From positions 22,815 through 86,814 of IMG/VR virus record IMGVR_UViG_3300050026_000481: a stretch of 64,000 nucleotides of DNA; one strand, 5' to 3'. Positions 1 through 64,000 of the stretch are shown here, piece after piece; positions within the stretch are counted from its first letter, which is position 1, and each line of letters begins with the position of its first letter. The notes under the pieces are model-generated. The model searched no databases. It saw only the letters and a program-made list of their open reading frames with translations, and was not told where the DNA came from. The stretch comes from a virus. The position numbers and the translations under genes are program-made.

Positions 1-2
1 AA

Positions 3-485
3 AAACGGAGCGAGCATTACGCGCAACACCGCGAAGCTATGCTAGAACGGCAAAAAAAGTATCAAAAGCGTCCAGAAGTGCGCGAACACAAGCTCAAGCG
101 TCAGCATATATATTATCAGGAGTATAAAAAGAGACCAAGTGTGCGAGAACAGAGGCGCGAATATTTACGAAAATACCGAGAAGAGCACCCTGAAAAGGGA
201 AAAATGGTACACCACAGGCGGCGCGCTCTTGAGAATGGCAACGGTGGCTCTTATACAGTTGAAGAACTAAACCAATTGTGGCACGAACAAAGAGGCTTTT
301 GCTATTACTGTGGTGAACTCCTCTATAAAACATTAAACAGTGTTTATCATATAGAGCATAAGACTCCACTATCACGCGGCGGCACAAACGATATTTCTAA
401 CATTGTATTAAGCTGCGCTGAGTGTAACTTGCGCAAAGGCACAAAGACGGATAAAGAATTTTTAATCGAAATAGGTAGGCTATAA
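3..485 (+). CDS. HNH endonuclease, 5' end outside window
   Basis: The frame is open to the left edge, so the start lies upstream; the first internal ATG is at 39. A Lys/Arg-rich helical stretch with repeated RPEVRE/RPSVRE units leads to a spacer with the motif NGNGG. A C-terminal HNH core follows: CYYCGE, then HIEHKTPLSRGG, then CAECN with a trailing RKGTKT. Such proteins are free-standing nicking or homing nucleases of viruses. The NGNGG spacer also occurs in the HNH proteins at 1683 and 14398, and a degenerate form at 34408, so these four are one local family. The target site is unknown. Confidence 0.85.
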   Translation, partial: KRSEHYAQHREAMLERQKKYQKRPEVREHKLKRQHIYYQEYKKRPSVREQRREYLRKYREEHPEKGKMVHHRRRALENGNGGSYTVEELNQLWHEQRGFCYYCGELLYKTLNSVYHIEHKTPLSRGGTNDISNIVLSCAECNLRKGTKTDKEFLIEIGRL

Positions 486-657
486 GGATTGCCCGTGCTA
501 TTGCAAAGCAAAACCAACACACTTATAAACCCTAACTACGTTTAATTACTCTCCTTAAGCAATATTGTTATTATATCACAACGTAATATAGCATACCTTT
601 AAGTATCTTTAGTAACCATATAGTAACTTAGTGTCTAATGAAACGGAAGGGAGAAAA
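486..657 (+). promoter_or_regulatory. Promoter region of the ParB-ASCH gene
   Basis: This AT-rich stretch has two TATA-like elements: ACTTATAAAC at 521-530 and CCTTTAAGTATC at 596-607. The second lies about 60 bases before the chosen ATG at 658. The 13-mer ACCTTTAAGTATC (595-607) recurs exactly in the promoter region at 27100-27112. A Shine-Dalgarno-like GGAAGGGAG at 645-653 precedes the ATG. No other gene is seen here. Confidence 0.5.
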
Positions 658-1677
658 ATGACGCAACAATTAGAATTCGTAAGCAGCGTTGAGCTGCCGA
701 CGGAGTCAATAACCCCGTCAAAACTCAACCCGCGAACCGAGTTCGACCGGTCGGAACTCGAGAAATTCGCGCAGAATATAAAAGAACGCGGGATTATTCA
801 CCCTATCACTGTACGCCCCATCGGAGAAAACGACTACGAGATAGCCGACGGCGAACGGCGGTGGCTGGCGGCGAAACAGCTGGGGATGAAGCACGTACCG
901 GTTATTATCAGGGATTTAACCGACCAGGACGTCATCGAACTTAACCTCATCGAGAATATCCAACGGCGGGACCTCACGGATGTGGAAAAGGGTAGGGCAA
1001 TCAGGTCAATGCTTTTGGATGAGAAGTTTCAGTATAACACGCAAAAGGACTTAGCCAGGGCGATTGGCGTTTCGCCGGTGGAAGTAAACCGCTGGGTAGC
1101 CCTCGCAACGCGGCTGGACCCCATCGTCCAGGAGATGATTGCCCCGTCGGATATGAGCAAAGTAAAACCGGCAGGGACGATTGAAAGTAGGACGGGTACA
1201 ATCATAGCTTCGCATGTCAAGGAACCAGAGAGGCAAAGAGAGATAGCGCAGGCGATAGTGGACACCGGCTTACGCGGCCAGGAAGCGAGGAGTTTTGTCA
1301 GGAGGGCGGCAAGGCCTGAAGTGACTGTACAAGAAACAGTAGATGCGATTATTGAGAAGGTCAAGGAGCCGCGCGTGCAGATGGCTTTCAGTAAAAAGGA
1401 AAGGAACCAGATAGATGCATTGGCGAAGCGCACCGTCGTAATCCCACACATCAGGCCTGGACTTTCAGAGGGAGGCTTAATAGATATCTGTGTGCAGTCT
1501 GATAGTGTGAGAATCAGTGGGATTTATCCCAAGCAGTATGGCAGCCTCACGGATGATGATGCGATGCGAGACGGATTTAGTAATGTAGATGAATTTAGAA
1601 GCCACTTTGAAACTAAGTACGGCCCAATTGGCGATGATGAGCGGGTATTCGTAGTGCAGTTTACAACCGAGTTGTAA
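658..1677 (+). CDS. ParB/Srx-type protein with C-terminal ASCH-like domain
   Basis: 339 aa. The start at 658 is chosen because of the close GGGAG; a GTG at 631 would add nine residues. Residues about 10-105 are a ParB/sulfiredoxin-type domain with the DGERRW signature (64-69) and the LIENIQRRDLT segment. Residues about 128-150 form a helix-turn-helix (TQKDLARAIGVSPVEVNRW). The last roughly 80 residues look like an ASCH domain, with YGSLTDDDAMRDGFSNVDEF and a final VFVVQF strand, typically a nucleic-acid-binding fold. ParB-domain proteins of viruses often pair with PAPS-reductase-family proteins (the bacterial IbrB/IbrA pair); one lies at 4643. Whether it partitions DNA, hydrolyses NTP or regulates is unknown. 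It converges with the HNH gene at 1683. Confidence 0.8.
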   Translation: MTQQLEFVSSVELPTESITPSKLNPRTEFDRSELEKFAQNIKERGIIHPITVRPIGENDYEIADGERRWLAAKQLGMKHVPVIIRDLTDQDVIELNLIENIQRRDLTDVEKGRAIRSMLLDEKFQYNTQKDLARAIGVSPVEVNRWVALATRLDPIVQEMIAPSDMSKVKPAGTIESRTGTIIASHVKEPERQREIAQAIVDTGLRGQEARSFVRRAARPEVTVQETVDAIIEKVKEPRVQMAFSKKERNQIDALAKRTVVIPHIRPGLSEGGLIDICVQSDSVRISGIYPKQYGSLTDDDAMRDGFSNVDEFRSHFETKYGPIGDDERVFVVQFTTEL

Positions 1678-1682
1678 TTGCA

Positions 1683-2426
1683 CTATTTTCTTTTACTCAA
1701 CCACTCAAAATATTCTACATCAGTTTTTGCCCATTTTTGTTGATTGCAACTCAGATGAGCCAAACCAACATTAGACATATCATTGACCCCACCTCGCGAG
1801 ATTGGAATTTTGTGGTCTATTGTTGGGGGGTCGTCAAATCTTTTAAAAAAAGGTTTACCACACAAATAACATAAACCATCTTGGTGTTTGAATAATATTA
1901 TTTCGGCGTCGTGTGGTAACTTTCCGCCGTTTCCTTTTATGCGCGCCCTCCGGTTTTGTACTAATATCCTTACCTTCTCCGGATTGTTCCTACACCATCC
2001 ACGAGCGCGTTCACGCTCTTTTTCGGGATTCTTCCAATACTCTTCACGCTGGCGTTCAAGTATCTCTTCACGATTTTTCTTTTGCCATTTGCGGGTAAGT
2101 TCGCGCAGGTATTTACGGTTTCCTGCACGGTATATTGCTTGGCTGGCTCGAATCTTATCTCCATGTTTTTGCCGATATCTGCGTCCAATTTCGCGGCAAG
2201 TGTCACACGTTTTAAATCGTTCAGATTCATTAGGCCTACCACAGTTATTACAGTTTCCAAGTGTGTGCCTTCGCTCGTAGGTGCGTTCATCCTCTTTCTT
2301 TAAGTATGCCACTCGGTTCTTTTTGTACCATGCTCGTCGCTTTGCGCGGCACAAACTACATTTTTTAAAGCCGTCAGCTTCAAATTCTTTACGGCATTTA
2401 GTACAAACAGAGATATTGATAGACAT
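1683..2426 (-). CDS. HNH endonuclease with N-terminal zinc ribbons
   Basis: 247 aa. The N-terminus has two CxxC pairs per ribbon (CTKCRK/CSLCRA and CNNCGR/CDTCRE). A long Arg/Lys/Glu-rich helix with repeated YWKNPE/WCRNNPE units follows, then the spacer KGNGG and a C-terminal HNH core (CYLCGK, TIDHKIPISRGG, HLSCNQQK). The ribbons probably grip DNA and the HNH cleaves it. It is on the opposite strand to its neighbours and has its own TATA-like box at 2449-2460, about 29 bases before the ATG, suggesting an independent leaderless transcript. This fits a mobile free-standing nuclease inserted downstream of the parB-like gene. Confidence 0.85.
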   Translation of the reverse strand: MSINISVCTKCRKEFEADGFKKCSLCRAKRRAWYKKNRVAYLKKEDERTYERRHTLGNCNNCGRPNESERFKTCDTCREIGRRYRQKHGDKIRASQAIYRAGNRKYLRELTRKWQKKNREEILERQREEYWKNPEKERERARGWCRNNPEKVRILVQNRRARIKGNGGKLPHDAEIILFKHQDGLCYLCGKPFFKRFDDPPTIDHKIPISRGGVNDMSNVGLAHLSCNQQKWAKTDVEYFEWLSKRK

Positions 2427-2448
2427 CTAAGTTACAGATGGTTGCAAA

Positions 2449-2460
2449 AGTTAATATAGC
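2449..2460 (-). promoter_or_regulatory. TATA-like box of the minus-strand HNH gene
   Basis: Read on the minus strand this is GCTATATTAACT, centred about 29 bases before the ATG at 2426. That is the spacing expected for an archaeal leaderless transcript. Confidence 0.45.
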
Positions 2461-2500
2461 TTTCGGAAGGAAGAAGAAAGTAATAAAATTAAGCAAAAAA

Positions 2501-2514
2501 TAGACAGTGGTTAA
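2501..2514 (-). promoter_or_regulatory. Variant of the TTAACCAGTGTCAA motif
   Basis: The plus strand reads TAGACAGTGGTTAA, matching 12 of 14 positions of the exact motif TTGACACTGGTTAA found at 14329. It overlaps the stop codon of the minus-strand gene 2511-2873 and lies about 40 bases before the TATA-like box of the next minus-strand gene. That is the same arrangement as the plus-strand copies. Confidence 0.45.
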
Positions 2515-2873
2515 TCCCTAGCCGCCGCCTCTTTTTCCTTACTCTCTTTTTCCTTAGCGCGGACAATGTCCAGTAGGTCATAGAAGACCAATCTTTTAAT
2601 CATAATCTCTTCCAACAAATCCTGCTTCAGCGCACTATCGTTGACCTTAGTCGCGTAACCCTCGGCCGACTGAATCGCCTCAAGCAAGTGCTCCACTTCT
2701 GAGCGCTGGTGGTTGTCGTGTGGGGTATATTCGATAGGGTCGTATCTGGAAGGTACGTACACCCTACCTAATTTCTCGAGTGACCTATCAATTTTCTTTA
2801 AGCAGATAACACATCTCGTATGTGCAAGCTGGTCCGCTGGGTCGAGAATGATTATATCGAAGTCGGGTGTCAT
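2511..2873 (-). CDS. Hypothetical protein with one CxxC motif
   Basis: 120 aa from the ATG at 2873; an ATG at 2891 would add six residues. The downstream ATG is preferred because the minus-strand TATA-like CTTATAAC (about 2907-2914) places the transcript start near 2884. Visible features are TRCVICLKKID near the N-terminus, a middle segment YDPIEYTPHDNHQR, and a charged helical C-terminus (RAKEKESKEKEAAARD). I do not recognise the family. The CxxC could bind metal. Confidence 0.55.
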   Translation of the reverse strand: MTPDFDIIILDPADQLAHTRCVICLKKIDRSLEKLGRVYVPSRYDPIEYTPHDNHQRSEVEHLLEAIQSAEGYATKVNDSALKQDLLEEIMIKRLVFYDLLDIVRAKEKESKEKEAAARD

Positions 2874-2957
2874 AGTGTGTAACACTAGCATAGTGCGTTG
2901 CGATTAGTTATAAGCTTTGCGTTTTGTGCAGGGTTTTGATATCGCTTTCACAGTTTC

Positions 2958-2989
2958 ACGTTTCAAACGTAACTATTTATAATATTAAA
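2958..2989 (+). promoter_or_regulatory. Promoter with palindrome for the gene at 3004
   Basis: The palindrome ACGTTTCAAACGT (2958-2970) lies just before a TATA-like TTTATAATATTAAA (2976-2989). The box centre is about 26 bases before the ATG at 3004, which predicts a leaderless mRNA. The palindrome sits where an archaeal repressor or activator would touch the BRE/TATA region. Confidence 0.5.
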
Positions 2990-3003
2990 GACATTAGTTG
3001 AGT

Positions 3004-3138
3004 ATGCAAAAAACAACAATAACCGTGACAGAGGAAACACATGCGCGGTTAAAACGGAACGGTAAGTTTGGAGAGTCGTTTGACAACCTTGTCAATCGTT
3101 TGCTTGACTGTATTGAAGGGGTGAATAAAAATGACTGA
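3004..3138 (+). CDS. Small ribbon-helix-helix protein
   Basis: 44 aa. The sequence begins with an ITVTEETHARLK strand-helix and ends with a GESFDNLVNRLLDCI helix. This is the pattern of short archaeal RHH or VapB-like DNA-binding proteins. It probably acts as a dimeric regulator, perhaps of its own promoter, which carries a palindrome. Its stop overlaps the start of the next gene (ATGACTGA). Confidence 0.6.
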   Translation: MQKTTITVTEETHARLKRNGKFGESFDNLVNRLLDCIEGVNKND

Positions 3139-3256
3139 AGAATTTATAGACCCTGAACTCTTTAAAACTGAAAGCTCTAACATGCTTCAGTTTAGGATGC
3201 TAATAAATAAACTAAATAGGATTATTGAACTGTTAGAGAAGATAGAAGAAAAATGA
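3131..3256 (+). CDS. Small helical protein
   Basis: 41 aa. It is translationally coupled to the RHH gene upstream by an 8-base overlap. The C-terminal half (MLINKLNRIIELLEKIEEK) has leucine/isoleucine heptad spacing and probably forms a coiled coil. No family is recognised. It could be a partner of the RHH protein, but only position supports this. Confidence 0.5.
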   Translation: MTEEFIDPELFKTESSNMLQFRMLINKLNRIIELLEKIEEK

Positions 3257-3265
3257 GGTAAAGAA

Positions 3266-3469
3266 ATGAGTCTACGATGCTTGGTGGGAGCCCACAAGTT
3301 TAAAAACTACTATAGATTTCCTGGTTATTGGGTGATAAGATGTATGCGATGCGGACGGTTTGATACCGTGTTTGGTGGAAGAGGGTGGTGGGGTGACACT
3401 GGAGAAGCATACGATTATTGGAAAGATAAACCAGTTAGGAATTATGAAAAAAAGGGGGTTAAAAAATGA
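3266..3469 (+). CDS. Small aromatic-rich protein
   Basis: 67 aa. A GAGGTAAAG site precedes the ATG. It contains CMRCGRFD (a single CxxC) and a glycine/tryptophan stretch GGRGWWGDTGEAYDYW, then a basic tail. This looks like a half zinc-ribbon of the kind seen in small viral proteins. Function unknown. It overlaps the next gene by four bases. Confidence 0.5.
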   Translation: MSLRCLVGAHKFKNYYRFPGYWVIRCMRCGRFDTVFGGRGWWGDTGEAYDYWKDKPVRNYEKKGVKK

Positions 3470-3648
3470 CCTGGGAACTAGTTTGTGTTAAGTGTAAGAA
3501 AGACAAGTGTTTAGTAACTGTCAATTTTGAAAAGGACGACCAGTATTCAGTACAAAGTCCGAAAGCACTCGCAAAAGAGCTGATGAGATGGTTAAAAGGA
3601 GAAACTATAGGACACAGCAATAACACAACCCCGCGCCGTTTTCGGTAA
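3466..3648 (+). CDS. Small CxxC protein
   Basis: 60 aa. It begins with MTWELVCVKCKKDKC, a CxxC plus a third Cys, suggesting a metal site. The rest is mixed and ends TTPRRFR. Unknown function. It is the last gene before a promoter and small-RNA region. Confidence 0.45.
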   Translation: MTWELVCVKCKKDKCLVTVNFEKDDQYSVQSPKALAKELMRWLKGETIGHSNNTTPRRFR

Positions 3649-3650
3649 AC

Positions 3651-3660
3651 TTATATATCA
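3651..3660 (+). promoter_or_regulatory. TATA-like box
   Basis: TTATATATCA in ACTTATATATCA. An archaeal start about 26 bases downstream would fall near 3680, just before the hairpin RNA described next. Confidence 0.5.
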
Positions 3661-3679
3661 TTGTGGCCATATCTAAAGG

Positions 3680-3758
3680 TAGCGACAAACAACATGGCGT
3701 GGGGTCTTCATGATTCATGATATACACCTCCACCCCACGCTCCCTCCGATTCTTTTTT
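3680..3758 (+). ncRNA. Putative leader or small RNA with 9-bp stem and T-run
   Basis: GCGTGGGGT (3697-3705) pairs perfectly with ACCCCACGC (3732-3740). A short spacer and T6 (3753-3758) follow, as in a terminator. The 26-base loop has overlapping TCATGA palindromes. A tiny reading frame, MAWGLHDS (3694-3720), runs through the 5' arm, so translation could disrupt the stem and make it an attenuator for the gene at 3798. Whether it is a free RNA or a leader is not decidable here. Confidence 0.45.
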
Positions 3759-3797
3759 GCTGAGGTGAATCCTAAGACCACAAATGAGGAATAAAAA

Positions 3798-4241
3798 ATG
3801 CCAAAACCACGATTTATGACACCAGAAGATGTTAGATTAGATGATGCTAAACCAGAACTCGAAGGAAATGAATTCCAGCACGAGTCGTTTCAACTAGAGC
3901 GGCCCGCACACGTGCCTAGACTTTCCGAGGGTACGCACGACGCCGAAATCCTAAAAATGCACCGCACGAGAGAACCTTCTTTTGATGACCCCAGTGTAAT
4001 GGAGGACAAAATAGTCGTTCTGTTTAGTACTAACGAAGGCACAATCCAGCGCACTATGAATGAAAAATACCACGAAAAGAGCGTACTGGGGCAGCTCCTT
4101 ACCGCGGCGCTTGGCGAGATACCGGCATCGATTAGCAGCGATGACCTCGTAGGGAAAAAGCTGAGGATTACTATTATTCACAAGGAAAAGGGCGCGGACA
4201 TTTGGGAGAATGTGTCTGCATTTAAGAAGCCCAGAAGTTAA
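3798..4241 (+). CDS. Putative ssDNA-binding-like protein (DUF669-like)
   Basis: 147 aa. The N-terminal half is acidic and poorly structured. The C-terminal half has a pattern SVLGQLLTAALG then SSDDLVGKKLRITIIHKEKG then WENVSAFKKP. That order (helix, acidic turn, GKK-strand with HK, final strand) resembles the phage DUF669/ssDNA-binding-like proteins found beside recombination nucleases. A RecB-like exonuclease lies at 6923. The family call is an inference from pattern only. The stop codon lies inside the recurrent TTAACCAGTGTCAA motif. Confidence 0.5.
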   Translation: MPKPRFMTPEDVRLDDAKPELEGNEFQHESFQLERPAHVPRLSEGTHDAEILKMHRTREPSFDDPSVMEDKIVVLFSTNEGTIQRTMNEKYHEKSVLGQLLTAALGEIPASISSDDLVGKKLRITIIHKEKGADIWENVSAFKKPRS

Positions 4242-4251
4242 CCAGTGTCAA
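4238..4251 (+). promoter_or_regulatory. TTAACCAGTGTCAA motif, exact copy
   Basis: One of three exact 14-base copies (also 14329-14342 inverted and 27060-27073). It spans the stop codon of the upstream gene and lies 40 bases before the TATA-like box of the next unit. It is an imperfect palindrome (TTRAC-N4-GTYAA), suggesting a dimeric protein-binding site. Confidence 0.65.
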
Positions 4252-4290
4252 TCTATCACGATTTAACACAAACGCGACGCAAACACAAGC

Positions 4291-4300
4291 CTTAAGCTAA
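4291..4300 (+). promoter_or_regulatory. TATA-like box for the gene at 4322
   Basis: CTTAAGCTAA is centred about 27 bases before the ATG at 4322 and resembles the CTTTAAGTATC boxes at 597 and 27102. It predicts a leaderless transcript. No Shine-Dalgarno is visible before 4322. Confidence 0.4.
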
Positions 4301-4321
4301 CGTAAACAAACCGTACAAACC

Positions 4322-4546
4322 ATGAATCAAGGGGAACACGAGCTGCTGCGACAGGCAGTAGCGGAAAATATAAAGATGCGCGAACGGTATGAGAATGTAC
4401 TCAACGAACTCGATAACCTCTGGACATCCCTTAGGGAGCTCCAGGACTCACATGATGATTTCTACGAGAAAGCAACGTCATTCCGCGCCGACGCGCTGAA
4501 GTGGCGCACATGCACGGTTAGGGAAATAGAACAAAAAATAAAGTAA
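4322..4546 (+). CDS. Coiled-coil protein
   Basis: 74 aa. The sequence is almost entirely charged helix with heptads (ENIKMRERYENVLNELDNLW, LRELQDSHDDF) and ends in a basic-acidic tail EIEQKIK. No domain is recognised. It opens the transcription unit that includes the PAPS-reductase-like gene. Confidence 0.55.
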   Translation: MNQGEHELLRQAVAENIKMRERYENVLNELDNLWTSLRELQDSHDDFYEKATSFRADALKWRTCTVREIEQKIK

Positions 4547-4600
4547 AAGTTACGTGGCGGCGGCATCGCAGGAGCACCGACTGCCGCGGCCGTGACACAT

Positions 4601-4627
4601 TGGGTGGTTAAGTCCACCCATATTTTT
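4601..4627 (+). terminator. Hairpin followed by T-run
   Basis: TGGGTGG (4601-4607) pairs with CCACCCA (4614-4620) around a six-base loop. TATTTTTTAT follows. It resembles an intrinsic terminator and separates the coiled-coil gene from the PAPS-reductase-like gene, whose Shine-Dalgarno lies 15 bases on. A weaker upstream stem, CGGCA/TGCCG, is also visible. Confidence 0.6.
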
Positions 4628-4642
4628 TATTATAGAGGGAAA

Positions 4643-5425
4643 ATGAGCAATAATATCTATCTTGTGTCTGGCGGCAAGGATTCAACAGCTATGCTTATCA
4701 ATGCCCTTGAAAACGGCGACCAAGTAGATTCAGCTCTCTTCTTAGATACCACTCTTGAGTTTCCAGAACTTTACACTTATCTCGATAAACTCGACGCATA
4801 TATCGCCGACTACGGCATACAAATCGAACGACGCGTCACATCATCAACGCCGTTCGAGGAACGGTTCTACCGCGTCCGCGAGAGGGGGCAATTAAAGGGG
4901 ACGGTCTTAGGCTTCCCGTACGCGGCATTCCCACGCAACTGCTGGATACGCAGGGAATTTAAGGCGTTCCCTAAGCCTGGAGAAAACGATTGTCACATGA
5001 TTGGCATCGCCTATGACGAACGCCACCGCACCAATAGGAAGATGTACTCCGAGGAAGTTGAATGTGTAGGCTGCGCGCCGTTTGCCGACCATTGTAACAC
5101 ACTTGCGCTTCAAGTATCAAAATATTACAAATTCCCTTTAATCACATGGAAATGGACCGAGGCCGATTGCATCAATTTTTTAGAAGAACGTAACATGCTG
5201 AACCCACTTTATGACCGATTTAAGCGTATAGGTTGTTGGCTGTGTGTATATCAGCGGAAAGACTCGCTGTACAATCTTTATACATATTATCCAGAACTAT
5301 GGGGTCAACTATTGAAGTATGAGCAGGATAGCCCCCACGGGTTCAAACCAATGATGACGTTGACAGAGTGGCAGAATGAATTTGACAAGCGGAACGCGAC
5401 TAAACAGTTGACGCTAGAAGCATGA
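4643..5425 (+). CDS. PAPS-reductase-family (PP-loop) protein
   Basis: 260 aa. The start at 4643 is preferred over 4592 because GAGGG lies directly upstream and the first hairpin would block the longer form. The PP-loop SGGKDST (9-15) binds the phosphates of an adenylated or sulfated nucleotide. LFLDTTLEFPE follows as the second motif. Two Cys pairs, CVGC (141-144) and CWLC (198-201), may hold a metal or Fe-S cluster. Viral members of this family are linked to sulfur-based DNA or RNA modification or to regulation, not to sulfate assimilation. The ParB-like gene at 658 matches the known IbrA/IbrB-type pairing. The substrate is unknown. Confidence 0.8.
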   Translation: MSNNIYLVSGGKDSTAMLINALENGDQVDSALFLDTTLEFPELYTYLDKLDAYIADYGIQIERRVTSSTPFEERFYRVRERGQLKGTVLGFPYAAFPRNCWIRREFKAFPKPGENDCHMIGIAYDERHRTNRKMYSEEVECVGCAPFADHCNTLALQVSKYYKFPLITWKWTEADCINFLEERNMLNPLYDRFKRIGCWLCVYQRKDSLYNLYTYYPELWGQLLKYEQDSPHGFKPMMTLTEWQNEFDKRNATKQLTLEA

Positions 5426-5431
5426 GGAACC

Positions 5432-5824
5432 GTGACTGAGGAAGCATCAGAACGTAGGAAGTATTGTAACTGCGGCTCGAAACTTGATTACACAGCCACC
5501 GACGGTAAAGTCCATTTAGCCTGTAGTAACTGTGAACGGACATACCCATTGGACGGCCAAATAAACACTGGTCAAGATATTACTCTTGATGATACTGATT
5601 ATAGAATTCTTAAACATATAGCATTCGTAGCCTACGCTAGTCCTATGGAGCTAGCCTTGTGCGGCAAGTCATATGCTACGATAATTAGACGGGTAAGGCG
5701 GCTGGCAAAGGCTGGCTATTTGCATTTACACAAGAAGAACCTCCACCGATTATTTTTATACCGCACCGAGCGGCTGGAAGAGCTGGCGGCAGAGAAAGAG
5801 TGGTGTGGGTTGAAGAAGAAGTGA
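5432..5824 (+). CDS. Zinc-ribbon winged-helix regulator
   Basis: 130 aa from a GTG with GAGG just upstream. The N-terminal zinc ribbon uses CNCG and CSNC. From about residue 50 a winged helix-turn-helix follows (DDTDYRILKHIAFVAYASPM, then IIRRVRRLAKAGYLHLHKKN and a wing LFLYRTERLEEL). It is probably a DNA-binding transcription factor. It sits directly after the PAPS-reductase-like gene. Confidence 0.65.
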   Translation: MTEEASERRKYCNCGSKLDYTATDGKVHLACSNCERTYPLDGQINTGQDITLDDTDYRILKHIAFVAYASPMELALCGKSYATIIRRVRRLAKAGYLHLHKKNLHRLFLYRTERLEELAAEKEWCGLKKK

Positions 5825-5838
5825 GAAACGGTGAGTGA

Positions 5839-6369
5839 ATGAAGTATCCCAGCTTTGGTGATGACCTAGCATTCAGCCAGGAACCTAATTATCTGCAGCG
5901 CATGGAGGAATTTTATCATATCTTTTTTGCACCACTCGGCAAGGTCACTACGAAACGTATAACAGAAATTGACGAAAATAAAAAAGGGTACGACATTCTT
6001 ATCATAATCGATGATGGCGAACAGTATATCAAAGTAGAAGAAAAAGCCGACCGTTATCCTTCAAAAAATATTGTGCTCGAGCTGTGGAGTGACCTAAACC
6101 ATAAAGTCGGCTGGCTGTATTCCGCTCGATGTGATTGGCTTGCGTATCACTATGTAAGTACGGGGCTCACCCAGATGCTGCCGATGCCCGCGCTAAAACT
6201 TGCGTTTAAAGATAATGAGATGGAGTGGCGAGATACATACCGCGTACTCACAAAAGAGAACAGAGGTTGGACCACCCAGTTTATGCTAGTACCCTTAGAT
6301 GTTTTATGGGACGCCATCAGAGGCGTTCTTGTTCACGACCACGGGATTAATCACGGCGAGAGGTGGTAA
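5839..6369 (+). CDS. Putative PD-(D/E)xK nuclease-like protein
   Basis: 176 aa. The segment KGYDILIIIDDG followed by YIKVEEKADRYPS has the D...ExK spacing of the restriction-nuclease fold. A Trp-rich region (VGWLYSARCDWLAYHY) follows, as in phage proteins that compare with restriction-endonuclease folds. No family name can be fixed. It overlaps the next gene by seven bases, within a run of recombination-type genes. Confidence 0.45.
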   Translation: MKYPSFGDDLAFSQEPNYLQRMEEFYHIFFAPLGKVTTKRITEIDENKKGYDILIIIDDGEQYIKVEEKADRYPSKNIVLELWSDLNHKVGWLYSARCDWLAYHYVSTGLTQMLPMPALKLAFKDNEMEWRDTYRVLTKENRGWTTQFMLVPLDVLWDAIRGVLVHDHGINHGERW

Positions 6370-6767
6370 ACACGGAAGTAACTGCACCAAATAGTGTAAA
6401 GATAGAAGCGCCAGATGAGCAAATCTATGAATTAATAAAACTAATCCGACAAAAATACGATAACTCTTGCCACTTCCTGCGCGGCCCTTTGTGGCGCACG
6501 GGGAAACTGACGTATAATGAGAAGCTAATCAATGTGCAGTTCCATCTGGTGAATCACCACATTTACGAAGTTCAGAAAAACGACGACATCAAATTGGTGA
6601 AGACGTACTGGAGGGTCAGTGGAAGAGGTAATGTAAATCCTATCACTAGAGCCGAAGCTATTGAGATTATCGACAAACGAACGGATTATGTCGAGGACTC
6701 CGATTTAGGGGAAGTACCTGCTGATGATAGCGGCGCGATTCCATATAACCCTAGTTGCGACTGGTGA
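6363..6767 (+). CDS. Hypothetical protein
   Basis: 134 aa from a GTG inside the previous gene, with GAGAGG upstream. It is mixed alpha/beta with a conserved-looking centre (NSCHFLRGPLWRTGKL, FHLVNHHIYEV) and an acidic C-terminus. No motif is recognised. It lies between a putative nuclease and a small zinc protein. Confidence 0.55.
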   Translation: MVNTEVTAPNSVKIEAPDEQIYELIKLIRQKYDNSCHFLRGPLWRTGKLTYNEKLINVQFHLVNHHIYEVQKNDDIKLVKTYWRVSGRGNVNPITRAEAIEIIDKRTDYVEDSDLGEVPADDSGAIPYNPSCDW

Positions 6768-6770
6768 GCC

Positions 6771-6926
6771 ATGAAGCGGAATAAACAAAACCAATCGCGC
6801 ACCATACTCTGCGGCTGCCGGCAGTCACAGAACTATAATTTTCCTTGTACCCACGGCTTCACCGCCGAGCACAGGCGGCAGGGGTTGATGGCTCACTGTA
6901 AACGCTGCGTGGGTGGTGAACGGTGA
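6771..6926 (+). CDS. Small Cys/His-rich protein
   Basis: 51 aa. It has CGC, a lone Cys followed by THGF, and a C-terminal HCKRC. The five Cys and several His suggest one zinc site. Its TGA overlaps the GTG start of the exonuclease (GTGA), so the two are translationally coupled. Confidence 0.5.
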   Translation: MKRNKQNQSRTILCGCRQSQNYNFPCTHGFTAEHRRQGLMAHCKRCVGGER

Positions 6927-7663
6927 AATTAACGCGCTCATATCGCAAAGGCATTGGCCGAGTATATATTGACGAGGATAAGCGAGAGTATCCATCTGTA
7001 ACCACCATATTAAACGGCACACTTGCCAAAGGAATCTGGCTAGGCAAATGGCAGGACAGAATGCGCCGCGAGCAGTTCCACGCCCGTGTAGAAGTAGAAT
7101 CCTTAAAAGGCTTAACCACCGAAAATGTTTACGATTGCTTCGATGATGCCCTCGCGCATCCGAATAATTATAGAGACGCGGCAGGGGATGTCGGCACCTT
7201 TTACCACAAGGCCATCGAGGCGCATTTGACTGATAACGATACAACGGAGTTCCTGATAAAGAACCCCAACGTGGAAGGTGTTTTAAGTAGTTTATATGAG
7301 TGGGAATGTGCGACAAAACTTACCCCTATTCATGTAGAACAATATATCGCAAGCCCGCGGTACGGATACGGTGGAACGATAGACTTGGTTGGCACGCAGG
7401 ACAAAACCCTCGCGCTTTTCGATTTCAAAACCGGCAGCCTACAGGATGACGCCCTGCTGCAGCTCGCAGCATACTCGATGGCGTATCAGGAAATCTACGG
7501 TAGGCGGCCAGATAAAACGGCATTCATTAAGGTAGATGTAGCTAAGGGCACTATAAAAGAAGCACCGCCGCTATCATACCATGAAATCTCACAATACTTT
7601 GATTTGTTCCTTTCAGCTTTTAAGCTGTGGAAATGGAGACAACTAAAACAATTCGGAGGTTAA
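6923..7663 (+). CDS. RecB/Cas4-like PD-(D/E)xK exonuclease
   Basis: 246 aa. Motifs appear in the expected order: GTFYHKAIEAHL (helical motif I), YGGTIDLV (catalytic Asp), ALFDFKTG (catalytic D-x-K) and LQLAAYSMAYQ (QxxxY). This set is typical of viral PDDEXK_1 exonucleases that resect double-strand ends for recombination or replication. Together with the ssDNA-binding-like protein at 3798 it could form a recombination pair. Confidence 0.85.
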   Translation: MKLTRSYRKGIGRVYIDEDKREYPSVTTILNGTLAKGIWLGKWQDRMRREQFHARVEVESLKGLTTENVYDCFDDALAHPNNYRDAAGDVGTFYHKAIEAHLTDNDTTEFLIKNPNVEGVLSSLYEWECATKLTPIHVEQYIASPRYGYGGTIDLVGTQDKTLALFDFKTGSLQDDALLQLAAYSMAYQEIYGRRPDKTAFIKVDVAKGTIKEAPPLSYHEISQYFDLFLSAFKLWKWRQLKQFGG

Positions 7664-7665
7664 AG

Positions 7666-7857
7666 GTGAAGTATAAAATCTTAATTGGAATCCTAATCGC
7701 GGCATTGATTTTAACAGCAATTCCCACTGCCGCCGCACCGAACGAAACCTGCGTAGCTACAGTTTGCGCGCAGTGTACGAGCTGCGCGAGCAGCCACCCA
7801 TCGGAATGCTCTGCAGGTAGTTGCCCAGCGCACGGGTTGATTGCTAATGCCACCTGA
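7666..7857 (+). CDS. Secreted Cys-rich peptide
   Basis: 63 aa from GTG 7666, chosen for the GGAGG at 7655-7659; an ATG at 7627 in frame would add 13 charged residues. Residues 1-23 are a signal peptide (KYKILIGILIAALILTAIP, cleavage near AAA). The mature part is about 40 residues with six Cys and few hydrophobics. It resembles small disulfide-bonded secreted peptides. Function unknown. Stop-codon overlap with the next gene suggests co-expression. Confidence 0.55.
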   Translation: MKYKILIGILIAALILTAIPTAAAPNETCVATVCAQCTSCASSHPSECSAGSCPAHGLIANAT

Positions 7858-8002
7858 AAGTGACTTGTTGGAACCAATAATACTATTCGTGGTCCTACTC
7901 GCCGCCTTCAGCGCGGCAAGGATACTCTGGGCTTGGTGGGATTCTCGCAATCTGCGCAAGGCAGAGGAACTCAACGGTATGCGCTGGAGGTGGATGCGGT
8001 AA
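7847..8002 (+). CDS. Small single-span membrane protein
   Basis: 51 aa. One transmembrane helix (LLEPIILFVVLLAAFSAARI) is followed by Trp residues and a basic tail. Overlapping ATG/TGA junctions tie it to its neighbours. Size and position between a secreted peptide and a coiled-coil protein would suit a holin or spanin partner, but nothing proves it. Confidence 0.5.
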   Translation: MPPESDLLEPIILFVVLLAAFSAARILWAWWDSRNLRKAEELNGMRWRWMR

Positions 8003-8235
8003 TGAATCTTGAAAATCCTGAGATGGAATCACTCAAAGAGGAGAATCAACAATTAAAGAGGGATATCGAATATTTAGCCTCAGAGCGTGCCAATGAGAAA
8101 CGGCGCGCAGAGAAGTTGGAAGAGCAGATGAAAACAATGCGCATGCTCTACGAGGCCGAAGCCAGCGAAGCGGATGACCTTGCTCATGAGGTATCACGAC
8201 TTAACAAGGTTCTCAAGGAGAAGAATGGTAAATAA
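8002..8235 (+). CDS. Coiled-coil protein
   Basis: 77 aa from ATG 8002 (overlapping the previous TAA). It is a continuous charged helix with heptads (LKEENQQLKRDIEYLASERA, RRAEKLEEQMKTMRMLYEAE). No domain is recognised. Confidence 0.55.
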   Translation: MNLENPEMESLKEENQQLKRDIEYLASERANEKRRAEKLEEQMKTMRMLYEAEASEADDLAHEVSRLNKVLKEKNGK

Positions 8236-9649
8236 GCCGACTTACCCCTGTAAAACCCTTAACGCTGGTATGATGCTCGGGCCGGTATGGTGCGACTCGT
8301 ATGTCAATTGGGGTACGCACTATTCACTCACCAACGGTTCCGGTTCAATCTCAAACCGCACATGCGCCGGAGCTATAGTAACAAAAACTAATATCGGTTC
8401 TGATAACACAAAAGCATACATGATGGCCCCCGATGCTAACGGCACAAAGTGGGACTTGTATTTTGACTTGGAATACGGTCAAGCAATTAACTATAATACC
8501 GCAGCCCAAGGACAACCGAGTCTCACGGTACTTGAGGACTTTGCCAACTACTATGTGTCTCTTGCAGAGGATATGGGTCTAAAATGGTGGCTGGAAGTTT
8601 CAGAAGTCACGAACAGCGGAAATTATACCTATCAGTCGCCATATTCTGCGTACGAATCAGTACTTGGCCCATGGTGCGATTATATCGAAAACAATTGTTC
8701 TAAAAACTTTGTAGGGTACAGTGTCGAAGTCGCATATGAAAACTTCTTTAGGTGGCTCCGACCGCGCACAACGTATGCGATAGCGAACAAAGAGTGGAGC
8801 GGATACACGTACTCAGCACTACTTCAGTATAAAGACCCGACGACGGGAGTGACGGGATATGCCACGCCAGCTCAAAGGTTAGCGGAGATTGACCAACTCG
8901 TTGTTGAAGTATTTACCCCCGACCCATCGCAGATGTTCGACCTCTGGGTCGCAAACCTAGGGGCGTATGCTGCACAGTTCCCTAACCTTCCGATTATACT
9001 AAACGTAGACCAAATAGGCAATAAAGAATCGTGGACTGGTGGCCCACCTCCAGCGGGGTCGCCGGTTGACGGCGGGCAGGGGTACTGGTATCCTGATACA
9101 TCACCATTTACTACGACCGTTAATACCAATAGGTTAGCGAACGAACGCCAGGTATTTCTTAAACGAGCACAGAAGTTACGTGATATCCTAATAGCGGCGC
9201 GCGGGCGAGCGTTTGACGGCGTTATCTACAACTTCGTAAACTCGGACTTTTGGCCGTATGGCACCGCACCGACGGTTAGCTGGCATCTTGGATTTGTTGA
9301 TTCTATATTATCGACGATAGTAGGAGGTGATAATACGACAACATTAAACCCATCGACAAGCAATTCAGCTTCCATTATCATTGGCGACGCACCGGTGGCC
9401 TCGACGCTCACGGCAAGTTGCCCCACTACAGGCACGACGGGAGCAGCATTCGCTGTGACAGGGAAACTCACGCGAAATGACACCGGCGCAGGGGTCAGTG
9501 GCATGACCATACAACTGCAGCAAAACGGGACAAACGTGGCAGGTAAGACCGCTACAACGGCATCCGACGGCACGTATACAATCTCGATGACTGAAACCGC
9601 GGCAGGGACGTATCAACTTCAGACAACCTTTGCGGGTGGAAGCGTATGA
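8225..9649 (+). CDS. Putative TIM-barrel surface protein with Ig-like domain
   Basis: 474 aa from ATG 8225 with AAGGAG four bases upstream. Residues 1 to about 380 look like a glycosidase-type TIM barrel: alternating strands and helices such as WDLYFDLEYGQ, LKWWLEVSEVT, FVGYSVEVAYENFF and GVIYNFVNSDFW. The last roughly 80 residues are an Ig-like module (LTASCPTTGTTGAAFAVTGK to AGTYQLQTTF), common in archaeal surface proteins. There is no signal peptide. It may be a virion fibre or an enzyme that acts on host glycans. The barrel call is inferred from pattern only. Confidence 0.5.
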   Translation: MVNKPTYPCKTLNAGMMLGPVWCDSYVNWGTHYSLTNGSGSISNRTCAGAIVTKTNIGSDNTKAYMMAPDANGTKWDLYFDLEYGQAINYNTAAQGQPSLTVLEDFANYYVSLAEDMGLKWWLEVSEVTNSGNYTYQSPYSAYESVLGPWCDYIENNCSKNFVGYSVEVAYENFFRWLRPRTTYAIANKEWSGYTYSALLQYKDPTTGVTGYATPAQRLAEIDQLVVEVFTPDPSQMFDLWVANLGAYAAQFPNLPIILNVDQIGNKESWTGGPPPAGSPVDGGQGYWYPDTSPFTTTVNTNRLANERQVFLKRAQKLRDILIAARGRAFDGVIYNFVNSDFWPYGTAPTVSWHLGFVDSILSTIVGGDNTTTLNPSTSNSASIIIGDAPVASTLTASCPTTGTTGAAFAVTGKLTRNDTGAGVSGMTIQLQQNGTNVAGKTATTASDGTYTISMTETAAGTYQLQTTFAGGSV

Positions 9650-9744
9650 CAGTACTGAAAGGTTCAACAAGCAAACCTGAGAAAATAGTAGTTAAGAAAA
9701 AATGCTTTGTGAGGGTGGCATTAAAGAAGTTGAGAAGGTCATAA
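9646..9744 (+). CDS. Tiny basic protein
   Basis: 32 aa, very Lys/Arg-rich (KPEKIVVKKKCFVRVALKKL). It starts inside the stop of the previous gene (ATGA) and ends within the following terminator. It may be translated; function unknown. Confidence 0.35.
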   Translation: MTVLKGSTSKPEKIVVKKKCFVRVALKKLRRS

Positions 9745-9758
9745 AGCCTTCTCTTTTT
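9732..9758 (+). terminator. Intrinsic terminator
   Basis: GAGAAGG (9732-9738) pairs with CCTTCTC (9747-9753), eight-base loop, then TTTTT. It closes the unit that contains the surface protein at 8225. Confidence 0.75.
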
Positions 9759-9778
9759 AATATTACAAGGAGATACTA

Positions 9779-10966
9779 ATGGTAAATCATTCAATGGTGT
9801 ATTTTGTATCAGGAGATTCGTATTCAGACCTTAACGCGCTTAAGAGCGCTGGAATAGTGGACTTACATTTCGTCATCCACGGCGGCGGCAGCTCAGCGCC
9901 TACAAGTGTAGTATCCGACTGCAACGCCGCAGGGATGTCACCCATTCTAAACAACGGAAATGATGGTTCTGCAGGATGGGACGGCTCAGACAGTTACAAT
10001 GCAAACCTAGCCGCACAAGGCTGGCACGCTGTTGGTGGGGAATCAGAGCAAGCGCCCGAGATTGATTCTATCATGAATCATTTAATCTTTCTTGACTATG
10101 GCGGCGAAGGGACTGGCGGTGGGACCAACGACGATGTGTGGGCAGCTACACACTCAGCGCCAGTTCATGACCACGGCTGCGCAGGCTACTACGAGACCTA
10201 CGATGGTTCATCTAATTTTTGGGGATGGGGTACTATAGGCCACAGCCTGCTCGACTGCAAAGCTCATGGCGTCAAAGAAATCGGCATAATGGTTGGCACA
10301 TGGATGATTAACCATAGTTCAGCGCAGGACTACATCACCCTCGCGCAGAATATGGAATCTAACGGAATTACCTGTGCAGGGATAGGTGTCTGGGGCGGCT
10401 ACGGAAACAACGCGAATAACGTCTACAATACTTTCGCTTCATGGTACAAACAGTGGCAGGCAATCTGGCCGCCGGAAACACGCACGATGAAAGAACGTTA
10501 TACTCCCGGTCCAGGACCTGCACCCCCGGCACCAACAACCCTCACCTTCGCCTCAGCCCCCACCGCCTGCTCGCAAGGCGTAGGCAGTCTCGATGTCTTT
10601 GTCGAAGGCTCTGATGGCGCACTATGGCACGGTTATCCCACTACAACAACCTGGAAATGGGAAACTCTTTTTGGTACCATAACGTCCGCACCAGCGGCAA
10701 CATACCGCGCTAACGGCCTGGACGTCGTCGCACGCGGCAGCGACGGTGCGCTCTGGTACCGCCACATGCCAGCACCGCCACCATTTGCATGGGACCCCTG
10801 GATATCTCTTGGTGGTGCGATACTGAAGGGTACAGGCCCTACCATTACATCAAGAGACGCGGACAGCCTCGACGTCTTTGTAATCGGCACCGATTCGGCC
10901 CTTTACCGTAAATCCCTTTCCGGTTCGGTCTGGTCCGCATGGGTAAAGGAGGCAACAAAGGCGTAA
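9779..10966 (+). CDS. TIM-barrel-like protein with lectin-type propeller
   Basis: 395 aa; AAGGAG precedes the ATG. Residues 1 to about 240 look like a barrel-type hydrolase (LKSAGIVDLHFVIHGGG, MNHLIFLDYGGEG, VKEIGIMVGTWMINHSS). A Pro/Gly linker (PGPGPAPPAPTT) leads to a C-terminal propeller of three repeats of the type LDVFVEGSDGALWH, LDVVARGSDGALWYR and LDVFVIGTDSALYRK. This is a tectonin/PLL-type sugar-binding propeller. The same domain ends the cysteine protease at 22731. It is probably a glycan-binding, virion-linked or lysis protein. Confidence 0.6.
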   Translation: MVNHSMVYFVSGDSYSDLNALKSAGIVDLHFVIHGGGSSAPTSVVSDCNAAGMSPILNNGNDGSAGWDGSDSYNANLAAQGWHAVGGESEQAPEIDSIMNHLIFLDYGGEGTGGGTNDDVWAATHSAPVHDHGCAGYYETYDGSSNFWGWGTIGHSLLDCKAHGVKEIGIMVGTWMINHSSAQDYITLAQNMESNGITCAGIGVWGGYGNNANNVYNTFASWYKQWQAIWPPETRTMKERYTPGPGPAPPAPTTLTFASAPTACSQGVGSLDVFVEGSDGALWHGYPTTTTWKWETLFGTITSAPAATYRANGLDVVARGSDGALWYRHMPAPPPFAWDPWISLGGAILKGTGPTITSRDADSLDVFVIGTDSALYRKSLSGSVWSAWVKEATKA

Positions 10967-11130
10967 TGACCAAAAAAAGGCCGTGCCAGTGTGAAAATTG
11001 TACTAGAATCAATATAGAAGAGGGTGTTATCGTCTATGAAGACATAGGCGAAACACTCTTCTGCGTGTTGAAAGATGTGTGGGTATCCCCAGGGTACCTA
11101 TGCGATGAATTTTTCCCAAATTGTTGGTGA
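10966..11130 (+). CDS. Small Cys-rich protein
   Basis: 54 aa. It begins right after the TAA of the previous gene (shared A), with GGAGG-like AAAGGAGG further upstream. Cys residues occur as CQCENC, then single Cys at three later places. Likely metal- or disulfide-bound. Unknown function. Confidence 0.45.
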   Translation: MTKKRPCQCENCTRINIEEGVIVYEDIGETLFCVLKDVWVSPGYLCDEFFPNCW

Positions 11131-11143
11131 CCGGAGGCTAAAA

Positions 11144-11278
11144 ATGTCAAAAGGTTACAAGCCAGTTTACATCAGCCCCGACCATTATGACAGAATAATC
11201 GCCAAGGCAAAGGTTGAGGTGTGTACAAACGCGCAGGTTGGAGAGTGTCTGATACGGCAGTTCCTTGAAGAGGTTTGA
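11144..11278 (+). CDS. Small ribbon-helix-helix-like protein
   Basis: 44 aa; GGAGG at 11133-11137. The pattern KPVYISPDHYDRIIAKA (strand then helix) and AQVGECLIRQFLEE (second helix) fits an RHH fold. It is a likely small DNA-binding regulator. Confidence 0.5.
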   Translation: MSKGYKPVYISPDHYDRIIAKAKVEVCTNAQVGECLIRQFLEEV

Positions 11279-11281
11279 GAA

Positions 11282-11671
11282 ATGCCCAACAAATGCCCCC
11301 ACTGCAAAGGCCTAGTAGATAACCCCCGATACGTCACCTGCAGCCACTGCCGGCAGAAGGCAGCCGCTGCCACGAGAAGGCGGCGGGATGCACGTAAGGA
11401 TGCAGGAAAGTGTTCAATTTGTGGGGTAGCAAAAGCAGATGACGGTTTCATTCGGTGCCTGACCTGTAGAGAAAAAGACAGGAGTTACCGCCCGCGTCGA
11501 AGGCCTGAGTTCAAACATGAGCCAAGGCATTCGGTAAACGCAAAAGTCCAAATTAAGACTGAGTTTATAGAGCTGCTTGAGGGAAAGGCGGCAGAGAAAG
11601 GTGTGAGTAAACAAGTATTGTTTGAAGAGTTGATTGATAAGTACATTGAGAAGGTTGTGGTGTGGACGTGA
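11282..11671 (+). CDS. Zinc-ribbon protein with C-terminal RHH-like domain
   Basis: 129 aa. The N-terminal 75 residues hold two zinc ribbons (CPHCKG/CSHCRQ and CSICGV/CLTCRE) of the same type as the N-termini of the HNH proteins at 1683 and 14398. The HNH core is absent. A segment VNAKVQIKTEFIELLEGKAA followed by VSKQVLFEELIDKYIEK looks like a ribbon-helix-helix or similar helix pair. So the DNA-grip module of a mobile nuclease seems to have been recruited by a regulator. Confidence 0.55.
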   Translation: MPNKCPHCKGLVDNPRYVTCSHCRQKAAAATRRRRDARKDAGKCSICGVAKADDGFIRCLTCREKDRSYRPRRRPEFKHEPRHSVNAKVQIKTEFIELLEGKAAEKGVSKQVLFEELIDKYIEKVVVWT

Positions 11672-11859
11672 CTTTTTATTGTTCCACGTGTAATAAACAG
11701 ATTTCAGACATGCATCAAACGTATATCGGTGGAGAAATCCTCTGCCAACTCTGCGCAGACAAATTAACCCGCCACTGGTATGAGAGTTGGGGATTCATAC
11801 TAGCGCTTAATAAGGATTTTACGACTGAAAAAGGCGAGGAAGAACGGCACTACGGATGA
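11662..11859 (+). CDS. Small zinc-ribbon protein
   Basis: 65 aa from GTG 11662. It has CSTCNK and CQLCADK, a LIM/ribbon-like four-Cys site. A Trp-rich helix and an acidic tail follow. Member of the small-ribbon set described at 18659-21989. Confidence 0.5.
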   Translation: MDVTFYCSTCNKQISDMHQTYIGGEILCQLCADKLTRHWYESWGFILALNKDFTTEKGEEERHYG

Positions 11860-11993
11860 GCTTAATATGCAAACGGGAAGAATCAAAGCACTACAACTAC
11901 CAATGCGCCAAAGGCTACACTGGGCTCGATAAGGAAATGATACGAAGGTACTGTAAAGATTGTTTACGCGAGCAAGCGGCAGAGAAAGAGTAA
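11856..11993 (+). CDS. Small Cys-containing protein
   Basis: 45 aa starting in the stop of the previous gene (ATGA). Cys at positions 5 and 17 and CKDC near the end could bind one zinc. Unknown function. Confidence 0.45.
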   Translation: MSLICKREESKHYNYQCAKGYTGLDKEMIRRYCKDCLREQAAEKE

Positions 11994-12155
11994 ATGACAG
12001 GACATTATCATCCGTGTGTAAACTGCACTAACGCACAAGACGCGTTCTATCAAGATATGTTCTATTGCGCGGCAAGGAACAGACAGATTCCAATTAGAGA
12101 AGTAATGACCGGCTGTGAGTATTACGAACGTAGATTGGATAAGGAGATGGTTTAA
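11994..12155 (+). CDS. Small Cys-containing protein
   Basis: 53 aa starting directly after the previous TAA. It has CVNC early, FYCAARN in the middle and GCEYYERR at the end: a four-Cys layout also seen at 16259, 19898 and 26061. Probably zinc- or redox-binding; function unknown. Confidence 0.45.
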   Translation: MTGHYHPCVNCTNAQDAFYQDMFYCAARNRQIPIREVMTGCEYYERRLDKEMV

Positions 12156-12356
12156 ACGTCACAAGACGAAGTAGAATCCATACTCAAACTAACCAACCGC
12201 TCTATGTCCGCCAAAGAGATAGCTATTATACTAGGCGCGAATCCTAATACCACACAGCACAACCTCAAGTTTCTCACCAAAGCCGGCAAAGTTCACTGCT
12301 GGCGGCCGCGGATGTGGGGTAGGACTAGTCATCATGTGTACCGTATTAAGATGTAA
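12156..12356 (+). CDS. Winged-helix protein, possible ACG start
   Basis: 66 aa if read from ACG 12156, with AAGGAG at 12141-12146. The first ATG in frame (12204) would cut off the first helix. The N-terminus SQDEVESIL lines up with TQDEMYTALL of the ATG-started homologue at 18465, so translation from ACG, or a mutated start, is likely. A helix-turn-helix (MSAKEIAIILGANPNTTQHN, LKFLTKAGKV) and a wing follow. It is a likely DNA-binding protein. It overlaps the next gene. Confidence 0.5.
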   Translation, partial: TSQDEVESILKLTNRSMSAKEIAIILGANPNTTQHNLKFLTKAGKVHCWRPRMWGRTSHHVYRIKM

Positions 12357-12675
12357 CGATTGCCGTTTAGCACAGCACGATGGTAAGAAGCTGCGGTGTA
12401 CAGAGACTGGTACATTCATCAGTCCGTTTGCCACCGTCTGCCATAAGTTCCAGCCGCGGGGGAAGAATACGATAGGCAGTGGCCTCATAAGAATCCTGAG
12501 AGACAAAGAAGGCCGCAGCGACAAGGAAAAAGGCGGCATAACTAAAGAAGACTTAAAAGAAGCGCAAGAATCAACGAGTAAATTCGCTAAGGTGCTCGAA
12601 AAGAATAAAGAGAAAATGGAAGAGGCATTCAAGTCACTTAGAATAGACGATGAGGATACAGAATCTGAGGAATAA
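12334..12675 (+). CDS. Zinc-site protein with helical tail
   Basis: 113 aa. The N-terminal 45 residues hold Cys at CNDC, RCTETG and VCHKF, the layout of the small Cys proteins nearby. The rest is a charged helix (KEDLKEAQESTSKFAKVLEK) with an acidic end. It overlaps the preceding gene by 23 bases. Unknown function. Confidence 0.5.
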   Translation: MCTVLRCNDCRLAQHDGKKLRCTETGTFISPFATVCHKFQPRGKNTIGSGLIRILRDKEGRSDKEKGGITKEDLKEAQESTSKFAKVLEKNKEKMEEAFKSLRIDDEDTESEE

Positions 12676-12694
12676 CCACTGGTAAACTTGTAAG

Positions 12695-13282
12695 ATGCCT
12701 ATCTGTAAGTGCAGCTTTTGTAATAGGAAGAATCAGCCAGTAGAATGGTTTAGTGTTAACCCGAAAACTGATGAGCGATATAAGACGTGTGACAAAGGCC
12801 GCGAACATAATAAGCGATGCTGTAGGGGCTTCACACACTTAGAAATGAATATATTATGTGAATGGTGTGGTCAGAACGTTGTCACAGGAAGACGGTCCCA
12901 ACGTTTTTGTAGTGCGGAACATAGGACATTATGGCATTCTAAGAATCTCAATGTACGGGGTAAGGCCAAAGAGCGAGTACGGGGCACAATTTATCGGGCG
13001 CAAAGGAAGGGTATAGAGTTTTCAATTACGCGAGAGTATGCATATGCGCTTGTAAGAAGTAGATGCTATATATGTGGGGGGATAGAATCATCAGGGATAG
13101 TAGGACTTGACCGTATAGACAATGATGAAGGGTACACGTATTCAAACACAGTAGCATGTTGTGGCCACTGTAATACTTGCAAGAATGCATTTACAATTCC
13201 ACAGATGCGAAAGGTTATAGAAACATATGATAAAATGCAAGCAGTTAAGCCGTCAGCCGCGCCAGAGAAAGCGGCAAGGTAA
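12695..13282 (+). CDS. HNH endonuclease (CxxC type)
   Basis: 195 aa. Two N-terminal Cys sites (CSFCNR and CEWCGQ..RFCS) precede the nuclease core: CYICGG, then VGLDRIDNDEGYTYSN, then CCGHCNTCKN. The pattern GLDRIDN..GY..N..CC..CN is the second HNH type in this window, shared with 16578 and 20367. Probably a mobile free-standing nuclease. A variant of the TTAACCAGTG motif (12672-12685) lies right before it. Confidence 0.8.
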   Translation: MPICKCSFCNRKNQPVEWFSVNPKTDERYKTCDKGREHNKRCCRGFTHLEMNILCEWCGQNVVTGRRSQRFCSAEHRTLWHSKNLNVRGKAKERVRGTIYRAQRKGIEFSITREYAYALVRSRCYICGGIESSGIVGLDRIDNDEGYTYSNTVACCGHCNTCKNAFTIPQMRKVIETYDKMQAVKPSAAPEKAAR

Positions 13283-13617
13283 ATCAAATGAATGTTATCT
13301 TTAAACATAACGAAACTAAGCGGATAGTAATAGAGTGAAGAGTAATGGATGAATAACTACATAACCAACTAAGAACAGTATTATCAGATGAAGATAGAGA
13401 GATACGTGGAATAGCATGTGGTATTGTACAGGTAATGCACAGCATTAACATAAGTGAGGAGAGTATATAAAGAACAAGGAGATATAACGTAAAGAAAGGA
13501 TTAAGATAGATTAATGTACGTTAATACTTACACATCTATATACACACATAACAAACAGAAACAGATGGAAAGCAAACAATACGCCGAAGGCGTCAATATA
13601 ACAATCGGAGAACGCTA
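13283..13617 (+). promoter_or_regulatory. 335-base intergenic region before the terminase genes
   Basis: No gene of normal size is seen. Archaeal TATA-like boxes occur at 13461-13470 (GAGTATATAA) and 13534-13545 (ATCTATATACAC). The second is about 26 bases before a small ATG at 13565. The region is AT-rich and likely carries the promoter of the packaging genes. Confidence 0.5.
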
Positions 13618-13618
13618 A
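13565..13618 (+). CDS. Possible 17-aa leader peptide
   Basis: MESKQYAEGVNITIGER. The ATG sits at the predicted transcript start of the TATA box at 13534-13545, and its TAA overlaps the ATG of the next gene (TAATG). This suggests a leader peptide coupled to the putative small terminase. It could be chance. Confidence 0.3.
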   Translation: MESKQYAEGVNITIGER

Positions 13619-13980
13619 TGCCACGCAAGGATGAGAAGAGTTACAACAAGTATATGCGCAACTATATGCGCAGGCAACGGTCAGCGGCTAAGGTTGCCGG
13701 GTTGTTAGAGGACGGCAAGACCGAGGAGGCAGAGGCAGAGAGGCAAAGGCTTGAGGTAGAGGAAGAGAAGCAAGAGTTCAAGATGGAAGAGGCAGAGGAC
13801 CTGCGCCTCATAGTCGAGGATGCAATCAAGGAACTACGGGCCGAGGAAGGCTTGGACCCAGTAATCAAAGCACGTGCTATCTTCCAGGGTGCGGAAACCG
13901 CATTGAAGTTGCTGAAGCTAACCGATTTGGCCAAGAAGGTGAAGGAACTACAAGAGGAGAAGGAGGACTCAGGGGTCTAA
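13618..13980 (+). CDS. Putative terminase small subunit
   Basis: 120 aa. A basic N-terminus with a short helix-turn (YNKYMRNYMRRQRSAAKVAG) is followed by a long acidic coiled coil (EEAEAERQRLEVEEEKQEF) and a C-terminal helical part (IKARAIFQGAETALKLLKL). Small terminases have such a DNA-binding head and oligomerising helices, and they lie just before TerL. The call rests on this position and pattern, not on a recognised motif. Confidence 0.5.
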   Translation: MPRKDEKSYNKYMRNYMRRQRSAAKVAGLLEDGKTEEAEAERQRLEVEEEKQEFKMEEAEDLRLIVEDAIKELRAEEGLDPVIKARAIFQGAETALKLLKLTDLAKKVKELQEEKEDSGV

Positions 13981-14060
13981 AGACTAAACAAAAGATACCT
14001 TTTGTTCAGTAACGGAGGCCGTCCTGCCCTCTATAGGAAGACTTTGCCGAGATAGAAAGG

Positions 14061-14097
14061 AGATATATAAACCTTTGCTATCCTTTGGTTAGGATAG
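14061..14097 (+). promoter_or_regulatory. Promoter with palindrome over the start site
   Basis: AGATATATAA (14061-14070) is a good archaeal TATA box. CTATCCT (14078-14084) and AGGATAG (14091-14097) form a perfect 7-bp inverted repeat that covers the expected start near 14090, so a repressor could block it. No coding gene follows for 300 bases; the product appears to be the RNA described next. Confidence 0.55.
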
Positions 14098-14244
14098 AAC
14101 AAGAAGAAGACAAGAAGAGTAGGATAAGAAGGACAAGGAACTACCACCAACTACCACCCCAGCGGCCAACCGGCAGCGGAATTGCCGCGGCGGAAACTGA
14201 ATGGCGGTAGGGGGGGTAGGGGGAGAATGGAGCTTGTTCTATCC
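14090..14244 (+). ncRNA. Structured RNA between small and large terminase genes
   Basis: Three nested stems are seen. The outer stem pairs GGATAGAACAAG (14092-14103) with CTTGTTCTATCC (14233-14244), 12 perfect bp. The middle stem pairs CTACC (14141-14145) with GGTAG (14215-14219), and CTACC (14151-14155) with GGTAG (14206-14210). The inner hairpin is CGGCA (14171-14175) with TGCCG (14183-14187). A TATA box lies 25-30 bases before the 5' end. No protein is encoded. It lies between the putative small terminase and TerL, as a packaging RNA might, but no known RNA family was recognised. Confidence 0.6.
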
Positions 14245-14328
14245 GAATCGTCAAAATTACATGGCTGCCCTAAAAAATATCTAGGGTCAATTTTAAGCAG
14301 GTGTTAGATTGCAGGCAGCGGTTAACGG

Positions 14329-14342
14329 TTGACACTGGTTAA
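14329..14342 (-). promoter_or_regulatory. TTAACCAGTGTCAA motif, exact inverted copy
   Basis: The plus strand reads TTGACACTGGTTAA. It ends 19 bases before the TATA box of the HNH gene. A further GTTAACGG half-site lies just upstream (14321-14328). Confidence 0.65.
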
Positions 14343-14360
14343 TTTAAATCCCTAATCAAA

Positions 14361-14371
14361 GGGTATATAAA
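14361..14371 (+). promoter_or_regulatory. TATA box of the HNH/TerL unit
   Basis: GGGTATATAAA is centred about 31 bases before the ATG at 14398 and shares TATATAAACC with the promoter at 14061. A leaderless or near-leaderless transcript is expected. Confidence 0.6.
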
Positions 14372-14397
14372 CCTATAGGGTAATATCATAAGTAAGC

Positions 14398-15384
14398 ATG
14401 CCAACGTGCAAACAGTGTGATAGGGTACTAGTAACAAAGGCTACCGGTAGACCTAGAAAGTATTGTGAGGGGTGTCTACTTATAGTTAAAGCAGAACAGG
14501 CCCGGGTTAGACACATTAAAAACAAGAAACCGAAAACGTGTTTATCCTGTGGCGCACGTTTCACACAGGTCGGGCGTACTAAGTATTGTGATACTTGCCG
14601 GCAAGTGGTCTGTGTAAAATGCCATAGACCGAAAGAGCACGATGAGTACAAAACCTGCCTAGCATGCCGCAACGTTACGCGCAAATGGGGTAAGAACAAC
14701 CCAGAATACTTTCAAAAACGCGATGAAACAAAACGCGCCAACCGACGCGCGCAAGGGTTGTGTCCGAAATGCGGAAAGCCACGGGAATCTGAACAGTACG
14801 CAACTTGCAAGGCATGTCGAGAACGCGGGCGCGTATGGAATGCAACTTACGAATTGAAACACCCGGGATACGCGGCAGCCAACACACGCACATGGAAACT
14901 TATTGCAAAGCAGAAAGAAGGCCGCTGTTCATCGTGCGGCCGACCCTGTGAGGATTCCGAGTACAACACCTGCCGCTACTGCCGCAGCCGCAAGAAAGCA
15001 CAGAGGCACAACCGCCGCGCAGCCGCTAACGGCAACGGCGGCCGACATACGGCCGCGGACGAACGCGAACTCTTCAGCGCGCAGGACTTCAAATGCTTCT
15101 ACTGCAACCAACCCCTCTTCAAAACCCTCAACCCGGACACGAGACATATAGAACACATTAAATCAATATCAAACGGCGGCAGCAACGCGGCTTTTAATAT
15201 CGTCCGTTCTTGCGACTTATGCAATAACGACAAAGTAAGCAAATATAACGATGACGCTCCTGCTCTTCTTAATGCTCTAGCAGATAAAGGCACGATAACC
15301 GACGCAGAACTCAAGAAGAGTTTGATTGATTTATCCGCGGCGCTTAACGAGAACCTTATTTTACGTGTTTGGCGAGGTGAATAG
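14398..15384 (+). CDS. HNH endonuclease with array of zinc ribbons
   Basis: 328 aa. At least four CxxC ribbons in a row are seen (CKQCDR/CEGC, CLSCGA/CDTC, CVKCHR/CLAC, CPKCGK/CKAC, CSSCGR/CRYC). Then comes the NGNGG spacer and an HNH core (CFYCNQ, HIEHIKSISNGG, CDLCNN). Roughly 60 residues of helix follow. The ribbon array probably reads a long DNA site. The stop codon overlaps the GTG of TerL, so the nuclease is tightly fitted upstream of TerL, a common homing position. Confidence 0.85.
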   Translation: MPTCKQCDRVLVTKATGRPRKYCEGCLLIVKAEQARVRHIKNKKPKTCLSCGARFTQVGRTKYCDTCRQVVCVKCHRPKEHDEYKTCLACRNVTRKWGKNNPEYFQKRDETKRANRRAQGLCPKCGKPRESEQYATCKACRERGRVWNATYELKHPGYAAANTRTWKLIAKQKEGRCSSCGRPCEDSEYNTCRYCRSRKKAQRHNRRAAANGNGGRHTAADERELFSAQDFKCFYCNQPLFKTLNPDTRHIEHIKSISNGGSNAAFNIVRSCDLCNNDKVSKYNDDAPALLNALADKGTITDAELKKSLIDLSAALNENLILRVWRGE

Positions 15385-16244
15385 TGCCAAGCGACACCCT
15401 AGAAGCAGAAATAAAACGCCTGGAGGCCGCAGGCCGCCGTCGCCTCTCTAAGAAAGAAGCCACTAGATACAACCTCCACAAAAACGACCTAAAGCGTTTT
15501 GCTCGTTATCTCGGCATAAAAAAGCTGGACGAATGGCAGGAGAAGGTTTTAGACAGCAAAAGCAGCCGGATAATCTTGAACTGCAGCCGCCAGGCCGGCA
15601 AGTCAACGGTCACCGCAGTCCTCGCCGTCCACCACGCTATTTTTAAACCTGATAGCATGGTAATCGTCATCTCTAGAATCGAAGCGCAAAGCCTTGAGGT
15701 GTTTAAGAGAATGTCAAACTATTATAAGGAAGTCTCATACGCGCCTCACGCCACAGAAGACACCTCCCATTCACTAAAACTTTCCAATGGTTCCCGAATA
15801 ATCGCCCTATCCGGCCAGCAACCTGACAGCCTGCGTGGATACGCGGGGGTATCCCTACTCATAATTGATGAAGCGAGCAGGGTTTTGGAAGAAACCTACA
15901 ACGTCGTGAGGCCAACTTTGGCCGTCAGCTCTGGGCGGGTTATTTTGCTTTCGACTCCACATGGCCGCCGAGGATTCTTTTTCGAAAGTTGGATGGAAGC
16001 AACAGACCGATATAGGGATAACCTTGAAGGCTGGGAATCCGCCAGCGTAACGGCTGATGAGATACCGCGTATAAAACCCAGCTTCCTTGAGCAAGAAAGG
16101 AAGAAGTATCCGGAGTGGTTTTATCGCCAGGAGTACATGTGCGAGTTTCAAGATAATATATCAAATATTTTTAGGTCGGTCCATGAAGCCTTCGAGCACG
16201 TTGACGCCGACGGCAACGAGTGGCAGTTCGATATCGGGTTGTAG
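15384..16244 (+). CDS. terL: Terminase large subunit, N-terminal ATPase part
   Basis: 286 aa from GTG 15384. Walker A is CSRQAGKST (67-75), Walker B LLIIDEAS (158-165) and the coupling motif LLSTPHGRRG (188-197). This is the motor half that drives DNA into the capsid. A full TerL would continue with an RNase-H-like nuclease, but the frame stops after residue 286. The nuclease half is encoded at 17716. Between them lie a small Cys gene, a pseudoknotted RNA and a double-HNH gene. Two separate polypeptides or RNA splicing are both possible. Confidence 0.85.
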   Translation: MPSDTLEAEIKRLEAAGRRRLSKKEATRYNLHKNDLKRFARYLGIKKLDEWQEKVLDSKSSRIILNCSRQAGKSTVTAVLAVHHAIFKPDSMVIVISRIEAQSLEVFKRMSNYYKEVSYAPHATEDTSHSLKLSNGSRIIALSGQQPDSLRGYAGVSLLIIDEASRVLEETYNVVRPTLAVSSGRVILLSTPHGRRGFFFESWMEATDRYRDNLEGWESASVTADEIPRIKPSFLEQERKKYPEWFYRQEYMCEFQDNISNIFRSVHEAFEHVDADGNEWQFDIGL

Positions 16245-16258
16245 GGGGGTTTGAAAAA

Positions 16259-16411
16259 ATGCGACACTACTGCGGAAGAAGTAATATAGATATTGACGGT
16301 TTGTTACCAGCGTGTCGTTTTGCTTATTGCGATTGTTTTATCGGCAGTAAATACGAAGGACGTAAAATAGAATATTGCTATGAGTGCGATGAATTTAAAG
16401 AAGGAATTTAA
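16259..16411 (+). CDS. Small Cys-rich protein inside the TerL gap
   Basis: 50 aa; a G-rich stretch (GGGGGG) lies upstream of the ATG. Cys at HYCGR, CRFAYCDC and YCYECDEF give up to six ligands. It resembles the small Cys proteins at 11994, 19898 and 26061, so it may be an ordinary viral gene rather than part of the inserted element. Confidence 0.45.
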   Translation: MRHYCGRSNIDIDGLLPACRFAYCDCFIGSKYEGRKIEYCYECDEFKEGI

Positions 16412-16416
16412 TCCGT

Positions 16417-16541
16417 GACAGGCTAGTGTGTTATTAATCACACTACCAAGTATGGCGAAAGGCGTTGAGTTGGTGGCGCGGGAACCCTGTCCAGGATAAG
16501 CCGATTGATAGTCGGTCGCAATATATTTCCAGCTCAACGCC
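16417..16541 (+). ncRNA. Pseudoknotted RNA element upstream of double-HNH gene
   Basis: GGCGTTGAGTTGG (16461-16473) pairs with CCAGCTCAACGCC (16529-16541): 13 bp with one U-G. GACAGG (16417-16422) pairs with CCTGTC (16486-16491), which lies inside that stem's loop, so the two cross as a pseudoknot. Extra hairpins are TAGTGTG/CACACTA (16424-16430/16439-16445) and CCGAT/GTCGG (16501-16515). The order of helices is like that of HDV-type self-cleaving ribozymes, but the catalytic core could not be matched. Group I intron core sequences were not found. Confidence 0.5.
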
Positions 16542-16577
16542 CGTCAAATACTTATTGGTTTATAGGGATATGAAAAA

Positions 16578-17735
16578 ATGGTGGTTTGTTCTAACTGTCA
16601 TAAGGGTTTTGAAGAAGATGGATTTAAAACGTGTCCGGCCTGTCGTGCAAAGCGCCGCGAATATGACCGACGACCAGACCAAGTTGAGAAGCGACGCGAA
16701 TATCTCAGCCGACCGGAGGTGCACGAACATAAGTGCGAATATTACCGTGAATATCAGCGCGAATATCGGAAGCGCCCCGGGGTTAAAGAACGGGAGCGAC
16801 GAAACCGGCAGAAACCAGAAAACAAAGAACGCGTAGCTGCGTATGGCTATATATGGCGACAGAAACCAGAAAATAAAGAATTGCAGTTAGAAGGGACAAG
16901 AAAATATAGGGCATTACATCTTGAAGAATGTAGGAAACGTGACCGTGAATTGAAACGTGAGAAACGGAAACAACCAGAATTTCTCGAAAAACTGAGAGCT
17001 ATACAGCGTAAATCTTATTGGAAAAATAAAGAACAGCGCAATAAACTTGGTCGTGAGATACGAATAACATTAGCTGGTAGATACACAGAAGCGAAACACA
17101 GCGCAAAGCGCCGAGGTATACCATTCGAACTCACACAGGAACAACATAGCACAATCATAAGGCAACCGTGTTTTTGGTGCGGCGTTACGCCAAATGGTTC
17201 CGATGAAACCTTAAACGGAGTTGACAGAATAAACCACGATAAGACGATAGGTTACGTATTAGATAACGTAATACCCGCGTGTACGGGGTGTAATAAAGGC
17301 AGAAACACCATGACAGTTGATGAGGTAGTAGGATACGTCGAACAAGTTTTCCAGTGGCAACACCTTAGAACGTTAACCGGCACACCATTACAGCGTCGCA
17401 ATGGAAAAGTAGAACTCAGTATGCGTGATTACTACGGAAAGTATAAGGGAAAAGCGAAGAAGCGCAATATTCCTTTTGAATTATCGTTTGAAGAGTTTTT
17501 TAAGACAGTAAAAAGACCATGTTATGTGTGTGGGTATCATCATTTCGAAGACAAAGGACATACTGCAAACGGCATAGACCGATTTAATAACGCGGTTGGT
17601 TATACAGTTGATAACAGCCTTCCGGCATGCAAATGGTGTAACGTATGGAAAGGTGAGGGCACATATGCTGAACTACTCGACCGATTTACGCGGATACGCG
17701 CGGGGTTAAGGAAGAATGCCAATCAACCAAGATGA
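16578..17735 (+). CDS. Double HNH endonuclease between TerL halves
   Basis: 385 aa. An N-terminal zinc ribbon (CSNCHK/CPACRA) and a long Arg/Lys/Glu helix with repeats (RRPDQVEKRREYLSRPEVHE) lead to two complete HNH cores. The first has CFWCGV, LNGVDRINHDKTIGY and CTGCNK (about 195-245). The second has CYVCGY, ANGIDRFNNAVGY and CKWCN (about 315-370). Each is preceded by the same KRRGIPFEL/KKRNIPFEL segment, so the nuclease domain was duplicated. It overlaps the TerL nuclease gene by 20 bases. This is a likely homing nuclease that targets an intact TerL gene. Confidence 0.8.
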   Translation: MVVCSNCHKGFEEDGFKTCPACRAKRREYDRRPDQVEKRREYLSRPEVHEHKCEYYREYQREYRKRPGVKERERRNRQKPENKERVAAYGYIWRQKPENKELQLEGTRKYRALHLEECRKRDRELKREKRKQPEFLEKLRAIQRKSYWKNKEQRNKLGREIRITLAGRYTEAKHSAKRRGIPFELTQEQHSTIIRQPCFWCGVTPNGSDETLNGVDRINHDKTIGYVLDNVIPACTGCNKGRNTMTVDEVVGYVEQVFQWQHLRTLTGTPLQRRNGKVELSMRDYYGKYKGKAKKRNIPFELSFEEFFKTVKRPCYVCGYHHFEDKGHTANGIDRFNNAVGYTVDNSLPACKWCNVWKGEGTYAELLDRFTRIRAGLRKNANQPR

Positions 17736-18465
17736 TTTCGGAAGAAGCAGACGGCCATATGTTCAAGGGTTAGAACGCGTCCTCACCGACGAAGACATCT
17801 TTAAAATCCACGGCATCCAAAACGTCCAAAACAAACCGGCTGAAGAAGAAAAGAAACTCACGCCAATCGAAGCCAAGAATATAATAGTCGGCATCGACCT
17901 CGGTAAGGAAGTAGACCGCACGGTAATCGTTGTCATCCAGCCCACCGGCGAGTACGAAAAACCTATCTACCAAATCCACCGCATCATTCCCGTCGCCCTT
18001 GGCACATCCTACCCGGATATAATCCGTGGACTAGTCGAACTAGACAAACATTTGAGAGAACTAAATGCCAAGGAAATCAGTTATGTGATAGACGCAGGCG
18101 GCGCGGCAGGGGTGGTTGACGCGCTGGAGGAAGAGCTGCCGATGGCTGACGTCTACCGCGTCCACTTGACTGCTGGCCTCAACGTAAACATGACCGGCAT
18201 GAAAATTAGTTTACCGAAAAGAGAAATGGTAACCACTCTTGCTCGCGTCCTCGATGAGCATAGGATTGACGTGGTAAGCACCCGAGATGAAGGCGTCGTG
18301 CTACTTGAGTCAGAACTTAACAATTATCAAATGAAAATAATGGATAGTGGCTACGACAAATACGAAGCCGGCACGGGTCACCATGATGATGCAGTCTGCG
18401 CTCTTGCCGAGGGCCTCTGGTTTTCCGAACATGAGGCGGCAATGGGGCAGGCGAGGCTATTCTGA
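17716..18465 (+). CDS. terL: Terminase large subunit, C-terminal nuclease part
   Basis: 249 aa. This is an RNase-H-like headful/cohesive-end nuclease domain. Acidic metal ligands appear as VGIDLGKEVDRT (Asp61), YVIDAGG (Asp126) and GHHDDAV (Asp224/225). The first 55 residues have no clear match and could be the linker after the split. It starts at an ATG inside the end of the HNH gene. With the ATPase half at 15384 it would make a complete terminase. Confidence 0.85.
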   Translation: MPINQDDFGRSRRPYVQGLERVLTDEDIFKIHGIQNVQNKPAEEEKKLTPIEAKNIIVGIDLGKEVDRTVIVVIQPTGEYEKPIYQIHRIIPVALGTSYPDIIRGLVELDKHLRELNAKEISYVIDAGGAAGVVDALEEELPMADVYRVHLTAGLNVNMTGMKISLPKREMVTTLARVLDEHRIDVVSTRDEGVVLLESELNNYQMKIMDSGYDKYEAGTGHHDDAVCALAEGLWFSEHEAAMGQARLF

Positions 18466-18662
18466 TGACCCAAGACGAAATGTACACGGCCCTCCTGACG
18501 GCAGACGGCTGGTGGTCGCCGGCGGAACTCGCGGCGGTGGTAGGATGCTCAAGGAAAGTAGCAATGGTCGGATTAAGACGCCTATACAAAAAAAGAGTTG
18601 TCACGCGCGCGCGTACGCTCGCGGCCGGCTGGGGGTACCGTTTGTCTGAGGATTCACAATGA
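18465..18662 (+). CDS. Small winged-helix protein
   Basis: 65 aa. It starts inside the TerL stop (ATGA). A helix-turn-helix (SPAELAAVVGCSRKVAMVGL) and wing (VVTRARTLAAGWGYRL) are seen. It is homologous at the N-terminus to the ACG-started protein at 12156. A likely DNA-binding regulator. Confidence 0.55.
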   Translation: MTQDEMYTALLTADGWWSPAELAAVVGCSRKVAMVGLRRLYKKRVVTRARTLAAGWGYRLSEDSQ

Positions 18663-18877
18663 CAAAAGCTAAACCATCTAGGAAACGCTTAGCGCTACAC
18701 AAAATAAAATGCCCGACCTGCCTGATGGAATTCACCGTCGCGAATCCAGATAGTTGGGTCTGCCCCTCGTGTTATTCTAGGAAGGTAGCCGGCCTCCCCA
18801 ACAAACCGGCAGAGTACGTGGAGAAAGAAAAGAAGCCAAAGGCATCAAAACACAAAGCACATAAAGGAGTAAACTAA
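18659..18877 (+). CDS. Small zinc-ribbon protein
   Basis: 72 aa. A classical ribbon CPTCLMEF...CPSCYSRK is followed by a Lys-rich tail (EKEKKPKASKHKAHK). It could bind nucleic acid. First of a run of ten tiny zinc or Cys proteins ending at 21989. Confidence 0.55.
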   Translation: MTKAKPSRKRLALHKIKCPTCLMEFTVANPDSWVCPSCYSRKVAGLPNKPAEYVEKEKKPKASKHKAHKGVN

Positions 18878-19023
18878 TGATAGCACGGGAATGTCCGCTA
18901 AATAAAACCATAGTACACTTCGCCGACGTCGCCGGTGTGTATCCCAAAGGTTGTTTAAATTGCGAGTTCTTAAGAAGCGGCCGGCAGGGCTGCTGGTGCG
19001 GGCATGTGGGAGTACCGAAATGA
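18877..19023 (+). CDS. Small Cys-rich protein
   Basis: 48 aa; AAAGGAG upstream; its ATG shares an A with the previous TAA. Cys occur at ECPLNK, GCLNCEF and CWCGH: five Cys and one His. Probably binds zinc. Not recognised. Confidence 0.5.
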   Translation: MIARECPLNKTIVHFADVAGVYPKGCLNCEFLRSGRQGCWCGHVGVPK

Positions 19024-19223
19024 AAGTAGATATCAGTTGTCCGTCGTGCGCATCCGGACTAAACCTCTTCAACGGAACCGTACTCCCTAACCGATGCCTT
19101 GAAATCAGAGCACACTGTCTCTGTCCTATTTGCGCTAGTAAGTTTGCGGTTACCATCCGAATCGAACGGGAGTTGACCACTGTTAATTACTCAGAAGAAG
19201 AAGGTGATGAACCATTGGCTTAG
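19020..19223 (+). CDS. Small zinc-ribbon protein
   Basis: 67 aa from ATG 19020, overlapping the previous stop. CPSCASG and CLCPICAS form a four-Cys ribbon between beta strands (LEIRAHCLCP, FAVTIRIERELT). Acidic tail. Confidence 0.55.
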   Translation: MKVDISCPSCASGLNLFNGTVLPNRCLEIRAHCLCPICASKFAVTIRIERELTTVNYSEEEGDEPLA

Positions 19224-19438
19224 TCCAACCAGTAGTCCGTTCTATATGGTGCCCATCCATTGCCGCATACGCGCCAATCGAGGATTGTCGAGGCTGCGCA
19301 TCAAACGAAGGGTTTGCTTTCGCCAGGGATACCCATCAATTCGGAATAATCTGCGCGAAATCTATGAAGGGGTTCATTCCTGAGCCTATAAAAGCTCCGC
19401 AATCCAAACCGAAACTACAGGACGACTCGTGGCAATAA
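19214..19438 (+). CDS. Small Cys protein with no standard start codon
   Basis: 74 aa if read from ATT 19214. The frame is clearly protein-like: CPSIAAY, EDCRGCASNEGFAFARD, GIICAKSMKGF. No ATG, GTG or TTG precedes the first Cys, and the first in-frame ATG (Met at about residue 53) would remove all Cys. ATT start, a sequencing error or decay are all possible. It overlaps the end of the previous gene as its neighbours do. Confidence 0.45.
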   Translation: MGLVQPVVRSIWCPSIAAYAPIEDCRGCASNEGFAFARDTHQFGIICAKSMKGFIPEPIKAPQSKPKLQDDSWQ

Positions 19439-19452
19439 CCCGAAGGTGAACA

Positions 19453-19689
19453 ATGGACAATGCACTGCGCTGTCCCATGTGTAAAAAACCGGTGATTCCA
19501 AACAGGCACACTATTATAGATACTGATGAAGATGATAAACCGTACATTCTCTGTCCTTGGAGTAATTGCCAGACCAAACTGTTTTTACCGGTTGACCAAT
19601 CTAACGGCGCCTCGAACCCGGGGCTGCATGAGCAGAACCGCCATAGTCTTCGCGACCCCGTTACTGGCAGATTCGTGAGTGAAAAATGA
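19453..19689 (+). CDS. Small zinc-ribbon protein
   Basis: 78 aa. CPMCKK and CPWSNC form the metal site, around an acidic TDEDDKPY hairpin. The end DPVTGRFVSEK resembles tails of phage proteins of unknown role. It overlaps the next gene by four bases. Confidence 0.5.
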   Translation: MDNALRCPMCKKPVIPNRHTIIDTDEDDKPYILCPWSNCQTKLFLPVDQSNGASNPGLHEQNRHSLRDPVTGRFVSEK

Positions 19690-19901
19690 CTGAAAAATGG
19701 TACGAAGAATCGGAAAAGTTCAGGGCATTTCTCGAACGCAAGGGGATTCTCAATAAGGATGAACGTATCGAGTGCGAACACTGCGGCCGCCAAAATTATA
19801 ATTTAAAGGTAACCATTCCCTGTAATATCTGTGGTAAACCGTTCCAGCAATGGGCTGACAAACTGTATACATATTTTTGCGAGGCGTGTTCGAAGAGATG
19901 A
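19686..19901 (+). CDS. Small protein with two CxxC sites plus one
   Basis: 71 aa. CEHCGR, CNICGK and CEACSK give three CxxC pairs, enough for one ribbon and a half-site. The N-terminus is a charged helix (EKWYEESEKFRAFLERKG). Unknown function. Confidence 0.5.
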   Translation: MTEKWYEESEKFRAFLERKGILNKDERIECEHCGRQNYNLKVTIPCNICGKPFQQWADKLYTYFCEACSKR

Positions 19902-20065
19902 GTAAGTATCCAATCCTTTTGAAAGAAAACTGCATGACGATGATGAAATGCCCTAAGTATCACGACCACAACCACTATGTATTTTTCTGTCTATCCGATT
20001 GCGAGGATTTCAAAGGCATCCACGACGGCTGCGTGATTTGCTCATACGGACCTAAAGGGAAGTAA
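19898..20065 (+). CDS. Small Cys/His-rich protein
   Basis: 55 aa from ATG 19898 (ATGA overlap). It has MKCPKYHDHNHY, FCLSDCEDF and CVICSYG: six Cys and four His. The CEDFKG motif recalls the CDEFKEG of 16259. A metal-binding role is likely. Confidence 0.5.
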   Translation: MSKYPILLKENCMTMMKCPKYHDHNHYVFFCLSDCEDFKGIHDGCVICSYGPKGK

Positions 20066-20066
20066 A

Positions 20067-20363
20067 ATGATAAGTAAAGACGAAGAACTCCTACACTTAC
20101 GACACCAGCACGACGCCGACCTCCAAGTAATCAAATGGCTGCAGGACAAGGTAAAAGGATTAGCTCAAGAAAACGCCGTACTCAAGAAGCAGTGGCCGCC
20201 AACGGAAACAAGCGTATACCACGACCTCAGCGATTTGGGTTTTACTCCTGTTGATTCCCCAGAAACCGGTGAGAAGTTTGAGGGGGAAAGTGAGTTTGTG
20301 ATTCCAGTTGTAGATACTGGAAAGAAGCCGCGTAAGAAGAGGCGCGAGGCGCCCGAGAGGTAA
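20067..20363 (+). CDS. Coiled-coil protein
   Basis: 98 aa. A helical N-terminus (LLHLRHQHDADLQVIKWLQD) leads to an extended acidic middle and a basic tail (GKKPRKKRREAPER). No domain recognised. Confidence 0.5.
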   Translation: MISKDEELLHLRHQHDADLQVIKWLQDKVKGLAQENAVLKKQWPPTETSVYHDLSDLGFTPVDSPETGEKFEGESEFVIPVVDTGKKPRKKRREAPER

Positions 20364-20366
20364 CAA

Positions 20367-20912
20367 ATGGAAGAAGTAATAGACGACGAAAATATTAATA
20401 AGGCCTGTAGGGTTTGTGGTGTCCAACTTACATCAGAAAATAGTTACCCATCTCACCGGGCGAGTGCAAATTGGATATGCAAGTCATGCAATTCAAAAAA
20501 GAACCATCGTTATTGGCTAGAAAATCCAGAATATAGAACGTTTAGTTTTGAAGCTACAAGGAAATGGAGAATCGACAACCCGATTCGCCAGTGGGCTACT
20601 GCATCTTTATTAAATCATAAATTATTAGGTCATAAAATAGAAATTTCTGCGGATGAGTTAGAAATATTAGCTAGAACAACGTTGAATTGCCCGATTTGTG
20701 GAATACTAATTGAATGGACAACCGGAAATGGCCGTAATTGGAACGGTCCGTCGTTAGATAGGCGGGACAATTCTGAAGTTCTTGAAAAAAATAACGTGTG
20801 GCTTATTTGTATGAAATGCAATACGACAAAATCATCTAGAACTATGGGGGAGTTTGTTGAATATTGTGAAAAGGTTGTAAGTAATAAAGAGAGGCTCTTA
20901 AATGACCAATGA
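20367..20912 (+). CDS. HNH endonuclease (CxxC type)
   Basis: 181 aa. An N-terminal ribbon (CRVCGV/CKSCNS) is followed by helices with WLENPEY/WRIDNPIR repeats and the nuclease core: CPICGI, GPSLDRRDNSEVLEKNN and CMKCN. The AT-rich composition differs from adjoining genes, which suggests recent transfer. It sits between two tiny genes and overlaps the next by 11 bases. Confidence 0.75.
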   Translation: MEEVIDDENINKACRVCGVQLTSENSYPSHRASANWICKSCNSKKNHRYWLENPEYRTFSFEATRKWRIDNPIRQWATASLLNHKLLGHKIEISADELEILARTTLNCPICGILIEWTTGNGRNWNGPSLDRRDNSEVLEKNNVWLICMKCNTTKSSRTMGEFVEYCEKVVSNKERLLNDQ

Positions 20913-21090
20913 AGACCAAGCAGCTCGGAACTTGCTCGTGCAGAACGTCCTCGTGTTAATTGGAATCGCGACTGCGGCAGAGATGAGTCGAGAAGGTCGA
21001 ATGGTGCTACTAGACGGTTTGAAACAAATTATGGGGTATTTATTAGCGCCGAACCCAGCAGAAGTAGAAGTAACCCCACTCTACGGATAA
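20902..21090 (+). CDS. Small helical protein
   Basis: 62 aa. It is a helix-forming sequence with a hydrophobic centre (LLVQNVLVLIGIATAAEM) too charged at the flanks for a sure membrane span. Starts inside the end of the HNH gene. Unknown. Confidence 0.5.
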   Translation: MTNEDQAARNLLVQNVLVLIGIATAAEMSREGRMVLLDGLKQIMGYLLAPNPAEVEVTPLYG

Positions 21091-21092
21091 AG

Positions 21093-21305
21093 ATGCCCGA
21101 CACAACCGACGACGTCGAGGAAGCGCAACGCATCGAGCAGGCGGCCATCGGCGGCTGGCTGCACGCACAGGTGGCGTGGCAGGAGGCCCAGGATGAAGCT
21201 ATTGCCGCAATCGCCGACCAACTAGAACAATTGGCGGCTGAGGTAACTAGATTAAAACTCATGTTGTCGGCAGTAGGCATAGAAGACGGCTGGGGGAACC
21301 AATGA
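21093..21305 (+). CDS. Small coiled-coil protein
   Basis: 70 aa. An acidic start and a long helix with regular leucines (IADQLEQLAAEVTRLKLML). ATGA overlap with the next gene. Unknown. Confidence 0.5.
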   Translation: MPDTTDDVEEAQRIEQAAIGGWLHAQVAWQEAQDEAIAAIADQLEQLAAEVTRLKLMLSAVGIEDGWGNQ

Positions 21306-21592
21306 TAGAATGCCCACTCCGCAATGTGCCTTACGGTGCCTGCTTCGACTGCCGCTACACCGAGCAAGTTGGCTGGTGCGATTATCCGACCCCCGTTGAC
21401 GACCTTATACGTGAAGTCAAGCGTCGCCCCCGCGCGGTTCCACTCTGGATGGGTGCACTCAAAAAATGGTCAACCGAAGTCCACTTAGACGGCCGCCGCT
21501 GGTGCGACCTAAACGGCAACGAGGTTTTTATAATACAACCATCCCTGCAAGGGGCGGCTAATAAGAAGAAGAAGGAGAAAGCGAATGACTGA
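21302..21592 (+). CDS. Small Cys protein
   Basis: 96 aa. The first 30 residues hold ECPLRNVPYGACFDCRYT and WCDYP (five Cys), as in the small Cys set. The rest is a basic domain with WMGALKKWSTEVHLDGRRW and a Lys tail. Unknown. Confidence 0.5.
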   Translation: MIECPLRNVPYGACFDCRYTEQVGWCDYPTPVDDLIREVKRRPRAVPLWMGALKKWSTEVHLDGRRWCDLNGNEVFIIQPSLQGAANKKKKEKAND

Positions 21593-21812
21593 ACAGAAAG
21601 AAGATAATAAGACGTGTACAGACTGTGGACACTTCATCCTTGCGCAGGAATCGGTTACCGTTGATGTAACAGGAACGGATTTAGTCGCACGAGCGAAGTA
21701 TATCTGCGAGAAAGGATTGGAACTTAATTTCATAGGGTGGTGCGACAGCTTTTATAGTGCCGTTATAGAAGATACCATCACGTGGAAACGCGGCTGGGTT
21801 GACGAGGACTAA
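21585..21812 (+). CDS. Small zinc-site protein
   Basis: 75 aa. CTDCGHF, ICEKGLEL and WCDSFY give four Cys in a compact pattern. Acidic ends. It overlaps the previous gene by eight bases. Confidence 0.5.
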   Translation: MTEQKEDNKTCTDCGHFILAQESVTVDVTGTDLVARAKYICEKGLELNFIGWCDSFYSAVIEDTITWKRGWVDED

Positions 21813-21815
21813 GCG

Positions 21816-21989
21816 ATGAGATGCACCGGTTGTAGATTCAAGAGTAATTCAATGTTCAGCGCCGGCAACTATGTATGGTGCGCCTACGACCACGCAACCC
21901 ACCCGCGCGAACACGGCTGCACGCACGGGGAAAAACGCACGCGGCAGCGGCAGAAGGTAGTGGATAATCCGATTATGTTTACGGAGTAA
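21816..21989 (+). CDS. Small Cys/His protein
   Basis: 57 aa. RCTGCRF, WCAYDHATHPREHGCTHG: four Cys and four His, then a basic segment (EKRTRQRQK). Probably zinc-binding; could touch nucleic acid. Last of the tiny Cys set. Confidence 0.5.
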   Translation: MRCTGCRFKSNSMFSAGNYVWCAYDHATHPREHGCTHGEKRTRQRQKVVDNPIMFTE

Positions 21990-21992
21990 AAT

Positions 21993-22238
21993 ATGGAAGA
22001 CGCTATAAGCGAATTTATAGACCCAGAAGATATAAGAAACTGGCACCAGAAGCCAAAGCATGAACGCGCAAGACTGTGGGCACGCGCCAAGAAGCGATGC
22101 AAGGCCATCCCGCGGGAGTATCGACCTAAGTACTTCAGAGGCCGCTCGCTTAAGAAGGATATTCAGAGTACGATTCTTATAGTAATCATCTGGGTTATCT
22201 TGGCTTCACTTGCATTGTCGGCGGGGTTTTTACATTAG
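21993..22238 (+). CDS. Small tail-anchored membrane protein
   Basis: 81 aa. A basic, aromatic soluble part (HERARLWARAKKRCKAIPRE) is followed by one C-terminal transmembrane helix (ILIVIIWVILASLALSAGF). Placed just before the protease cluster. It might aid lysis or membrane targeting; not recognised. Confidence 0.55.
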   Translation: MEDAISEFIDPEDIRNWHQKPKHERARLWARAKKRCKAIPREYRPKYFRGRSLKKDIQSTILIVIIWVILASLALSAGFLH

Positions 22239-22247
22239 GGTACCTAG

Positions 22248-22730
22248 ATGGGTAACTTCGAAAAGATTAACCAACTTTTTAATGATTATTTCGGTATAAG
22301 TTTAGAGGACAACATGAAAAAGAAAAAGGATGAAGTAGAGATGCACGTAGCATCGCCAAGCGTTGAAGCATGGGGTACAGTTACTAACCCCGCGGTCAGT
22401 ACTGGCAGCTCCGAGCGCGAAGAGCGCATACAGACCTGCGAACGCGCAATATGCGGCGTGCTTGACCGGCTTGATGTAATAGAAGCGCATTCTGAGCAGA
22501 AAGAACACGACCAGATATTCAGGCGGCTCGCGTCAGTTGAAGACCATATCCGCAGTATAGATGTTACTCTTTACGAGTTAAAACACAAAGAACCCGCACC
22601 AATATTCGAAGAACTCGAAGAACGCGGACTCGCCGAACGCTGCGAGGGTGTACTTGTATTAACCATGAAAGGCAGGCAGGTTGCAAGCCTTTTCGATAAC
22701 GGCGAGATTGAGGATATTAGAGGTGATTAA
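22248..22730 (+). CDS. Helical protein
   Basis: 160 aa; an alternative start at ATG 22314 has GAGGACAAC before it. Mainly helical with a coiled-coil centre (IFRRLASVEDHIRSIDVTLY) and an end like a short winged helix (ERGLAERCEGVLVLTMKGRQ). Its stop lies directly before the protease gene. Confidence 0.5.
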   Translation: MGNFEKINQLFNDYFGISLEDNMKKKKDEVEMHVASPSVEAWGTVTNPAVSTGSSEREERIQTCERAICGVLDRLDVIEAHSEQKEHDQIFRRLASVEDHIRSIDVTLYELKHKEPAPIFEELEERGLAERCEGVLVLTMKGRQVASLFDNGEIEDIRGD

Positions 22731-24029
22731 ATGACTGAAAAAATGTTTCATGAAATAAACGGACGAAAGTACTATATGGGTTGTAAGCGCGACCCACCGC
22801 ATAAGGACGCGCCGCTTTTACTAACCCGCGAACAAGAGTTAACCTTGCCAGCGAGTTATATAATCAAAGACCTAACGCCCGTGGGCGACCAGGGGAACGA
22901 AGGGAGCTGCACCGGAAACGCTGGCGACAACGTGTTTAAAATCCGTGACGCCATGGTAAACGGAACGTTTGTTAACGGCGCACGACAGCAGATTTATCAA
23001 TGTGCTCTTGCAAAAGATGGCAACCCCTTCCAGGATGTGGGCTCTAGTCTTAGCACGATAGCGTGGGTCCTCCAAAACAAAGGCGTCGCACCTGAGTCAG
23101 AGTTTCCATACACCGGAGGAATGAAGGGCGCTGTCCCTGCATCTGTCTTAGCAGACGCCGCGAAACACGAGGCCACAAAAGAACTACGCCTCGACGCGAA
23201 TGACGGAAGTACAACTATAGCAAATATAAAAGCAGCGATATCGCCGAACTCGGTTATTCAAAGTAGTTATCCGGTAATGTACGGGTACACTGTATTCGAA
23301 TCGTTCTTTAACACGGGTGGCGATGGCAACATGCCCGCGCCTTCTGGCGGGGTAGCAGGCGGACATGCGAATGTTTTCATTGGTTACGATGACAACCACA
23401 CTGGAAACTACGACGGAAGTAAGGGCGCGTTCCTCAGTAAAAACAGTTGGGGAACCGGCTTCGGCGCGAGCGGGTATTGGTGGATGCCGTATAATTACTT
23501 CCTTGACACAAACGACGGCGTAGGGGATTGCTGGGCAGTAATAAATACCTCGGATTTCAACCCGACGCCAGGGCCAACACCAACACCCCCAAACCCGACG
23601 GGTGTCACCTTTGTCAGCTCGCCCGCCGCCTGCTCTTGGGACACCAATCGCCTTGACCTCTTCGTAGTCGGCTCAGATAACGCCCTCTGGCACCGCGACA
23701 GGGTAGACACTGATTGGTCGGATTGGAGTTCCCTCGCAGGTACGTGTACAAGTGCACCAGCAGCGGTAGCACGAACCGGGCAAATTATCGACATCGTTGT
23801 CCGCGGCTCTGACTCAGCGCTGTGGCACCTACAGTGGACAGGCACCGCATGGGCAAAGTGGACGTCTCTCGGCGGCGTGGTGCTGAAGGGCACAGGGCCT
23901 ACTATTATATCCAAAGACGTAAACAGTCTCGATGTGTTCGTAATCGGCACTGATGATGCCCTCTACCAAAAGACACTTACAGGAACAACGTGGTCCGGGT
24001 GGGTGCAGGTTTCGGCTAAGATTAAGTAG
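22731..24029 (+). CDS. Papain-like cysteine protease with lectin-type propeller
   Basis: 432 aa. The C1-type catalytic set is intact: Gln54 and Cys60 in VGDQGNEGSCTGNA, His212 in GGHANVFIGYD and Asn238 in LSKNSWGTGFG. No signal peptide is seen. A linker PTPGPTPTPPNPT (278-290) joins a three-repeat tectonin/PLL-type propeller (LDLFVVGSDNALWH, IDIVVRGSDSALWH, LDVFVIGTDDALYQ). The same propeller ends the protein at 9779. The enzyme probably cleaves surface or cell-wall protein while the propeller holds glycans, either on the virion or during release. Its N-terminal half closely matches the 1398-aa protein at 58267. Confidence 0.8.
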   Translation: MTEKMFHEINGRKYYMGCKRDPPHKDAPLLLTREQELTLPASYIIKDLTPVGDQGNEGSCTGNAGDNVFKIRDAMVNGTFVNGARQQIYQCALAKDGNPFQDVGSSLSTIAWVLQNKGVAPESEFPYTGGMKGAVPASVLADAAKHEATKELRLDANDGSTTIANIKAAISPNSVIQSSYPVMYGYTVFESFFNTGGDGNMPAPSGGVAGGHANVFIGYDDNHTGNYDGSKGAFLSKNSWGTGFGASGYWWMPYNYFLDTNDGVGDCWAVINTSDFNPTPGPTPTPPNPTGVTFVSSPAACSWDTNRLDLFVVGSDNALWHRDRVDTDWSDWSSLAGTCTSAPAAVARTGQIIDIVVRGSDSALWHLQWTGTAWAKWTSLGGVVLKGTGPTIISKDVNSLDVFVIGTDDALYQKTLTGTTWSGWVQVSAKIK

Positions 24030-24036
24030 GTCAAAA

Positions 24037-24291
24037 ATGGTTGATAAATGGGACGGTATAGACCCTAAAAGCGGAAACGAGATACCAATAAAGCCAGTGA
24101 ACGGTGAAGCGGGCCCTACGATAGTGGGGCCACCCCACACCGTCGTGAAGTTTAAGGCGTTCTCCGACGACCCCGCACCATTGCAGCCGACCACAGGGGA
24201 TAGAAACTGGGGGCTGTTTGTATTGGTACTAGCGCTAGCAACCGCGTGGTTCATCGGGATGCTGATGCAGGCGCAGTTTCACATTGTATGA
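24037..24291 (+). CDS. Small tail-anchored membrane protein
   Basis: 84 aa from ATG 24037. A proline-rich soluble part (KPVNGEAGPTIVGPPHTVV) is followed by a single transmembrane helix (WGLFVLVLALATAWFIGML) near the C-terminus. It lies between the protease and head genes and could be a holin-like or anchoring protein. Confidence 0.5.
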   Translation: MVDKWDGIDPKSGNEIPIKPVNGEAGPTIVGPPHTVVKFKAFSDDPAPLQPTTGDRNWGLFVLVLALATAWFIGMLMQAQFHIV

Positions 24292-26060
24292 CTAAGAAGC
24301 CCAAGCGCACCACCGCACAGCTCGCCCGCCTACGGCAGTTTGAGCAAATGCAACGTGCCTTCAAGAGAGTACAGATACGAGTAAATCAAGTTACCATCAA
24401 CAAAGCGGTGAAGAAAGACAGGGGAAACATACGCGCAATCTTAAAAGGTCATAGCGACACCAACGCAATCAAAAAAGAATTAAACCATTACTTCCGCACG
24501 ACTTCCCCGCAAATCTGGCGCTCGGCGCTTAAGCAGGTTTGGCTGGACGCCGGTGCTGCTTCGATTGAGCTGCATCATGCTTTTTTCACTGGCTCGACGG
24601 AGAAGAGTTACATCGATGAACTAGACGCCGAGCCCGAAGACGAATGGGCCCCACTTCCTGCATTTGATTTCTTTGTTAAGGCCGCAGACCCAACGGATAG
24701 CTGGGCTAATTCAGTTGATGATTACCTTCGCGGGAATGGAGCCGGACGGGCTGACGGGATTAGTTCCACAACCGGAGACCAGGTAATGAATTCAATAGCC
24801 GACGGCGTAGCCGCCAAGGAAGGAACCGCCGATATTGCCGCGCGGGTTGAAGACCAGTTAGATACAACGTGGCCCGGAAGAGCCGAGACGATTGCGCGTA
24901 CGGAGACGGCGGCGGCAACAAATCAGGCTTCTTTAGAAGATGCGCAGGCCACAGTACCCGGTTTAAATAAAACGTGGCTATGTAGTTTTGTTAATTCACG
25001 TGAAGCGCATATGGATGCCGACGGCCAGAGTGTGGCCCAGGATGACCCCTTTGACGTGGACGGAGAGGATTTAGACTACCCCGCCGACCCCAGCGGCAGC
25101 CCCGAGAATGTGATTAATTGTATGTGCTCTATTGGCTACGAGCCGCCGGAAGACGCCACCGCAGCCGAAGAAGGCGAAGCACCCGAACTCACCGACGAGC
25201 AGACGTCTCAACTTGCTGACTTATACGACCAGTTAGCGAGTGGCGAAGGTGAGTTGAGTAGTGAGGAAGCGCAGGCGATGGTTGGGGGGGTTGAGGATAT
25301 TGTTGGCCCTGCTGAAGGCGGCGAGGCGGCGGCCGGGGGTGGGGTGGAATTTCCAGCCGGCGGCTTTGATTCTGTACAGGCCGCGAATGACTACTTAACG
25401 CAAAATGATATAATCTCTGCCGGAGGCATCCCCGAAAGTTATGAGCCAAGCGTCGCGAGCGATATTACAAAAGGGCTCAACAATATTTATTCTGACGATA
25501 GATTCTCCGATATAAAACCGCTTGAGGATATCAAGGAGACGAAGGGACTTGAAAGCTGGGGGTACGCGGCACAAATGCAACGCGGTACTAAAATTGAAAC
25601 CGAAGTGGAGATGGCCGACGGTAGGACAGCAATTCAAAACAGTTATACATCGTTCCTTAACTTACCGACCCACTCAGGTACTGCGGAAGAATGGACAGGG
25701 TATTCTGAATGGTCAAAAGAGACAATCGCTGATACCGGAGCACCGCGTTTAGTCCTCGGCTGGTTGCCGGACGACCAAGCAGCAGAGGCAGCAGCCGAAC
25801 ACGAAATGGGCCACGCCGCGTTCTTTGGATTTGCGCAGCCTGGTAACTCGGCTTCGTTCTCAAGGGAGTTTGTCTATAACCAAAGTGTGTGGACCAACGC
25901 GTGGACGGCTAATAAAGAAGCGTTAGCTGGTCTGAGTGAGTATGCGGCAAAAGACCCGGCGGAAGGTTTTTCTGAAGTCTTTGAGGCATATCAACATCCC
26001 GAACTATGGGATAAGATACCTGGGCCTCTCTTGGATATTGTGAAAGGGTGGTATAGTTAA
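24288..26060 (+). CDS. Minor head protein (Mu F/SPP1 gp7-like) with metalloprotease domain
   Basis: 590 aa from ATG 24288, overlapping the previous stop. Residues about 190-300 carry the head-morphogenesis signature: RAETIARTETAAATNQASLE, then REAHMDADGQ and NCMCSIGYEP. An acidic Ala/Gly-rich linker follows. The last roughly 170 residues hold AAEHEMGHAAFFGF, an HExxH zinc site, with GFSEVFEAYQHPELW giving a likely third ligand Glu. The first part helps capsid assembly; the protease-like end could act on host targets or mature the head. Confidence 0.75.
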   Translation: MTKKPKRTTAQLARLRQFEQMQRAFKRVQIRVNQVTINKAVKKDRGNIRAILKGHSDTNAIKKELNHYFRTTSPQIWRSALKQVWLDAGAASIELHHAFFTGSTEKSYIDELDAEPEDEWAPLPAFDFFVKAADPTDSWANSVDDYLRGNGAGRADGISSTTGDQVMNSIADGVAAKEGTADIAARVEDQLDTTWPGRAETIARTETAAATNQASLEDAQATVPGLNKTWLCSFVNSREAHMDADGQSVAQDDPFDVDGEDLDYPADPSGSPENVINCMCSIGYEPPEDATAAEEGEAPELTDEQTSQLADLYDQLASGEGELSSEEAQAMVGGVEDIVGPAEGGEAAAGGGVEFPAGGFDSVQAANDYLTQNDIISAGGIPESYEPSVASDITKGLNNIYSDDRFSDIKPLEDIKETKGLESWGYAAQMQRGTKIETEVEMADGRTAIQNSYTSFLNLPTHSGTAEEWTGYSEWSKETIADTGAPRLVLGWLPDDQAAEAAAEHEMGHAAFFGFAQPGNSASFSREFVYNQSVWTNAWTANKEALAGLSEYAAKDPAEGFSEVFEAYQHPELWDKIPGPLLDIVKGWYS

Positions 26061-26228
26061 ATGCAACCAATGTGTATCTGTTTGGATTGTGTGCATCTCG
26101 TTTCGATGGATTCAAAAATTTGCGCAGCGTATCCGTATGGAATACCCGATGAGATATGGGGTGCTAAGGTTCAGCACTTCACACCATACAAGGGGGACCA
26201 CGGCATCGTATTTAAGCCGAAATTGTGA
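26061..26228 (+). CDS. Small Cys protein
   Basis: 55 aa starting right after the previous TAA. CICLDC, then KICAAYPYGIP and QHFTPYKGDHG. This four-Cys then YP(Y)GIP pattern is common in small viral proteins near head genes. Function unknown. Confidence 0.5.
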   Translation: MQPMCICLDCVHLVSMDSKICAAYPYGIPDEIWGAKVQHFTPYKGDHGIVFKPKL

Positions 26229-26234
26229 GGGGAT

Positions 26235-26447
26235 ATGTCAGAAGAAAGATTAAGAAGTGAAAACGAATCGCTCAGACGAAAGTGCGGCCAGCTAATAAAA
26301 CTGTTGACTATCGCGCGAAATGAGTATAACTTCTTAGATTACGAGCCTGCTGATTATTCTAACTTGTCAGAAAAAGGAGGGACCTATGAAAGACAACCTA
26401 TGCGAAGCAATGCTACGCCCCTGCGACGCCCTCCGCGGCGGCAGTGA
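26235..26447 (+). CDS. Small helical protein
   Basis: 70 aa. The first 50 residues form a charged helix (ENESLRRKCGQLIKLLTIAR). The last 20 (basic, Pro-rich) overlap the next gene in another frame by 62 bases, so this end may be a read-through of a decayed stop. Unknown. Confidence 0.4.
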   Translation: MSEERLRSENESLRRKCGQLIKLLTIARNEYNFLDYEPADYSNLSEKGGTYERQPMRSNATPLRRPPRRQ

Positions 26448-26538
26448 GTGTCAGATGTGCCAAATAACCTACCTAGTAAAAGAGCTGAGAAAGATAAAGG
26501 ATGAGATTAAACTACTGAACATTCGCTTAATGAAATAA
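26386..26538 (+). CDS. Small Cys protein
   Basis: 50 aa; a strong AAAAAGGAGG lies six bases upstream of the ATG. RPCDALRGGSECQMC gives three Cys with one more earlier; a helix follows (VKELRKIKDEIKLLNI). TAATG overlap with the resolvase-like gene. Confidence 0.5.
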   Translation: MKDNLCEAMLRPCDALRGGSECQMCQITYLVKELRKIKDEIKLLNIRLMK

Positions 26539-27044
26539 TGAAACAAACTTTCGAGCCGAAGCTTACTAAATTATTATCTGGATTCTTCGCGGCCACCGAG
26601 CAGCACGCCCGCGTAATCAGATTGAAGCAGCCGCAGCCATTTGGGTCATACCAGGACTGTGACATCCTTGTCCTCTCAGCACTTGCGCAGTACCGCCTCG
26701 CCATCGAGTGCAAATCCGTCCTAGAACCCGCGCAATCACAAATCTATTTCTCCTCTCATTTCACTATTGATAAAAAAGGCACCCACCAAATAACCCGCAT
26801 GACTGACTTCTGCTCGGAGAGCGGAATGCGGGGAATCCTCGCGGTTGAGCTCCGAAGCGGCAAGAAATGGTCGCCAAGTGAAGTACACTTTGTGCCGTGG
26901 CGCATCGTCCGCCGGTTATACGTTGAAGGCGAGAAAGGATTATCCTATGAAGAGGTTAGGGTCTGGCCTACTTTTTGCAAAGTGAAAGGCGTACCAAACC
27001 TTGACGACTGTTTATCCGGACTTCAGTATAGTATAGACGAGTAG
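26538..27044 (+). CDS. PD-(D/E)xK nuclease, Holliday-junction-resolvase-like
   Basis: 168 aa. CDILVLSALAQYRLAIECKS has the D...ExK pattern of the fold. An upstream helix (LTKLLSGFFAATEQ) may carry the first Glu. HQITRMTDFCSESGMRGILA then a strand VHFVPW resemble archaeal Hjc-type resolvases, which cut four-way junctions before packaging. It could also be another nuclease of the same fold. Confidence 0.6.
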   Translation: MKQTFEPKLTKLLSGFFAATEQHARVIRLKQPQPFGSYQDCDILVLSALAQYRLAIECKSVLEPAQSQIYFSSHFTIDKKGTHQITRMTDFCSESGMRGILAVELRSGKKWSPSEVHFVPWRIVRRLYVEGEKGLSYEEVRVWPTFCKVKGVPNLDDCLSGLQYSIDE

Positions 27045-27059
27045 CTTTTTTAATGGCGA

Positions 27060-27073
27060 TTAACCAGTGTCAA
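27060..27073 (+). promoter_or_regulatory. TTAACCAGTGTCAA motif, exact copy
   Basis: Sixteen bases after the stop of the resolvase-like gene and 27 bases before a TATA-like element. CCAGCAG follows directly. Confidence 0.65.
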
Positions 27074-27099
27074 CCAGCAGTAGCTATCATAACTTAACA

Positions 27100-27112
27100 A
27101 CCTTTAAGTATC
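27100..27112 (+). promoter_or_regulatory. Promoter element ACCTTTAAGTATC
   Basis: Exact copy of the 13-mer at 595-607. The expected start near 27128 leaves a leader of about 100 bases before the gene at 27235. A ten-codon frame MRRKTEHIKCC (27158) lies in the leader. No other gene is seen in 27045-27234. Confidence 0.45.
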
Positions 27113-27234
27113 ATAAGCGTGTATAGGTGTGGTGTAAGTAAGCAACAGCACAAAAAATGCGTCGAAAGACGGAGCACATAAAATGTTGCTAAACTACGCT
27201 AGATAAACAAAAATTAGGAAAAGGTGAAAACAAA

Positions 27235-27516
27235 ATGACTTCGCCAAGGTTTAGGGACGTAAAAGACAAAGACGATATGGAACGCGTCAGAGACGACTTT
27301 ATGACGCAGGGATACACAGTAAAGGAAGAAGGCCAAACGACACTCTTGATGAAGAAAAAATCATGGGGTTCGGCAGCCGGTTGGATTGTAACCCTAATAG
27401 TTGCACTAGTCCTCGCGGTCTTTACCGTGGGATTTAGTTTTATAATCCCGCTGGCATATGCGATTTACGCGCATTACACAGCCCCAGAAGTATTGGTCAG
27501 AATGGTAGCGGCGTAG
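27235..27516 (+). CDS. Small membrane protein of archaeal type
   Basis: 93 aa; GGAAAAGGTG upstream. A soluble start (DDFMTQGYTVKEEGQTTLLM) and a KKKSWGS turn lead to one long or two short membrane spans (WIVTLIVALVLAVFTVGF, FIIPLAYAIYAHY), then EVLVRM. This order resembles small membrane proteins common in archaea. Function unknown. Closed by a terminator. Confidence 0.6.
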   Translation: MTSPRFRDVKDKDDMERVRDDFMTQGYTVKEEGQTTLLMKKKSWGSAAGWIVTLIVALVLAVFTVGFSFIIPLAYAIYAHYTAPEVLVRMVAA

Positions 27517-27519
27517 GTA

Positions 27520-27542
27520 GAGGTTGAATCAACCTCTTTTTT
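27520..27542 (+). terminator. Intrinsic terminator
   Basis: GAGGTTGAATCAACCTC (27520-27536) is a perfect inverted repeat followed directly by T6. It ends the single-gene unit 27235-27516. Confidence 0.8.
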
Positions 27543-27566
27543 CTTTATTACAAAAGGTGAACCATA

Positions 27567-27713
27567 ATGAAACAAGGATTGAAGAAAGTGAAAGAATACG
27601 TACGGGACGTTGCCGCGCTTATACTACTCACGGCGGCATCTGTATTCCTGACACTAGCACGCGTACCTACAGACACAATAACAGACAAAACAAACCGCGA
27701 GAGGATTTTCTAA
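27567..27713 (+). CDS. Small single-span membrane protein
   Basis: 48 aa. A basic start (KQGLKKVKEYVRD), one transmembrane helix (VAALILLTAASVFLTLA) and a polar tail. TAATG overlap with the next gene. Confidence 0.5.
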   Translation: MKQGLKKVKEYVRDVAALILLTAASVFLTLARVPTDTITDKTNRERIF

Positions 27714-27847
27714 TGAAGAAGCATATCGCTGTTCCAGCCGAAGCGCACGAGTGGCTAAAGCTGCAAGCAAAAGAATTAGGAACGACTATTGGAGAGGTCG
27801 TGCTTGATGTGGTGAGAGCCATAGACGACTACGACTTTAGCGGGTAA
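27713..27847 (+). CDS. Small ribbon-helix-helix-like protein
   Basis: 44 aa. KKHIAVPAEAHEWLKLQAKE (strand and first helix) and TTIGEVVLDVVRAI (second helix) match a short RHH regulator. Confidence 0.55.
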   Translation: MKKHIAVPAEAHEWLKLQAKELGTTIGEVVLDVVRAIDDYDFSG

Positions 27848-27852
27848 GAAAG

Positions 27853-28104
27853 ATGAATGAAGGGTCCTTTGACCACCAAGTGGACTGTGACTCGTGTGAG
27901 CGCTTGACTGAAGAAGAAGCCCGAGAACAACTGTGCGGCAACTGCAGTGTGGAAGAGGAGCGCAACGCTGCACGCCTGACGAGAGACTACTACCTTCGGA
28001 AGGTCGCCTCGCTTGAGGTAAGCATCAAAGAACTGAATCGAACCGTCGAGTTCCTAAAGCGCGAAGTGGCGCGGAAGAGCGAACAGGTTGAATTCTTAAA
28101 ATGA
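27853..28104 (+). CDS. CxxC protein with coiled coil
   Basis: 83 aa. CDSCER and CGNCS make a four-Cys zinc site; a long helix with heptads follows (VSIKELNRTVEFLKREVARK). Likely dimeric; unknown role. Confidence 0.5.
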   Translation: MNEGSFDHQVDCDSCERLTEEEAREQLCGNCSVEEERNAARLTRDYYLRKVASLEVSIKELNRTVEFLKREVARKSEQVEFLK

Positions 28105-28114
28105 GGTGGGGTGT

Positions 28115-28267
28115 ATGAGCATACCAAACGAAATACGGCAAGCGGTCGAAGACCTAGGGGCATACGTATATCACGCGGTTGAAATAGCGCCAGGGTACTT
28201 TAATGTTGAGACAACAACGGGAATGCGCGCGGCTAAACTCGTGAATGGAAATGTGGAGGTTTACTAA
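28115..28267 (+). CDS. Hypothetical small protein
   Basis: 50 aa with GAGGTGGGG upstream. Mixed alpha/beta (EIRQAVEDLGAYVYHAVE, then two short strands). TAATG overlap with the next gene. Not recognised. Confidence 0.45.
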   Translation: MSIPNEIRQAVEDLGAYVYHAVEIAPGYFNVETTTGMRAAKLVNGNVEVY

Positions 28268-28422
28268 TGGTAGTCGATTTATCCGATTTCAAAATCTGCC
28301 AGCTAATCGCCATCCAGAAAGATATACTCGCGCGCCTGCACGAGGCTGACGACAAGGACTTCGCGCTGGCAGAAGTCGCGCGGGTGGACCGTGAGTTAGA
28401 GAGAAGGTATATGCAGAACTGA
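28267..28422 (+). CDS. Hypothetical small helical protein
   Basis: 51 aa. Two helices (FKICQLIAIQKDILARLHEA and VARVDRELERRYMQ). Not recognised. Confidence 0.45.
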   Translation: MVVDLSDFKICQLIAIQKDILARLHEADDKDFALAEVARVDRELERRYMQN

Positions 28423-28430
28423 GGTAGACA

Positions 28431-28607
28431 ATGACCAAGAAGTTTTACGAAGAGGAACTGGGGGAAGAAACTATAGAAGAAATACGTAAGATGTCAATTC
28501 TTAATTTAAGCGCGCTTTACCACGATTTAAAGAAGAATTATACGTCCCGCAACCAACTACTAATGTATGCTATAGAGGATGAGTTTCAACGCTTATCTGA
28601 GTGGTGA
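28431..28607 (+). CDS. Hypothetical small helical protein
   Basis: 58 aa; GAGGTAG upstream. Acidic start (YEEELGEETIEEIRK), then MSILNLSALYHDLKKNY and a second helix. Resembles a small HTH-like bundle but no sure match. Confidence 0.45.
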   Translation: MTKKFYEEELGEETIEEIRKMSILNLSALYHDLKKNYTSRNQLLMYAIEDEFQRLSEW

Positions 28608-28617
28608 GGTTTGAACA

Positions 28618-28803
28618 ATGACAGAAGAAGAAAAATACTTATTAACTGTAGCCGAAGTTTCCGTGATTTTACAGGTAAGCAAAGCGCAGGTGTACCGGAT
28701 GATAAAAAGCGGTAAACTGCCGTATATTAAAATCGGCGAGAGAGGATACAGAATCCAGCGGGAGCCGTTCTTTAGGTGGTTGGCCGGTGGGATGATTCCA
28801 TGA
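28618..28803 (+). CDS. MerR/excisionase-type helix-turn-helix protein
   Basis: 61 aa. LLTVAEVSVILQVSKAQVYR then MIKSGKLPYIKIGERGYRIQ is the standard HTH_17 fold of excisionase-like DNA-binding proteins. A likely regulator or recombination directionality factor, although no integrase is seen in the window. Confidence 0.75.
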   Translation: MTEEEKYLLTVAEVSVILQVSKAQVYRMIKSGKLPYIKIGERGYRIQREPFFRWLAGGMIP

Positions 28804-28937
28804 GCGTTACCGACACGTGCTGTTTAATAGCGGCATTTATACTCGTGCTGCCGTTCGCAGTTATTTGGCTGCTGGCAGCAGGGGTCGAGTGGTCGGCGGC
28901 AAAGGCAGGATTTGAGGTGGCACACGGATGGAACTAG
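28800..28937 (+). CDS. Small single-span membrane protein
   Basis: 45 aa; ATGA overlap. One transmembrane helix (CCLIAAFILVLPFAVIWLLA). Unknown role. Confidence 0.5.
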   Translation: MSVTDTCCLIAAFILVLPFAVIWLLAAGVEWSAAKAGFEVAHGWN

Positions 28938-29080
28938 AATATTGCCACATGCGCGAAATCATCAACGGCGCGACTGCGTGCGGTGAGTCATGCGCGTGGC
29001 AGCCGTTCTGTGTAACGATACGCGCTTTAGAAGAAAGGATATCGCGGCTAGAGGAACATCAGAGGGAGTGCAAGAGATGA
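28928..29080 (+). CDS. Small Cys protein
   Basis: 50 aa. YCHMREI, ACGESCAW and FCVTI then a charged helix (RALEERISRLEEHQREC). Four to five Cys may bind a metal. Overlaps neighbours on both sides. Confidence 0.45.
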   Translation: MELEYCHMREIINGATACGESCAWQPFCVTIRALEERISRLEEHQRECKR

Positions 29081-29235
29081 CGCCAAAAGCAAAACAATCT
29101 CAACGCGACAGCCTGCGCGACAAAGCGGCTAAAGTAGACCGTTATCTGATGGATGGCTATTCTGCGCATGATGCTGAGTTAATGGCAGAAGCAGAAATGG
29201 AGCTAGAATCCGGCGGAAAACTGGATACTAAATGA
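29077..29235 (+). CDS. Small helical protein
   Basis: 52 aa from ATG 29077 (ATGA). DKAAKVDRYLMDGYSAHDAE then LMAEAEMELES. Not recognised. Overlaps the HNH gene. Confidence 0.45.
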   Translation: MTPKAKQSQRDSLRDKAAKVDRYLMDGYSAHDAELMAEAEMELESGGKLDTK

Positions 29236-29558
29236 CTACAGACAGCCGCAGGGAAAAACTCGCGTTAGCAGTATTTACTAGGAACGCTAAATGGCCGAAG
29301 GTTAGAAAGTTATTCTTAAAGTTGAACGCTAGATGTGCAGTATGCGGCGGCAGGAAACGATTAGAAGCGCATCATGTGAAACCTTTCCAGTGGTATCCGG
29401 AACTAGAATTAGATGAATCCAATCTGATTACCCTCTGCGCTGCGCATCACCTTTTATTGGGTCACCTGGGACACTGGACAAGTTATAATGAGAGAATTGT
29501 CGAGGACGCGGCCGCGTGGGCAGAAAAGATAAGGGAAAGGCCGAAATGGCGGCAGTGA
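29232..29558 (+). CDS. HNH nuclease, phage packaging type
   Basis: 108 aa. CAVCGGRKRLEAHHVKPFQ then NLITLCAAHHLLLGHLGHW is a compact HNH of the kind that viruses of the HK97 group place near the packaging genes, where it may assist terminase. It lacks the ribbon arrays of the other HNH proteins here, so it is more likely a core viral gene than a homing element. Confidence 0.8.
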   Translation: MTTDSRREKLALAVFTRNAKWPKVRKLFLKLNARCAVCGGRKRLEAHHVKPFQWYPELELDESNLITLCAAHHLLLGHLGHWTSYNERIVEDAAAWAEKIRERPKWRQ

Positions 29559-29568
29559 AGGGATTAAG

Positions 29569-29727
29569 ATGGACGAAGTCAAATTAGAAAATTTAATGTC
29601 AAGTCTCACCGAAGACCTACTAACTGAAATGAGCCACAAACTGAATGCTCATGAGGTTTCAATGGGTGAGATGCTGCAGGTGTTTCAGATGCTGATGGCG
29701 TACGTTACACCGATGGTGAAGAAATGA
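29569..29727 (+). CDS. Small helical protein
   Basis: 52 aa. Met-rich amphipathic helix (LTEMSHKLNAHEVSMGEMLQ). ATGA overlap with the next gene. Not recognised. Confidence 0.45.
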   Translation: MDEVKLENLMSSLTEDLLTEMSHKLNAHEVSMGEMLQVFQMLMAYVTPMVKK

Positions 29728-29945
29728 CCGAAAAAGAGTTATTAAAGCCACTACGTAAACAGGCGCAAGAAGAAACGGGTATTAGAAAGGTAATCTACAA
29801 TGAAATGCTGCGGCAAATAAATGAGAAGTTTCCAACGGGAGAATTCACGCGAGAAGAACTGCTCTGTGAGTTGGATAGACAAGGAAGAGAAGCAAAGAAA
29901 AATCTAGAAGAAGACAAAGCGCGGGGGTTGAAAAATGGAATGTAG
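29724..29945 (+). CDS. Small charged helical protein
   Basis: 73 aa. IRKVIYNEMLRQINEKFPTG then FTREELLCELDRQGREAKKN may be a small helix-turn-helix. Not recognised with confidence. Confidence 0.45.
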   Translation: MTEKELLKPLRKQAQEETGIRKVIYNEMLRQINEKFPTGEFTREELLCELDRQGREAKKNLEEDKARGLKNGM

Positions 29946-30081
29946 TGCGTGTGGGAAGAAGATAGGAAGTAGGGAAGTACACTACTCAGGTATACGAGAA
30001 AACGTGCCGTTTCGGGTGCATCCTGCCTGCTATAGTAGATGGTGTAAGCGGCAGGCGGAAGGTAAAAAAACCACTGGTTAA
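29935..30081 (+). CDS. Small zinc-ribbon protein
   Basis: 48 aa. CSACGKKIGSREVHYSGI then HPACYSRWCKR, a treble-clef-like four-ligand site. Its last codons (ACC ACT GGT TAA) are the recurrent motif itself. Confidence 0.5.
   Translation: MECSACGKKIGSREVHYSGIRENVPFRVHPACYSRWCKRQAEGKKTTG
30068..30081 (-). promoter_or_regulatory. TTAACCAGTG motif copy
   Basis: Plus strand AAACCACTGGTTAA; core CACTGGTTAA exact (30072-30081). It spans the stop of the upstream gene and begins the 228-base promoter region. Confidence 0.55.
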
Positions 30082-30134
30082 TCGTCGATAAAACCCCGGA
30101 CCTTCAAGGTGTTTACGAAGTTTCGTGATGGTTC

Positions 30135-30300
30135 TTTTATACTAGAAATAGCATCATCATCATCGTAGGCTGTTTCATTGGCCTATCTAAAGGCGAAACT
30201 CCGGTATTATACAATAGAAAAAACCGCTGAAAAATGCAAACTTTTCAAAATTGCTAATGCAGGGGTTACTTGACTACAAACCGATGAAATAATCGGTGAG
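30135..30300 (+). promoter_or_regulatory. Promoter and leader of the gene at 30310
   Basis: TATA-like elements at 30135-30145 (TTTTATACTAG) and 30204-30213 (GTATTATACA). The leader ends with a perfect hairpin ACCGAT (30280-30285) / ATCGGT (30292-30297) directly before the Shine-Dalgarno GAGGG, where it could affect ribosome access. No other gene is seen in 30082-30309. Confidence 0.4.
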
Positions 30301-30309
30301 GGTAAAGAA

Positions 30310-30459
30310 ATGAAAAAAGTAAAGGGGCCAAACCCCACTAGAGACAAGTTTGGTATTTTAATACCAAACGCCGAACAGCTAGAAGAGTTGAATGAAGCAT
30401 GCGCTTTAAGCAAAATGCAGAAACTACACGAAGTCGCTAGTAATAGCAGGAACAGATAA
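30310..30459 (+). CDS. Hypothetical small protein
   Basis: 49 aa; GAGGG upstream. Basic start (KKVKGPNPTRDKFGILIPNA) then a helix (EQLEELNEACALSKMQKLHE). It faces the minus-strand pair at 30465-31399. Not recognised. Confidence 0.5.
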   Translation: MKKVKGPNPTRDKFGILIPNAEQLEELNEACALSKMQKLHEVASNSRNR

Positions 30460-30464
30460 AGGGT

Positions 30465-30617
30465 TCAGTCCACAGTTATTTTCCAGTATGTGAGTAGTTC
30501 CTCATAAGGCGTAAACTCAATAACTACTGTTGGGTTTTCCTTCGGGCCGGTTTCATGCCAACGGGCTAACGGCACAAACTCACTTGGTTCGCCTTTGTTC
30601 GTATCTTGTGTGACCAT
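30465..30617 (-). CDS. Hypothetical small acidic protein
   Basis: 50 aa. GAGGTG lies eight bases before the ATG. VPLARWHETGPKENPTVVIE then TPYEELLTYWKITVD. It follows the proteasome-like gene by 11 bases and is probably co-transcribed with it, so it may be a cofactor. Not recognised. Confidence 0.55.
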   Translation of the reverse strand: MVTQDTNKGEPSEFVPLARWHETGPKENPTVVIEFTPYEELLTYWKITVD

Positions 30618-30628
30618 ACCAACACCTC

Positions 30629-31399
30629 TTATGCAGCTTCACATGTTAAAGTTTTTCGTTTGATGATATCTAAGCCTTTCTCCGGTGTGATAATGCAAAC
30701 GTCAATCTCACCACCACACCCGCGTTCACCTACGGCAAAGCTTTGGGCTTTAATCGTCGTTTCGATGAGAAATGTCGCTAAATCGATTGAATCCTGTAGT
30801 GTCAGATTTTGGTAAGGGATGAAAAACGCCAGTTGGACTTGTTCAAGAAGGTCATTTTTTACATGATTATCTAAGGAATTTATTGCCCCTTCAAGAGCGT
30901 TACTATAGCCTTTTAACAAGCGATACGTCACTTCTTTCTGTCCTGCGAATGTAAGGGTAAACACTCCTTCTCCCTGTTCGATTGGCTTAGAGTTTGAAGG
31001 AATATCGAATGAATAGACTTTACCGTAAGGGTCAGCCTTATCAAATCCTGCTACAATGAATGAAATTGGTTCAACTCGCTCTTCTGGTTTTGCAGCATTC
31101 CACTTCTCGGCAAAAAAAGCTGAAAGCTTCTCAGAAAACCCAAGTACCGATAATCTCTCCTTTTTTAGGTATTTATCTAATTCTGGAAGATATGAATGAA
31201 TTGGCTTTGGGCCTATGGCAGCAAGGCCACACGTTACCGCCCCAACATAGTTATGACGCTTAAACGAAAGCACTTTAGGAGTACTGTCGTAACTTCCAAC
31301 ATAGGTTCTCTCTTTCTTATCTTGAAACTTTACGGTCTTCCTACTTTCAGCGGCCAAAACCAAGCCTTCGGGTACTTTTACCACGAAAACCAACGACAT
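30629..31399 (-). CDS. Proteasome beta-like Ntn hydrolase with Ser in the Thr1 position
   Basis: 256 aa from ATG 31399, chosen because a TATA box at 31424-31434 sits about 30 bases upstream (leaderless). A longer start at 31435 is less likely. After Met removal Ser1 aligns with catalytic Thr1 of proteasome beta: GLVLAAESRKT matches the GVVLAAD(R)R block with identical spacing, Glu17 replaces Asp17 (as in Thermoplasma beta), and Lys41 in TPKVLSF fits Lys33 after an eight-residue insertion. The C-terminal CGGEIDVCIITPEKG matches the GGxIDVAVIT block. It may cleave host or viral proteins, or be an inactive decoy. Confidence 0.75.
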   Translation of the reverse strand: MSLVFVVKVPEGLVLAAESRKTVKFQDKKERTYVGSYDSTPKVLSFKRHNYVGAVTCGLAAIGPKPIHSYLPELDKYLKKERLSVLGFSEKLSAFFAEKWNAAKPEERVEPISFIVAGFDKADPYGKVYSFDIPSNSKPIEQGEGVFTLTFAGQKEVTYRLLKGYSNALEGAINSLDNHVKNDLLEQVQLAFFIPYQNLTLQDSIDLATFLIETTIKAQSFAVGERGCGGEIDVCIITPEKGLDIIKRKTLTCEAA

Positions 31400-31754
31400 A
31401 GAGTAGCTATGTGTGACAATGAGCGTTATATACACTTCGTTTTGACTCTTGTTTTAGAAACGATTAAGAGTAACTACGCTAAATCGTTTGGCGGGAGCCA
31501 GTAACCTTCTAGTTAATGGGGGTATCTTGTAGTATCTCTCCCCCTCGCCTACTAGGGGGTCTGTGCTCCCACAGCTTTTGATTCTAATAAGTGTTGCAAA
31601 ATGATATATAACATATGTTATATTTGTAGCAAATCTTGGCCAACCGATTCAGCAACCGCATTTTTAACAGCTCTGTTTAAAAAGTCTGAATTGTGTTTGA
31701 AAAGTCGGGTGGTTTTGGGAGTTATTAAACAAAGCCGCAAAAACCATTGGGTAT
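31400..31754 (+). promoter_or_regulatory. 355-base divergent promoter region with RNA-like hairpin
   Basis: A symmetric TATA (GTTATATACAC, about 31424-31434) can serve both strands. A stem with outer arms CTAGT/ACTAG (31509-31513/31551-31555) and inner arms GGGGG/CCCCC (31518-31522/31540-31544) follows. A perfect 18-base palindrome ATATAACATATGTTATAT (31606-31623) overlaps another TATA-like box. The open frame 31601-31819 starts within this palindrome and is probably not a gene. The next gene is at 31755. Confidence 0.5.
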
Positions 31755-31931
31755 ATGTATCTTCACCCCGACGGTTCAAACAAGCAAAGGGTTATGGTTA
31801 CTCCGTTCGGGAAATATAACCTTAAACCTGAAGAGTATGACATGAAAGTGCTTGCAAAACACGGGATTGTTTGGTGGGGTATAAATTCGTCACTGCATTT
31901 ACTAGGTGCGGATGGAAACAACGTGTTCTAA
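31755..31931 (+). CDS. Hypothetical small protein
   Basis: 58 aa. LHPDGSNKQRVMVTPFGKYN then LKPEEYDMKVLAKHGIVWWG. A compact alpha/beta protein. It is followed directly by a terminator. It overlaps an alternative frame (31601-31819) that looks less protein-like. Confidence 0.5.
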   Translation: MYLHPDGSNKQRVMVTPFGKYNLKPEEYDMKVLAKHGIVWWGINSSLHLLGADGNNVF

Positions 31932-31958
31932 GTAGGGGCGTATCCCCCACTTTTTTTT
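31932..31958 (+). terminator. Intrinsic terminator
   Basis: GTAGGGG (31932-31938) pairs with CCCCCAC (31944-31950) with one mismatch, loop CGTAT, then T8. Confidence 0.75.
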
Positions 31959-31973
31959 ATTTTTGGATAAACA

Positions 31974-32606
31974 ATGAAACCGTTTCCAAATAAGAAATAC
32001 AATATAATTTATGCCGACCCGCCGTGGAACTATCAAGACCAGAGCTGCGGTGGTGGTTTACATGAACGCGTAAAACCGCCGATAAAGGAGGCATATATCA
32101 AAGAACAGTATGCTACTATGGATATAGAAGACATCTGCGCGTTGGAGGTTCAGGACATTTCTGATAAAGATTGTGTATTATTCTTATGGGCAACGTACCC
32201 CATGCTGCCGGAGGCATTACAAGTTATCGATGCGTGGGGATTCGCATACAAATCAATAGCGTTCCAATGGATTAAAATGAACAAAAAAGACGGGCAACCA
32301 TTCTACGGCCTTGGACGATGGACGCGCGGAAATACAGAACCGTGTCTTTTAGCCACGAAGGGGAAACCAAAGCGGGATTCTAATAGTGTGTTCCAGCTAA
32401 TACTTGAAGCACCCATAACAGGGCATAGCGCAAAGCCGCACGCAGCGCGCGAAAAGATATTACAATTAATGGGTGATTTACCTCGCATCGAACTCTTTGC
32501 ACGTAATAGAGTTCCAGGATGGGACGCATGGGGTGATGACGTGAGATTAGAAACACAACAGTCCTTACTAGGGGGGTCCGGTGAATATACACTGGTTAAT
32601 TACTGA
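31974..32606 (+). CDS. MT-A70-type adenine methyltransferase
   Basis: 210 aa. DPPW (in IIYADPPWNYQD) is the catalytic motif of MT-A70 N6-adenine methylases. CVLFLWATYPMLPEALQVID and GRWTRGNTEPCLLATKG are the usual following blocks. Viral members methylate DNA adenine, often to escape restriction. The end of the gene contains the recurrent motif (ACACTGGTTAA). Confidence 0.9.
   Translation: MKPFPNKKYNIIYADPPWNYQDQSCGGGLHERVKPPIKEAYIKEQYATMDIEDICALEVQDISDKDCVLFLWATYPMLPEALQVIDAWGFAYKSIAFQWIKMNKKDGQPFYGLGRWTRGNTEPCLLATKGKPKRDSNSVFQLILEAPITGHSAKPHAAREKILQLMGDLPRIELFARNRVPGWDAWGDDVRLETQQSLLGGSGEYTLVNY
32586..32599 (-). promoter_or_regulatory. TTAACCAGTG motif copy
   Basis: Plus strand TATACACTGGTTAA; 12 of 14 positions match 14329-14342 and the 10-base core is exact. 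It lies inside the end of the methylase gene, 44 bases before the portal TATA box. Confidence 0.55.
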
Positions 32607-32642
32607 AAATTTCTAGTTTTTTTGCTACAAGTTCATCGTTAC

Positions 32643-32676
32643 TTATTATAATATTCTCGCCGCTAGTTAATAGCGG
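32643..32676 (+). promoter_or_regulatory. Portal promoter with palindrome at the start
   Basis: TTATTATAATATT (32643-32655) is about 26 bases before the GTG at 32676, predicting a leaderless mRNA. CCGCTA (32660-32665) and TAGCGG (32671-32676) form a perfect inverted repeat overlapping the first base of the start codon, a likely operator. Confidence 0.55.
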
Positions 32677-34184
32677 TGACTAACAGTCCCGAAGAGCGTA
32701 AGCTATTTTCTAGGATACGTGATAGACTTAGCGGACGCGCCGAACAAAAGCGGGCGGCAGCGTCTGGCGCGAGCCAAGGCACTTTAATTAAACTTTTTGG
32801 AAATCAAGAATCAAGTTCGATAAAACGTGATTCAGCAGCGTATCTCAAAGCGTTTAATGAACTACCGTGGTTACGAGCTTCAGTTACCAAACTGGCAAAT
32901 TCCTTAGCGGCTAATGACTGGGAAATCCTCATCGTAAAAACAGAAACAGACGATACTGGAGAAACCATAGTTGTTGAGGAAGAACCAAATTCTTTAATCC
33001 CCTTACAGTCTTTTCTCAATTCACCCAACCCAGACCTTAGCTGGTCGCAGCTTCTGTGGCTCACTGACGTCTATTTAGAGCTTGTGGGTGAGGCCTTCTG
33101 GTACTTAACTACCATAGGCGGAGAAGTTCAAGCGTATCCACTCCAACCGGACAAGGTAGTTAGGGTGCCCACATATGAAGACCCGTACTACCATTTTGCA
33201 AGTTATAAAGGTGAACAAATTCTTAACCCTGCTGATGTTATCGCCTTTTCTCACCCTGACCCTACTAATCCTTTGATGGGGCGTGGTGTCGGACTCGCGC
33301 AATCATTATCACATGACTTGGACACCGACGACGCGGCATCACGCTACGTTTTATCTTATTTTAATAACAGCGCCCGCCCTCCACTTTTAATCTATGGAGA
33401 AGGATTAAATGCAGAAAGGGTCCGCCAAATGGAGGACGACTGGAATCAGCAATCCCAAGGCTTCTGGAATGCTGGTAAAGCCCGTTTCCTATCGCGCAAA
33501 GTAGAAATCAAAGAACTCTCACAGAAGTTCGAAGGCACCGACATCGTAAACTTACGCCAACACCAGCGCGACGTAGTGGCTAGTGTCATGGGCGTACCCC
33601 CTGAAATCCTTGGCATCCTACAAGCTTCTAACCGCGCCACGATAGACGCCGCAGACCTTTTCTTTTCACGTTACACACTAAAACCCCGCCTCGACTTTTT
33701 GCAGGAAATATTCAATCAACAGCTAGTACCCCGCTTCGATGATACGGGTACTGTTGTTATGAAATACATCAACCCCACGCAGAAGGATAAGGAGACGATT
33801 CTAAAGGCGGCCCGCTTCATGCCTTCGGCTCTCTCAATCAACGATTGGCGCGAGCTTATGGAGTTCGACCCTCTCGACGGCGACGACGGCGACTGTTACC
33901 TTGTACCACTCAATATGCAAATCCTCCCAAAGCTAAAGGGCGGAACTACAGAAGCAGGCCCATCACAGGCTCCGGGAACCCCACCTGGTGCAGCAGCCGA
34001 ACCGAAGCCCGCCGCGGAACCAGTCCCAGCCGCTGAGCCGGCTGCCGCTGCCGCCTACGGCAATAAATCACCGTTACCACTAATCGACTCAAACGGCGTT
34101 AAGAAAGAGCCAGAAATCGGCGAGACAGAGACTCCATTCGGCACCCTCAAAGGCCGCAAGGTAAAGCATTTTAAGGACAAGTAG
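32676..34184 (+). CDS. Portal protein (HK97 type)
   Basis: 502 aa from GTG 32676. The order is typical: LPWLRASVTKLANSLAANDW, LVGEAFWYLTTIGGEVQAYP, ISHPDP-like AFSHPDPTNPLMGRGVGLAQ, SNRATIDAADLFFSRYTLKP, and an acidic end of the core (FDPLDGDDGDCYLVP). A Pro/Ala/Glu-rich tail follows (about residues 430-475). Twelve copies form the ring through which DNA enters the head. It opens the late head operon. Confidence 0.9.
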   Translation: MTNSPEERKLFSRIRDRLSGRAEQKRAAASGASQGTLIKLFGNQESSSIKRDSAAYLKAFNELPWLRASVTKLANSLAANDWEILIVKTETDDTGETIVVEEEPNSLIPLQSFLNSPNPDLSWSQLLWLTDVYLELVGEAFWYLTTIGGEVQAYPLQPDKVVRVPTYEDPYYHFASYKGEQILNPADVIAFSHPDPTNPLMGRGVGLAQSLSHDLDTDDAASRYVLSYFNNSARPPLLIYGEGLNAERVRQMEDDWNQQSQGFWNAGKARFLSRKVEIKELSQKFEGTDIVNLRQHQRDVVASVMGVPPEILGILQASNRATIDAADLFFSRYTLKPRLDFLQEIFNQQLVPRFDDTGTVVMKYINPTQKDKETILKAARFMPSALSINDWRELMEFDPLDGDDGDCYLVPLNMQILPKLKGGTTEAGPSQAPGTPPGAAAEPKPAAEPVPAAEPAAAAAYGNKSPLPLIDSNGVKKEPEIGETETPFGTLKGRKVKHFKDK

Positions 34185-34187
34185 GGC

Positions 34188-34406
34188 ATGCTAAAGAAGC
34201 CCAAACTTCCCGTTCTCACTATATTTGTCCCTGAGTATTGCAGCAACTGCCGCACGCCGTACAACGAAGACAATTTTAAATTCACACTAGTCGGTTCGGA
34301 ACACCACTGTGCATGGCTTTGCAATAGCTGTTTCGTGCGGCTTCACGCGGAGGCAATGGAAAAAGAAAATGCGCTCCGTTTAGATGTGGAACTTACGAGG
34401 AGATGA
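34188..34406 (+). CDS. Small zinc-ribbon protein
   Basis: 72 aa. CSNCRTPYNEDNF and CNSCFVRLH form a ribbon; the end is a charged helix. It lies between portal and an HNH gene. Unknown. Confidence 0.5.
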   Translation: MLKKPKLPVLTIFVPEYCSNCRTPYNEDNFKFTLVGSEHHCAWLCNSCFVRLHAEAMEKENALRLDVELTRR

Positions 34407-34407
34407 A

Positions 34408-35082
34408 GTGAGCGAGAAGTTATGTACGCGTTGCCACAAGCCGCACGATGAGGATACGAAGCATTGCGCAGCGTGCAAAACGTATGAACGTGATTGGAAG
34501 CGACAGCATCCACCTTCACCTGAGAAAAAGAAAGAAAGAGAAGAATACGAAAAACAGTGGCGCAAGGATAATCCCGAAAGGGTAAAAGCACAGCGAACGG
34601 CTTGGAAAAGAAACAACCTAGAGAAGGTCAAAGAAAGTGATGCTAAGTCATACCAAAAATATAAAGAAGAAATCCAAGCACGTAGGCGCGAGTTTTATAA
34701 AACCCACCCTGACAGATATGAAGCAACCCTAAAGAAGAAAGCCGGTTACCAAAAAACCCACCCACAGGTGCAGAAAAAGGCACACAAAAAGTGGGCGAAG
34801 ACACACCCAGAAACTATTATAAGACTTTCACATGAGTATCGTGCTCGCAAGATGGGGGCGGCTGGCACATTTACCATTGAAGAAATTAAACAGCTGAGGG
34901 AGAAACAGGGCAATCGTTGCTACTATTGTGGTGATTATTTAGTTAATGTTCATATTGAACATAAGACCCCACTTATCCGTGGTGGTTCTAATGATATTTC
35001 AAATATCGCACTTTCCTGCCCGCTTTGTAATATAAGGAAGCACGATATGACAGAAGAAGAATTTTTGGTGGTGATAAGATGA
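34408..35082 (+). CDS. HNH endonuclease with zinc ribbon and basic helix
   Basis: 224 aa from GTG 34408, with GAGGAG five bases upstream. CTRCHK/CAACKT ribbon, then a long Lys/Arg/Glu helix with repeats such as WRKDNPERVKAQ and FYKTHPDRYEA, then KMGAAG (degenerate NGNGG) and the HNH core (CYYCGD, HIEHKTPLIRGG, CPLCN). The core is very close to that of 3-485. It is wedged between head genes and overlaps the prohead protease start by four bases, a typical homing-nuclease position. Confidence 0.8.
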   Translation: MSEKLCTRCHKPHDEDTKHCAACKTYERDWKRQHPPSPEKKKEREEYEKQWRKDNPERVKAQRTAWKRNNLEKVKESDAKSYQKYKEEIQARRREFYKTHPDRYEATLKKKAGYQKTHPQVQKKAHKKWAKTHPETIIRLSHEYRARKMGAAGTFTIEEIKQLREKQGNRCYYCGDYLVNVHIEHKTPLIRGGSNDISNIALSCPLCNIRKHDMTEEEFLVVIR

Positions 35083-37151
35083 CGCTAGAAAAGGACGTTC
35101 AGCACGGCGTTCCAGTATTCAAAACCTTACGAATCAAGGATATTACCGATGCTTCAACTGAAAGCGCGATGAGACTACAATTTACAATCTCAAACGAACA
35201 GGTTGACCGTGATGGAGATAGCATCGATGTAAAGGGCTGGACGCTAGACAATTTTACAAAGAACCCCGTAGTTTGCTGGGCTCACCAATATGATAAGTTA
35301 CCTTTAGGGCGCGCATTGAAAACATGGAAAGCCGGCGATGAGCTTAAATCACTTGTTGAGTTTAGCCCAGACTTTTTATATGATGATAATTACCACGGAA
35401 TCCGTGGTTCAACGGTATTCCGTTTTTACAAGAATGGATATTTGTCAGCCGTTTCCGCGGGGTTTTATCCCCAGGAGTGGACTCCAATGACTGGCAAAGG
35501 CGCGATGGGCACACATTTTGAGAAACAGGACCTTATTGAGTTTAGTTTTGTACCAGTACCATCAAATCCTAATGCCCTTGTACAACGGGAAGGATTCAAT
35601 CAAACTGAAATTAAAGCAATGAAAAAAGAGCTGAATCAGTGGGTGAAAACCGCTCAAGAGCTCTGTCAATGTCCAACCGAGAAAGCGTTGGGCGCAGACG
35701 ATGATACTACCGGCGGGGCACTAGTGCCGCCAGGAGATAACAATGAAGGAGACGAGAAAATGAAAAAGGGAGGAATCTCTTTTAAAGAAGCTCACGCGGA
35801 TGGCACCCCCCTCGCCGAACCAGACGAGAAATGGAACGCCGCGGCAGAGCGCGCCAAATGCCAGAAGGCGGCGCACCTGAAGGCTATTCACGCCGCATTC
35901 AGCGGCGGTGACGATGCTGACAAGAACAACTACGACTTCCCGCACCACGCTGGCGGCGAACCACCTAACCCCGTTCACTTGAAGGCGGTAAAGAAGATTG
36001 CAAAGGCATTCACGCCCGCGCCGCCAGATGACGAGGACGATGGCAAAGACGAACCTGACGAGAACGAACCAGAAAAGAAACAAACCTCGGAAGGCGACGA
36101 ACCTGGACTCGGCTACACTCAGAACGATAACAAAGTAATAATGGACCACATGGCGCAGCACCTCACCGAATTCAAGGAACCAATCCCGTGGGACACGTCA
36201 GTCGGCGATGAAAGCGGCTCTGATACTAAGAAGAAATCCGAGCCAGAAGAAGAAACCAAAGGTGCTATTCCTTACCACAAATATCCACTCTCAACAAGCG
36301 GTTCATGGGACGGCCCGGCGCAGGTGGCAGCGGCTGAAGTTGACGACCTTAAGAAGATGTGCGCGTGGTTTGACAGCGAAAACCCTGAGACTAAATCCAG
36401 TTACAAACTTCCGCATCACATGGCAGACGGCTTCGCTACGGTTAAACAAGGCGTCGTCGCGGCAGGCGGTGTGATGCAGGGCGCACGCGGTGGGGCACAA
36501 ATCCCCGCAGGTGACGTTGGAGCAGTAAAGTCACACTTAGCAAAACACTACGCCGAGTTTGACATGACTGCACCTTGGGAAGCAAAGGCAGAAGCTGGCG
36601 ATGACAAGACAGAGGATGAAGACGAGGAGGAAGAACCAGTGACCCCGAAGGGAGACGCTAAAAAAGCCCTTGAAGACTTAGAAGTCACCAAAATCGGCCG
36701 CACACTCAGCAAAGCCAACGCCGACGCACTTAACGAAGCACTCGGCCACTTCTCAGAAGGTTTCGGCCAGCACGACAAAGGACTTCAGTTCCACGAAAAG
36801 GTAACCAAAGCCCACGCCAAAGCATTGGATGCGCACGAAGAGGCGATGAAATGCTACCAGAAGGGGGCGGACAAGCTGAAATCTGTACTAAAGGCTATGG
36901 GTGACAAACCCGACGAAGGTTCTGAAGCAGAAGAGCAGGCAGAAACGCCGGAAGAAGAAGCTGAGGAACAGGGTAAACCCACTAAAGCGGTTGAACCCGA
37001 ACCTGAGCCTGAATCAGACGAAGAAGTTGAAATTAACGTTAAAGAACAAGAACCGGAAGATGACGTTATCACGTTCGACCCAGAATTATTGGTTGAAGTG
37101 GTAAAGGAAACGGTTGACGCACTTAGAAAGGAATTAGGTTTATTGAGATGA
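35079..37151 (+). CDS. Prohead protease fused to scaffold-like region
   Basis: 690 aa. Residues about 30-185 are an HK97 (S78) prohead protease: His69 in CWAHQYDKLPLGR and Ser126 in LSAVSAGFY are the likely catalytic pair. The rest is very acidic and helical, as in scaffolds. Two related modules occur (about 235-375 and 405-505), each with a W...KSxYxxPHH segment and ending HMAQHLTEFKEPIPW or HLAKHYAEFDMTAPW. The enzyme cleaves the scaffold and capsid N-terminus during head maturation. An internal start at 35760 may give a separate scaffold. Confidence 0.8.
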   Translation: MTLEKDVQHGVPVFKTLRIKDITDASTESAMRLQFTISNEQVDRDGDSIDVKGWTLDNFTKNPVVCWAHQYDKLPLGRALKTWKAGDELKSLVEFSPDFLYDDNYHGIRGSTVFRFYKNGYLSAVSAGFYPQEWTPMTGKGAMGTHFEKQDLIEFSFVPVPSNPNALVQREGFNQTEIKAMKKELNQWVKTAQELCQCPTEKALGADDDTTGGALVPPGDNNEGDEKMKKGGISFKEAHADGTPLAEPDEKWNAAAERAKCQKAAHLKAIHAAFSGGDDADKNNYDFPHHAGGEPPNPVHLKAVKKIAKAFTPAPPDDEDDGKDEPDENEPEKKQTSEGDEPGLGYTQNDNKVIMDHMAQHLTEFKEPIPWDTSVGDESGSDTKKKSEPEEETKGAIPYHKYPLSTSGSWDGPAQVAAAEVDDLKKMCAWFDSENPETKSSYKLPHHMADGFATVKQGVVAAGGVMQGARGGAQIPAGDVGAVKSHLAKHYAEFDMTAPWEAKAEAGDDKTEDEDEEEEPVTPKGDAKKALEDLEVTKIGRTLSKANADALNEALGHFSEGFGQHDKGLQFHEKVTKAHAKALDAHEEAMKCYQKGADKLKSVLKAMGDKPDEGSEAEEQAETPEEEAEEQGKPTKAVEPEPEPESDEEVEINVKEQEPEDDVITFDPELLVEVVKETVDALRKELGLLR
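35760..37151 (+). CDS. Nested scaffold protein from internal start (putative)
   Basis: In-frame ATG at codon 228 of the gene above, with AAGGAG (35746-35751) eight bases upstream. The product would be 463 aa and begin exactly after the protease domain (KKGGISFKEAHADG). In phage lambda, the scaffold Nu3 is made the same way inside the protease gene C. The internal Shine-Dalgarno is seen; use of it is inferred. Confidence 0.5.
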   Translation: MKKGGISFKEAHADGTPLAEPDEKWNAAAERAKCQKAAHLKAIHAAFSGGDDADKNNYDFPHHAGGEPPNPVHLKAVKKIAKAFTPAPPDDEDDGKDEPDENEPEKKQTSEGDEPGLGYTQNDNKVIMDHMAQHLTEFKEPIPWDTSVGDESGSDTKKKSEPEEETKGAIPYHKYPLSTSGSWDGPAQVAAAEVDDLKKMCAWFDSENPETKSSYKLPHHMADGFATVKQGVVAAGGVMQGARGGAQIPAGDVGAVKSHLAKHYAEFDMTAPWEAKAEAGDDKTEDEDEEEEPVTPKGDAKKALEDLEVTKIGRTLSKANADALNEALGHFSEGFGQHDKGLQFHEKVTKAHAKALDAHEEAMKCYQKGADKLKSVLKAMGDKPDEGSEAEEQAETPEEEAEEQGKPTKAVEPEPEPESDEEVEINVKEQEPEDDVITFDPELLVEVVKETVDALRKELGLLR

Positions 37152-37199
37152 GAGCGCGTCGCTTAGATACGCACTCAAAATAATTGGAGGATTAAAACT

Positions 37200-38426
37200 A
37201 TGGACGAAGCTAAAATGTCGCGGACAGAAATCTCCGCGATGATTAAAGAAATGCTTGGCCCCGAGCTGGAGTCAGTCAAGAAGGCTGCAGCGCAGCGTGA
37301 CAATCTTGCGACGCGCGCACTACTCGGTGGAGAGCAACCGGAAACTAAAGCACAGAAAGGCGAAGCAGTTGCACAGTTTATTAAAGCAATTGCAATGGGT
37401 AAAGGACAGCGCAGTGAATCGTTCGACTTTGCACAGAGAGTGTATGGTGACGCGAATATCGTTACTAAGGCCCTTAGTGCAAACCAAGACACCACAGGCG
37501 GGTTCCTCGTACCTGAGGTTCTCAGTACCGAGATAATCGAGTACCTGCGTCCAGCTTCAGTAATGAGGAGCATGGGTGCACGGATTATGCCACTGAACAA
37601 CCTTCAGATGAGCATACCCAAGATTACCGGCGGGGCGACGGCTAGTTATGTTGGTGAAAATGTCAACATCTCGGCAACCCAGCAATCCTTCGGGCAGATA
37701 ACCCTCGCAGCCAAGAAACTCGCTGCACTGGTGCCAATCTCGAACGAACTGCTGCAGGTTAACACTATCGCAGCCGACCAGATTGTAAGAGAGGATTTGG
37801 TTAAGGCAATGGCAATGCGTGAAGACCTCGCATTCATACGCGGAGACGGCACGGCAAACACGCCTAAAGGACTTCTTTCTTGGGTTGATTCAGGCAACGT
37901 ATTTTCGGCTAATGATACAATCTCTGCCGCATCGGCGACACACTGGAGTCTGGCAAACGTCACAACTGACCTTGCTAACTGCATGCTTCTGTTGAGAAAG
38001 GCCAACATACCGATGACGAACTGTGGCTGGATTATATCGCCCAGAACTGAATACTTCTTGATGACGATAAGGGACTCACTTGGTAACTATGCATTCCAGC
38101 CAGAGATGGCAACCGGAAAGCTGCTCAGGTTCCCGTACGCTGTCACGACACAAATCCCGGAGAACATCTACGACTCAACGAACTCAAGTTCACTTGCAAG
38201 TGAAGTCTACTTCGTGAACTTCGATGATATGTTCATCGGCGATGCGATGCAGGTTCGAATCGACGTTAGTAACACCGCGGCATACTACGACGGTGCAAAT
38301 GTTGTTGCTACGTTCTCTGAAGACCAGACGGTTATTCGAGCGGTTAGTATGCACGACTTCGCTGCACGCTACAACAAGGCAATCGCAGTAATGAACAATG
38401 TCATGTGGGGCACGGCCTCGACATAA
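37200..38426 (+). CDS. Major capsid protein (HK97 fold)
   Basis: 408 aa; GGAGG nine bases upstream. Residues 1 to about 95 are a helical delta domain (SRTEISAMIKEMLGPELES) removed by the prohead protease. The mature shell protein begins near DTTGGFLVPEVL. Typical blocks are NLQMSIPKITGGATASYVGE, KKLAALVPISNELL, FIRGDGTANTPKGL and a C-terminal FVNFDDMFIGDAM. It forms the icosahedral capsid. Confidence 0.9.
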   Translation: MDEAKMSRTEISAMIKEMLGPELESVKKAAAQRDNLATRALLGGEQPETKAQKGEAVAQFIKAIAMGKGQRSESFDFAQRVYGDANIVTKALSANQDTTGGFLVPEVLSTEIIEYLRPASVMRSMGARIMPLNNLQMSIPKITGGATASYVGENVNISATQQSFGQITLAAKKLAALVPISNELLQVNTIAADQIVREDLVKAMAMREDLAFIRGDGTANTPKGLLSWVDSGNVFSANDTISAASATHWSLANVTTDLANCMLLLRKANIPMTNCGWIISPRTEYFLMTIRDSLGNYAFQPEMATGKLLRFPYAVTTQIPENIYDSTNSSSLASEVYFVNFDDMFIGDAMQVRIDVSNTAAYYDGANVVATFSEDQTVIRAVSMHDFAARYNKAIAVMNNVMWGTAST

Positions 38427-38465
38427 GCACGTCACGAGTTAAAACTTTTTAGGAGTGATTAAAAA

Positions 38466-39119
38466 ATGAGATATTATGATATCTCAGGCCGCGTAGCGGT
38501 ATTCAACCTCGCTCACTCTGTGGCTTGCACGACGAACGATACCACTGTTCTTGCAGCAGGTTCAGCACAATCGGCAGTAGCCGATGCTATGAAATATGTT
38601 GACCGCACGGGGTACTACTCGTATATTGTTCAGGTTATCCTTCAGGATAATATGAGTGCTGGCTCTCAGACGCTCAGCCTTTCAGTACTATTAGAAAGCA
38701 GCACACCGACAGCCGCAACCGCCGCAGGGTGGACGGCAGGTAAGAGTGCTGTTACCTCGGTGTCTTCAGCAGACGCGAATTACAAACAGCTTTACCTCAA
38801 CTCGACTGGTTCGATAACTTCTGTCTCAGATAAAAAGAACTTTATTTCGGCAGGGTTCCAGGACCAGCCATATGTGTGGACATCGTACGGTGATATACAT
38901 CTAACCCCCGTCGTGATGGACGCACGAATCTTCGGTTCGCTGCGCGATGCTAAGGTGACAGGTAAATATATTGCACCTGTGGTGACGGTTGTAGCAACCG
39001 ATGCTGGAACTCGAACCATCACGTGCGACGTTAACCTTATACTCGGCGGCGGCGACAGGATGCCTGTTTTTGAGGCAGGCACATCAGGTACAAATACATA
39101 TTATTCAGATGGACAATAA
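38466..39119 (+). CDS. Structural paralogue 1 (head decoration or fibre)
   Basis: 217 aa. First of three adjacent relatives. All begin MRY(Y/F)D, then share VDRTGYYSYI, a QLYLN strand, GFQDQPYVWT and DARIFGSLRDAKVTGKYIAP, and end with a GGT(A/S)GT..YY.GQ segment. Beta-rich. Position straight after the capsid gene suggests a decoration or major virion protein. Confidence 0.6.
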   Translation: MRYYDISGRVAVFNLAHSVACTTNDTTVLAAGSAQSAVADAMKYVDRTGYYSYIVQVILQDNMSAGSQTLSLSVLLESSTPTAATAAGWTAGKSAVTSVSSADANYKQLYLNSTGSITSVSDKKNFISAGFQDQPYVWTSYGDIHLTPVVMDARIFGSLRDAKVTGKYIAPVVTVVATDAGTRTITCDVNLILGGGDRMPVFEAGTSGTNTYYSDGQ

Positions 39120-39131
39120 GGAGATAAAATT

Positions 39132-39848
39132 ATGAGATATTACGATATTGGAACCCGCGCTCAAGTGTTCAGCCTTGGACGCGATATTCCGTGTGCAAGC
39201 ACCGCGGGGCCCACAACTACGATTCTTTGCCCAGCGGCAGGCTATAACAACACTACAGGTAGCAACGTTGCAGAGACGCCAACATCAGCGGCAACGACCC
39301 TTAATTATGCAACCCGTACGGGGTACTACTCGTACATTTTGCAGGTGGTTCTCACGGGCAATGCATCAATGCTGGTTGGTGACTATTTGACATTAGCAGT
39401 TAAAATGCAATCTTCGCCAGATTTAACATACTGGACTGACTTTACATCATACACATCGACTGATGTAGAACCCAACGCATACAAAACACTTTACCTGAAC
39501 CACACAGGTGCAACGGGTGCAACGGCATCCCAGTCATATGAGGTTCCGGTTTGTACAAGCACAAGCGACGCAGTTCCCAGCGTAGCAGGATTTGTAGCGC
39601 AGCCATATACATGGACGGCCGCAGGCTCAACGTCCGCGTCACCCGTAATCGACGCCAGAATCTTTGGCACGCTGCGAAAGAAAAACGTGACAGGGAAGTA
39701 TATAGCACCGTATATAACGGTGGCTAACTATGGCACGTCTGTTACTGCATACGCCAATGTGAACCTTATACTTGGCGCTGGCGACCAGATGCCTGTCATC
39801 GAAGGCGGCACGGCAGGCACGAGCACTTATTTCTCGAAAGGACAGTGA
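39132..39848 (+). CDS. Structural paralogue 2
   Basis: 238 aa. Shares ATRTGYYSYILQVVL, TLYLN, GFVAQPYTWT, DARIFGTLRKKNVTGKYIAP and GGTAGTSTYFSKGQ with its neighbours. Differs mainly by inserts in two loops. GATAAAA-type leader with a GGAG upstream. Confidence 0.6.
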   Translation: MRYYDIGTRAQVFSLGRDIPCASTAGPTTTILCPAAGYNNTTGSNVAETPTSAATTLNYATRTGYYSYILQVVLTGNASMLVGDYLTLAVKMQSSPDLTYWTDFTSYTSTDVEPNAYKTLYLNHTGATGATASQSYEVPVCTSTSDAVPSVAGFVAQPYTWTAAGSTSASPVIDARIFGTLRKKNVTGKYIAPYITVANYGTSVTAYANVNLILGAGDQMPVIEGGTAGTSTYFSKGQ

Positions 39849-39853
39849 TTTAA

Positions 39854-40555
39854 ATGAGATATTTTGACCTTTCCGGCCGCGTTCAGGTAATTAGCTTAGT
39901 TGATTCTGTAGGCGTTACGAATAGCACGCCAACAATTATCAGCCATGGTTCGGACCAGACTGCTACGGCACCTACGTACACTATGCCCTATGTTGACCGT
40001 ACGGGGTACTACTCGTACATCCTGCATATTGTCGTTAAGAGTGGATTAGAAGTAGGGCATACTCTTAGCCTGTCAGCTAAAATGCAGAGCGCAACGGATG
40101 TTACGTCTGCTTCAACGTGGACGTCAACATGCGCAGACTTCACCTCGCTGCAATCAACGGCAGGGGTAAAAGATGCGTACTACAAGCAGCTTTACCTCAA
40201 TACAACCGGAGCCGCGGCAGATTATGACGTTGTTGGCACGACGGCATTCCCAGCCGGATGGCGGGACCAGTGCTCAACCGTAGCAAATGCAACGTATGGT
40301 TGCGTCTACACCGCACCCTCAAGTGCAGCGTATACCAAACCAGTTGTATTTGACGCGCGCCTTATGGGCTCACTACGCAACGCTGAAGTCATTGGTAAGT
40401 ACATCGCTCCGTGGATTACGGTTGCAGATACGCACGCAACGCCCAACTCACCTAGTACCACAGTCAGCGCAAGCCTCATACTTACTGGCGACACGATGCC
40501 CGTGATAACGGGCGGCACGGCAGGCACGGACAACTACTACACAAAGGGGCAGTAA
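39854..40555 (+). CDS. Structural paralogue 3
   Basis: 233 aa. Begins MRYFDLSGRVQVISL; shares VDRTGYYSYILHIV, QLYLN, DARLMGSLRNAEVIGKYIAP and GGTAGTDNYYTKGQ. Only five bases separate it from the previous copy. Three tandem copies could form a heteromeric ring or turret. Confidence 0.6.
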   Translation: MRYFDLSGRVQVISLVDSVGVTNSTPTIISHGSDQTATAPTYTMPYVDRTGYYSYILHIVVKSGLEVGHTLSLSAKMQSATDVTSASTWTSTCADFTSLQSTAGVKDAYYKQLYLNTTGAAADYDVVGTTAFPAGWRDQCSTVANATYGCVYTAPSSAAYTKPVVFDARLMGSLRNAEVIGKYIAPWITVADTHATPNSPSTTVSASLILTGDTMPVITGGTAGTDNYYTKGQ

Positions 40556-40565
40556 GCCAATCCAA

Positions 40566-40757
40566 ATGAAAACGGTAGAATTTCTCGACCAAAACCCACC
40601 ATATCGAATCGGTGACATAGCGGGATTTGAGGATGAAATTGCTAAGAGGTTAGTAGAAGGCGGAAAAGCCAAATACTTCAAACCAGAAAAAGCAAAAAAC
40701 CTCGACTCGCCCCCCGAGGACAAAATGGTTCGGAGCGGCGAGATAAAAAAGAAATGA
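40566..40757 (+). CDS. Small head-associated protein
   Basis: 63 aa. VEFLDQNPPYRIGDIAGFED then AKRLVEGGKAKYF is a pattern seen in short proteins after the capsid gene of many phages (a small beta barrel with a helix). Basic C-terminus. Followed directly by a terminator that overlaps its stop. Confidence 0.6.
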   Translation: MKTVEFLDQNPPYRIGDIAGFEDEIAKRLVEGGKAKYFKPEKAKNLDSPPEDKMVRSGEIKKK

Positions 40758-40786
40758 GCGTCTTCAAGGCGCTCACCACCCTTTTT
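40755..40786 (+). terminator. Intrinsic terminator after head genes
   Basis: TGAGCGTC (40755-40762) pairs with GGCGCTCA (40768-40775) with one U-G; loop TTCAA; then CCACCCTTTTTC. It overlaps the stop of the small head protein. Confidence 0.7.
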
Positions 40787-40809
40787 CATTTAACACGGAG
40801 GGGAATCAA

Positions 40810-42207
40810 GTGACAAATATTCCTATTAGTGCTGATTTTGGAGGCAACCTGTGTGCTCCCCTTTTGAATAGAGTAGCCACTGAAGATATCCAAGACGGTG
40901 CGGTCACCCCGCAAAAGCTTTATGCAGGCGGAACTGAGACTACGTACATCTGGGTATCCGCGGCAGACGGCAACGATACTACAGGCACAGGTTCAGTTAC
41001 CGCACCATATGCCACGATAACCAAAGCGTTTTCGGTGGTAACAGCGGCGCGCAATACTATTTACGTTTTACCTGGTACATATACAGAAGCATCGATTTTG
41101 ACATGGCCAAACGTCAATAATGTACAATTAATCGGACTTGACTGGGGTGGCAACGTTACCATCACCGCGCCCGCTGACGGCGGTGCTGAGGTTATACTAA
41201 TAAACCCGACATTCACGTCAGCAACACTCTCAGCGTTCATTGAAAATGTCTTAATATACCACGGCAACTCAAAAATCGGCGTAAAGATAGACAACGCGCA
41301 CATGGGAAGCCGGAAGCTTATGGTGTACCTATTGACCGTACCAACGTACGGCTCTGGTAATTCTGTTGATATGAGCCACACGGTAACCGGCCAGGCCATT
41401 AGACTCTACATGGTGAACTGCGATGAGGTTACTGGGTTAGTAAACTTACTTACCACTACTACAGACGACCGATTCAGATTTAGGAACTGTACACTTATTG
41501 GTGGAGTAACAAACACTGGAGCGATAGCATCCGAGATTACGTTTATTGATTCCGTACTATTAACCAGCGGTCTTACCACAGACGGAGCTAATGTTCTCAC
41601 TCTTGTGGGAAGCGTTTACCGGACTTCTACAACAGGAGTGTACACCCCAGCAATAACCGGCGCACAACTAGCCGCTGCCGCGGGCATAACCGGCTCACAG
41701 ATAGCAAGCACGACGGTCGCGGCTGGAAATATACTAGGCAATACAATAACCACAAGCCAGATTAGCACAACGGCTGGCATACTCGGCTCGCAACTCGGGC
41801 AGGGCACGACGCACGTCCTGACGGGAACTGTAGCTTTCGGTGACACGACAGGCGCCATCACAGGAATGACAATCCCTGCGAAGTCACTTGTCACGGACGT
41901 TATCGCAGTACCGGCGGCGGTGTTCAATGGGGCTACGTTTTCAATATCTATTGAGGACAGCGGCGCTCCGGCAGGGTTCTTACCAGCAATGACTCTCCTG
42001 AACAGCACCCTTACTGTGGTGAATGTTGCGGTCGGTGCTGACCCATCAACGCGCGGACCGCTACTGTGGAATAGTACCACGGGTGCTACGTGCCCCATAA
42101 CGGCGTATTATAACAGTACTGATGCCGTCCACGCGACAATCTCAAAATCAGGTTCACCGAGTACAGGTTCACTGAAAGTCTATTGTGTCTATGTGGCTCT
42201 AGCATGA
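40810..42207 (+). CDS. Beta-helix fibre or spike protein
   Basis: 465 aa from GTG 40810 with a GGAGGGG upstream. Residues about 50-290 look like a right-handed parallel beta helix of the pectate-lyase/DUF1565 kind (ADGNDTTGTGSVTAPYATIT, IYVLPGTYTEAS). An anchor part may be GAVTPQKLYAGG near residue 35. The end has repeats ITGSQIASTTV/TTSQISTTAGILGSQ. A likely tail or head fibre that binds or trims glycans. Confidence 0.6.
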   Translation: MTNIPISADFGGNLCAPLLNRVATEDIQDGAVTPQKLYAGGTETTYIWVSAADGNDTTGTGSVTAPYATITKAFSVVTAARNTIYVLPGTYTEASILTWPNVNNVQLIGLDWGGNVTITAPADGGAEVILINPTFTSATLSAFIENVLIYHGNSKIGVKIDNAHMGSRKLMVYLLTVPTYGSGNSVDMSHTVTGQAIRLYMVNCDEVTGLVNLLTTTTDDRFRFRNCTLIGGVTNTGAIASEITFIDSVLLTSGLTTDGANVLTLVGSVYRTSTTGVYTPAITGAQLAAAAGITGSQIASTTVAAGNILGNTITTSQISTTAGILGSQLGQGTTHVLTGTVAFGDTTGAITGMTIPAKSLVTDVIAVPAAVFNGATFSISIEDSGAPAGFLPAMTLLNSTLTVVNVAVGADPSTRGPLLWNSTTGATCPITAYYNSTDAVHATISKSGSPSTGSLKVYCVYVALA

Positions 42208-42219
42208 GGTGATAAAAAA

Positions 42220-42645
42220 ATGACATTTCCAACAAGCGGAACATCAAGAATAGGCATAGACACCGCAGGCGACATGAGCGGCGCAGCGTATAGCGCCGAC
42301 GGTTCCGCGAAAATCGAATGGGCCGCACTACTCAATTCAGTCATAAGCAACGGTACGGTTAACACAGCAACTACAGCACCTACGGCTATCGTATCTGGTT
42401 CGTTTACTGAGGCGAACACGAACATACACCCCTTCGCGGCGGTTTCAACACCCTGCGGGTCAAAGATAACGGTAGTCGCGGATGCACTGAATAACGCGGC
42501 GGGCGTCCTCGTTGGCGGCGCGGCCCCGGCATATCCGCTGTACCCCGGCCAGTCAGTTGTTATAGCCATTAACGACCTAGCGAACGTCTATTACCAATTC
42601 GGCGCCCACGTAGGCGATAAGATTTACTTTATACAGTCAGCTTAA
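42220..42645 (+). CDS. Structural protein, unknown
   Basis: 141 aa, beta-rich and Ala/Ser/Thr-rich, with a good GAGGTG upstream. PTAIVSGSFTEANTNIHPFA and LYPGQSVVIAINDLANVYYQ are typical of small virion proteins. Not recognised. Confidence 0.5.
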   Translation: MTFPTSGTSRIGIDTAGDMSGAAYSADGSAKIEWAALLNSVISNGTVNTATTAPTAIVSGSFTEANTNIHPFAAVSTPCGSKITVVADALNNAAGVLVGGAAPAYPLYPGQSVVIAINDLANVYYQFGAHVGDKIYFIQSA

Positions 42646-42653
42646 ATGCATAA

Positions 42654-43010
42654 ATGACCTACCGCATAAAAAAGCTCAAGCACGAAACCGGTTGGGATGC
42701 AGTACCGATAGACCCCCGCCTTTCGCAATGGAACGCCGAACGCGACGCTAAAACAAACTCACAGCACATTGAAGCAAGAGTTTACCCACCAAAGGTAAAA
42801 GAGCGAAGCGGTATCCTACCCCCGCTTGAAGAGCTACGAAATTGTACTACGTGTGTTAAAGGCCGTAAATTACCAGAAGAGGATTTAACTCCCGACCAGT
42901 ACTGCCGCCAATGCCGGTGGGATATACACACGCACCGCGGAAACAATCATTTCGATAACGACTGTACATATTACGTCAGAATGAGAAATGAAGATATTCG
43001 TTTACTATAA
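42654..43010 (+). CDS. Zinc-site protein of the WDxHTH type, copy 1
   Basis: 118 aa. NCTTCVKGRKLPEEDLTPDQ, then CRQCRWDIHTHRG and DNDCTYYVR. The same order occurs at 54249 (NCRTCRKGRELP, CTWDMHTHIG, CSNW). Cys/His spacing suggests a zinc site. The pair is new to me; both copies sit among virion genes. Confidence 0.55.
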   Translation: MTYRIKKLKHETGWDAVPIDPRLSQWNAERDAKTNSQHIEARVYPPKVKERSGILPPLEELRNCTTCVKGRKLPEEDLTPDQYCRQCRWDIHTHRGNNHFDNDCTYYVRMRNEDIRLL

Positions 43011-43012
43011 CA

Positions 43013-43639
43013 ATGAAAATCTTTATTCCGTATACTAGCATCCTGCCGGAAACGTTGAAGTGCCTTGAGCCGTACGATTACACCCCAGTTAAAATGGTCG
43101 AAGAAAATGATTATCCGCACTACTTCCAAAAAAGATGGGAAGAGGGTGAGAGTTTCATCACCATCGAACACGACACGGTATTTGAACCCGGTGCTATTGA
43201 AGAACTCGAAAACTGCCCTGAAGAGTGGTGCGCGTATTCTATCGGTGGGTATGACGCGGTATGGGACAAAGAAAACGCGAAAGTGAAGATTCTACCTTAC
43301 AGTATAAAACACTTCGTTGACGGAATAGCCCCAACACTTGCCCTTATAAAGTTCGAGAGTAGCTTCATTAAAAAATATCCAGACCTTTGGGACGGACTTC
43401 CGGAAAGAACCGACCTCAAGCAACGGTGGATGTGGTGTGATGGGTGGCTGGACGGCTACACGCGCTCAAGAGATATTCTGTGTCACCAGCATTATAAAAA
43501 TGTTATTAACGCAAACCCAAAATACAAAACGTTACTGGAACTAGAAAAAACGGGAAGAATCCACTTGTTTGAAACAATAGAAGGCGCAAGGGCGCGCGTG
43601 CATATGCCTACAATTTCGGTTGAAAATAACATTTTATGA
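43013..43639 (+). CDS. Glycosyltransferase-like protein, copy 1
   Basis: 208 aa. KIFIPYTSILPETLKCLEPY opens an alpha/beta domain; ITIEHDTVFEPGAIEELENC has the Asp-centred EHD motif of GT-A type transferases. CDGWLDGYTRS and HMPTISVENN are shared with 44175. It probably adds sugars to virion or host surface. Coupled to the next gene by ATGATG overlap. Confidence 0.5.
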   Translation: MKIFIPYTSILPETLKCLEPYDYTPVKMVEENDYPHYFQKRWEEGESFITIEHDTVFEPGAIEELENCPEEWCAYSIGGYDAVWDKENAKVKILPYSIKHFVDGIAPTLALIKFESSFIKKYPDLWDGLPERTDLKQRWMWCDGWLDGYTRSRDILCHQHYKNVINANPKYKTLLELEKTGRIHLFETIEGARARVHMPTISVENNIL

Positions 43640-44175
43640 TGAATACGTTAGAATCTTTGGCGAAAAAATATCCTACGGACAAGTTTACCGTACACCCTTA
43701 CCTAGAGGTGTACAAAAATTTGTTTGATTCTATACGGGCCGACATAAAAAACGTATTGGAGATGGGGGTTCAATATGGCTATTCGTTCTCCTTATGGAAC
43801 GATTACTTCTTTAATGCCCATATTTGCGGCATAGATATTGTGGATTTGCGTCCAAGTACGTTTCAAATGTCGAATCGCATGTCTTTTCATAAAGGGGATG
43901 CGTATGATACCACTTTTATACAAAAGATTGCTAAAAAAACGTTTGACGTTCTAATTGACGATGGCCCCCACACCCTACCCTCTATGCTGTTTTTCGCTAA
44001 ACATTATAGTAAACTTTTGAGTCTTGGTGGGGTCTTGATTATCGAGGATATCCCCGACCTAAATTGGACCCCTCAGATTATCTCGGCCCTTCCAAACAAA
44101 TGCGTTACAAAGATTATAAATGGAAAAAGTGTAACGGGGGAGATTGTCGTAGTTGCACAGGAGTGCGCATCGTGA
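43636..44175 (+). CDS. SAM-dependent methyltransferase
   Basis: 179 aa. NVLEMGVQYGYSFSLWNDYF is a glycine-type SAM motif I, followed by CGIDIVDLRPS (acidic ribose ligand), DVLIDDGPHTLPSMLFFAKH and GGVLIIEDIPD. This resembles sugar O-methyltransferases of the Methyltransf_24/macrocin type. Its place between two glycosyltransferase-like paralogues suggests it methylates the sugar they add. Confidence 0.7.
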   Translation: MMNTLESLAKKYPTDKFTVHPYLEVYKNLFDSIRADIKNVLEMGVQYGYSFSLWNDYFFNAHICGIDIVDLRPSTFQMSNRMSFHKGDAYDTTFIQKIAKKTFDVLIDDGPHTLPSMLFFAKHYSKLLSLGGVLIIEDIPDLNWTPQIISALPNKCVTKIINGKSVTGEIVVVAQECAS

Positions 44176-44867
44176 TGAATGTGTTTGTACCCTTCACCGA
44201 GATTCAGCCAGAGACTAAAGAATGTCTTGCGCCGTACGATTACACCCCAGTAGAGATGGTGAACGATGATGACTATCTACATTATTTCCAACAGCGATGG
44301 AACGAAAAAGAATCGTTCATTAACTGCGAACATGATACTATTTTCGAGCGCGGGGCAATCGAAGAGTTAGAAAACTGCTCGGAAGAATGGTGTGCCTTTG
44401 GTGTTTGGGGAAACGAAATAGTATGGGACCAAGAAAGCAGCAAGGCCACAACTAAGCATTTCCACGAAAAGCATTTCGTTGACGGAAATGTGGCAACATT
44501 GGCCCTTATGAAGTTTGGACAGAAGTTTATAGCGGCACATCCGGCTATTTGGGATGAAATGGCGGCTAGTAAATTTATAGATATACCGATGTGGAGGTGG
44601 TGTGATTTGTGGTTGGATAATTATACACAAGAGAACTGCCACCAGCATTACCCCCGAGTAATCAACGCAAATCCACTTTACCCCTCATCAGAAGAATTAG
44701 AGGATATAGCGAGGAGAAATGAAATGGTCTTAGAAGAAGAAGGAACTGTAGGAATAGATACTGGAGCAGCGGCAGGTGTGCATATGCCGACGGTAATGGT
44801 TGAAAATAATATTCTGGATAAAAACGGAAAACGGATTAAAAAGGAAAGTGAGGAGTTAGAAAAATGA
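44175..44867 (+). CDS. Glycosyltransferase-like protein, copy 2
   Basis: 230 aa from ATG 44175, sharing a base with the previous stop. FVPFTEIQPETKECLAPYDY, NCEHDTIFERGAIEELENC and CDLWLDNYTQENCHQHYPRV align along the full length with 43013. It has a longer acidic C-terminus. The two copies probably arose by duplication around the methylase. Confidence 0.5.
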   Translation: MNVFVPFTEIQPETKECLAPYDYTPVEMVNDDDYLHYFQQRWNEKESFINCEHDTIFERGAIEELENCSEEWCAFGVWGNEIVWDQESSKATTKHFHEKHFVDGNVATLALMKFGQKFIAAHPAIWDEMAASKFIDIPMWRWCDLWLDNYTQENCHQHYPRVINANPLYPSSEELEDIARRNEMVLEEEGTVGIDTGAAAGVHMPTVMVENNILDKNGKRIKKESEELEK

Positions 44868-45343
44868 CATCAGGAGTTTATGATAATTTTATGGTCAAGA
44901 TAATGACCGGACAGCTTGGAGCATCTGCAATGGTCGCGGCTAACACGGGCGGCGGAACGTTCCCCGGCGTGTACAGTATGTTGTCAAACGGGCAACCAAC
45001 GCAGACCCTATCAACGGCTAACTGTGAGTATGACCACGTTGAATCCCAAATAAGCGCAACAAACGGCTACGTTTTGGGGGGTAGTGCGGTTAACACCCTC
45101 GTACCAACGATGACGTCGCACGTTACGGGTATAAAAACAAACGCAAACCTTGTGTACACCACGACCCAGACACTAACCGCACAGTGGTTAAATCTGCAGT
45201 TCGCTCTGACGGCGCTCACGACTGCAGCGAACCCATTAATGTGCTTCCTTGATATGGGCGCACAGAGTGTGACTAGCGGAACCCTAACGATAGCCTGGAA
45301 CAGTAACGGCATATTCACACTGACGGTAGCGGCAGCAGGTTAA
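44864..45343 (+). CDS. Virion protein, beta-rich
   Basis: 159 aa. YDNFMVKIMTGQLG, SATNGYVLGGSAVNTLVPTM and SVTSGTLTIAWNSNGIFTLT. The last block matches SSGTFTLAWSGSGVFTL of 54708 and GGSFSITCPVTGWFEW of 55165, so these are one small family of structural proteins. Confidence 0.55.
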   Translation: MTSGVYDNFMVKIMTGQLGASAMVAANTGGGTFPGVYSMLSNGQPTQTLSTANCEYDHVESQISATNGYVLGGSAVNTLVPTMTSHVTGIKTNANLVYTTTQTLTAQWLNLQFALTALTTAANPLMCFLDMGAQSVTSGTLTIAWNSNGIFTLTVAAAG

Positions 45344-45351
45344 ACACGTGA

Positions 45352-45392
45352 GGGCATCACCTCCGTGTGCCCCCATTTTCTTTTCTTTTTCT
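45352..45392 (+). terminator. Intrinsic terminator
   Basis: GGGCA(T)CAC (45352-45360) pairs with GTGTGCCC (45365-45372) with one bulge, then CCATTTTCTTTTCTTTTT. It separates the structural gene from the giant repeat gene. Confidence 0.65.
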
Positions 45393-45412
45393 AGCGTTAG
45401 CGGAGGCTTTCT

Positions 45413-48400
45413 GTGACTAGCAGTGAATGGACGGAAACTACTACACCCAATGTAGCTGCCGCAACAATTGCGCCAACAGTCACGGTACGGTTGTGTTATA
45501 TTGGTCTTCCTACAGCACCCAATGTATCTGCTGCAACTGCCGCAGCGACACACGCTTCTGCTATTACTCAATCAACACCCCCGAACGTAGCTGCTAATAT
45601 CGTTGCCGTTACAAAAGCGTTAGCAATTACCGCGCCGACACCGCCGAACGCATCAGTAGATACCATAGCGCCGACCTATGCGACTAGCTCTAGTATCACC
45701 CCCTCTGTTATTCCAGACGTGGCCGCTGCGACAGTAGCACCAACGATTGCTGAAACGGATACTATCACGCTTGTTACTATACCCAACGTGGGTGTGGCAA
45801 TCGTATCACCAACGGTAGGGTCTAGTTTCACGCAACCAATACCACAGGACGTGGCCATCACTACTGTAGCACCAAGCGTCGCGGTGAAGTTGTGTTATAT
45901 TGGCCTCCCTACAGCCCCTAACGCATCGGTGGCGCCGGCAGCACCCACACTTGCTTCTGCTATTACTCAATCGACACCACCGAACGTTGCAGCAGCGATT
46001 GTCGCTGTAACCCAAACTTTATGGATTACTCAACCATCACCACCGGATGTAGTTGTTACGGCCATCGCCCCGACAATTGCCACGTCAGATACTATTACAC
46101 TTGGCACACCACAAGACGTAGCCGTGACGACCGGCACCCCAACGATTGCAACATCAAGTACTATTACGCTTGTTACTATCCCTGATGTGGGTGTTGCTAT
46201 CGTATCCCCAACGGTAGACGCAGGTGTTACGCAACCAACTCCACTCAACGTATCTGGTGCGATAGTCAGCCCGACGGTTGGCTTGGGTGTTACGTCTACA
46301 GTTCCAGATGTTGAGGCCTCCGTTATCTTGCCGTCGGTTGTAATAGTTGAAGGGGTTGAATGGACACAAACCATTACCCTGGATGTAACTGCCGCAACCG
46401 TAGCTCCGACACTCGCTACCTCAAGCGACATAACCCCACTAGTAGTACCCGACGTATCCGCAGCGACAATCGCTCCAACGATAGCAACTTCAGATACTAT
46501 TACGCTTGGTATACCCTCAGATGTAGCCGCTACGATATTCACCCCAACACTTGCCAGTTCAAGTAATATAACACCATCAATTCCCGACGTAACTACATCC
46601 ACACTCACGGCTACGATTGGATTGGCAATATCTGCAGTAAGCCAAGACATAGCTATCGAAGCGCTAATCCCCAACATCGGTTCAGCACTTATCCCCTTAG
46701 TACCGGATGTCGGCGCTGATATCATACTACCGCCGATTTCCACTTTTGAGGGCGCATCGTGGACGGAATCACTTGCGCCCGATGTTGCCGCAGTGATACT
46801 AGCGCCGTCGCTAGCCACTTCAAGTAACATAACGCCTTTATCAACCCCTAACGTAGCGGCAACTACAGTAGCGCCAACTATTGCCACATCAGACACTATC
46901 ATACTCGGCGCACCACAAGACGTAGCAGTAACAACTATCGCACCGATGATTGCTGAAACGGATACCATCTCACTTGTTACTATTCCAAACGTTGGCGTTG
47001 CTATAGTATCCCCAACACTAAGTGCATGTATCACCCCCACAGTTCCGAACGTAGCCACTTCGACAGTAACCCCCTCGCTTGCAGCGGCATTAACGCAATC
47101 CGTGCAGCCTGATGTTGGCATTACAACTATAGTGCCAACCATATCAGCATCAAGCGAAATTGTATTGGGTACCGTTCAGAACATAGCGGTTACTACCCTA
47201 GCCCCAACACTTGCCACGTCAAGTGATATAACCCCTTCGATAATCCCTGACGTAGCAGCAGAGGTTATACTGCCATCGGTTGCTACATTTTCGGGAGTTT
47301 TATGGACGGAATCTAGTACTCCTGATGTTGCCGTAGCAGTAATTAGTTCTACAATCGGCATCGGTATTGCGCAAACAACCGTACCTACTACTGTCGTAGC
47401 GGCAGTAAGTCCGACGTTAGGGGTCGATGTGACTGCACCCATTCTGAATGTGGATGTTGCAACTTACGCGCCGATACTCTCAACGTCAAGTAATATAACG
47501 ACTTTATCAACCCCCAACGTAGCCGCCGAAACTATTGCGTCTACTTTAGGGTTGGGATTATCTGCTGCGTGTCCTGATGTAGCAACTGTAACAATAAACC
47601 CGGCTATCGGGTCAGGCATCATACCCTCGGTTCCGAACGCTGGTGCTACTATTATACTACCATCAGTATCCGAAGGCGTCTTGTGGATTGAATCATCCTC
47701 ACCAAATGTAGCCGCCGTAGCAATCAATTCTACAATCAGTAATGCTATCGCGCAAACGACTGTACCCAATACGGTCGTAGCAGCTGTAAATCCAACGCTA
47801 GGAATCAGTGTAACCTCACCTACTCCGAGTTCAAGTGCGGCAACCCACGCGCCAGAGATAGCCACAAGTTCGACTATCACCCCAGTAGTTCCGAACGTCG
47901 GGGCTACAGTACTCCTTCCACAGGTGTCAACATCTGAAGAAGGGAGCTGGACAGAAGTTACTGCGCCTGATGTAGCTACGTCAGTAATACATCCATTACT
48001 CAGTTTTGGTATCACTCAAACGGCGGTTCCGTATGCCACAGCACAGACAGTTACTGCCGCTATAGGTACAGGCGTACAACCAGCACCTCAAGCGGTAACG
48101 GCAGCAACAGCCACAACGGCGCAGGGACTTGGCATATCGCAATCAATATTATCGAACGTATCCGCACAAACTATATCCCCAACTCTAGCCGCGAGTTCGA
48201 CTATTACACCCTTAGCGGTTCCAAACGTAGGCGCAACCGTCGTAAAGCCAAGCATTAGGGCAATGCCGTGGTATGCGCGCAGGACGATGACAGAAAATGT
48301 TGCTAACTCACGTACTGAATCGGGGTATATAATCAATTCACTTACTGAAGTGGATGGCGTAGTTAACTCATTTACATTCAGCGAGGACTTAGAAAACTCG

Positions 48401-48427
48401 CGGGAATTTTCATTGGTGAAAACATGA
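45413..48427 (+). CDS. 1004-aa repeat fibre protein
   Basis: From GTG 45413. The protein is built from about 35-40 imperfect repeats of 22-25 residues of the type PNVAAATIAPTIATSDTITL, interrupted by SW(T)E segments (EWTETTTPNV, EWTQTITLDV, SWTESLAPDV) about every 120-150 residues. Composition is almost only A, T, V, I, P, S. The last roughly 60 residues differ (AMPWYARRTMTENVANSRTE). It has no Cys clusters or enzymes. Probably a long beta-rich stalk of a fibre. The same repeat ends the partial protein at 62468. Confidence 0.65.
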   Translation: MTSSEWTETTTPNVAAATIAPTVTVRLCYIGLPTAPNVSAATAAATHASAITQSTPPNVAANIVAVTKALAITAPTPPNASVDTIAPTYATSSSITPSVIPDVAAATVAPTIAETDTITLVTIPNVGVAIVSPTVGSSFTQPIPQDVAITTVAPSVAVKLCYIGLPTAPNASVAPAAPTLASAITQSTPPNVAAAIVAVTQTLWITQPSPPDVVVTAIAPTIATSDTITLGTPQDVAVTTGTPTIATSSTITLVTIPDVGVAIVSPTVDAGVTQPTPLNVSGAIVSPTVGLGVTSTVPDVEASVILPSVVIVEGVEWTQTITLDVTAATVAPTLATSSDITPLVVPDVSAATIAPTIATSDTITLGIPSDVAATIFTPTLASSSNITPSIPDVTTSTLTATIGLAISAVSQDIAIEALIPNIGSALIPLVPDVGADIILPPISTFEGASWTESLAPDVAAVILAPSLATSSNITPLSTPNVAATTVAPTIATSDTIILGAPQDVAVTTIAPMIAETDTISLVTIPNVGVAIVSPTLSACITPTVPNVATSTVTPSLAAALTQSVQPDVGITTIVPTISASSEIVLGTVQNIAVTTLAPTLATSSDITPSIIPDVAAEVILPSVATFSGVLWTESSTPDVAVAVISSTIGIGIAQTTVPTTVVAAVSPTLGVDVTAPILNVDVATYAPILSTSSNITTLSTPNVAAETIASTLGLGLSAACPDVATVTINPAIGSGIIPSVPNAGATIILPSVSEGVLWIESSSPNVAAVAINSTISNAIAQTTVPNTVVAAVNPTLGISVTSPTPSSSAATHAPEIATSSTITPVVPNVGATVLLPQVSTSEEGSWTEVTAPDVATSVIHPLLSFGITQTAVPYATAQTVTAAIGTGVQPAPQAVTAATATTAQGLGISQSILSNVSAQTISPTLAASSTITPLAVPNVGATVVKPSIRAMPWYARRTMTENVANSRTESGYIINSLTEVDGVVNSFTFSEDLENSREFSLVKT
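45440..48250 (+). repeat. Coding tandem repeats of about 66-75 bases
   Basis: Units encode NVAAATIAPT-type repeats. The wobble bases vary strongly while the protein pattern is kept, so the array is old and under selection rather than a recent slippage product. A related array lies at 63676-64000. Confidence 0.6.
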
Positions 48428-48789
48428 CAGATTATAACGATATAGAATTCTTCGCGGGGGAAGATATCGATATTACCGTTCCGATAACAATGAACGGTGT
48501 TGCGCTTAACGTTGACGACGCAACGCTGACGTGGAAAATGTACCACATACTCACGGGGATTGCACTCGTAAAGGACAACGCGGATTTCGGCGGCGTCACC
48601 ATAAACAACGATAATGAATCAATAACACTAAGTTTCGTTAAAGCTGATACTGAAGACCTTATTCCACTTACTTACTTTCACGAGATTCGCATAGCCAAAT
48701 CTGGCGCGGAGAACGTATTAATCCCACAAGGTAGGCTCACGCTTAAGCAGAGTTACACGCTTATCGAGCCCGAAGGGGGGGAAGCATGA
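48424..48789 (+). CDS. Small virion protein, BppU-like
   Basis: 121 aa. DIDITVPITMNGVALNVDDA then TLTWKMYHILTG resembles the N-terminal domain of baseplate/upper-fibre proteins such as BppU. The protein at 52235 has the same DDATIEWVAED strand order. ATGA overlap with the next gene. Confidence 0.5.
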   Translation: MTDYNDIEFFAGEDIDITVPITMNGVALNVDDATLTWKMYHILTGIALVKDNADFGGVTINNDNESITLSFVKADTEDLIPLTYFHEIRIAKSGAENVLIPQGRLTLKQSYTLIEPEGGEA

Positions 48790-49442
48790 GACGTAGCGAA
48801 CCAAAGATTATTGTTCCACCTAAAGCGTACCCCGTTACGCTCGATGAAGCAAGCGAGTGGTTGCATGTTGACCCTTCGAATATCGTCAGTGAAAATGTGA
48901 TTATTGAAGACCTCATTGCAACGGCTACCGATATGGTAGAAAAATATGTTTCAAGGGCGCTTATTACGCAGACACTTGAAGTTGAGTACATGCCAAACCC
49001 ACCCGAAATCCTGGCGATGCGGCTTCACATGCTCCGCGCTGCGCCGCTTCAAGCGGTTAACTATGTGACGGCAATAGAGCAAAACGGCGCCGAACACCTC
49101 CAGACCGCAGAGAAATACGATGTTGATACGTTTGCAATCCCTGGGCGGGTTCAGTTGCTTATGGGCTTTTGGTGGGATTATTATGTCTTCGGGCGATATA
49201 GAATCCAGTACGTAGCCGGTTACGGTGATAACCCAAGTGACATCCCCTCGCCGTTTAGGACGGCCATAAAGATGCTGGTTTCACAGTTGTACCAATCGAG
49301 AGAACAAATGGATTATACAATAGCCCCGCAGGTTGAAGTATTGCTGCAGGATTACAAACTAGATTCATGGGATTACACCGACAGTTCCGCAGTCAAGTGG
49401 AGTCCGTTCGGCACCTCAAGTCTTGGGTACGGATATAGGTAG
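48786..49442 (+). CDS. Head-tail connector protein (gp6-like)
   Basis: 218 aa. YPVTLDEASEWLHVDPSN, then IEDLIATATDMVEKYVSRAL and IQYVAGYGDNPSDIPSPFRT are the hallmark blocks of gp6-type connectors that bind below the portal. Confidence comes from all three in the right order. Confidence 0.8.
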   Translation: MRRSEPKIIVPPKAYPVTLDEASEWLHVDPSNIVSENVIIEDLIATATDMVEKYVSRALITQTLEVEYMPNPPEILAMRLHMLRAAPLQAVNYVTAIEQNGAEHLQTAEKYDVDTFAIPGRVQLLMGFWWDYYVFGRYRIQYVAGYGDNPSDIPSPFRTAIKMLVSQLYQSREQMDYTIAPQVEVLLQDYKLDSWDYTDSSAVKWSPFGTSSLGYGYR

Positions 49443-49451
49443 GAGTAAAAA

Positions 49452-50663
49452 ATGGGAGCAGAAGGAGTTTTATGGGGGCAAGTAAGTTCCCCAACACTTA
49501 CACGCTATCACGGCAACGGCAGCGGCAACACGGTATACTCGCCAGCATCGCAAGCGGTAGCGACGACATACTTTAGTGGGTTAGCGCCGTGGGGTTCGAT
49601 GGGTCGGGTCTCCTTACGGCCTGATGGCTCAACATCTTCCCGGTGTGCTACCAATCAAACATCCCTTCAAACTGCAGCGAACTGGGGCGACAACTGCTAT
49701 TCGGATACCGACGACACAGGCGGCGAGCAGAAGATGGTGTATATACCGCAGTTCTGCTATTATGTTGACTATGTAGCGGCGCACAATATCGTGTGGTGGG
49801 TAGGGCAAGTGGGGGACCAATTTACGTTACAGGCTGCCGATGGCACGTTTACCGGCGGCACGTACACGTTCAGTTCATCAGACATTCATCAAGCGTTCAT
49901 CGTTGACTCCGTAGCGAAATCGGCTGCGTACGTATCTGCGTACGAGGGGTACTACAATTCAGGACTAGGGTATATCGAATCGAAGGCAGGAGTCACCCCC
50001 ACCGGAACAGACAATGCCACCGTTACGACAGGCACACTGATGCGAACGTATGTTGAGGCTGCTGGTGTTGGGTGGGAGATTGCTACGGTACAAATGTACT
50101 CGGCACTCCAGTACCTGTATGTCATCGAATACGCATCGCTCAACAGTCAGAGTGCGTTAGGGTATGGTTTCACAAATACCACACTACAAAATACTGGCAC
50201 TACTACCTCGTACGGAAATGCATCATATGGCGGCGCAAACACCGTCGCAATGTCGTTCAGAGGTGTTGAGAACTTATGGGGTAACACGCGCACGTTCATC
50301 GAAGGGATGAATGTTAATTCGGGTGCTGTGTATATCTCCCCACAATCGAGAGGTCATACATACGCATGGGGCATCTCTACCTCACCGTACGCCAGCGCGA
50401 GTGTCACCATTCCGAGCGCAAACTCTTACATCACCGCCGTAGCCTCTTCACCAGCGTGGGCATTTTTACCAAGCGCGGCGTCTGGAGGCAGCGCATCGAC
50501 GTACTTCTGTGACCAAGAAACTGAAGCGTCGGGATGGGCCGCCGAATTGTTTGGGGGGTATTATACGTCAAGCAACAATGCAGGGGTATTCGCGCAGTTT
50601 GCCGCGTTCACCGCAACGCATGCAAACGTGAACTGTGTTAGGGTGCAGTATTTACCAAGCTAA
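49452..50663 (+). CDS. Lectin-fold virion protein (FGE/Mtd-like)
   Basis: 403 aa. MVYIPQFCYYVDYV, HQAFIVDSVAKSAAYVSAYE, and FRGVENLWGNTRTFIEGMNV are typical of C-type-lectin/formylglycine-enzyme folds at phage fibre tips. The end (EASGWAAELFGGYY to CVRVQYLPS) fits the last strands. Diversity-generating retroelements often target such domains, but no reverse transcriptase is seen here. Probably a receptor-binding protein. Confidence 0.65.
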   Translation: MGAEGVLWGQVSSPTLTRYHGNGSGNTVYSPASQAVATTYFSGLAPWGSMGRVSLRPDGSTSSRCATNQTSLQTAANWGDNCYSDTDDTGGEQKMVYIPQFCYYVDYVAAHNIVWWVGQVGDQFTLQAADGTFTGGTYTFSSSDIHQAFIVDSVAKSAAYVSAYEGYYNSGLGYIESKAGVTPTGTDNATVTTGTLMRTYVEAAGVGWEIATVQMYSALQYLYVIEYASLNSQSALGYGFTNTTLQNTGTTTSYGNASYGGANTVAMSFRGVENLWGNTRTFIEGMNVNSGAVYISPQSRGHTYAWGISTSPYASASVTIPSANSYITAVASSPAWAFLPSAASGGSASTYFCDQETEASGWAAELFGGYYTSSNNAGVFAQFAAFTATHANVNCVRVQYLPS

Positions 50664-50664
50664 T

Positions 50665-51621
50665 ATGCTAAAAACAATATTCTATACGGAATCCGGAAAC
50701 GGAATGTCTAGCGAAGACCGTGCAGCCATCGCAGATAATGGGTGGGCGCTCGCCGTAGACTTACCTATCGGTGGATTACGTGATACATCACTATTACCCG
50801 TTTACTTAGACCTAATCGACCAGTCAATAGCGGCAGGAATCCCGACAATAGCGCAGATTGAAAACTGCATCGGCGGCACTATCGGGCCTGCGGGCCATTT
50901 GATACACCCAGACCCACTACTCGGAAACGACCCACAAATCGGCCCGTGGTATTACGACAGCACCACGACAGCCGGAGAATACGCAACACTATTCGAACCT
51001 GGCATGACGCTCCTCGAAGAACGTGACTTATTTGGCTACCTTTGGGAGGGTGCGTATGATGCCTGTATAACGTGGTTGCGCGGAGCTACTAGTAAGAAAC
51101 TGATGCAATATCTTTCGCGGGAAAATTGGTACGCCCCTTCTTCGGCGTACTACTTGTTCGGAAACTTTTATATTAATACTGGCCACCCGTGTACTGGTGG
51201 TGATGCGTGTATAGATTGCGCTGATTGTTTTGCAGCGATGGATTGGCGTATTTCACAGGTAGATTATATTATTCACGAAATATTCTATGCTTACGACACC
51301 GCAGCGGTTACTGCATTAGGGCAGAATATGCGGTTAAACTGGCCTACTAAAAAGTATGGGTACAACACCTATTACGGAAATCCATCGAATACTCCGCTTG
51401 GATACTGGGGCGTTCCGACAATACTCGAAGCGAAAGACCTCATCATAACATCCCTCACGTCGGTTATTGATACGGTAGGACTTGATTATCTCGATACGCT
51501 CTACGTCGGCCCGTATTACTCTAATATAATACCAATTGGAGACTATATCAGTTTTTTCGATTATCTTAGCCAGGAAACGCCTAGAATTGACCTCACGAAT
51601 ATAGTTCACCCAACATCATAG
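50665..51621 (+). CDS. TIM-barrel-like protein
   Basis: 318 aa from ATG 50665 right after the previous TAA. It alternates strands and helices (GWALAVDLPIGGLRDT, IPTIAQIENCIGGT, LFGYLWEGAYDACITWLRG, MQYLSRENW, LYVGPYYSNIIP). The set resembles a glycoside-hydrolase barrel. CTGGDACIDCADC may form disulfides. A surface-active enzyme or fibre is likely; no exact family. Confidence 0.45.
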   Translation: MLKTIFYTESGNGMSSEDRAAIADNGWALAVDLPIGGLRDTSLLPVYLDLIDQSIAAGIPTIAQIENCIGGTIGPAGHLIHPDPLLGNDPQIGPWYYDSTTTAGEYATLFEPGMTLLEERDLFGYLWEGAYDACITWLRGATSKKLMQYLSRENWYAPSSAYYLFGNFYINTGHPCTGGDACIDCADCFAAMDWRISQVDYIIHEIFYAYDTAAVTALGQNMRLNWPTKKYGYNTYYGNPSNTPLGYWGVPTILEAKDLIITSLTSVIDTVGLDYLDTLYVGPYYSNIIPIGDYISFFDYLSQETPRIDLTNIVHPTS

Positions 51622-51637
51622 ATAGGAGAAATAAAAA

Positions 51638-52234
51638 ATGACGGTAGGACACTGGTACGCCAACGGGCGCTACCTTATGAATCCGGGCGTGACAAGCGCC
51701 TTTACGTGGAACGGCAACACGAAGAACTACGCGCTCTATGCGACGCTCGTTGACAGTAGTAAGTACACGCCAGACCCCTATAATGACCAATACCTAAGTA
51801 CGGCAATTGCCACATCCGGGGCAGAAGTTACCGCGGCGAATTGTACATATCCACGCATACCGGTGCAACTCGCAGCGATAGCAAAGTACCAAAAGACAAG
51901 TCCTACTGCTGATTATGTAATCTACCCAGCAAATGCGTCGTATCCGCTAAGCTGGACGGTGAACCCTAGCCAGACAATGACCGCTGGATTAATAATCTTT
52001 TACTGGGATTTGAACGTTGCAAACTCATTAATTTCACCACTAGTTGCGTATGCACCATCAGGGTCAAACAATACATACGATTCGACAAGTCCATTAATAG
52101 CGTACGGGCCGTTTGTTGACTCGTCTAGTGGACACAATTACTGGACAACCACAACGAGTCCAGCATTGGTGTCATACTCATATGACACATCATTCACAGG
52201 AAATTCAACAATATTGAGTTCACAGGTGTTATAA
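51638..52234 (+). CDS. Virion protein, unknown
   Basis: 198 aa; AGGAG upstream. Beta-rich. WYANGRYLMNPGVTSAFTWN and TMTAGLIIFYWDLN resemble the small structural family at 44864/54708/55165 in layout. Not recognised. Confidence 0.5.
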   Translation: MTVGHWYANGRYLMNPGVTSAFTWNGNTKNYALYATLVDSSKYTPDPYNDQYLSTAIATSGAEVTAANCTYPRIPVQLAAIAKYQKTSPTADYVIYPANASYPLSWTVNPSQTMTAGLIIFYWDLNVANSLISPLVAYAPSGSNNTYDSTSPLIAYGPFVDSSSGHNYWTTTTSPALVSYSYDTSFTGNSTILSSQVL

Positions 52235-52735
52235 GTGGCAGATTCACTTACCGTTGCAGCCGTTGCATTGAACACTCACGAGCCGCTGCTATGTGCAACA
52301 GTAAAAAGTGTAAGCACTACCCTCATGGGTGTAATAGGTGCGGCGTTTTCATCACATGAATGCAACGGCTGCCCGCAGACGCTTGGCTTAGTCCCTGATG
52401 CGCAGTGGGAGGTACGGACAGGTATTGACCTCGTGTTCTCAGTGTGGTCTACAAATGGATTGCTTACGCTTGATGATGCGACAATTGAATGGGTCGCGGA
52501 AGATAGTGAGGGTACCCCACTCATAACCAAAACAACTGACGATTATTCAATTATTACATTCGGAAGTACTCTAGTAGTTCACCTAAATGCTGGTGACTGG
52601 CCCCCTAGTAGCGAAACAATGTACTACACGGCAACAATTACCCTAGGATATATATACACCATGACGGGTTTGCTGGATTTCTTCGTTCCACCAGGTATTA
52701 TCCATCCTGTACACCCTTGTGGGCGGGGATTATGA
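52235..52735 (+). CDS. Virion protein, BppU-like second half
   Basis: 166 aa from GTG 52235. The first 45 residues include CNGCP. From about 65 the order VRTGIDLVFSVWSTNGLLTL, DDATIEWVAEDSEG and YYTATITLGYIYTMTGLLDF parallels 48424. Probably a baseplate or fibre adaptor. Confidence 0.5.
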   Translation: MADSLTVAAVALNTHEPLLCATVKSVSTTLMGVIGAAFSSHECNGCPQTLGLVPDAQWEVRTGIDLVFSVWSTNGLLTLDDATIEWVAEDSEGTPLITKTTDDYSIITFGSTLVVHLNAGDWPPSSETMYYTATITLGYIYTMTGLLDFFVPPGIIHPVHPCGRGL

Positions 52736-52848
52736 ACGAAAAAATAAAAGGAACCCCGATGAGCCTCAAGGCGCGCATAAAAAGGAAGTTCCCACGTGGG
52801 TTCCGGCAGGAACGGCAAGAGCGGAAAAATAACACTGGTAAATCATGA
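52732..52848 (+). CDS. Tiny basic protein
   Basis: 38 aa, Lys/Arg-rich (SLKARIKRKFPRGFRQERQE). Overlaps its neighbours by four bases on each side. A degenerate copy of the recurrent motif (ACACTGGTAAA, 52832-52842) lies in its last codons. Might bind nucleic acid. Confidence 0.4.
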   Translation: MNEKIKGTPMSLKARIKRKFPRGFRQERQERKNNTGKS

Positions 52849-53282
52849 CCATAAACGACGTTAAGTTCACCCCCGCGCCGAAGGCGCAGATTAGCAAAAG
52901 GAATACGCTGTTCCAAATGAGGCGTAAGATTGTGTTTATGCACTATCCTACTGATGATACGCCTGATGAACTAGGTGCAAGACCATACAACGATATGGAA
53001 GATTACCTGACTGGCGCTGATGGGTATGGTGTGTGGTGTGATATTTCGGAACCCCACCCCGACGATATTTTAATCGCAGCGCAACACGGTGAGGTTTTGA
53101 CTCATTCAATACTTGTGCGCTACGACCCCCGCATAGACGTGCGCATGATTGCAAAATACACAAATCACCAAACAGGGCAAAGTCGGTACTGGTGGCTTAA
53201 AACCCTAATTAATGTCGATTTCGAATGGCATTACCTAAGATTAGGCGCTGAGGAGATAATCGAGTACGGGGCGGATGAATAA
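52845..53282 (+). CDS. Head-tail adaptor (head closure) protein
   Basis: 145 aa. RNTLFQMRRKIVFMHYPTDD opens, then THSILVRYDPRIDVRM and YWWLKTLINVDFEWHYLRLG, typical of SPP1 gp16-type stoppers or head-closure proteins. Sits in the usual place before a gp10-like protein. Confidence 0.7.
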   Translation: MTINDVKFTPAPKAQISKRNTLFQMRRKIVFMHYPTDDTPDELGARPYNDMEDYLTGADGYGVWCDISEPHPDDILIAAQHGEVLTHSILVRYDPRIDVRMIAKYTNHQTGQSRYWWLKTLINVDFEWHYLRLGAEEIIEYGADE

Positions 53283-53767
53283 TGGCTAGCACAACTTCTA
53301 GTTCGAGCGGCAGCCTGTCGATGCATGTGGATGATGCTTCCTTAGCAAAGGTGCTCGCTCGCTTCAAGACGATAGGCGAAGAGACCAACACCAGCCTCGC
53401 CGCGGCACTAAACACGGGAGCTCACATCGTTGAAAGTTCAGCTAAAAGCAAAGTGCGCGTTAAAACAGGTAGGCTGAAGGACTCAATACACACAGTCGAT
53501 GCCACGCCGGAAAAGCTAGAAGCTCAAGTTATTGCCGATACCAGCTATGCAAATATCATAGAATCCGGAAGCGCACCCCATACTATCATCCCCTCGGGAG
53601 CCGCCGTCTTGCACTTTACCGTTGGCGGCGATGACGTCTTTGCTACAAGCGTAGAACACCCAGGCACCCAACCCTACCCCTTCATGGCCCCCGCACTCTC
53701 CGAACACACAGAGGACATAAAAGCCTCAATCATGCTCGCACTTCAAATGGAATTGATGAAATTATGA
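53282..53767 (+). CDS. Neck/tail protein, HK97 gp10-like
   Basis: 161 aa. RFKTIGEETNTSLAAALNTG, KVRVKTGRLKDSI, TSYANIIESGSAPHTI and HPGTQPYPFMAPAL form the gp10 signature. It joins head and tail. ATGA-type overlap with the next gene. Confidence 0.85.
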   Translation: MASTTSSSSGSLSMHVDDASLAKVLARFKTIGEETNTSLAAALNTGAHIVESSAKSKVRVKTGRLKDSIHTVDATPEKLEAQVIADTSYANIIESGSAPHTIIPSGAAVLHFTVGGDDVFATSVEHPGTQPYPFMAPALSEHTEDIKASIMLALQMELMKL

Positions 53768-54252
53768 CCACGATAATGATTAAAAAGTCCGCCGGCTACG
53801 AACTCCGGAAACTCTTTTATGATATACTAACTAACGACCCCGTCCTTACAACTCGCATTTACCACGACGAACGCGGCAACGAAATAACGGCAAATGTGTG
53901 GGACACGGTTCCCAAAAACGTCAAACCACCGTATGCAACCATAGGCAAAGCCGCGATAAAAATAGACCACGAGTTCCAGACTAAAGACAATTTCATTGAC
54001 ATGTATATGGTTGAAATTGACTGCTTCACCCATTACGGGGGAAAATCTGACGTCAGCGAGTTAATGAACGACGCAATGTTCGCCCTCTCAACGGCATGGG
54101 CAAATAACCTATTACAATTCGATGATGACAGTTCTTTCGAAGTAGGCACGTTTGAAATCGATGTACGGGGTGAGGACGTAAGCGTCTGGGGCCCGAAAGA
54201 CCGCGAACATAATGTCATGACGTGCAACGTCCGGGTGGTGCAGGTAGCATGA
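53764..54252 (+). CDS. Tail completion/terminator-like protein
   Basis: 162 aa. LFYDILTNDPVLTTRIYHDE, PPYATIGKAAIKIDHEFQTK and MYMVEIDCFTHYGGKSDVSE match DUF3168/tail-terminator layout. Completes the connector set. Confidence 0.7.
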   Translation: MTTIMIKKSAGYELRKLFYDILTNDPVLTTRIYHDERGNEITANVWDTVPKNVKPPYATIGKAAIKIDHEFQTKDNFIDMYMVEIDCFTHYGGKSDVSELMNDAMFALSTAWANNLLQFDDDSSFEVGTFEIDVRGEDVSVWGPKDREHNVMTCNVRVVQVA

Positions 54253-54608
54253 GGAGGCAGTGGAATAGTCTCATCGGCAGCCCCTTAAAAGTGACCTTCC
54301 CCGACGGCGAATCGGAGATGCAGACGGTCGTCGAAGCGAAAGCAATCCCGCCGAAGGTAATCATCGAAAACGAAGTGTTCCCGAGGCCGCATGAGGTGTA
54401 CAACTGCCGCACCTGCAGGAAGGGTCGGGAATTGCCGCAGAATAAACTGAGCAAAGAAGATTATCACTTTTATTGCACGTGGGACATGCACACACACATT
54501 GGCCCTAATTATAACGATATCATGTGTTCTAATTGGGACAGGAAAATTGAAAAACCAAAAAAAGGTTTTAACATGCTCGAAACGGGGCCTTACATTGACA
54601 GGAGATAA
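54249..54608 (+). CDS. Zinc-site protein of the WDxHTH type, copy 2
   Basis: 119 aa from ATG 54249 (ATGA). YNCRTCRKGRELPQNKLSKE, then CTWDMHTHIGPNYNDIMCSN. Shares the full Cys/His core with 42654 while the N-terminal part differs. Confidence 0.55.
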   Translation: MRRQWNSLIGSPLKVTFPDGESEMQTVVEAKAIPPKVIIENEVFPRPHEVYNCRTCRKGRELPQNKLSKEDYHFYCTWDMHTHIGPNYNDIMCSNWDRKIEKPKKGFNMLETGPYIDRR

Positions 54609-54610
54609 TT

Positions 54611-54718
54611 ATGACAGAAGAAGAACAAAAGATGAAGACGCCTAGCGCATCATCATCAACGCACGCACCGAGGATTATTATAGAAGAAGAAAACACGGAG
54701 AAAGAAAATGGCACATAA
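54611..54718 (+). CDS. Small disordered protein
   Basis: 35 aa, charged and Ser-rich (KTPSASSSTHAPRIIIEEEN). GGAGATAATT upstream. Its stop overlaps the start of the next gene. May be a leader or linker protein. Confidence 0.35.
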   Translation: MTEEEQKMKTPSASSSTHAPRIIIEEENTEKENGT

Positions 54719-55154
54719 TGCAGTTTATGACTATTGCCTGCCTCAAATGGGGCAGGGAAATATTATATGGGCAAACGGCAATGCTTACAATTGGTGCTGC
54801 CTTATGAGCAGCGCGCCGACTAAAACAACAGCCTCATACGCAACCGTATTCTCTGGAGAACTGACCGGCGGCGCCAGCAACTACGTAGTAGGCGGCTCGG
54901 TGATAGCTCCGGTGACCCCCACGATGACTTCAACAGTTACGAAGTTCGGCGCAGCGAACACCGCATTCGGAGCAAACGACCAGACGTACACGGCGTCTTA
55001 CACGACACTCCACTATGGCTCCACGAAAACGACACCCGGGCCTCTGATTTGCTACCACGACTTCGGCGGCGGGCAGACGGTGTCAAGTGGCACGTTTACG
55101 CTTGCGTGGTCAGGCAGCGGGGTATTCACGTTGACAAGCTCGGTAGAGACCTAG
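54708..55154 (+). CDS. Virion protein, beta-rich
   Basis: 148 aa. YNWCCLMSSAPTKTTASYAT, GGSVIAPVTPTMTSTVTKFG and VSSGTFTLAWSGSGVFTLTS. Same family as 44864. Might form a fibre collar or tail structure. Confidence 0.55.
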   Translation: MAHNAVYDYCLPQMGQGNIIWANGNAYNWCCLMSSAPTKTTASYATVFSGELTGGASNYVVGGSVIAPVTPTMTSTVTKFGAANTAFGANDQTYTASYTTLHYGSTKTTPGPLICYHDFGGGQTVSSGTFTLAWSGSGVFTLTSSVET

Positions 55155-55164
55155 TCGTGTAAGC

Positions 55165-55602
55165 ATGGCAGACGATGTAGCCCACATGTACTCATCTGGG
55201 GCCGCGTACCTCAGCAAGGGAACATTACAATGGAATACCAGCGCTAGTTATAAAATGGCGTTATTTACGTCGGCGTATACCCCCACTCAAACGACTGATA
55301 CGACGTACACGGGGATTTCCTCTCACGAACTTAGCGCGGGCGCAGGGTACACTACCGGCGGAGCGGCGGTACCTTCCATAACAAATCCCTCAACTACCGG
55401 TGCAAACGTTATACTTGCATCAGGAAACCCAACGTGGTCTGCTGCATCGTTTACAGGGGTTGTGACTGCTGTACTCTATAGTACGGTATCCCCGTTTTAC
55501 TTACTTGGGTACGTCACGTACGGAACAGCACAAGCCGCCGCTGGTGGGAGTTTTAGCATAACATGCCCCGTAACTGGTTGGTTTGAATGGACTGTGAATT
55601 AG
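55165..55602 (+). CDS. Virion protein, beta-rich
   Basis: 145 aa. SASYKMALFTSAYTPTQTTD, SSHELSAGAGYTTGGAAVPS and AVLYSTVSPFYLLGYVTYG are typical of phage structural proteins that occur in several copies. Related to 44864 and 54708. Confidence 0.6.
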   Translation: MADDVAHMYSSGAAYLSKGTLQWNTSASYKMALFTSAYTPTQTTDTTYTGISSHELSAGAGYTTGGAAVPSITNPSTTGANVILASGNPTWSAASFTGVVTAVLYSTVSPFYLLGYVTYGTAQAAAGGSFSITCPVTGWFEWTVN

Positions 55603-55618
55603 GATAGGAGAATATTAA

Positions 55619-58270
55619 GTGACACTTCCGTTTGGTGCTATTGCAGTAAGTCCGACGCTAACCTTACCAAGATATAATGATTGGGAGGGTGTTACTTCTG
55701 ACGGTAGTTATTACTACTGCACTTCACGGTGGAATAGCCCTAGTGCATATGCAGCGGCAATATACAAATATGATATGAGTTGGAACCTCGTAGCAGCCGT
55801 TAATTGTAGTACGGCGATAGGCTGTAATGACCTTTCGGGGATTGACTATTGGAACGGGTATCTGTATGTTGCCTGTGTTAACATCAATACTAGTAGTCCA
55901 TATAATAACACCAAAACAGGTATAGCGGTATTTAATTCCTCAAACCTTAGTCTTGTTGCCTACCACGAGTTAGGCCCCTATTTTTTAACTCTTGGGGGTG
56001 CACAAGCTGAGTGCTCAGGGGTTGGTGTAGACCATGTAAATGGGATAATATACGCCTCTTCTTATGGTTACAGTGGACTTATTCGTAAATTTAGTTCAGC
56101 AGATTTTAGCTTCATTGGTTACATTACTACAAACCCTGAGTTTGGAACGTCACCGGCGAATATAGCGTTACAAGACATCAAATATTACAACGGTTTTTTG
56201 TATGCTTCATATTCTACTTTTGGTGGCGCGGGCGCGCCGACTACAACAGGCGGCGTTATACGAATGGATACCTCTGGTGCAAGCCAGACCAATGCGATAG
56301 GGCCTATAACCGGCACTACGGGGTTTGAAGTCGAGGGTCTTTTTGTAGGTAGTGGGGGGCTTCACGTACTTACACAAATTACAAACTCCCCCTCAGCAGG
56401 CTATTGGGCTGGGCTAGTTTACACGTTTACCATCTCTACTACCCTAACGCTTAACGCTGATACTACAACACCTACAACAGGCCAAACGGTAAACCTTACC
56501 GCAACGTTAGATACTAATGGTGGCGCACTACTTAGCGGGCAAACCGTCGCGATTACTATTTATAACGCAAGCGGAACGCTAGTTGATAGTGCTAGTGGCG
56601 CTACTAATTCTAATGGACAGTTTACGACATCATATACTTTTACAACGGCAGGGGTATACAACTGTTATTCAGGGTACACGGGCGTTTCCCCTTACACCTC
56701 AGCAAACGCCACCATGCTGCAGATTACAACAGAAACCACTATTGTCGTCGCCGGAGTTACCGCTACCGCTTCTATTTCTGCAAATATCCCAACAGTAACC
56801 GCATTGACCACGAGCCCTACCGCTGTAACACTCACTGCCGATACTTCAGCCCCATCAACAGCTCAGCAGGTACACTTTACTGCGACGTTAACGGCCGCGG
56901 ATGGAACTAAGTCACCCCTCCAAGGGCAATCTATTGTAATTAGTTATTATGATTCAAGTAATAATCTTTTAGGGAGTAGTACAGGTAATACCGACGGTAA
57001 CGGACACTTTCCCAGTACATACACATTTAGTACTGCCGGACAATACACCTGTTACGCCGCGTTTACGGCATCAGCACCGTATACTGCATCAGTTAGTGCA
57101 GGTACGGTCGTCATCTCATCCGCGCCCCCCGCTACTGTATCAAAAGTCGGTAGTTTCAACACCTCATCTGGTGCGGCCTCCAACACAATATCAGGCCTCG
57201 GTTTCACGCCAACCGCCCTAATTATGTGGGCTGGTAGCCAAAGCGCGGTAGGGTGGACAGCTAACACCGCCTTGTGTGACATTAGTTTTTCCATTGGGTT
57301 CTCTGCCAACAACAATGGCGCGATGGAATATGGTTCCGTTTACAACTCCGGTGAAGAATACGTGACTACTACAAGCGCAGAAAAGCGAGGCCACGCCGCG
57401 TCGGCGCTCTACTTGTCAGATTACGGAGGCACACCGCAACTTACCGCTTCTTCTGTAACATTTTCAAGCTCTAACGGCGGTCAGTTCGTCGTTAACTGGA
57501 CAACCCACGCCGCTGCATATACGGTCTACTGGCTTGCGTTAGGCGGCACGACCGGCTCGGCAGTAAAACAGTGGCAAGCGCAGGCGGCTACCGGCGTTCA
57601 GAGTGTAACCCTTTCAGGCACCACGTTCAAACCTGATATTGTGATTCATGCCGGGATAGAATACGCGACAGCGCCGCCAAGTAACACAACTGACCAGCGT
57701 CTATGGCTCGGCGCTATGGACAGTACCGGAAACCAATGGGCAGAATATATGTATAGTGCTAATGGAGCCGCTACGACTGTTGAGGCTAGCATTCAACTCG
57801 CCGACCATTGTCTCGTTGGACTCAACGGGGGCACAGGTGTAGGAACTAAATATTATATCATGACTACTGTTAGTGCAGGTGCTAATTGGGTGTCCATTTA
57901 CAACGCAGATTCCTATTTTTCGGGGGGGCAAACAGTTGAGATAAGCAACTCCACAGGGACGGTGCACGAGGCGAAAATAGTTTCCGGTGCATCGGGTAAC
58001 ATGCTTATGTTCACCACCACCCTCGCTAATGGCTACAACTCCGGCGATGCGTGGGTTGCACCATTACAAAACAATACCACAGCCCAAAAGTCGGCAACAT
58101 TTTCCTCGATGAATTCTAATGGGTTTTCGGTTAACTGGGATGTGCAAACTGACCCTGGTTTATATTATATATTTAGCCTCTGTTTGCAGGGTGGCTCATA
58201 TACCGTCGGCACCAAGGCAAAAACAAGTCAAACCACAGCAGGTACTGATACGGTGGTGACCACATCATGA
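55619..58270 (+). CDS. Mosaic fibre protein with propeller and Ig-like domains
   Basis: 883 aa from GTG 55619 with AGGAG upstream. Residues 1 to about 275 look like a beta propeller (DLSGIDYWNGYLYVACVN, GVGVDHVNGIIYASSYGY, LQDIKYYNGFLYASYSTF). Two Ig-like domains follow (275-365 and 395-495; both with GNxxxxYTF and AGxYxCY). From about 505 a domain with VSKVGSFNTSSGAASNTISG and ALIMWAGSQSAVGW begins. This last domain is repeated in the partial protein at 62468. A receptor-binding fibre is likely. Confidence 0.65.
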   Translation: MTLPFGAIAVSPTLTLPRYNDWEGVTSDGSYYYCTSRWNSPSAYAAAIYKYDMSWNLVAAVNCSTAIGCNDLSGIDYWNGYLYVACVNINTSSPYNNTKTGIAVFNSSNLSLVAYHELGPYFLTLGGAQAECSGVGVDHVNGIIYASSYGYSGLIRKFSSADFSFIGYITTNPEFGTSPANIALQDIKYYNGFLYASYSTFGGAGAPTTTGGVIRMDTSGASQTNAIGPITGTTGFEVEGLFVGSGGLHVLTQITNSPSAGYWAGLVYTFTISTTLTLNADTTTPTTGQTVNLTATLDTNGGALLSGQTVAITIYNASGTLVDSASGATNSNGQFTTSYTFTTAGVYNCYSGYTGVSPYTSANATMLQITTETTIVVAGVTATASISANIPTVTALTTSPTAVTLTADTSAPSTAQQVHFTATLTAADGTKSPLQGQSIVISYYDSSNNLLGSSTGNTDGNGHFPSTYTFSTAGQYTCYAAFTASAPYTASVSAGTVVISSAPPATVSKVGSFNTSSGAASNTISGLGFTPTALIMWAGSQSAVGWTANTALCDISFSIGFSANNNGAMEYGSVYNSGEEYVTTTSAEKRGHAASALYLSDYGGTPQLTASSVTFSSSNGGQFVVNWTTHAAAYTVYWLALGGTTGSAVKQWQAQAATGVQSVTLSGTTFKPDIVIHAGIEYATAPPSNTTDQRLWLGAMDSTGNQWAEYMYSANGAATTVEASIQLADHCLVGLNGGTGVGTKYYIMTTVSAGANWVSIYNADSYFSGGQTVEISNSTGTVHEAKIVSGASGNMLMFTTTLANGYNSGDAWVAPLQNNTTAQKSATFSSMNSNGFSVNWDVQTDPGLYYIFSLCLQGGSYTVGTKAKTSQTTAGTDTVVTTS

Positions 58271-61200
58271 ATTTTAGACTACCTGAAAAGCTACCTGAAG
58301 GTAAGCCTATTAGACTAATCAAATACCCTAGTAAGGAATACCCCCACGGGTTAGGATTTGTTCGCGGGCCCCCACAACCAGACGCCCCGCGACTCCTCAC
58401 CGAAGAGGAACACGCTAAACTTGCGCCATCAATAATACTTGAGGACCAAACACCAGTAGGAGACCAAGGGAGTTTTGGGAGTTGCACAGCGAACTGTGGC
58501 GAAAACGCCTTAAAAATTAGTACGGCCCTACAAACGGGGAACTATGTTAATGGTTCCCGGATGCAGCTTTATAGAGACGAGCGCGCGACCTACACCGTCT
58601 CCGGAGCCGGGGTACTGAATACCAATAGTAATGTCGCAGGCGTCACCGTAAATAGCTGGGGGGTTTATTCGTCCCCTGTAATCACCAATGGATGGGTCTG
58701 TTACGGTGGGCTGGATGGGGGTCTTTATTATGTGGCTACCGACGGGACAGCGGCGTGGGCTGGGCTCGGCCTCAACCCCGTAGTATCATCAGTCGTTGCC
58801 AATAACAACACAATTTTCGTTTGTACGTGTATGATGGGCAACAACGAAATTCAGATATACAGCCTTCCGGTCGATAGTACTACCCCCCCAACAGCAGTAG
58901 GGGGGACTGTAATTAACTCCCCCTCTGCATATAGTAATGGTGAATTTTCTTCACCCGCAGTCGATGCTAATGGGTTAGCGTATGTAACAAATGCAGGGCG
59001 TGTCGAGTTAATCGAATACATCCCAGATGAGAGAATATACGGTATTGCAGGGTTGTGCCCTACTGACAGCTCATGGCTGTCTACGCCCGCTGTTACTGAT
59101 GACTACATGGCGTATGTTGCTGGAAGTAATGGTAAAGTCTATGCTACTACTTTTCTTGGTACCCCCCAAGTAGTGTGGACCTACGCGACGGGTGCGGCCC
59201 CTGGCGGTGCGGTCATTATGCCCACCCCTGCCCTTATTAATGGCGTTGTGTATGTAGGAAGCTATGATAACAAGGTCTACGCTATTAATGCTACCACCGG
59301 AGCCAAGATATGGAGCTTTACGACCGGTGGCGACGTGCTTTCGCGTCCTACTATCTCAAACGGTGTGCTCTACGTAGGAAGTTACGATAACAACCTTTAC
59401 GCCCTTAATGCCGCCACCGGTGCGTTGTTATGGAGTTACACGACCGGAGGTGCAGTACACTCATCCCCCTGTGTTTATAACGGTGTCGTGTATGTGGGAA
59501 GCAATGATGGTAAGGTTTATGCTATTAACGCTACGACTGGGGCTGAAGTGTGGAACTACGAGACCGGAGGCGCAGTACACTCATCCCCCGCGGTTAGTGA
59601 CGAGCCATTAAACGGGGTTACCACCACGTTAGTCTACGTGGGAAGTGATGATGGTACCTTTTATGTCCTTGACGCCGCCACGGGTTATAGTGTGTGGGGC
59701 GTAACAACCTGTGATGTGGGCTCATCAATTGTAGTTACTGCGCAGTGCCTTGGGACCGGGATAATCCCCGAAACCCAACGGCCGTATATCCCCCAAAACC
59801 TAGATAATCCAGTAGTATCGCGCACTGGTGCGGTGTACGCTAATACAGGAAGTGTATATGCTTCACTTGCGCCAGCAACCACGATTGCGAATATACAAGC
59901 GTCTATCGCTGCGAATTATCCAGTGATGATTGGTTTCGACGTTTACTATAGTATTTATCACGTTGGTAGCGATGGGCAACTTAGAACCCCGCATCCTGTC
60001 GCGCTTACCGCCTATGCACCAGTAGGCGCGACTACGTTATCAGTATCAGATACGTCTCCATTTACAGCGCCAGATTTAGTCTACATTAACAGTGTAGTTG
60101 CGGGGGTATCGCAGGCTACAATAGAGCGAGAAATTGTGTCTATTGGCGAGAATACAATAGAGATTACCCCTCCTTTACCTTCAGGCTGGTTCTTGACCCA
60201 GGGTTATACAACGACCGACTCAAACGGTAATTACCAGTTTAATGAGGTAGGATATGGGTCAGGAAGTTCATATTATCATCGTACGATTTACGATGGCGAT
60301 GCTACACACTCATCAGCGATGAGTAACACCGTGCAGATAACCTGCCCAAGTAGTACGCTGGAAGAGGAACCCTTGGAGCCTACCACCACCACGACGTCAC
60401 AGCTTACTCTTGCCGCCTCCACTAACACCCCCGCAGTAGCTGCCGCGTATACGCTCTCCGGTACACTTAAAGACCAAAGCAGCGCCCCGATTGCAGGTGC
60501 CACCGTCCTTCTTCAGCTTGGGATGATACAGCCGTTTGGTGGAGCCGTCGCATGGGGCACTATGAGTGTCAACATAGAAGAGTGTATAATCGGCGGTCAC
60601 GGCGTGTGTATTATTGGCTACGACAATACCCACACGTGCCACGACGGGACAACCGGCGCATTTTGGGTTAAAAATTCGTGGGGCACTGGATGGGGTGCCC
60701 CAGGCGGCATAAGTCCAGCGGGCTATTTCTGGTTGCCGTATAACTATTTCTCTGTCCCTACTGGTACAGATATGGATACGGGGGCCATAACGGGTTATGC
60801 CGTAGGCGAAGCGTGGAACGTCAATGCAGTCGCCCCAGCAGTACCAACGCCACCCCCTACGCATCTCGCCCTTACTACCTCTGCCAGCGACCCCGATATA
60901 AGCAACGTAAATCAAACATTCACCCTCTCAGGCACACTATTTGCCGACAACGTTACACCTATTGCCGGTATGACTGTTACCCTCCAGAGTTCCGTCAACC
61001 CTGCTGATAATACATTATGGAACACCATCGCGAGCGTCGCGAGCGACACGAATGGTAATTATACGTTCAGTCACAGCGAGTCAGTTATCGGCGCGTATTA
61101 TTACCAAACGACCTGCGCGGGGAATATTGATTACGCGAGTTCAGTAAGTAACATGATATACGTGGGGCTTGTATCTTCAACAGCCCCAGCACCACCGTCG

Positions 61201-62463
61201 CCCGTATCACCAATCGTAACCACACTCACTATTTCAGCACCCTCTTCAGCCTATGTCAACCAACCCATCACTATCACGGGCACGCTCACCAATTCGTATG
61301 GTATTGGTGTTTCGGCACAGACTATCCAACTCCAGGACTCTACCGATGACGCCACGTGGAACAACGTGACGACCGCGGTGACCGATACAGGTGGTAACTA
61401 TACATTCAGCCACGTCGAGTCAGCCGCTACGGTCTACTACTACCAAACAATCTACACAGGTAGCGCGGCTTATGCGGACTCAACAAGCCCGAGCGTCGCG
61501 GTTTCCTTCTCAGTTCCACCCCTAAGTACGCTCGCGCCAACGGCAGTATTTGCGACCACATGCGGCCAAACGAGTTCGGCGGTCGCGGCAGGCGCCCGCA
61601 TTATGGTGGGTGCAAGTGACGGCGTGAACTATGGGGTGGTTGCAGAAACAGGAAAGGGTGGAGTTACCATTAGCGGTGGGACACCCACTGTAGAATACAA
61701 CTACAATAACACAACATCAGCCATTATCCTCAGCAATAACGATACGGGCACCTCTGAATGCGCGGCCACGATGGGGAATTTTGCGGCGGGTTCTTTTGAT
61801 ATTGTGTGGGGTACAGATACAAAAACGGATTCAACGTTAATCAATTACATTGCCTTTAGCTCACCTTTGCCCGGGGCAAGCGTTCAATGGTCGCAGACTA
61901 CCGTGCCCACCACAACGAGCGCCGCTATTGCGCTCGTTGGGGAGTACGCGTACGAGGGTATCCAGATAACGCCTACGATTATCCCTACATCATCAAGTAC
62001 ATCTTATTCACCCACTGATTCGTTTACTTCATCATGGACACAGACAACCGTCCCGGGCGCGATGAGCCCCGTATACCCCCCGCATGTATACATAAGCAGA
62101 CAATGGTCGCAGAGTACTGTTCCAAATACATCAAGTGGAACCGTCGCGCTGACGGGAGAATACGCGGGCGTCACATGGGCGCAAACGACTACCCCGGGTA
62201 CTATTAGTACAGTATATACCCCGGCCCCCTCCACCACCGGCAACGTGCTTTGGCAGCAGGTTATGGTTCCAGATACTACAATCGATGTATCTACCCTCCT
62301 TGTAGGTCCTGGGGGGCTACAAGAAACAACGCCGACCACCACAAGTGAATCCATTGTACCAACGTTTATAATAACCGACGAAGACGGGGCAATCGTAACT
62401 AATTGTATTGTTGAATTTATTAATTGGCCAGTTTCTAGCCTAGTTATAGAAGGAGCCACCTAA
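58267..62463 (+). CDS. Papain-like protease interrupted by PQQ propeller and Ig-like domains
   Basis: 1398 aa. The N-terminal 105 residues match the protease at 22731, with Cys73 in VGDQGSFGSCTANC. At about residue 106 the match stops and a PQQ-type propeller begins, with near-identical blades NGVVYVGSYDNKVYAINATT, NGVLYVGSYDNNLYALNAAT and NGVVYVGSNDGKVYAINATT. The protease resumes near 537 (TTIANIQASIAANYPVMIGF) and is broken again by an Ig-like stretch. It ends with His778 (GGHGVCIIGYD) and Asn803 (VKNSWGTGWG). More Ig-like repeats and WSQTTVPTT-type repeats follow. A giant virion adhesin-protease is the best guess. Confidence 0.7.
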   Translation: MNFRLPEKLPEGKPIRLIKYPSKEYPHGLGFVRGPPQPDAPRLLTEEEHAKLAPSIILEDQTPVGDQGSFGSCTANCGENALKISTALQTGNYVNGSRMQLYRDERATYTVSGAGVLNTNSNVAGVTVNSWGVYSSPVITNGWVCYGGLDGGLYYVATDGTAAWAGLGLNPVVSSVVANNNTIFVCTCMMGNNEIQIYSLPVDSTTPPTAVGGTVINSPSAYSNGEFSSPAVDANGLAYVTNAGRVELIEYIPDERIYGIAGLCPTDSSWLSTPAVTDDYMAYVAGSNGKVYATTFLGTPQVVWTYATGAAPGGAVIMPTPALINGVVYVGSYDNKVYAINATTGAKIWSFTTGGDVLSRPTISNGVLYVGSYDNNLYALNAATGALLWSYTTGGAVHSSPCVYNGVVYVGSNDGKVYAINATTGAEVWNYETGGAVHSSPAVSDEPLNGVTTTLVYVGSDDGTFYVLDAATGYSVWGVTTCDVGSSIVVTAQCLGTGIIPETQRPYIPQNLDNPVVSRTGAVYANTGSVYASLAPATTIANIQASIAANYPVMIGFDVYYSIYHVGSDGQLRTPHPVALTAYAPVGATTLSVSDTSPFTAPDLVYINSVVAGVSQATIEREIVSIGENTIEITPPLPSGWFLTQGYTTTDSNGNYQFNEVGYGSGSSYYHRTIYDGDATHSSAMSNTVQITCPSSTLEEEPLEPTTTTTSQLTLAASTNTPAVAAAYTLSGTLKDQSSAPIAGATVLLQLGMIQPFGGAVAWGTMSVNIEECIIGGHGVCIIGYDNTHTCHDGTTGAFWVKNSWGTGWGAPGGISPAGYFWLPYNYFSVPTGTDMDTGAITGYAVGEAWNVNAVAPAVPTPPPTHLALTTSASDPDISNVNQTFTLSGTLFADNVTPIAGMTVTLQSSVNPADNTLWNTIASVASDTNGNYTFSHSESVIGAYYYQTTCAGNIDYASSVSNMIYVGLVSSTAPAPPSPVSPIVTTLTISAPSSAYVNQPITITGTLTNSYGIGVSAQTIQLQDSTDDATWNNVTTAVTDTGGNYTFSHVESAATVYYYQTIYTGSAAYADSTSPSVAVSFSVPPLSTLAPTAVFATTCGQTSSAVAAGARIMVGASDGVNYGVVAETGKGGVTISGGTPTVEYNYNNTTSAIILSNNDTGTSECAATMGNFAAGSFDIVWGTDTKTDSTLINYIAFSSPLPGASVQWSQTTVPTTTSAAIALVGEYAYEGIQITPTIIPTSSSTSYSPTDSFTSSWTQTTVPGAMSPVYPPHVYISRQWSQSTVPNTSSGTVALTGEYAGVTWAQTTTPGTISTVYTPAPSTTGNVLWQQVMVPDTTIDVSTLLVGPGGLQETTPTTTSESIVPTFIITDEDGAIVTNCIVEFINWPVSSLVIEGAT

Positions 62464-62467
62464 CACA

Positions 62468-64000
62468 ATGACGTTCTACTCTAAAGTCGGCAACTTTAAC
62501 ACCTCATCAGGCGCAGCCACCAATACCATAACCGGCCTCGGCTTTACGCCGGTTGCCCTTATTATGTGGGTCGGCAGTCAGAGCGCGACCGGATGGACTA
62601 AGGGAGACGGTATGTTTAGTATCGGCTTTGCTGCTAATAATAATGGCACAATGCAGTATGGTTCTATCAGCGACGGACACGAAGATTATGCGGCGGGAAA
62701 TACCACCATGGTTGCATCCGGTGCTTATGCACTTTATGCTCGTAATTGGGTTCCTACTACAGAACTACTGGCTAGTGGCGTTACGTTTTCTAGTGGTCAG
62801 TTCGTCGTGTCGTGGACTACCCACGCCGCAGCGTTTACCGTCTATTATCTTGCATTAGGTGGCTCAGACATCACCGGCGCCGGCGTGGCAGCATGGACGT
62901 GCCCTACGGCTGTAGCCCCGGCGACTAAGAGCGTAACAGGTCTTGGTTTTCAACCTACCTGCGTTATGCACATTGGAGCTGGGTCTGGCGGCCAATCAAC
63001 TAGTAATGGTCACTGGCTTGGTGCTATGGATGCTAATGGTAATCAGTGGGCGAAAGGTGAGGTCGATATTGGGAACAATCCTGATTTTGTTAAGCGTGTA
63101 CAGATTACCGACCATTGTCTTGTTGGACAGTCAACCACCGCGAGCACCATTAATAAATCGGCAACGTACACCTCAATGGATTCGGGGGGTTTTACCGTAA
63201 GCTTTGATGTGCAAACCGATACTACTGCATACCCTATGTATTCTCTCTGTTTAGCGTGTAGCGCCAAGGTTGGCCATTGGTCGAAAACTGGACAGACGGC
63301 AGCGGTTACCGATACCATTTCAGGGCTTGGTTTTACTCCTTCCGCGGTACTAACGGTTAACGACAGCTACGCAGCATCATCAGCAGTACAAGCTGGATGG
63401 CGTTGTAACGTCGGTGCGAGCGACGGTACAAACTTTGGCACAGTATCGCTAACTGATAAAGATGCTTCCTACCCAACCATTGTGTATAATTATAATGATT
63501 CAACGAACACCATTGTAGTTAACGATAGTGACTCAGGCACAAGTAACGTCGTGGCCCCAGTAAAAAACTTTAGTTCTGGGCAGTTTCAAGCGGTGTGGGG
63601 CACAGATAGCGCAACCACGGCGACGCAGATTTGTTATATTGCTCTTGGAGCTGCAAGTGCCGCTCCAGCATCGTGGACAGAAACGTCAGCATCCAACGTA
63701 GCGGCGGCCACTATCGCTCCGACGCTCGCCACATCTTCAACTATTACATTACCGTCACCTCAAAACGTAGCCGCTGCGATTGTCGCTATAAGCACAGCGT
63801 TAGGCGTTACACAACCAACCCCGCCGAATGTAGCTGCCGCCACAATCACCCCCACGATAGAAACCTCAGAAACTATCACACTTAGCACACCCCCCAATGT
63901 AGCTGCTGCTACTGTCGCTATAACAAAGGATTTAGCAGTCACACAATCAACTCCATCAAACGTAGCCGCTGCTACTGTCGCGATAACAAAGGATTTATCA
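62468..64000 (+). CDS. Mosaic fibre protein, 3' end outside window
   Basis: At least 511 aa, open to the right edge from ATG 62468. It begins with the same domain as residues 505-760 of the protein at 55619 (SKVGNFNTSSGAATNTITGL, ALIMWVGSQSATGW). A second related domain follows (residues about 275-395), similar to residues about 1080-1190 of the 1398-aa protein (AGWRCNVGASDGTNFGTV against ARIMVGASDGVNYGVV). From about 403 it changes to SWTETSASNVAAATIAPTLA repeats as in the 1004-aa protein. So three neighbours share its modules. Confidence 0.7.
   Translation, partial: MTFYSKVGNFNTSSGAATNTITGLGFTPVALIMWVGSQSATGWTKGDGMFSIGFAANNNGTMQYGSISDGHEDYAAGNTTMVASGAYALYARNWVPTTELLASGVTFSSGQFVVSWTTHAAAFTVYYLALGGSDITGAGVAAWTCPTAVAPATKSVTGLGFQPTCVMHIGAGSGGQSTSNGHWLGAMDANGNQWAKGEVDIGNNPDFVKRVQITDHCLVGQSTTASTINKSATYTSMDSGGFTVSFDVQTDTTAYPMYSLCLACSAKVGHWSKTGQTAAVTDTISGLGFTPSAVLTVNDSYAASSAVQAGWRCNVGASDGTNFGTVSLTDKDASYPTIVYNYNDSTNTIVVNDSDSGTSNVVAPVKNFSSGQFQAVWGTDSATTATQICYIALGAASAAPASWTETSASNVAAATIAPTLATSSTITLPSPQNVAAAIVAISTALGVTQPTPPNVAAATITPTIETSETITLSTPPNVAAATVAITKDLAVTQSTPSNVAAATVAITKDLS
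63676..64000 (+). repeat. NVAAATIAPT-type coding repeats, second array
   Basis: About four to five units encode PNVAAATVAITKDLAVTQST-like repeats. The last two units are nearly identical at DNA level (GTAGC(T/C)GCTGCTACTGTCGC then ATAACAAAGGATTTA), so they duplicated recently, in contrast to the older array at 45440. Continues past the edge. Confidence 0.6.

Follow-up and report, generated by a model that had tools for sequence, protein, structure and literature searches.

A predicted viral papain-family protease interrupted by a beta-propeller and a permuted Ig domain, and apparently nested in a repeat of a tail-region protein

A gene of a tailed virus, P0001, appears from its sequence to encode a papain-family (C1) protease that is complete but divided into three colinear blocks. 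A beta-propeller separates the first two of these, and a second insert, which includes a circularly permuted Ig domain, separates the last two. The reading that we prefer, and consider moderately probable, is that P0001 is a probably active C1 protease in which modules were inserted in loops at the rim of the cleft, giving a multi-module surface protein, and that it is in turn nested in the third of a series of repeats for which we coined the label KVG in this analysis. P0001 is known from one contig.

Results

Genomic setting

The window analysed is a stretch of 64,000 nucleotides of an IMG/VR virus record (Table 1). The last 145 bases of the record (window 63856-64000, inside a repetitive gene) agree at 98.6% with its first 145; the ends of the contig thus overlap by 145 bp, the assembly nearly closes, and the record probably represents a nearly complete genome. 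Genes for a portal, a capsid, a terminase, a prohead-protease-like and a Dit-like protein are present on the record and indicate a tailed virus, and a gene that looks tape-measure-like in its sequence may be added to them. Relatives of the capsid and the terminase are scattered among many bacteria and some haloarchaeal viruses; a methanogen host is a tentative lead. Upstream of P0001 lie head-tail genes, and tail genes lie beyond it, across the contig ends. Its start overlaps the stop of the upstream gene (ATGA, 58267-58270), by which it is translationally coupled, and 4 nt separate it from the next gene.

The terminase large subunit of this virus looks split (15384-16244 and 17716-18465 of the window) into two parts, one an ATPase and the other an RNase-H-like nuclease; genes for HNH-type endonucleases precede the first part and also lie between the two. 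In locus L005 the two parts are adjacent ORFs. In L107 and L108, several tail proteins have a common C-terminal motif like VRxYQPGNE or VREYQPKT.

Table 1. Features of P0001 and of the proteins compared with it; positions refer to the window except in the first line.
Feature	Residues	Position	Strand	Evidence
Analysed window		22815-86814 of the 86,814-base record IMGVR_UViG_3300050026_000481
P0002, intact C1 protease used for comparison		22731..24029	+	PF00112, E 2e-12
Upstream gene: two Ig domains, KVG repeats 1-2, first ~25 aa of repeat 3	883 aa	55619..58270	+
Beta module (~73-84 aa) in KVG repeat 2 of the upstream gene		region 57845..58096	+	filled/empty alignment
P0001 ORF: C1 protease with inserts, two Ig domains, KVG repeat remainder, W-Q-T-V-P repeats	1398 aa	58267..62463	+
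Protease block A: helix with oxyanion Gln67 and catalytic Cys73	1-107 (core ~29-107)	58267..58587	+	profile match, AF2
Oxyanion-hole Gln	67	58465..58467	+
Catalytic Cys	73	58483..58485	+
Insert 1: PQQ/BamB-type beta-propeller, eight blades by count	108-479	58588..59703	+
Protease block B: DVGSS..GTGIIPE..PY..TTIANIQ..YPVMIGF	480-577	59704..59997	+	profile match
Insert 2a: small beta module	578-645	59998..60201	+	sequence
Insert 2b: Ig C-terminal half	646-692	60202..60342	+	Ig profile
Acidic/Thr linker CPSSTLEEEPLEPTTTTTS between inserts 2b and 2c		60343..60399	+
Insert 2c: Ig N-terminal half, placed after the C-half	712 to about 750	60400..60516	+	Ig profile
Protease block C: catalytic His778 and Asn803	751-862	60517..60852	+	profile match, PF00112
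Catalytic His	778	60598..60600	+
Catalytic Asn (KNSWG)	803	60673..60675	+
Ordinary Ig domain 1	866-967	60862..61167	+	Ig profile, 104 bits (domain in the profile's seed set)
Ordinary Ig domain 2	984-1081	61216..61509	+	Ig profile, 88 bits (domain in the profile's seed set)
Remainder of KVG repeat 3	~1086-1196	61522..61854	+	alignment with G62 and L107 protein
Paralogue G62: KVG repeats 1-3 uninterrupted, runs off contig end		62468..64000	+

A papain-family core in three blocks

The first-pass annotation of the window had described this ORF as a cysteine protease domain split into three separate blocks, with the catalytic Cys, His and Asn kept and whole folds inserted between the blocks. The ORF and the three residues were found as described, and the sequence gives good support to the insertion of folds within a single catalytic domain. 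When the contig was searched by tblastn, P0001 aligned with P0002 over three segments in colinear order (P0001 aa 29-103, 483-575 and 774-852), and in P0002 the corresponding stretches are separated by few residues only. Profiles made from P0002 and 50 relatives for each block separately matched P0001 at aa 35-106 (block A, E 3.6e-17), 483-569 (block B, E 8.4e-10) and 775-830 (block C, E 1.2e-18), so the whole domain is recovered block by block. The Pfam model of the whole domain, PF00112, is above its cut-off in block C only, because of the inserts. The residues that characterize papain family C1, a Gln followed by Cys, His and Asn, occur in this order in P0001, and 31 of the 37 positions that are conserved in at least 80% of the relatives are kept, these four included, the other six being changed.

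MAFFT alignment with intact relatives placed the Cys at 73, DVGSS at 483, YPV at 551, the His at 778 and the Asn at 803; sets of 10-12 relatives were aligned with no steering row, one extra row of P0001 block B was added to larger sets, and separate block fragments led MAFFT to misplace block B. The middle block, for which a start near residue 537 at TTIAN(I)QA had been proposed, starts at aa 480 with TTCDVGSS; the protease therefore lacks no part, and aa 479 is the last residue of the propeller.

The two inserts

Insert 1 is a propeller, as had been proposed. PF13570 (E 1e-43) and PF13360 (E 3e-40) are both above cut-off in it, and its PDB matches are designed propellers and BamB. Eight blades were counted by eye from the repeat motifs, in accordance with the seven to eight W-blade repeats of PQQ/BamB-type propellers; ring closure is of low confidence in the model. 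When the P0002 family was aligned with solved relatives, the site of insert 1 fell immediately ahead of the segment that corresponds to the CxGG loop, which would place the propeller in the loop between two L-domain helices, on the S2/S3 side.

Ig-like modules had been proposed between the blocks. Insert 2 (aa 578-750) consists instead of a beta module of ~65 aa, an Ig C-half, a linker and an Ig N-half. An Ig profile made without insert 2 matched aa 646-692 with its positions 56-101 (cE 3.3e-8) and aa 712-751 with its positions 2-41 (cE 1.4e-9). Given that the C-half precedes the N-half, the Ig domain is circularly permuted, and the strand order of bacterial Ig-like domains, N-half and then C-half, is not found in this insert; it is found in the two ordinary Ig domains that follow the protease. 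When the P0002 family is aligned with solved relatives, insert 2 enters just before the catalytic His, in what is predicted to be a rim loop of the R-domain.

The resemblance of insert 2a to the beta modules in the Dit, the BppU-like protein and the upstream gene is only partly supported; two of five left-out beta-module copies were recovered (E 2e-4 and 0.005), and for this reason we make no claim of common descent for the copy in P0001. This virus has a Dit-like protein in which another beta module splits an Ig domain at the same site (aa 788-822 and 871-945), so that insert 2 of P0001 looks like a unit of such an array cut elsewhere.

This Dit-like protein, of 1350 aa (L006:8439-12491, record positions 8439-12491), has an N-terminal tail domain (aa 52-113) and a Dit C-terminal domain (1183-1234), both under cut-off, and the ~1,070 aa between these parts contain Ig, beta modules and a stretch that looks thioredoxin-like. 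This protein is a candidate giant evolved Dit.

Nesting in the third KVG repeat

The KVG repeat has no Pfam match. Its third copy is whole in two comparison proteins, G62 and a protein of another virus (L107:2281-6804). The C-terminus of the upstream gene, DVQTDPG...SLCLQGGSYTVGTKAKTSQTTAGTDTVVTTS, corresponds to aa 247-284 of G62, and its last part also to aa 260-287 of the L107 protein; the repeat resumes at P0001 aa ~1086, from where it matches aa ~286-395 of G62 and aa 291-402 of the L107 protein. The P0001 stretch scores 227 against G62 (shuffles, 41+-7). Taken alone, the 25 C-terminal residues encoded by the upstream gene reach a score of only 47, against a shuffle maximum of 47, and hence the upstream side rests on the continuous alignment with G62. 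From these alignments, the P0001 ORF would itself be nested in the third KVG repeat begun by the upstream gene, a nesting that the first-pass annotation had not described. The overlap of the two genes has no -1 slippery heptamer, and a frameshift fusion is accordingly not favoured. The second KVG repeat is filled by a beta module in the upstream gene and is empty at this site in G62; this pair, together with the split third repeat and with the ~1,070 aa between the two Dit parts of the Dit-like protein, suggests that insertion of whole modules in loops is a habit of this virus.

Structure prediction

The first-pass annotation had proposed structure prediction as a check. The protease blocks were modelled with high local confidence, and the Foldseek matches were weak or dominated by the propeller. 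The AlphaFold2 model of aa 1-876, made with 52 alignment rows, has a mean pLDDT of 59.7. For the greater part of each of blocks A, B and C the pLDDT is about 80-97 (91-95 in block A aa 51-100), for propeller blades 5-7 about 75-87 and the last blade less, and the first four blades and insert 2 are mostly below 60; the propeller was modelled without relatives because its rows broke the alignment. Propellers dominate the Foldseek matches of the full model, and a model of blocks B and C gave weak papain-family matches, the best being cathepsin B (E 0.07). Long strands modelled in blocks B and C need partners, which would fit packing between the blocks and is no proof of it.

Search for relatives

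A search for relatives with the same insertions, also proposed in the annotation, found none: the ~130 C1 relatives examined are without these inserts, an absence that is limited by the use of exact-pattern scans. The scans for C1 relatives gave 53 + 9 viral loci (some overlap), and a genome scan with block C gave 78 loci, all bacterial by record titles. No relative was confirmed when genomes were scanned with the P0002 alignment, and pattern scans for the whole of P0001, the propeller part, insert 2 and the Ig pair gave nothing confirmed. Proteins with these inserts were also absent from the whole records of 18 related viruses, and no C1 block was found in seven viral propeller loci. The spacing from Cys to His is 705 residues in P0001 and 140-335 in the relatives, as measured by motif search in reading frames where both motifs were found, one motif being missing in a minority of frames.

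Other C1 proteases of viruses carry additional sequence. In L010:4146-5219, a proline-rich insert of ~65 aa lies in a nearby loop, between the Cys helix and the next helix. The second C1 protease of a related virus (L107:10468-12462, IMGVR_UViG_3300038428_000087) has an intein with an HNH domain (PF14890 E 4.6e-16, PF13392 E 6e-5) that adjoins the catalytic Asn motif.

Discussion

In papain-fold enzymes, the CxGG loop and the loop before the catalytic His rim the active-site cleft, and both insertion points correspond to active-site rim loops in the aligned ficin and cathepsin sequences. Under the proposed mechanism, whole folded units would have entered loops of the protease, the propeller in the L-domain and the beta module with the permuted Ig domain at the rim of the R-domain; since the chain ends of propellers and of the permuted Ig are neighbours, such units could be accommodated in a loop and leave the protease in one piece. 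The unit of protease and Ig domains would itself have entered a tail-region protein, in its third KVG repeat. We infer that the three blocks fold into one enzyme and that P0001 is in or on the virion. By analogy with known systems, the inserts may serve for binding or gating and direct the protease to a substrate on the host surface, where it would trim a host-surface protein or, alternatively, a viral partner. A more elaborate proposal, which we regard as unlikely, is that the KVG domain is split over two chains and rebuilt by strand complementation, with the propeller on one rim of the protease cleft and the permuted Ig domain on the other, gating or aiming the cleavage of a host-surface protein during entry. 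The inserted protease gene would in this case begin inside the KVG domain, at the ATGA overlap, and the rebuilding of the domain by two chains would dock the protease without a covalent linkage.

The observation that P0001 is known from a single IMG/VR contig, and that no relative with the same joints was found, is what an assembly chimaera would produce, that is, fragments of different metagenomic sequences joined into a gene that does not exist. We judge this improbable, given that every joint is in frame over 1398 codons, GC and codon usage are similar across the segments, the inserts are whole modules placed at loops, both ends of the gene are tightly coupled to its neighbours, and the assembly nearly closes on itself. 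Misassembly driven by repeats was looked for at the four junctions and was not found, there being no exact repeat of at least 13 nt. Splicing of the inserts as inteins, which would leave an ordinary protease, has a precedent in the HNH-containing intein of L107, and was rejected for P0001, where the inserts are propeller and Ig folds, have no intein profile match and lack both a starting Cys/Ser and a terminal His-Asn; we give it almost no weight.

Loss of activity is a more serious objection to the preferred reading of an active protease. The ORF could be an adhesin that uses a broken, vestigial C1 fold as a scaffold, as large inserts bordering the active site and the six changed family positions might suggest; on the other hand, the three separate blocks together retain all four catalytic or oxyanion residues as well as the motifs GGH and NSWG, and block C is still above the Pfam cut-off, so we consider a dead enzyme rather unlikely, though not negligible. 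Somewhat less probable still is that the protease acts inside the infected cell, in the maturation of viral structural proteins, or as an endolysin, the inserts being passengers. Proteases of the P0002 type occur near packaging genes in relatives, and one phage C1 relative is annotated as an endolysin; in contrast, P0001 has adhesin-type modules and lies between tail-region genes, and the genome has a separate S78-like prohead protease.

If the preferred reading of P0001 as an active, nested protease is correct, two modules that exceed the protease blocks in size break up one catalytic domain, a circular permutation has arisen naturally in insert 2, and the entire unit sits in turn inside a third fold, of which filled and empty copies are present in the genome. 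P0001 would then be a clean natural case of viruses adding grips to enzymes, and it suggests as rules that inserted units have neighbouring chain ends and enter at active-site rim loops. We found no description of its domain combination in the literature. The insertion of domains is itself common and known in principle; one survey reports it in 20% of multidomain proteins (PMC13114784).

With papain family C1A (PF00112), P0001 shares the catalytic Gln, Cys, His and Asn and the order of the blocks, and it differs in that its two inserts add about 550 residues to the stretch from Cys to His; the nearest solved relative is the cysteine protease 3OIS, matched by the P0002 family profile (E 1.6e-29). 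Inserted elements restrict access to the cleft in papain-fold enzymes (PMC10380794). Clostridial C1 proteases (e.g. L119 and L160) also have extra sequence between Cys and His in the C1 domain, in their case roughly 180 aa of other sequence in which neither a propeller nor Ig halves were seen. The blade repeat and blade number of insert 1 are those of PQQ/BamB-type eight-bladed propellers (BamB, Cake9 and the PQQ protein of Haloarcula tailed virus 2), but none of the viral propeller loci examined is inside a C1 protease. In siphophages, evolved Dit proteins with inserted CBMs promote host binding (PMC10688798), and they have in common with P0001 the principle of binding-type modules placed inside a conserved fold of a virion protein; P0001 is not an evolved Dit, its host fold being a protease and its inserts a propeller and a permuted Ig domain. 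Among enzymes, the GH5 endoglucanase MtGlu5 gains in performance from a CBM that lies within its catalytic domain (PMC9063844). This nesting of a binding module resembles P0001, although MtGlu5 belongs to a different enzyme class, has one insert in place of two, and is not nested again in a third domain.
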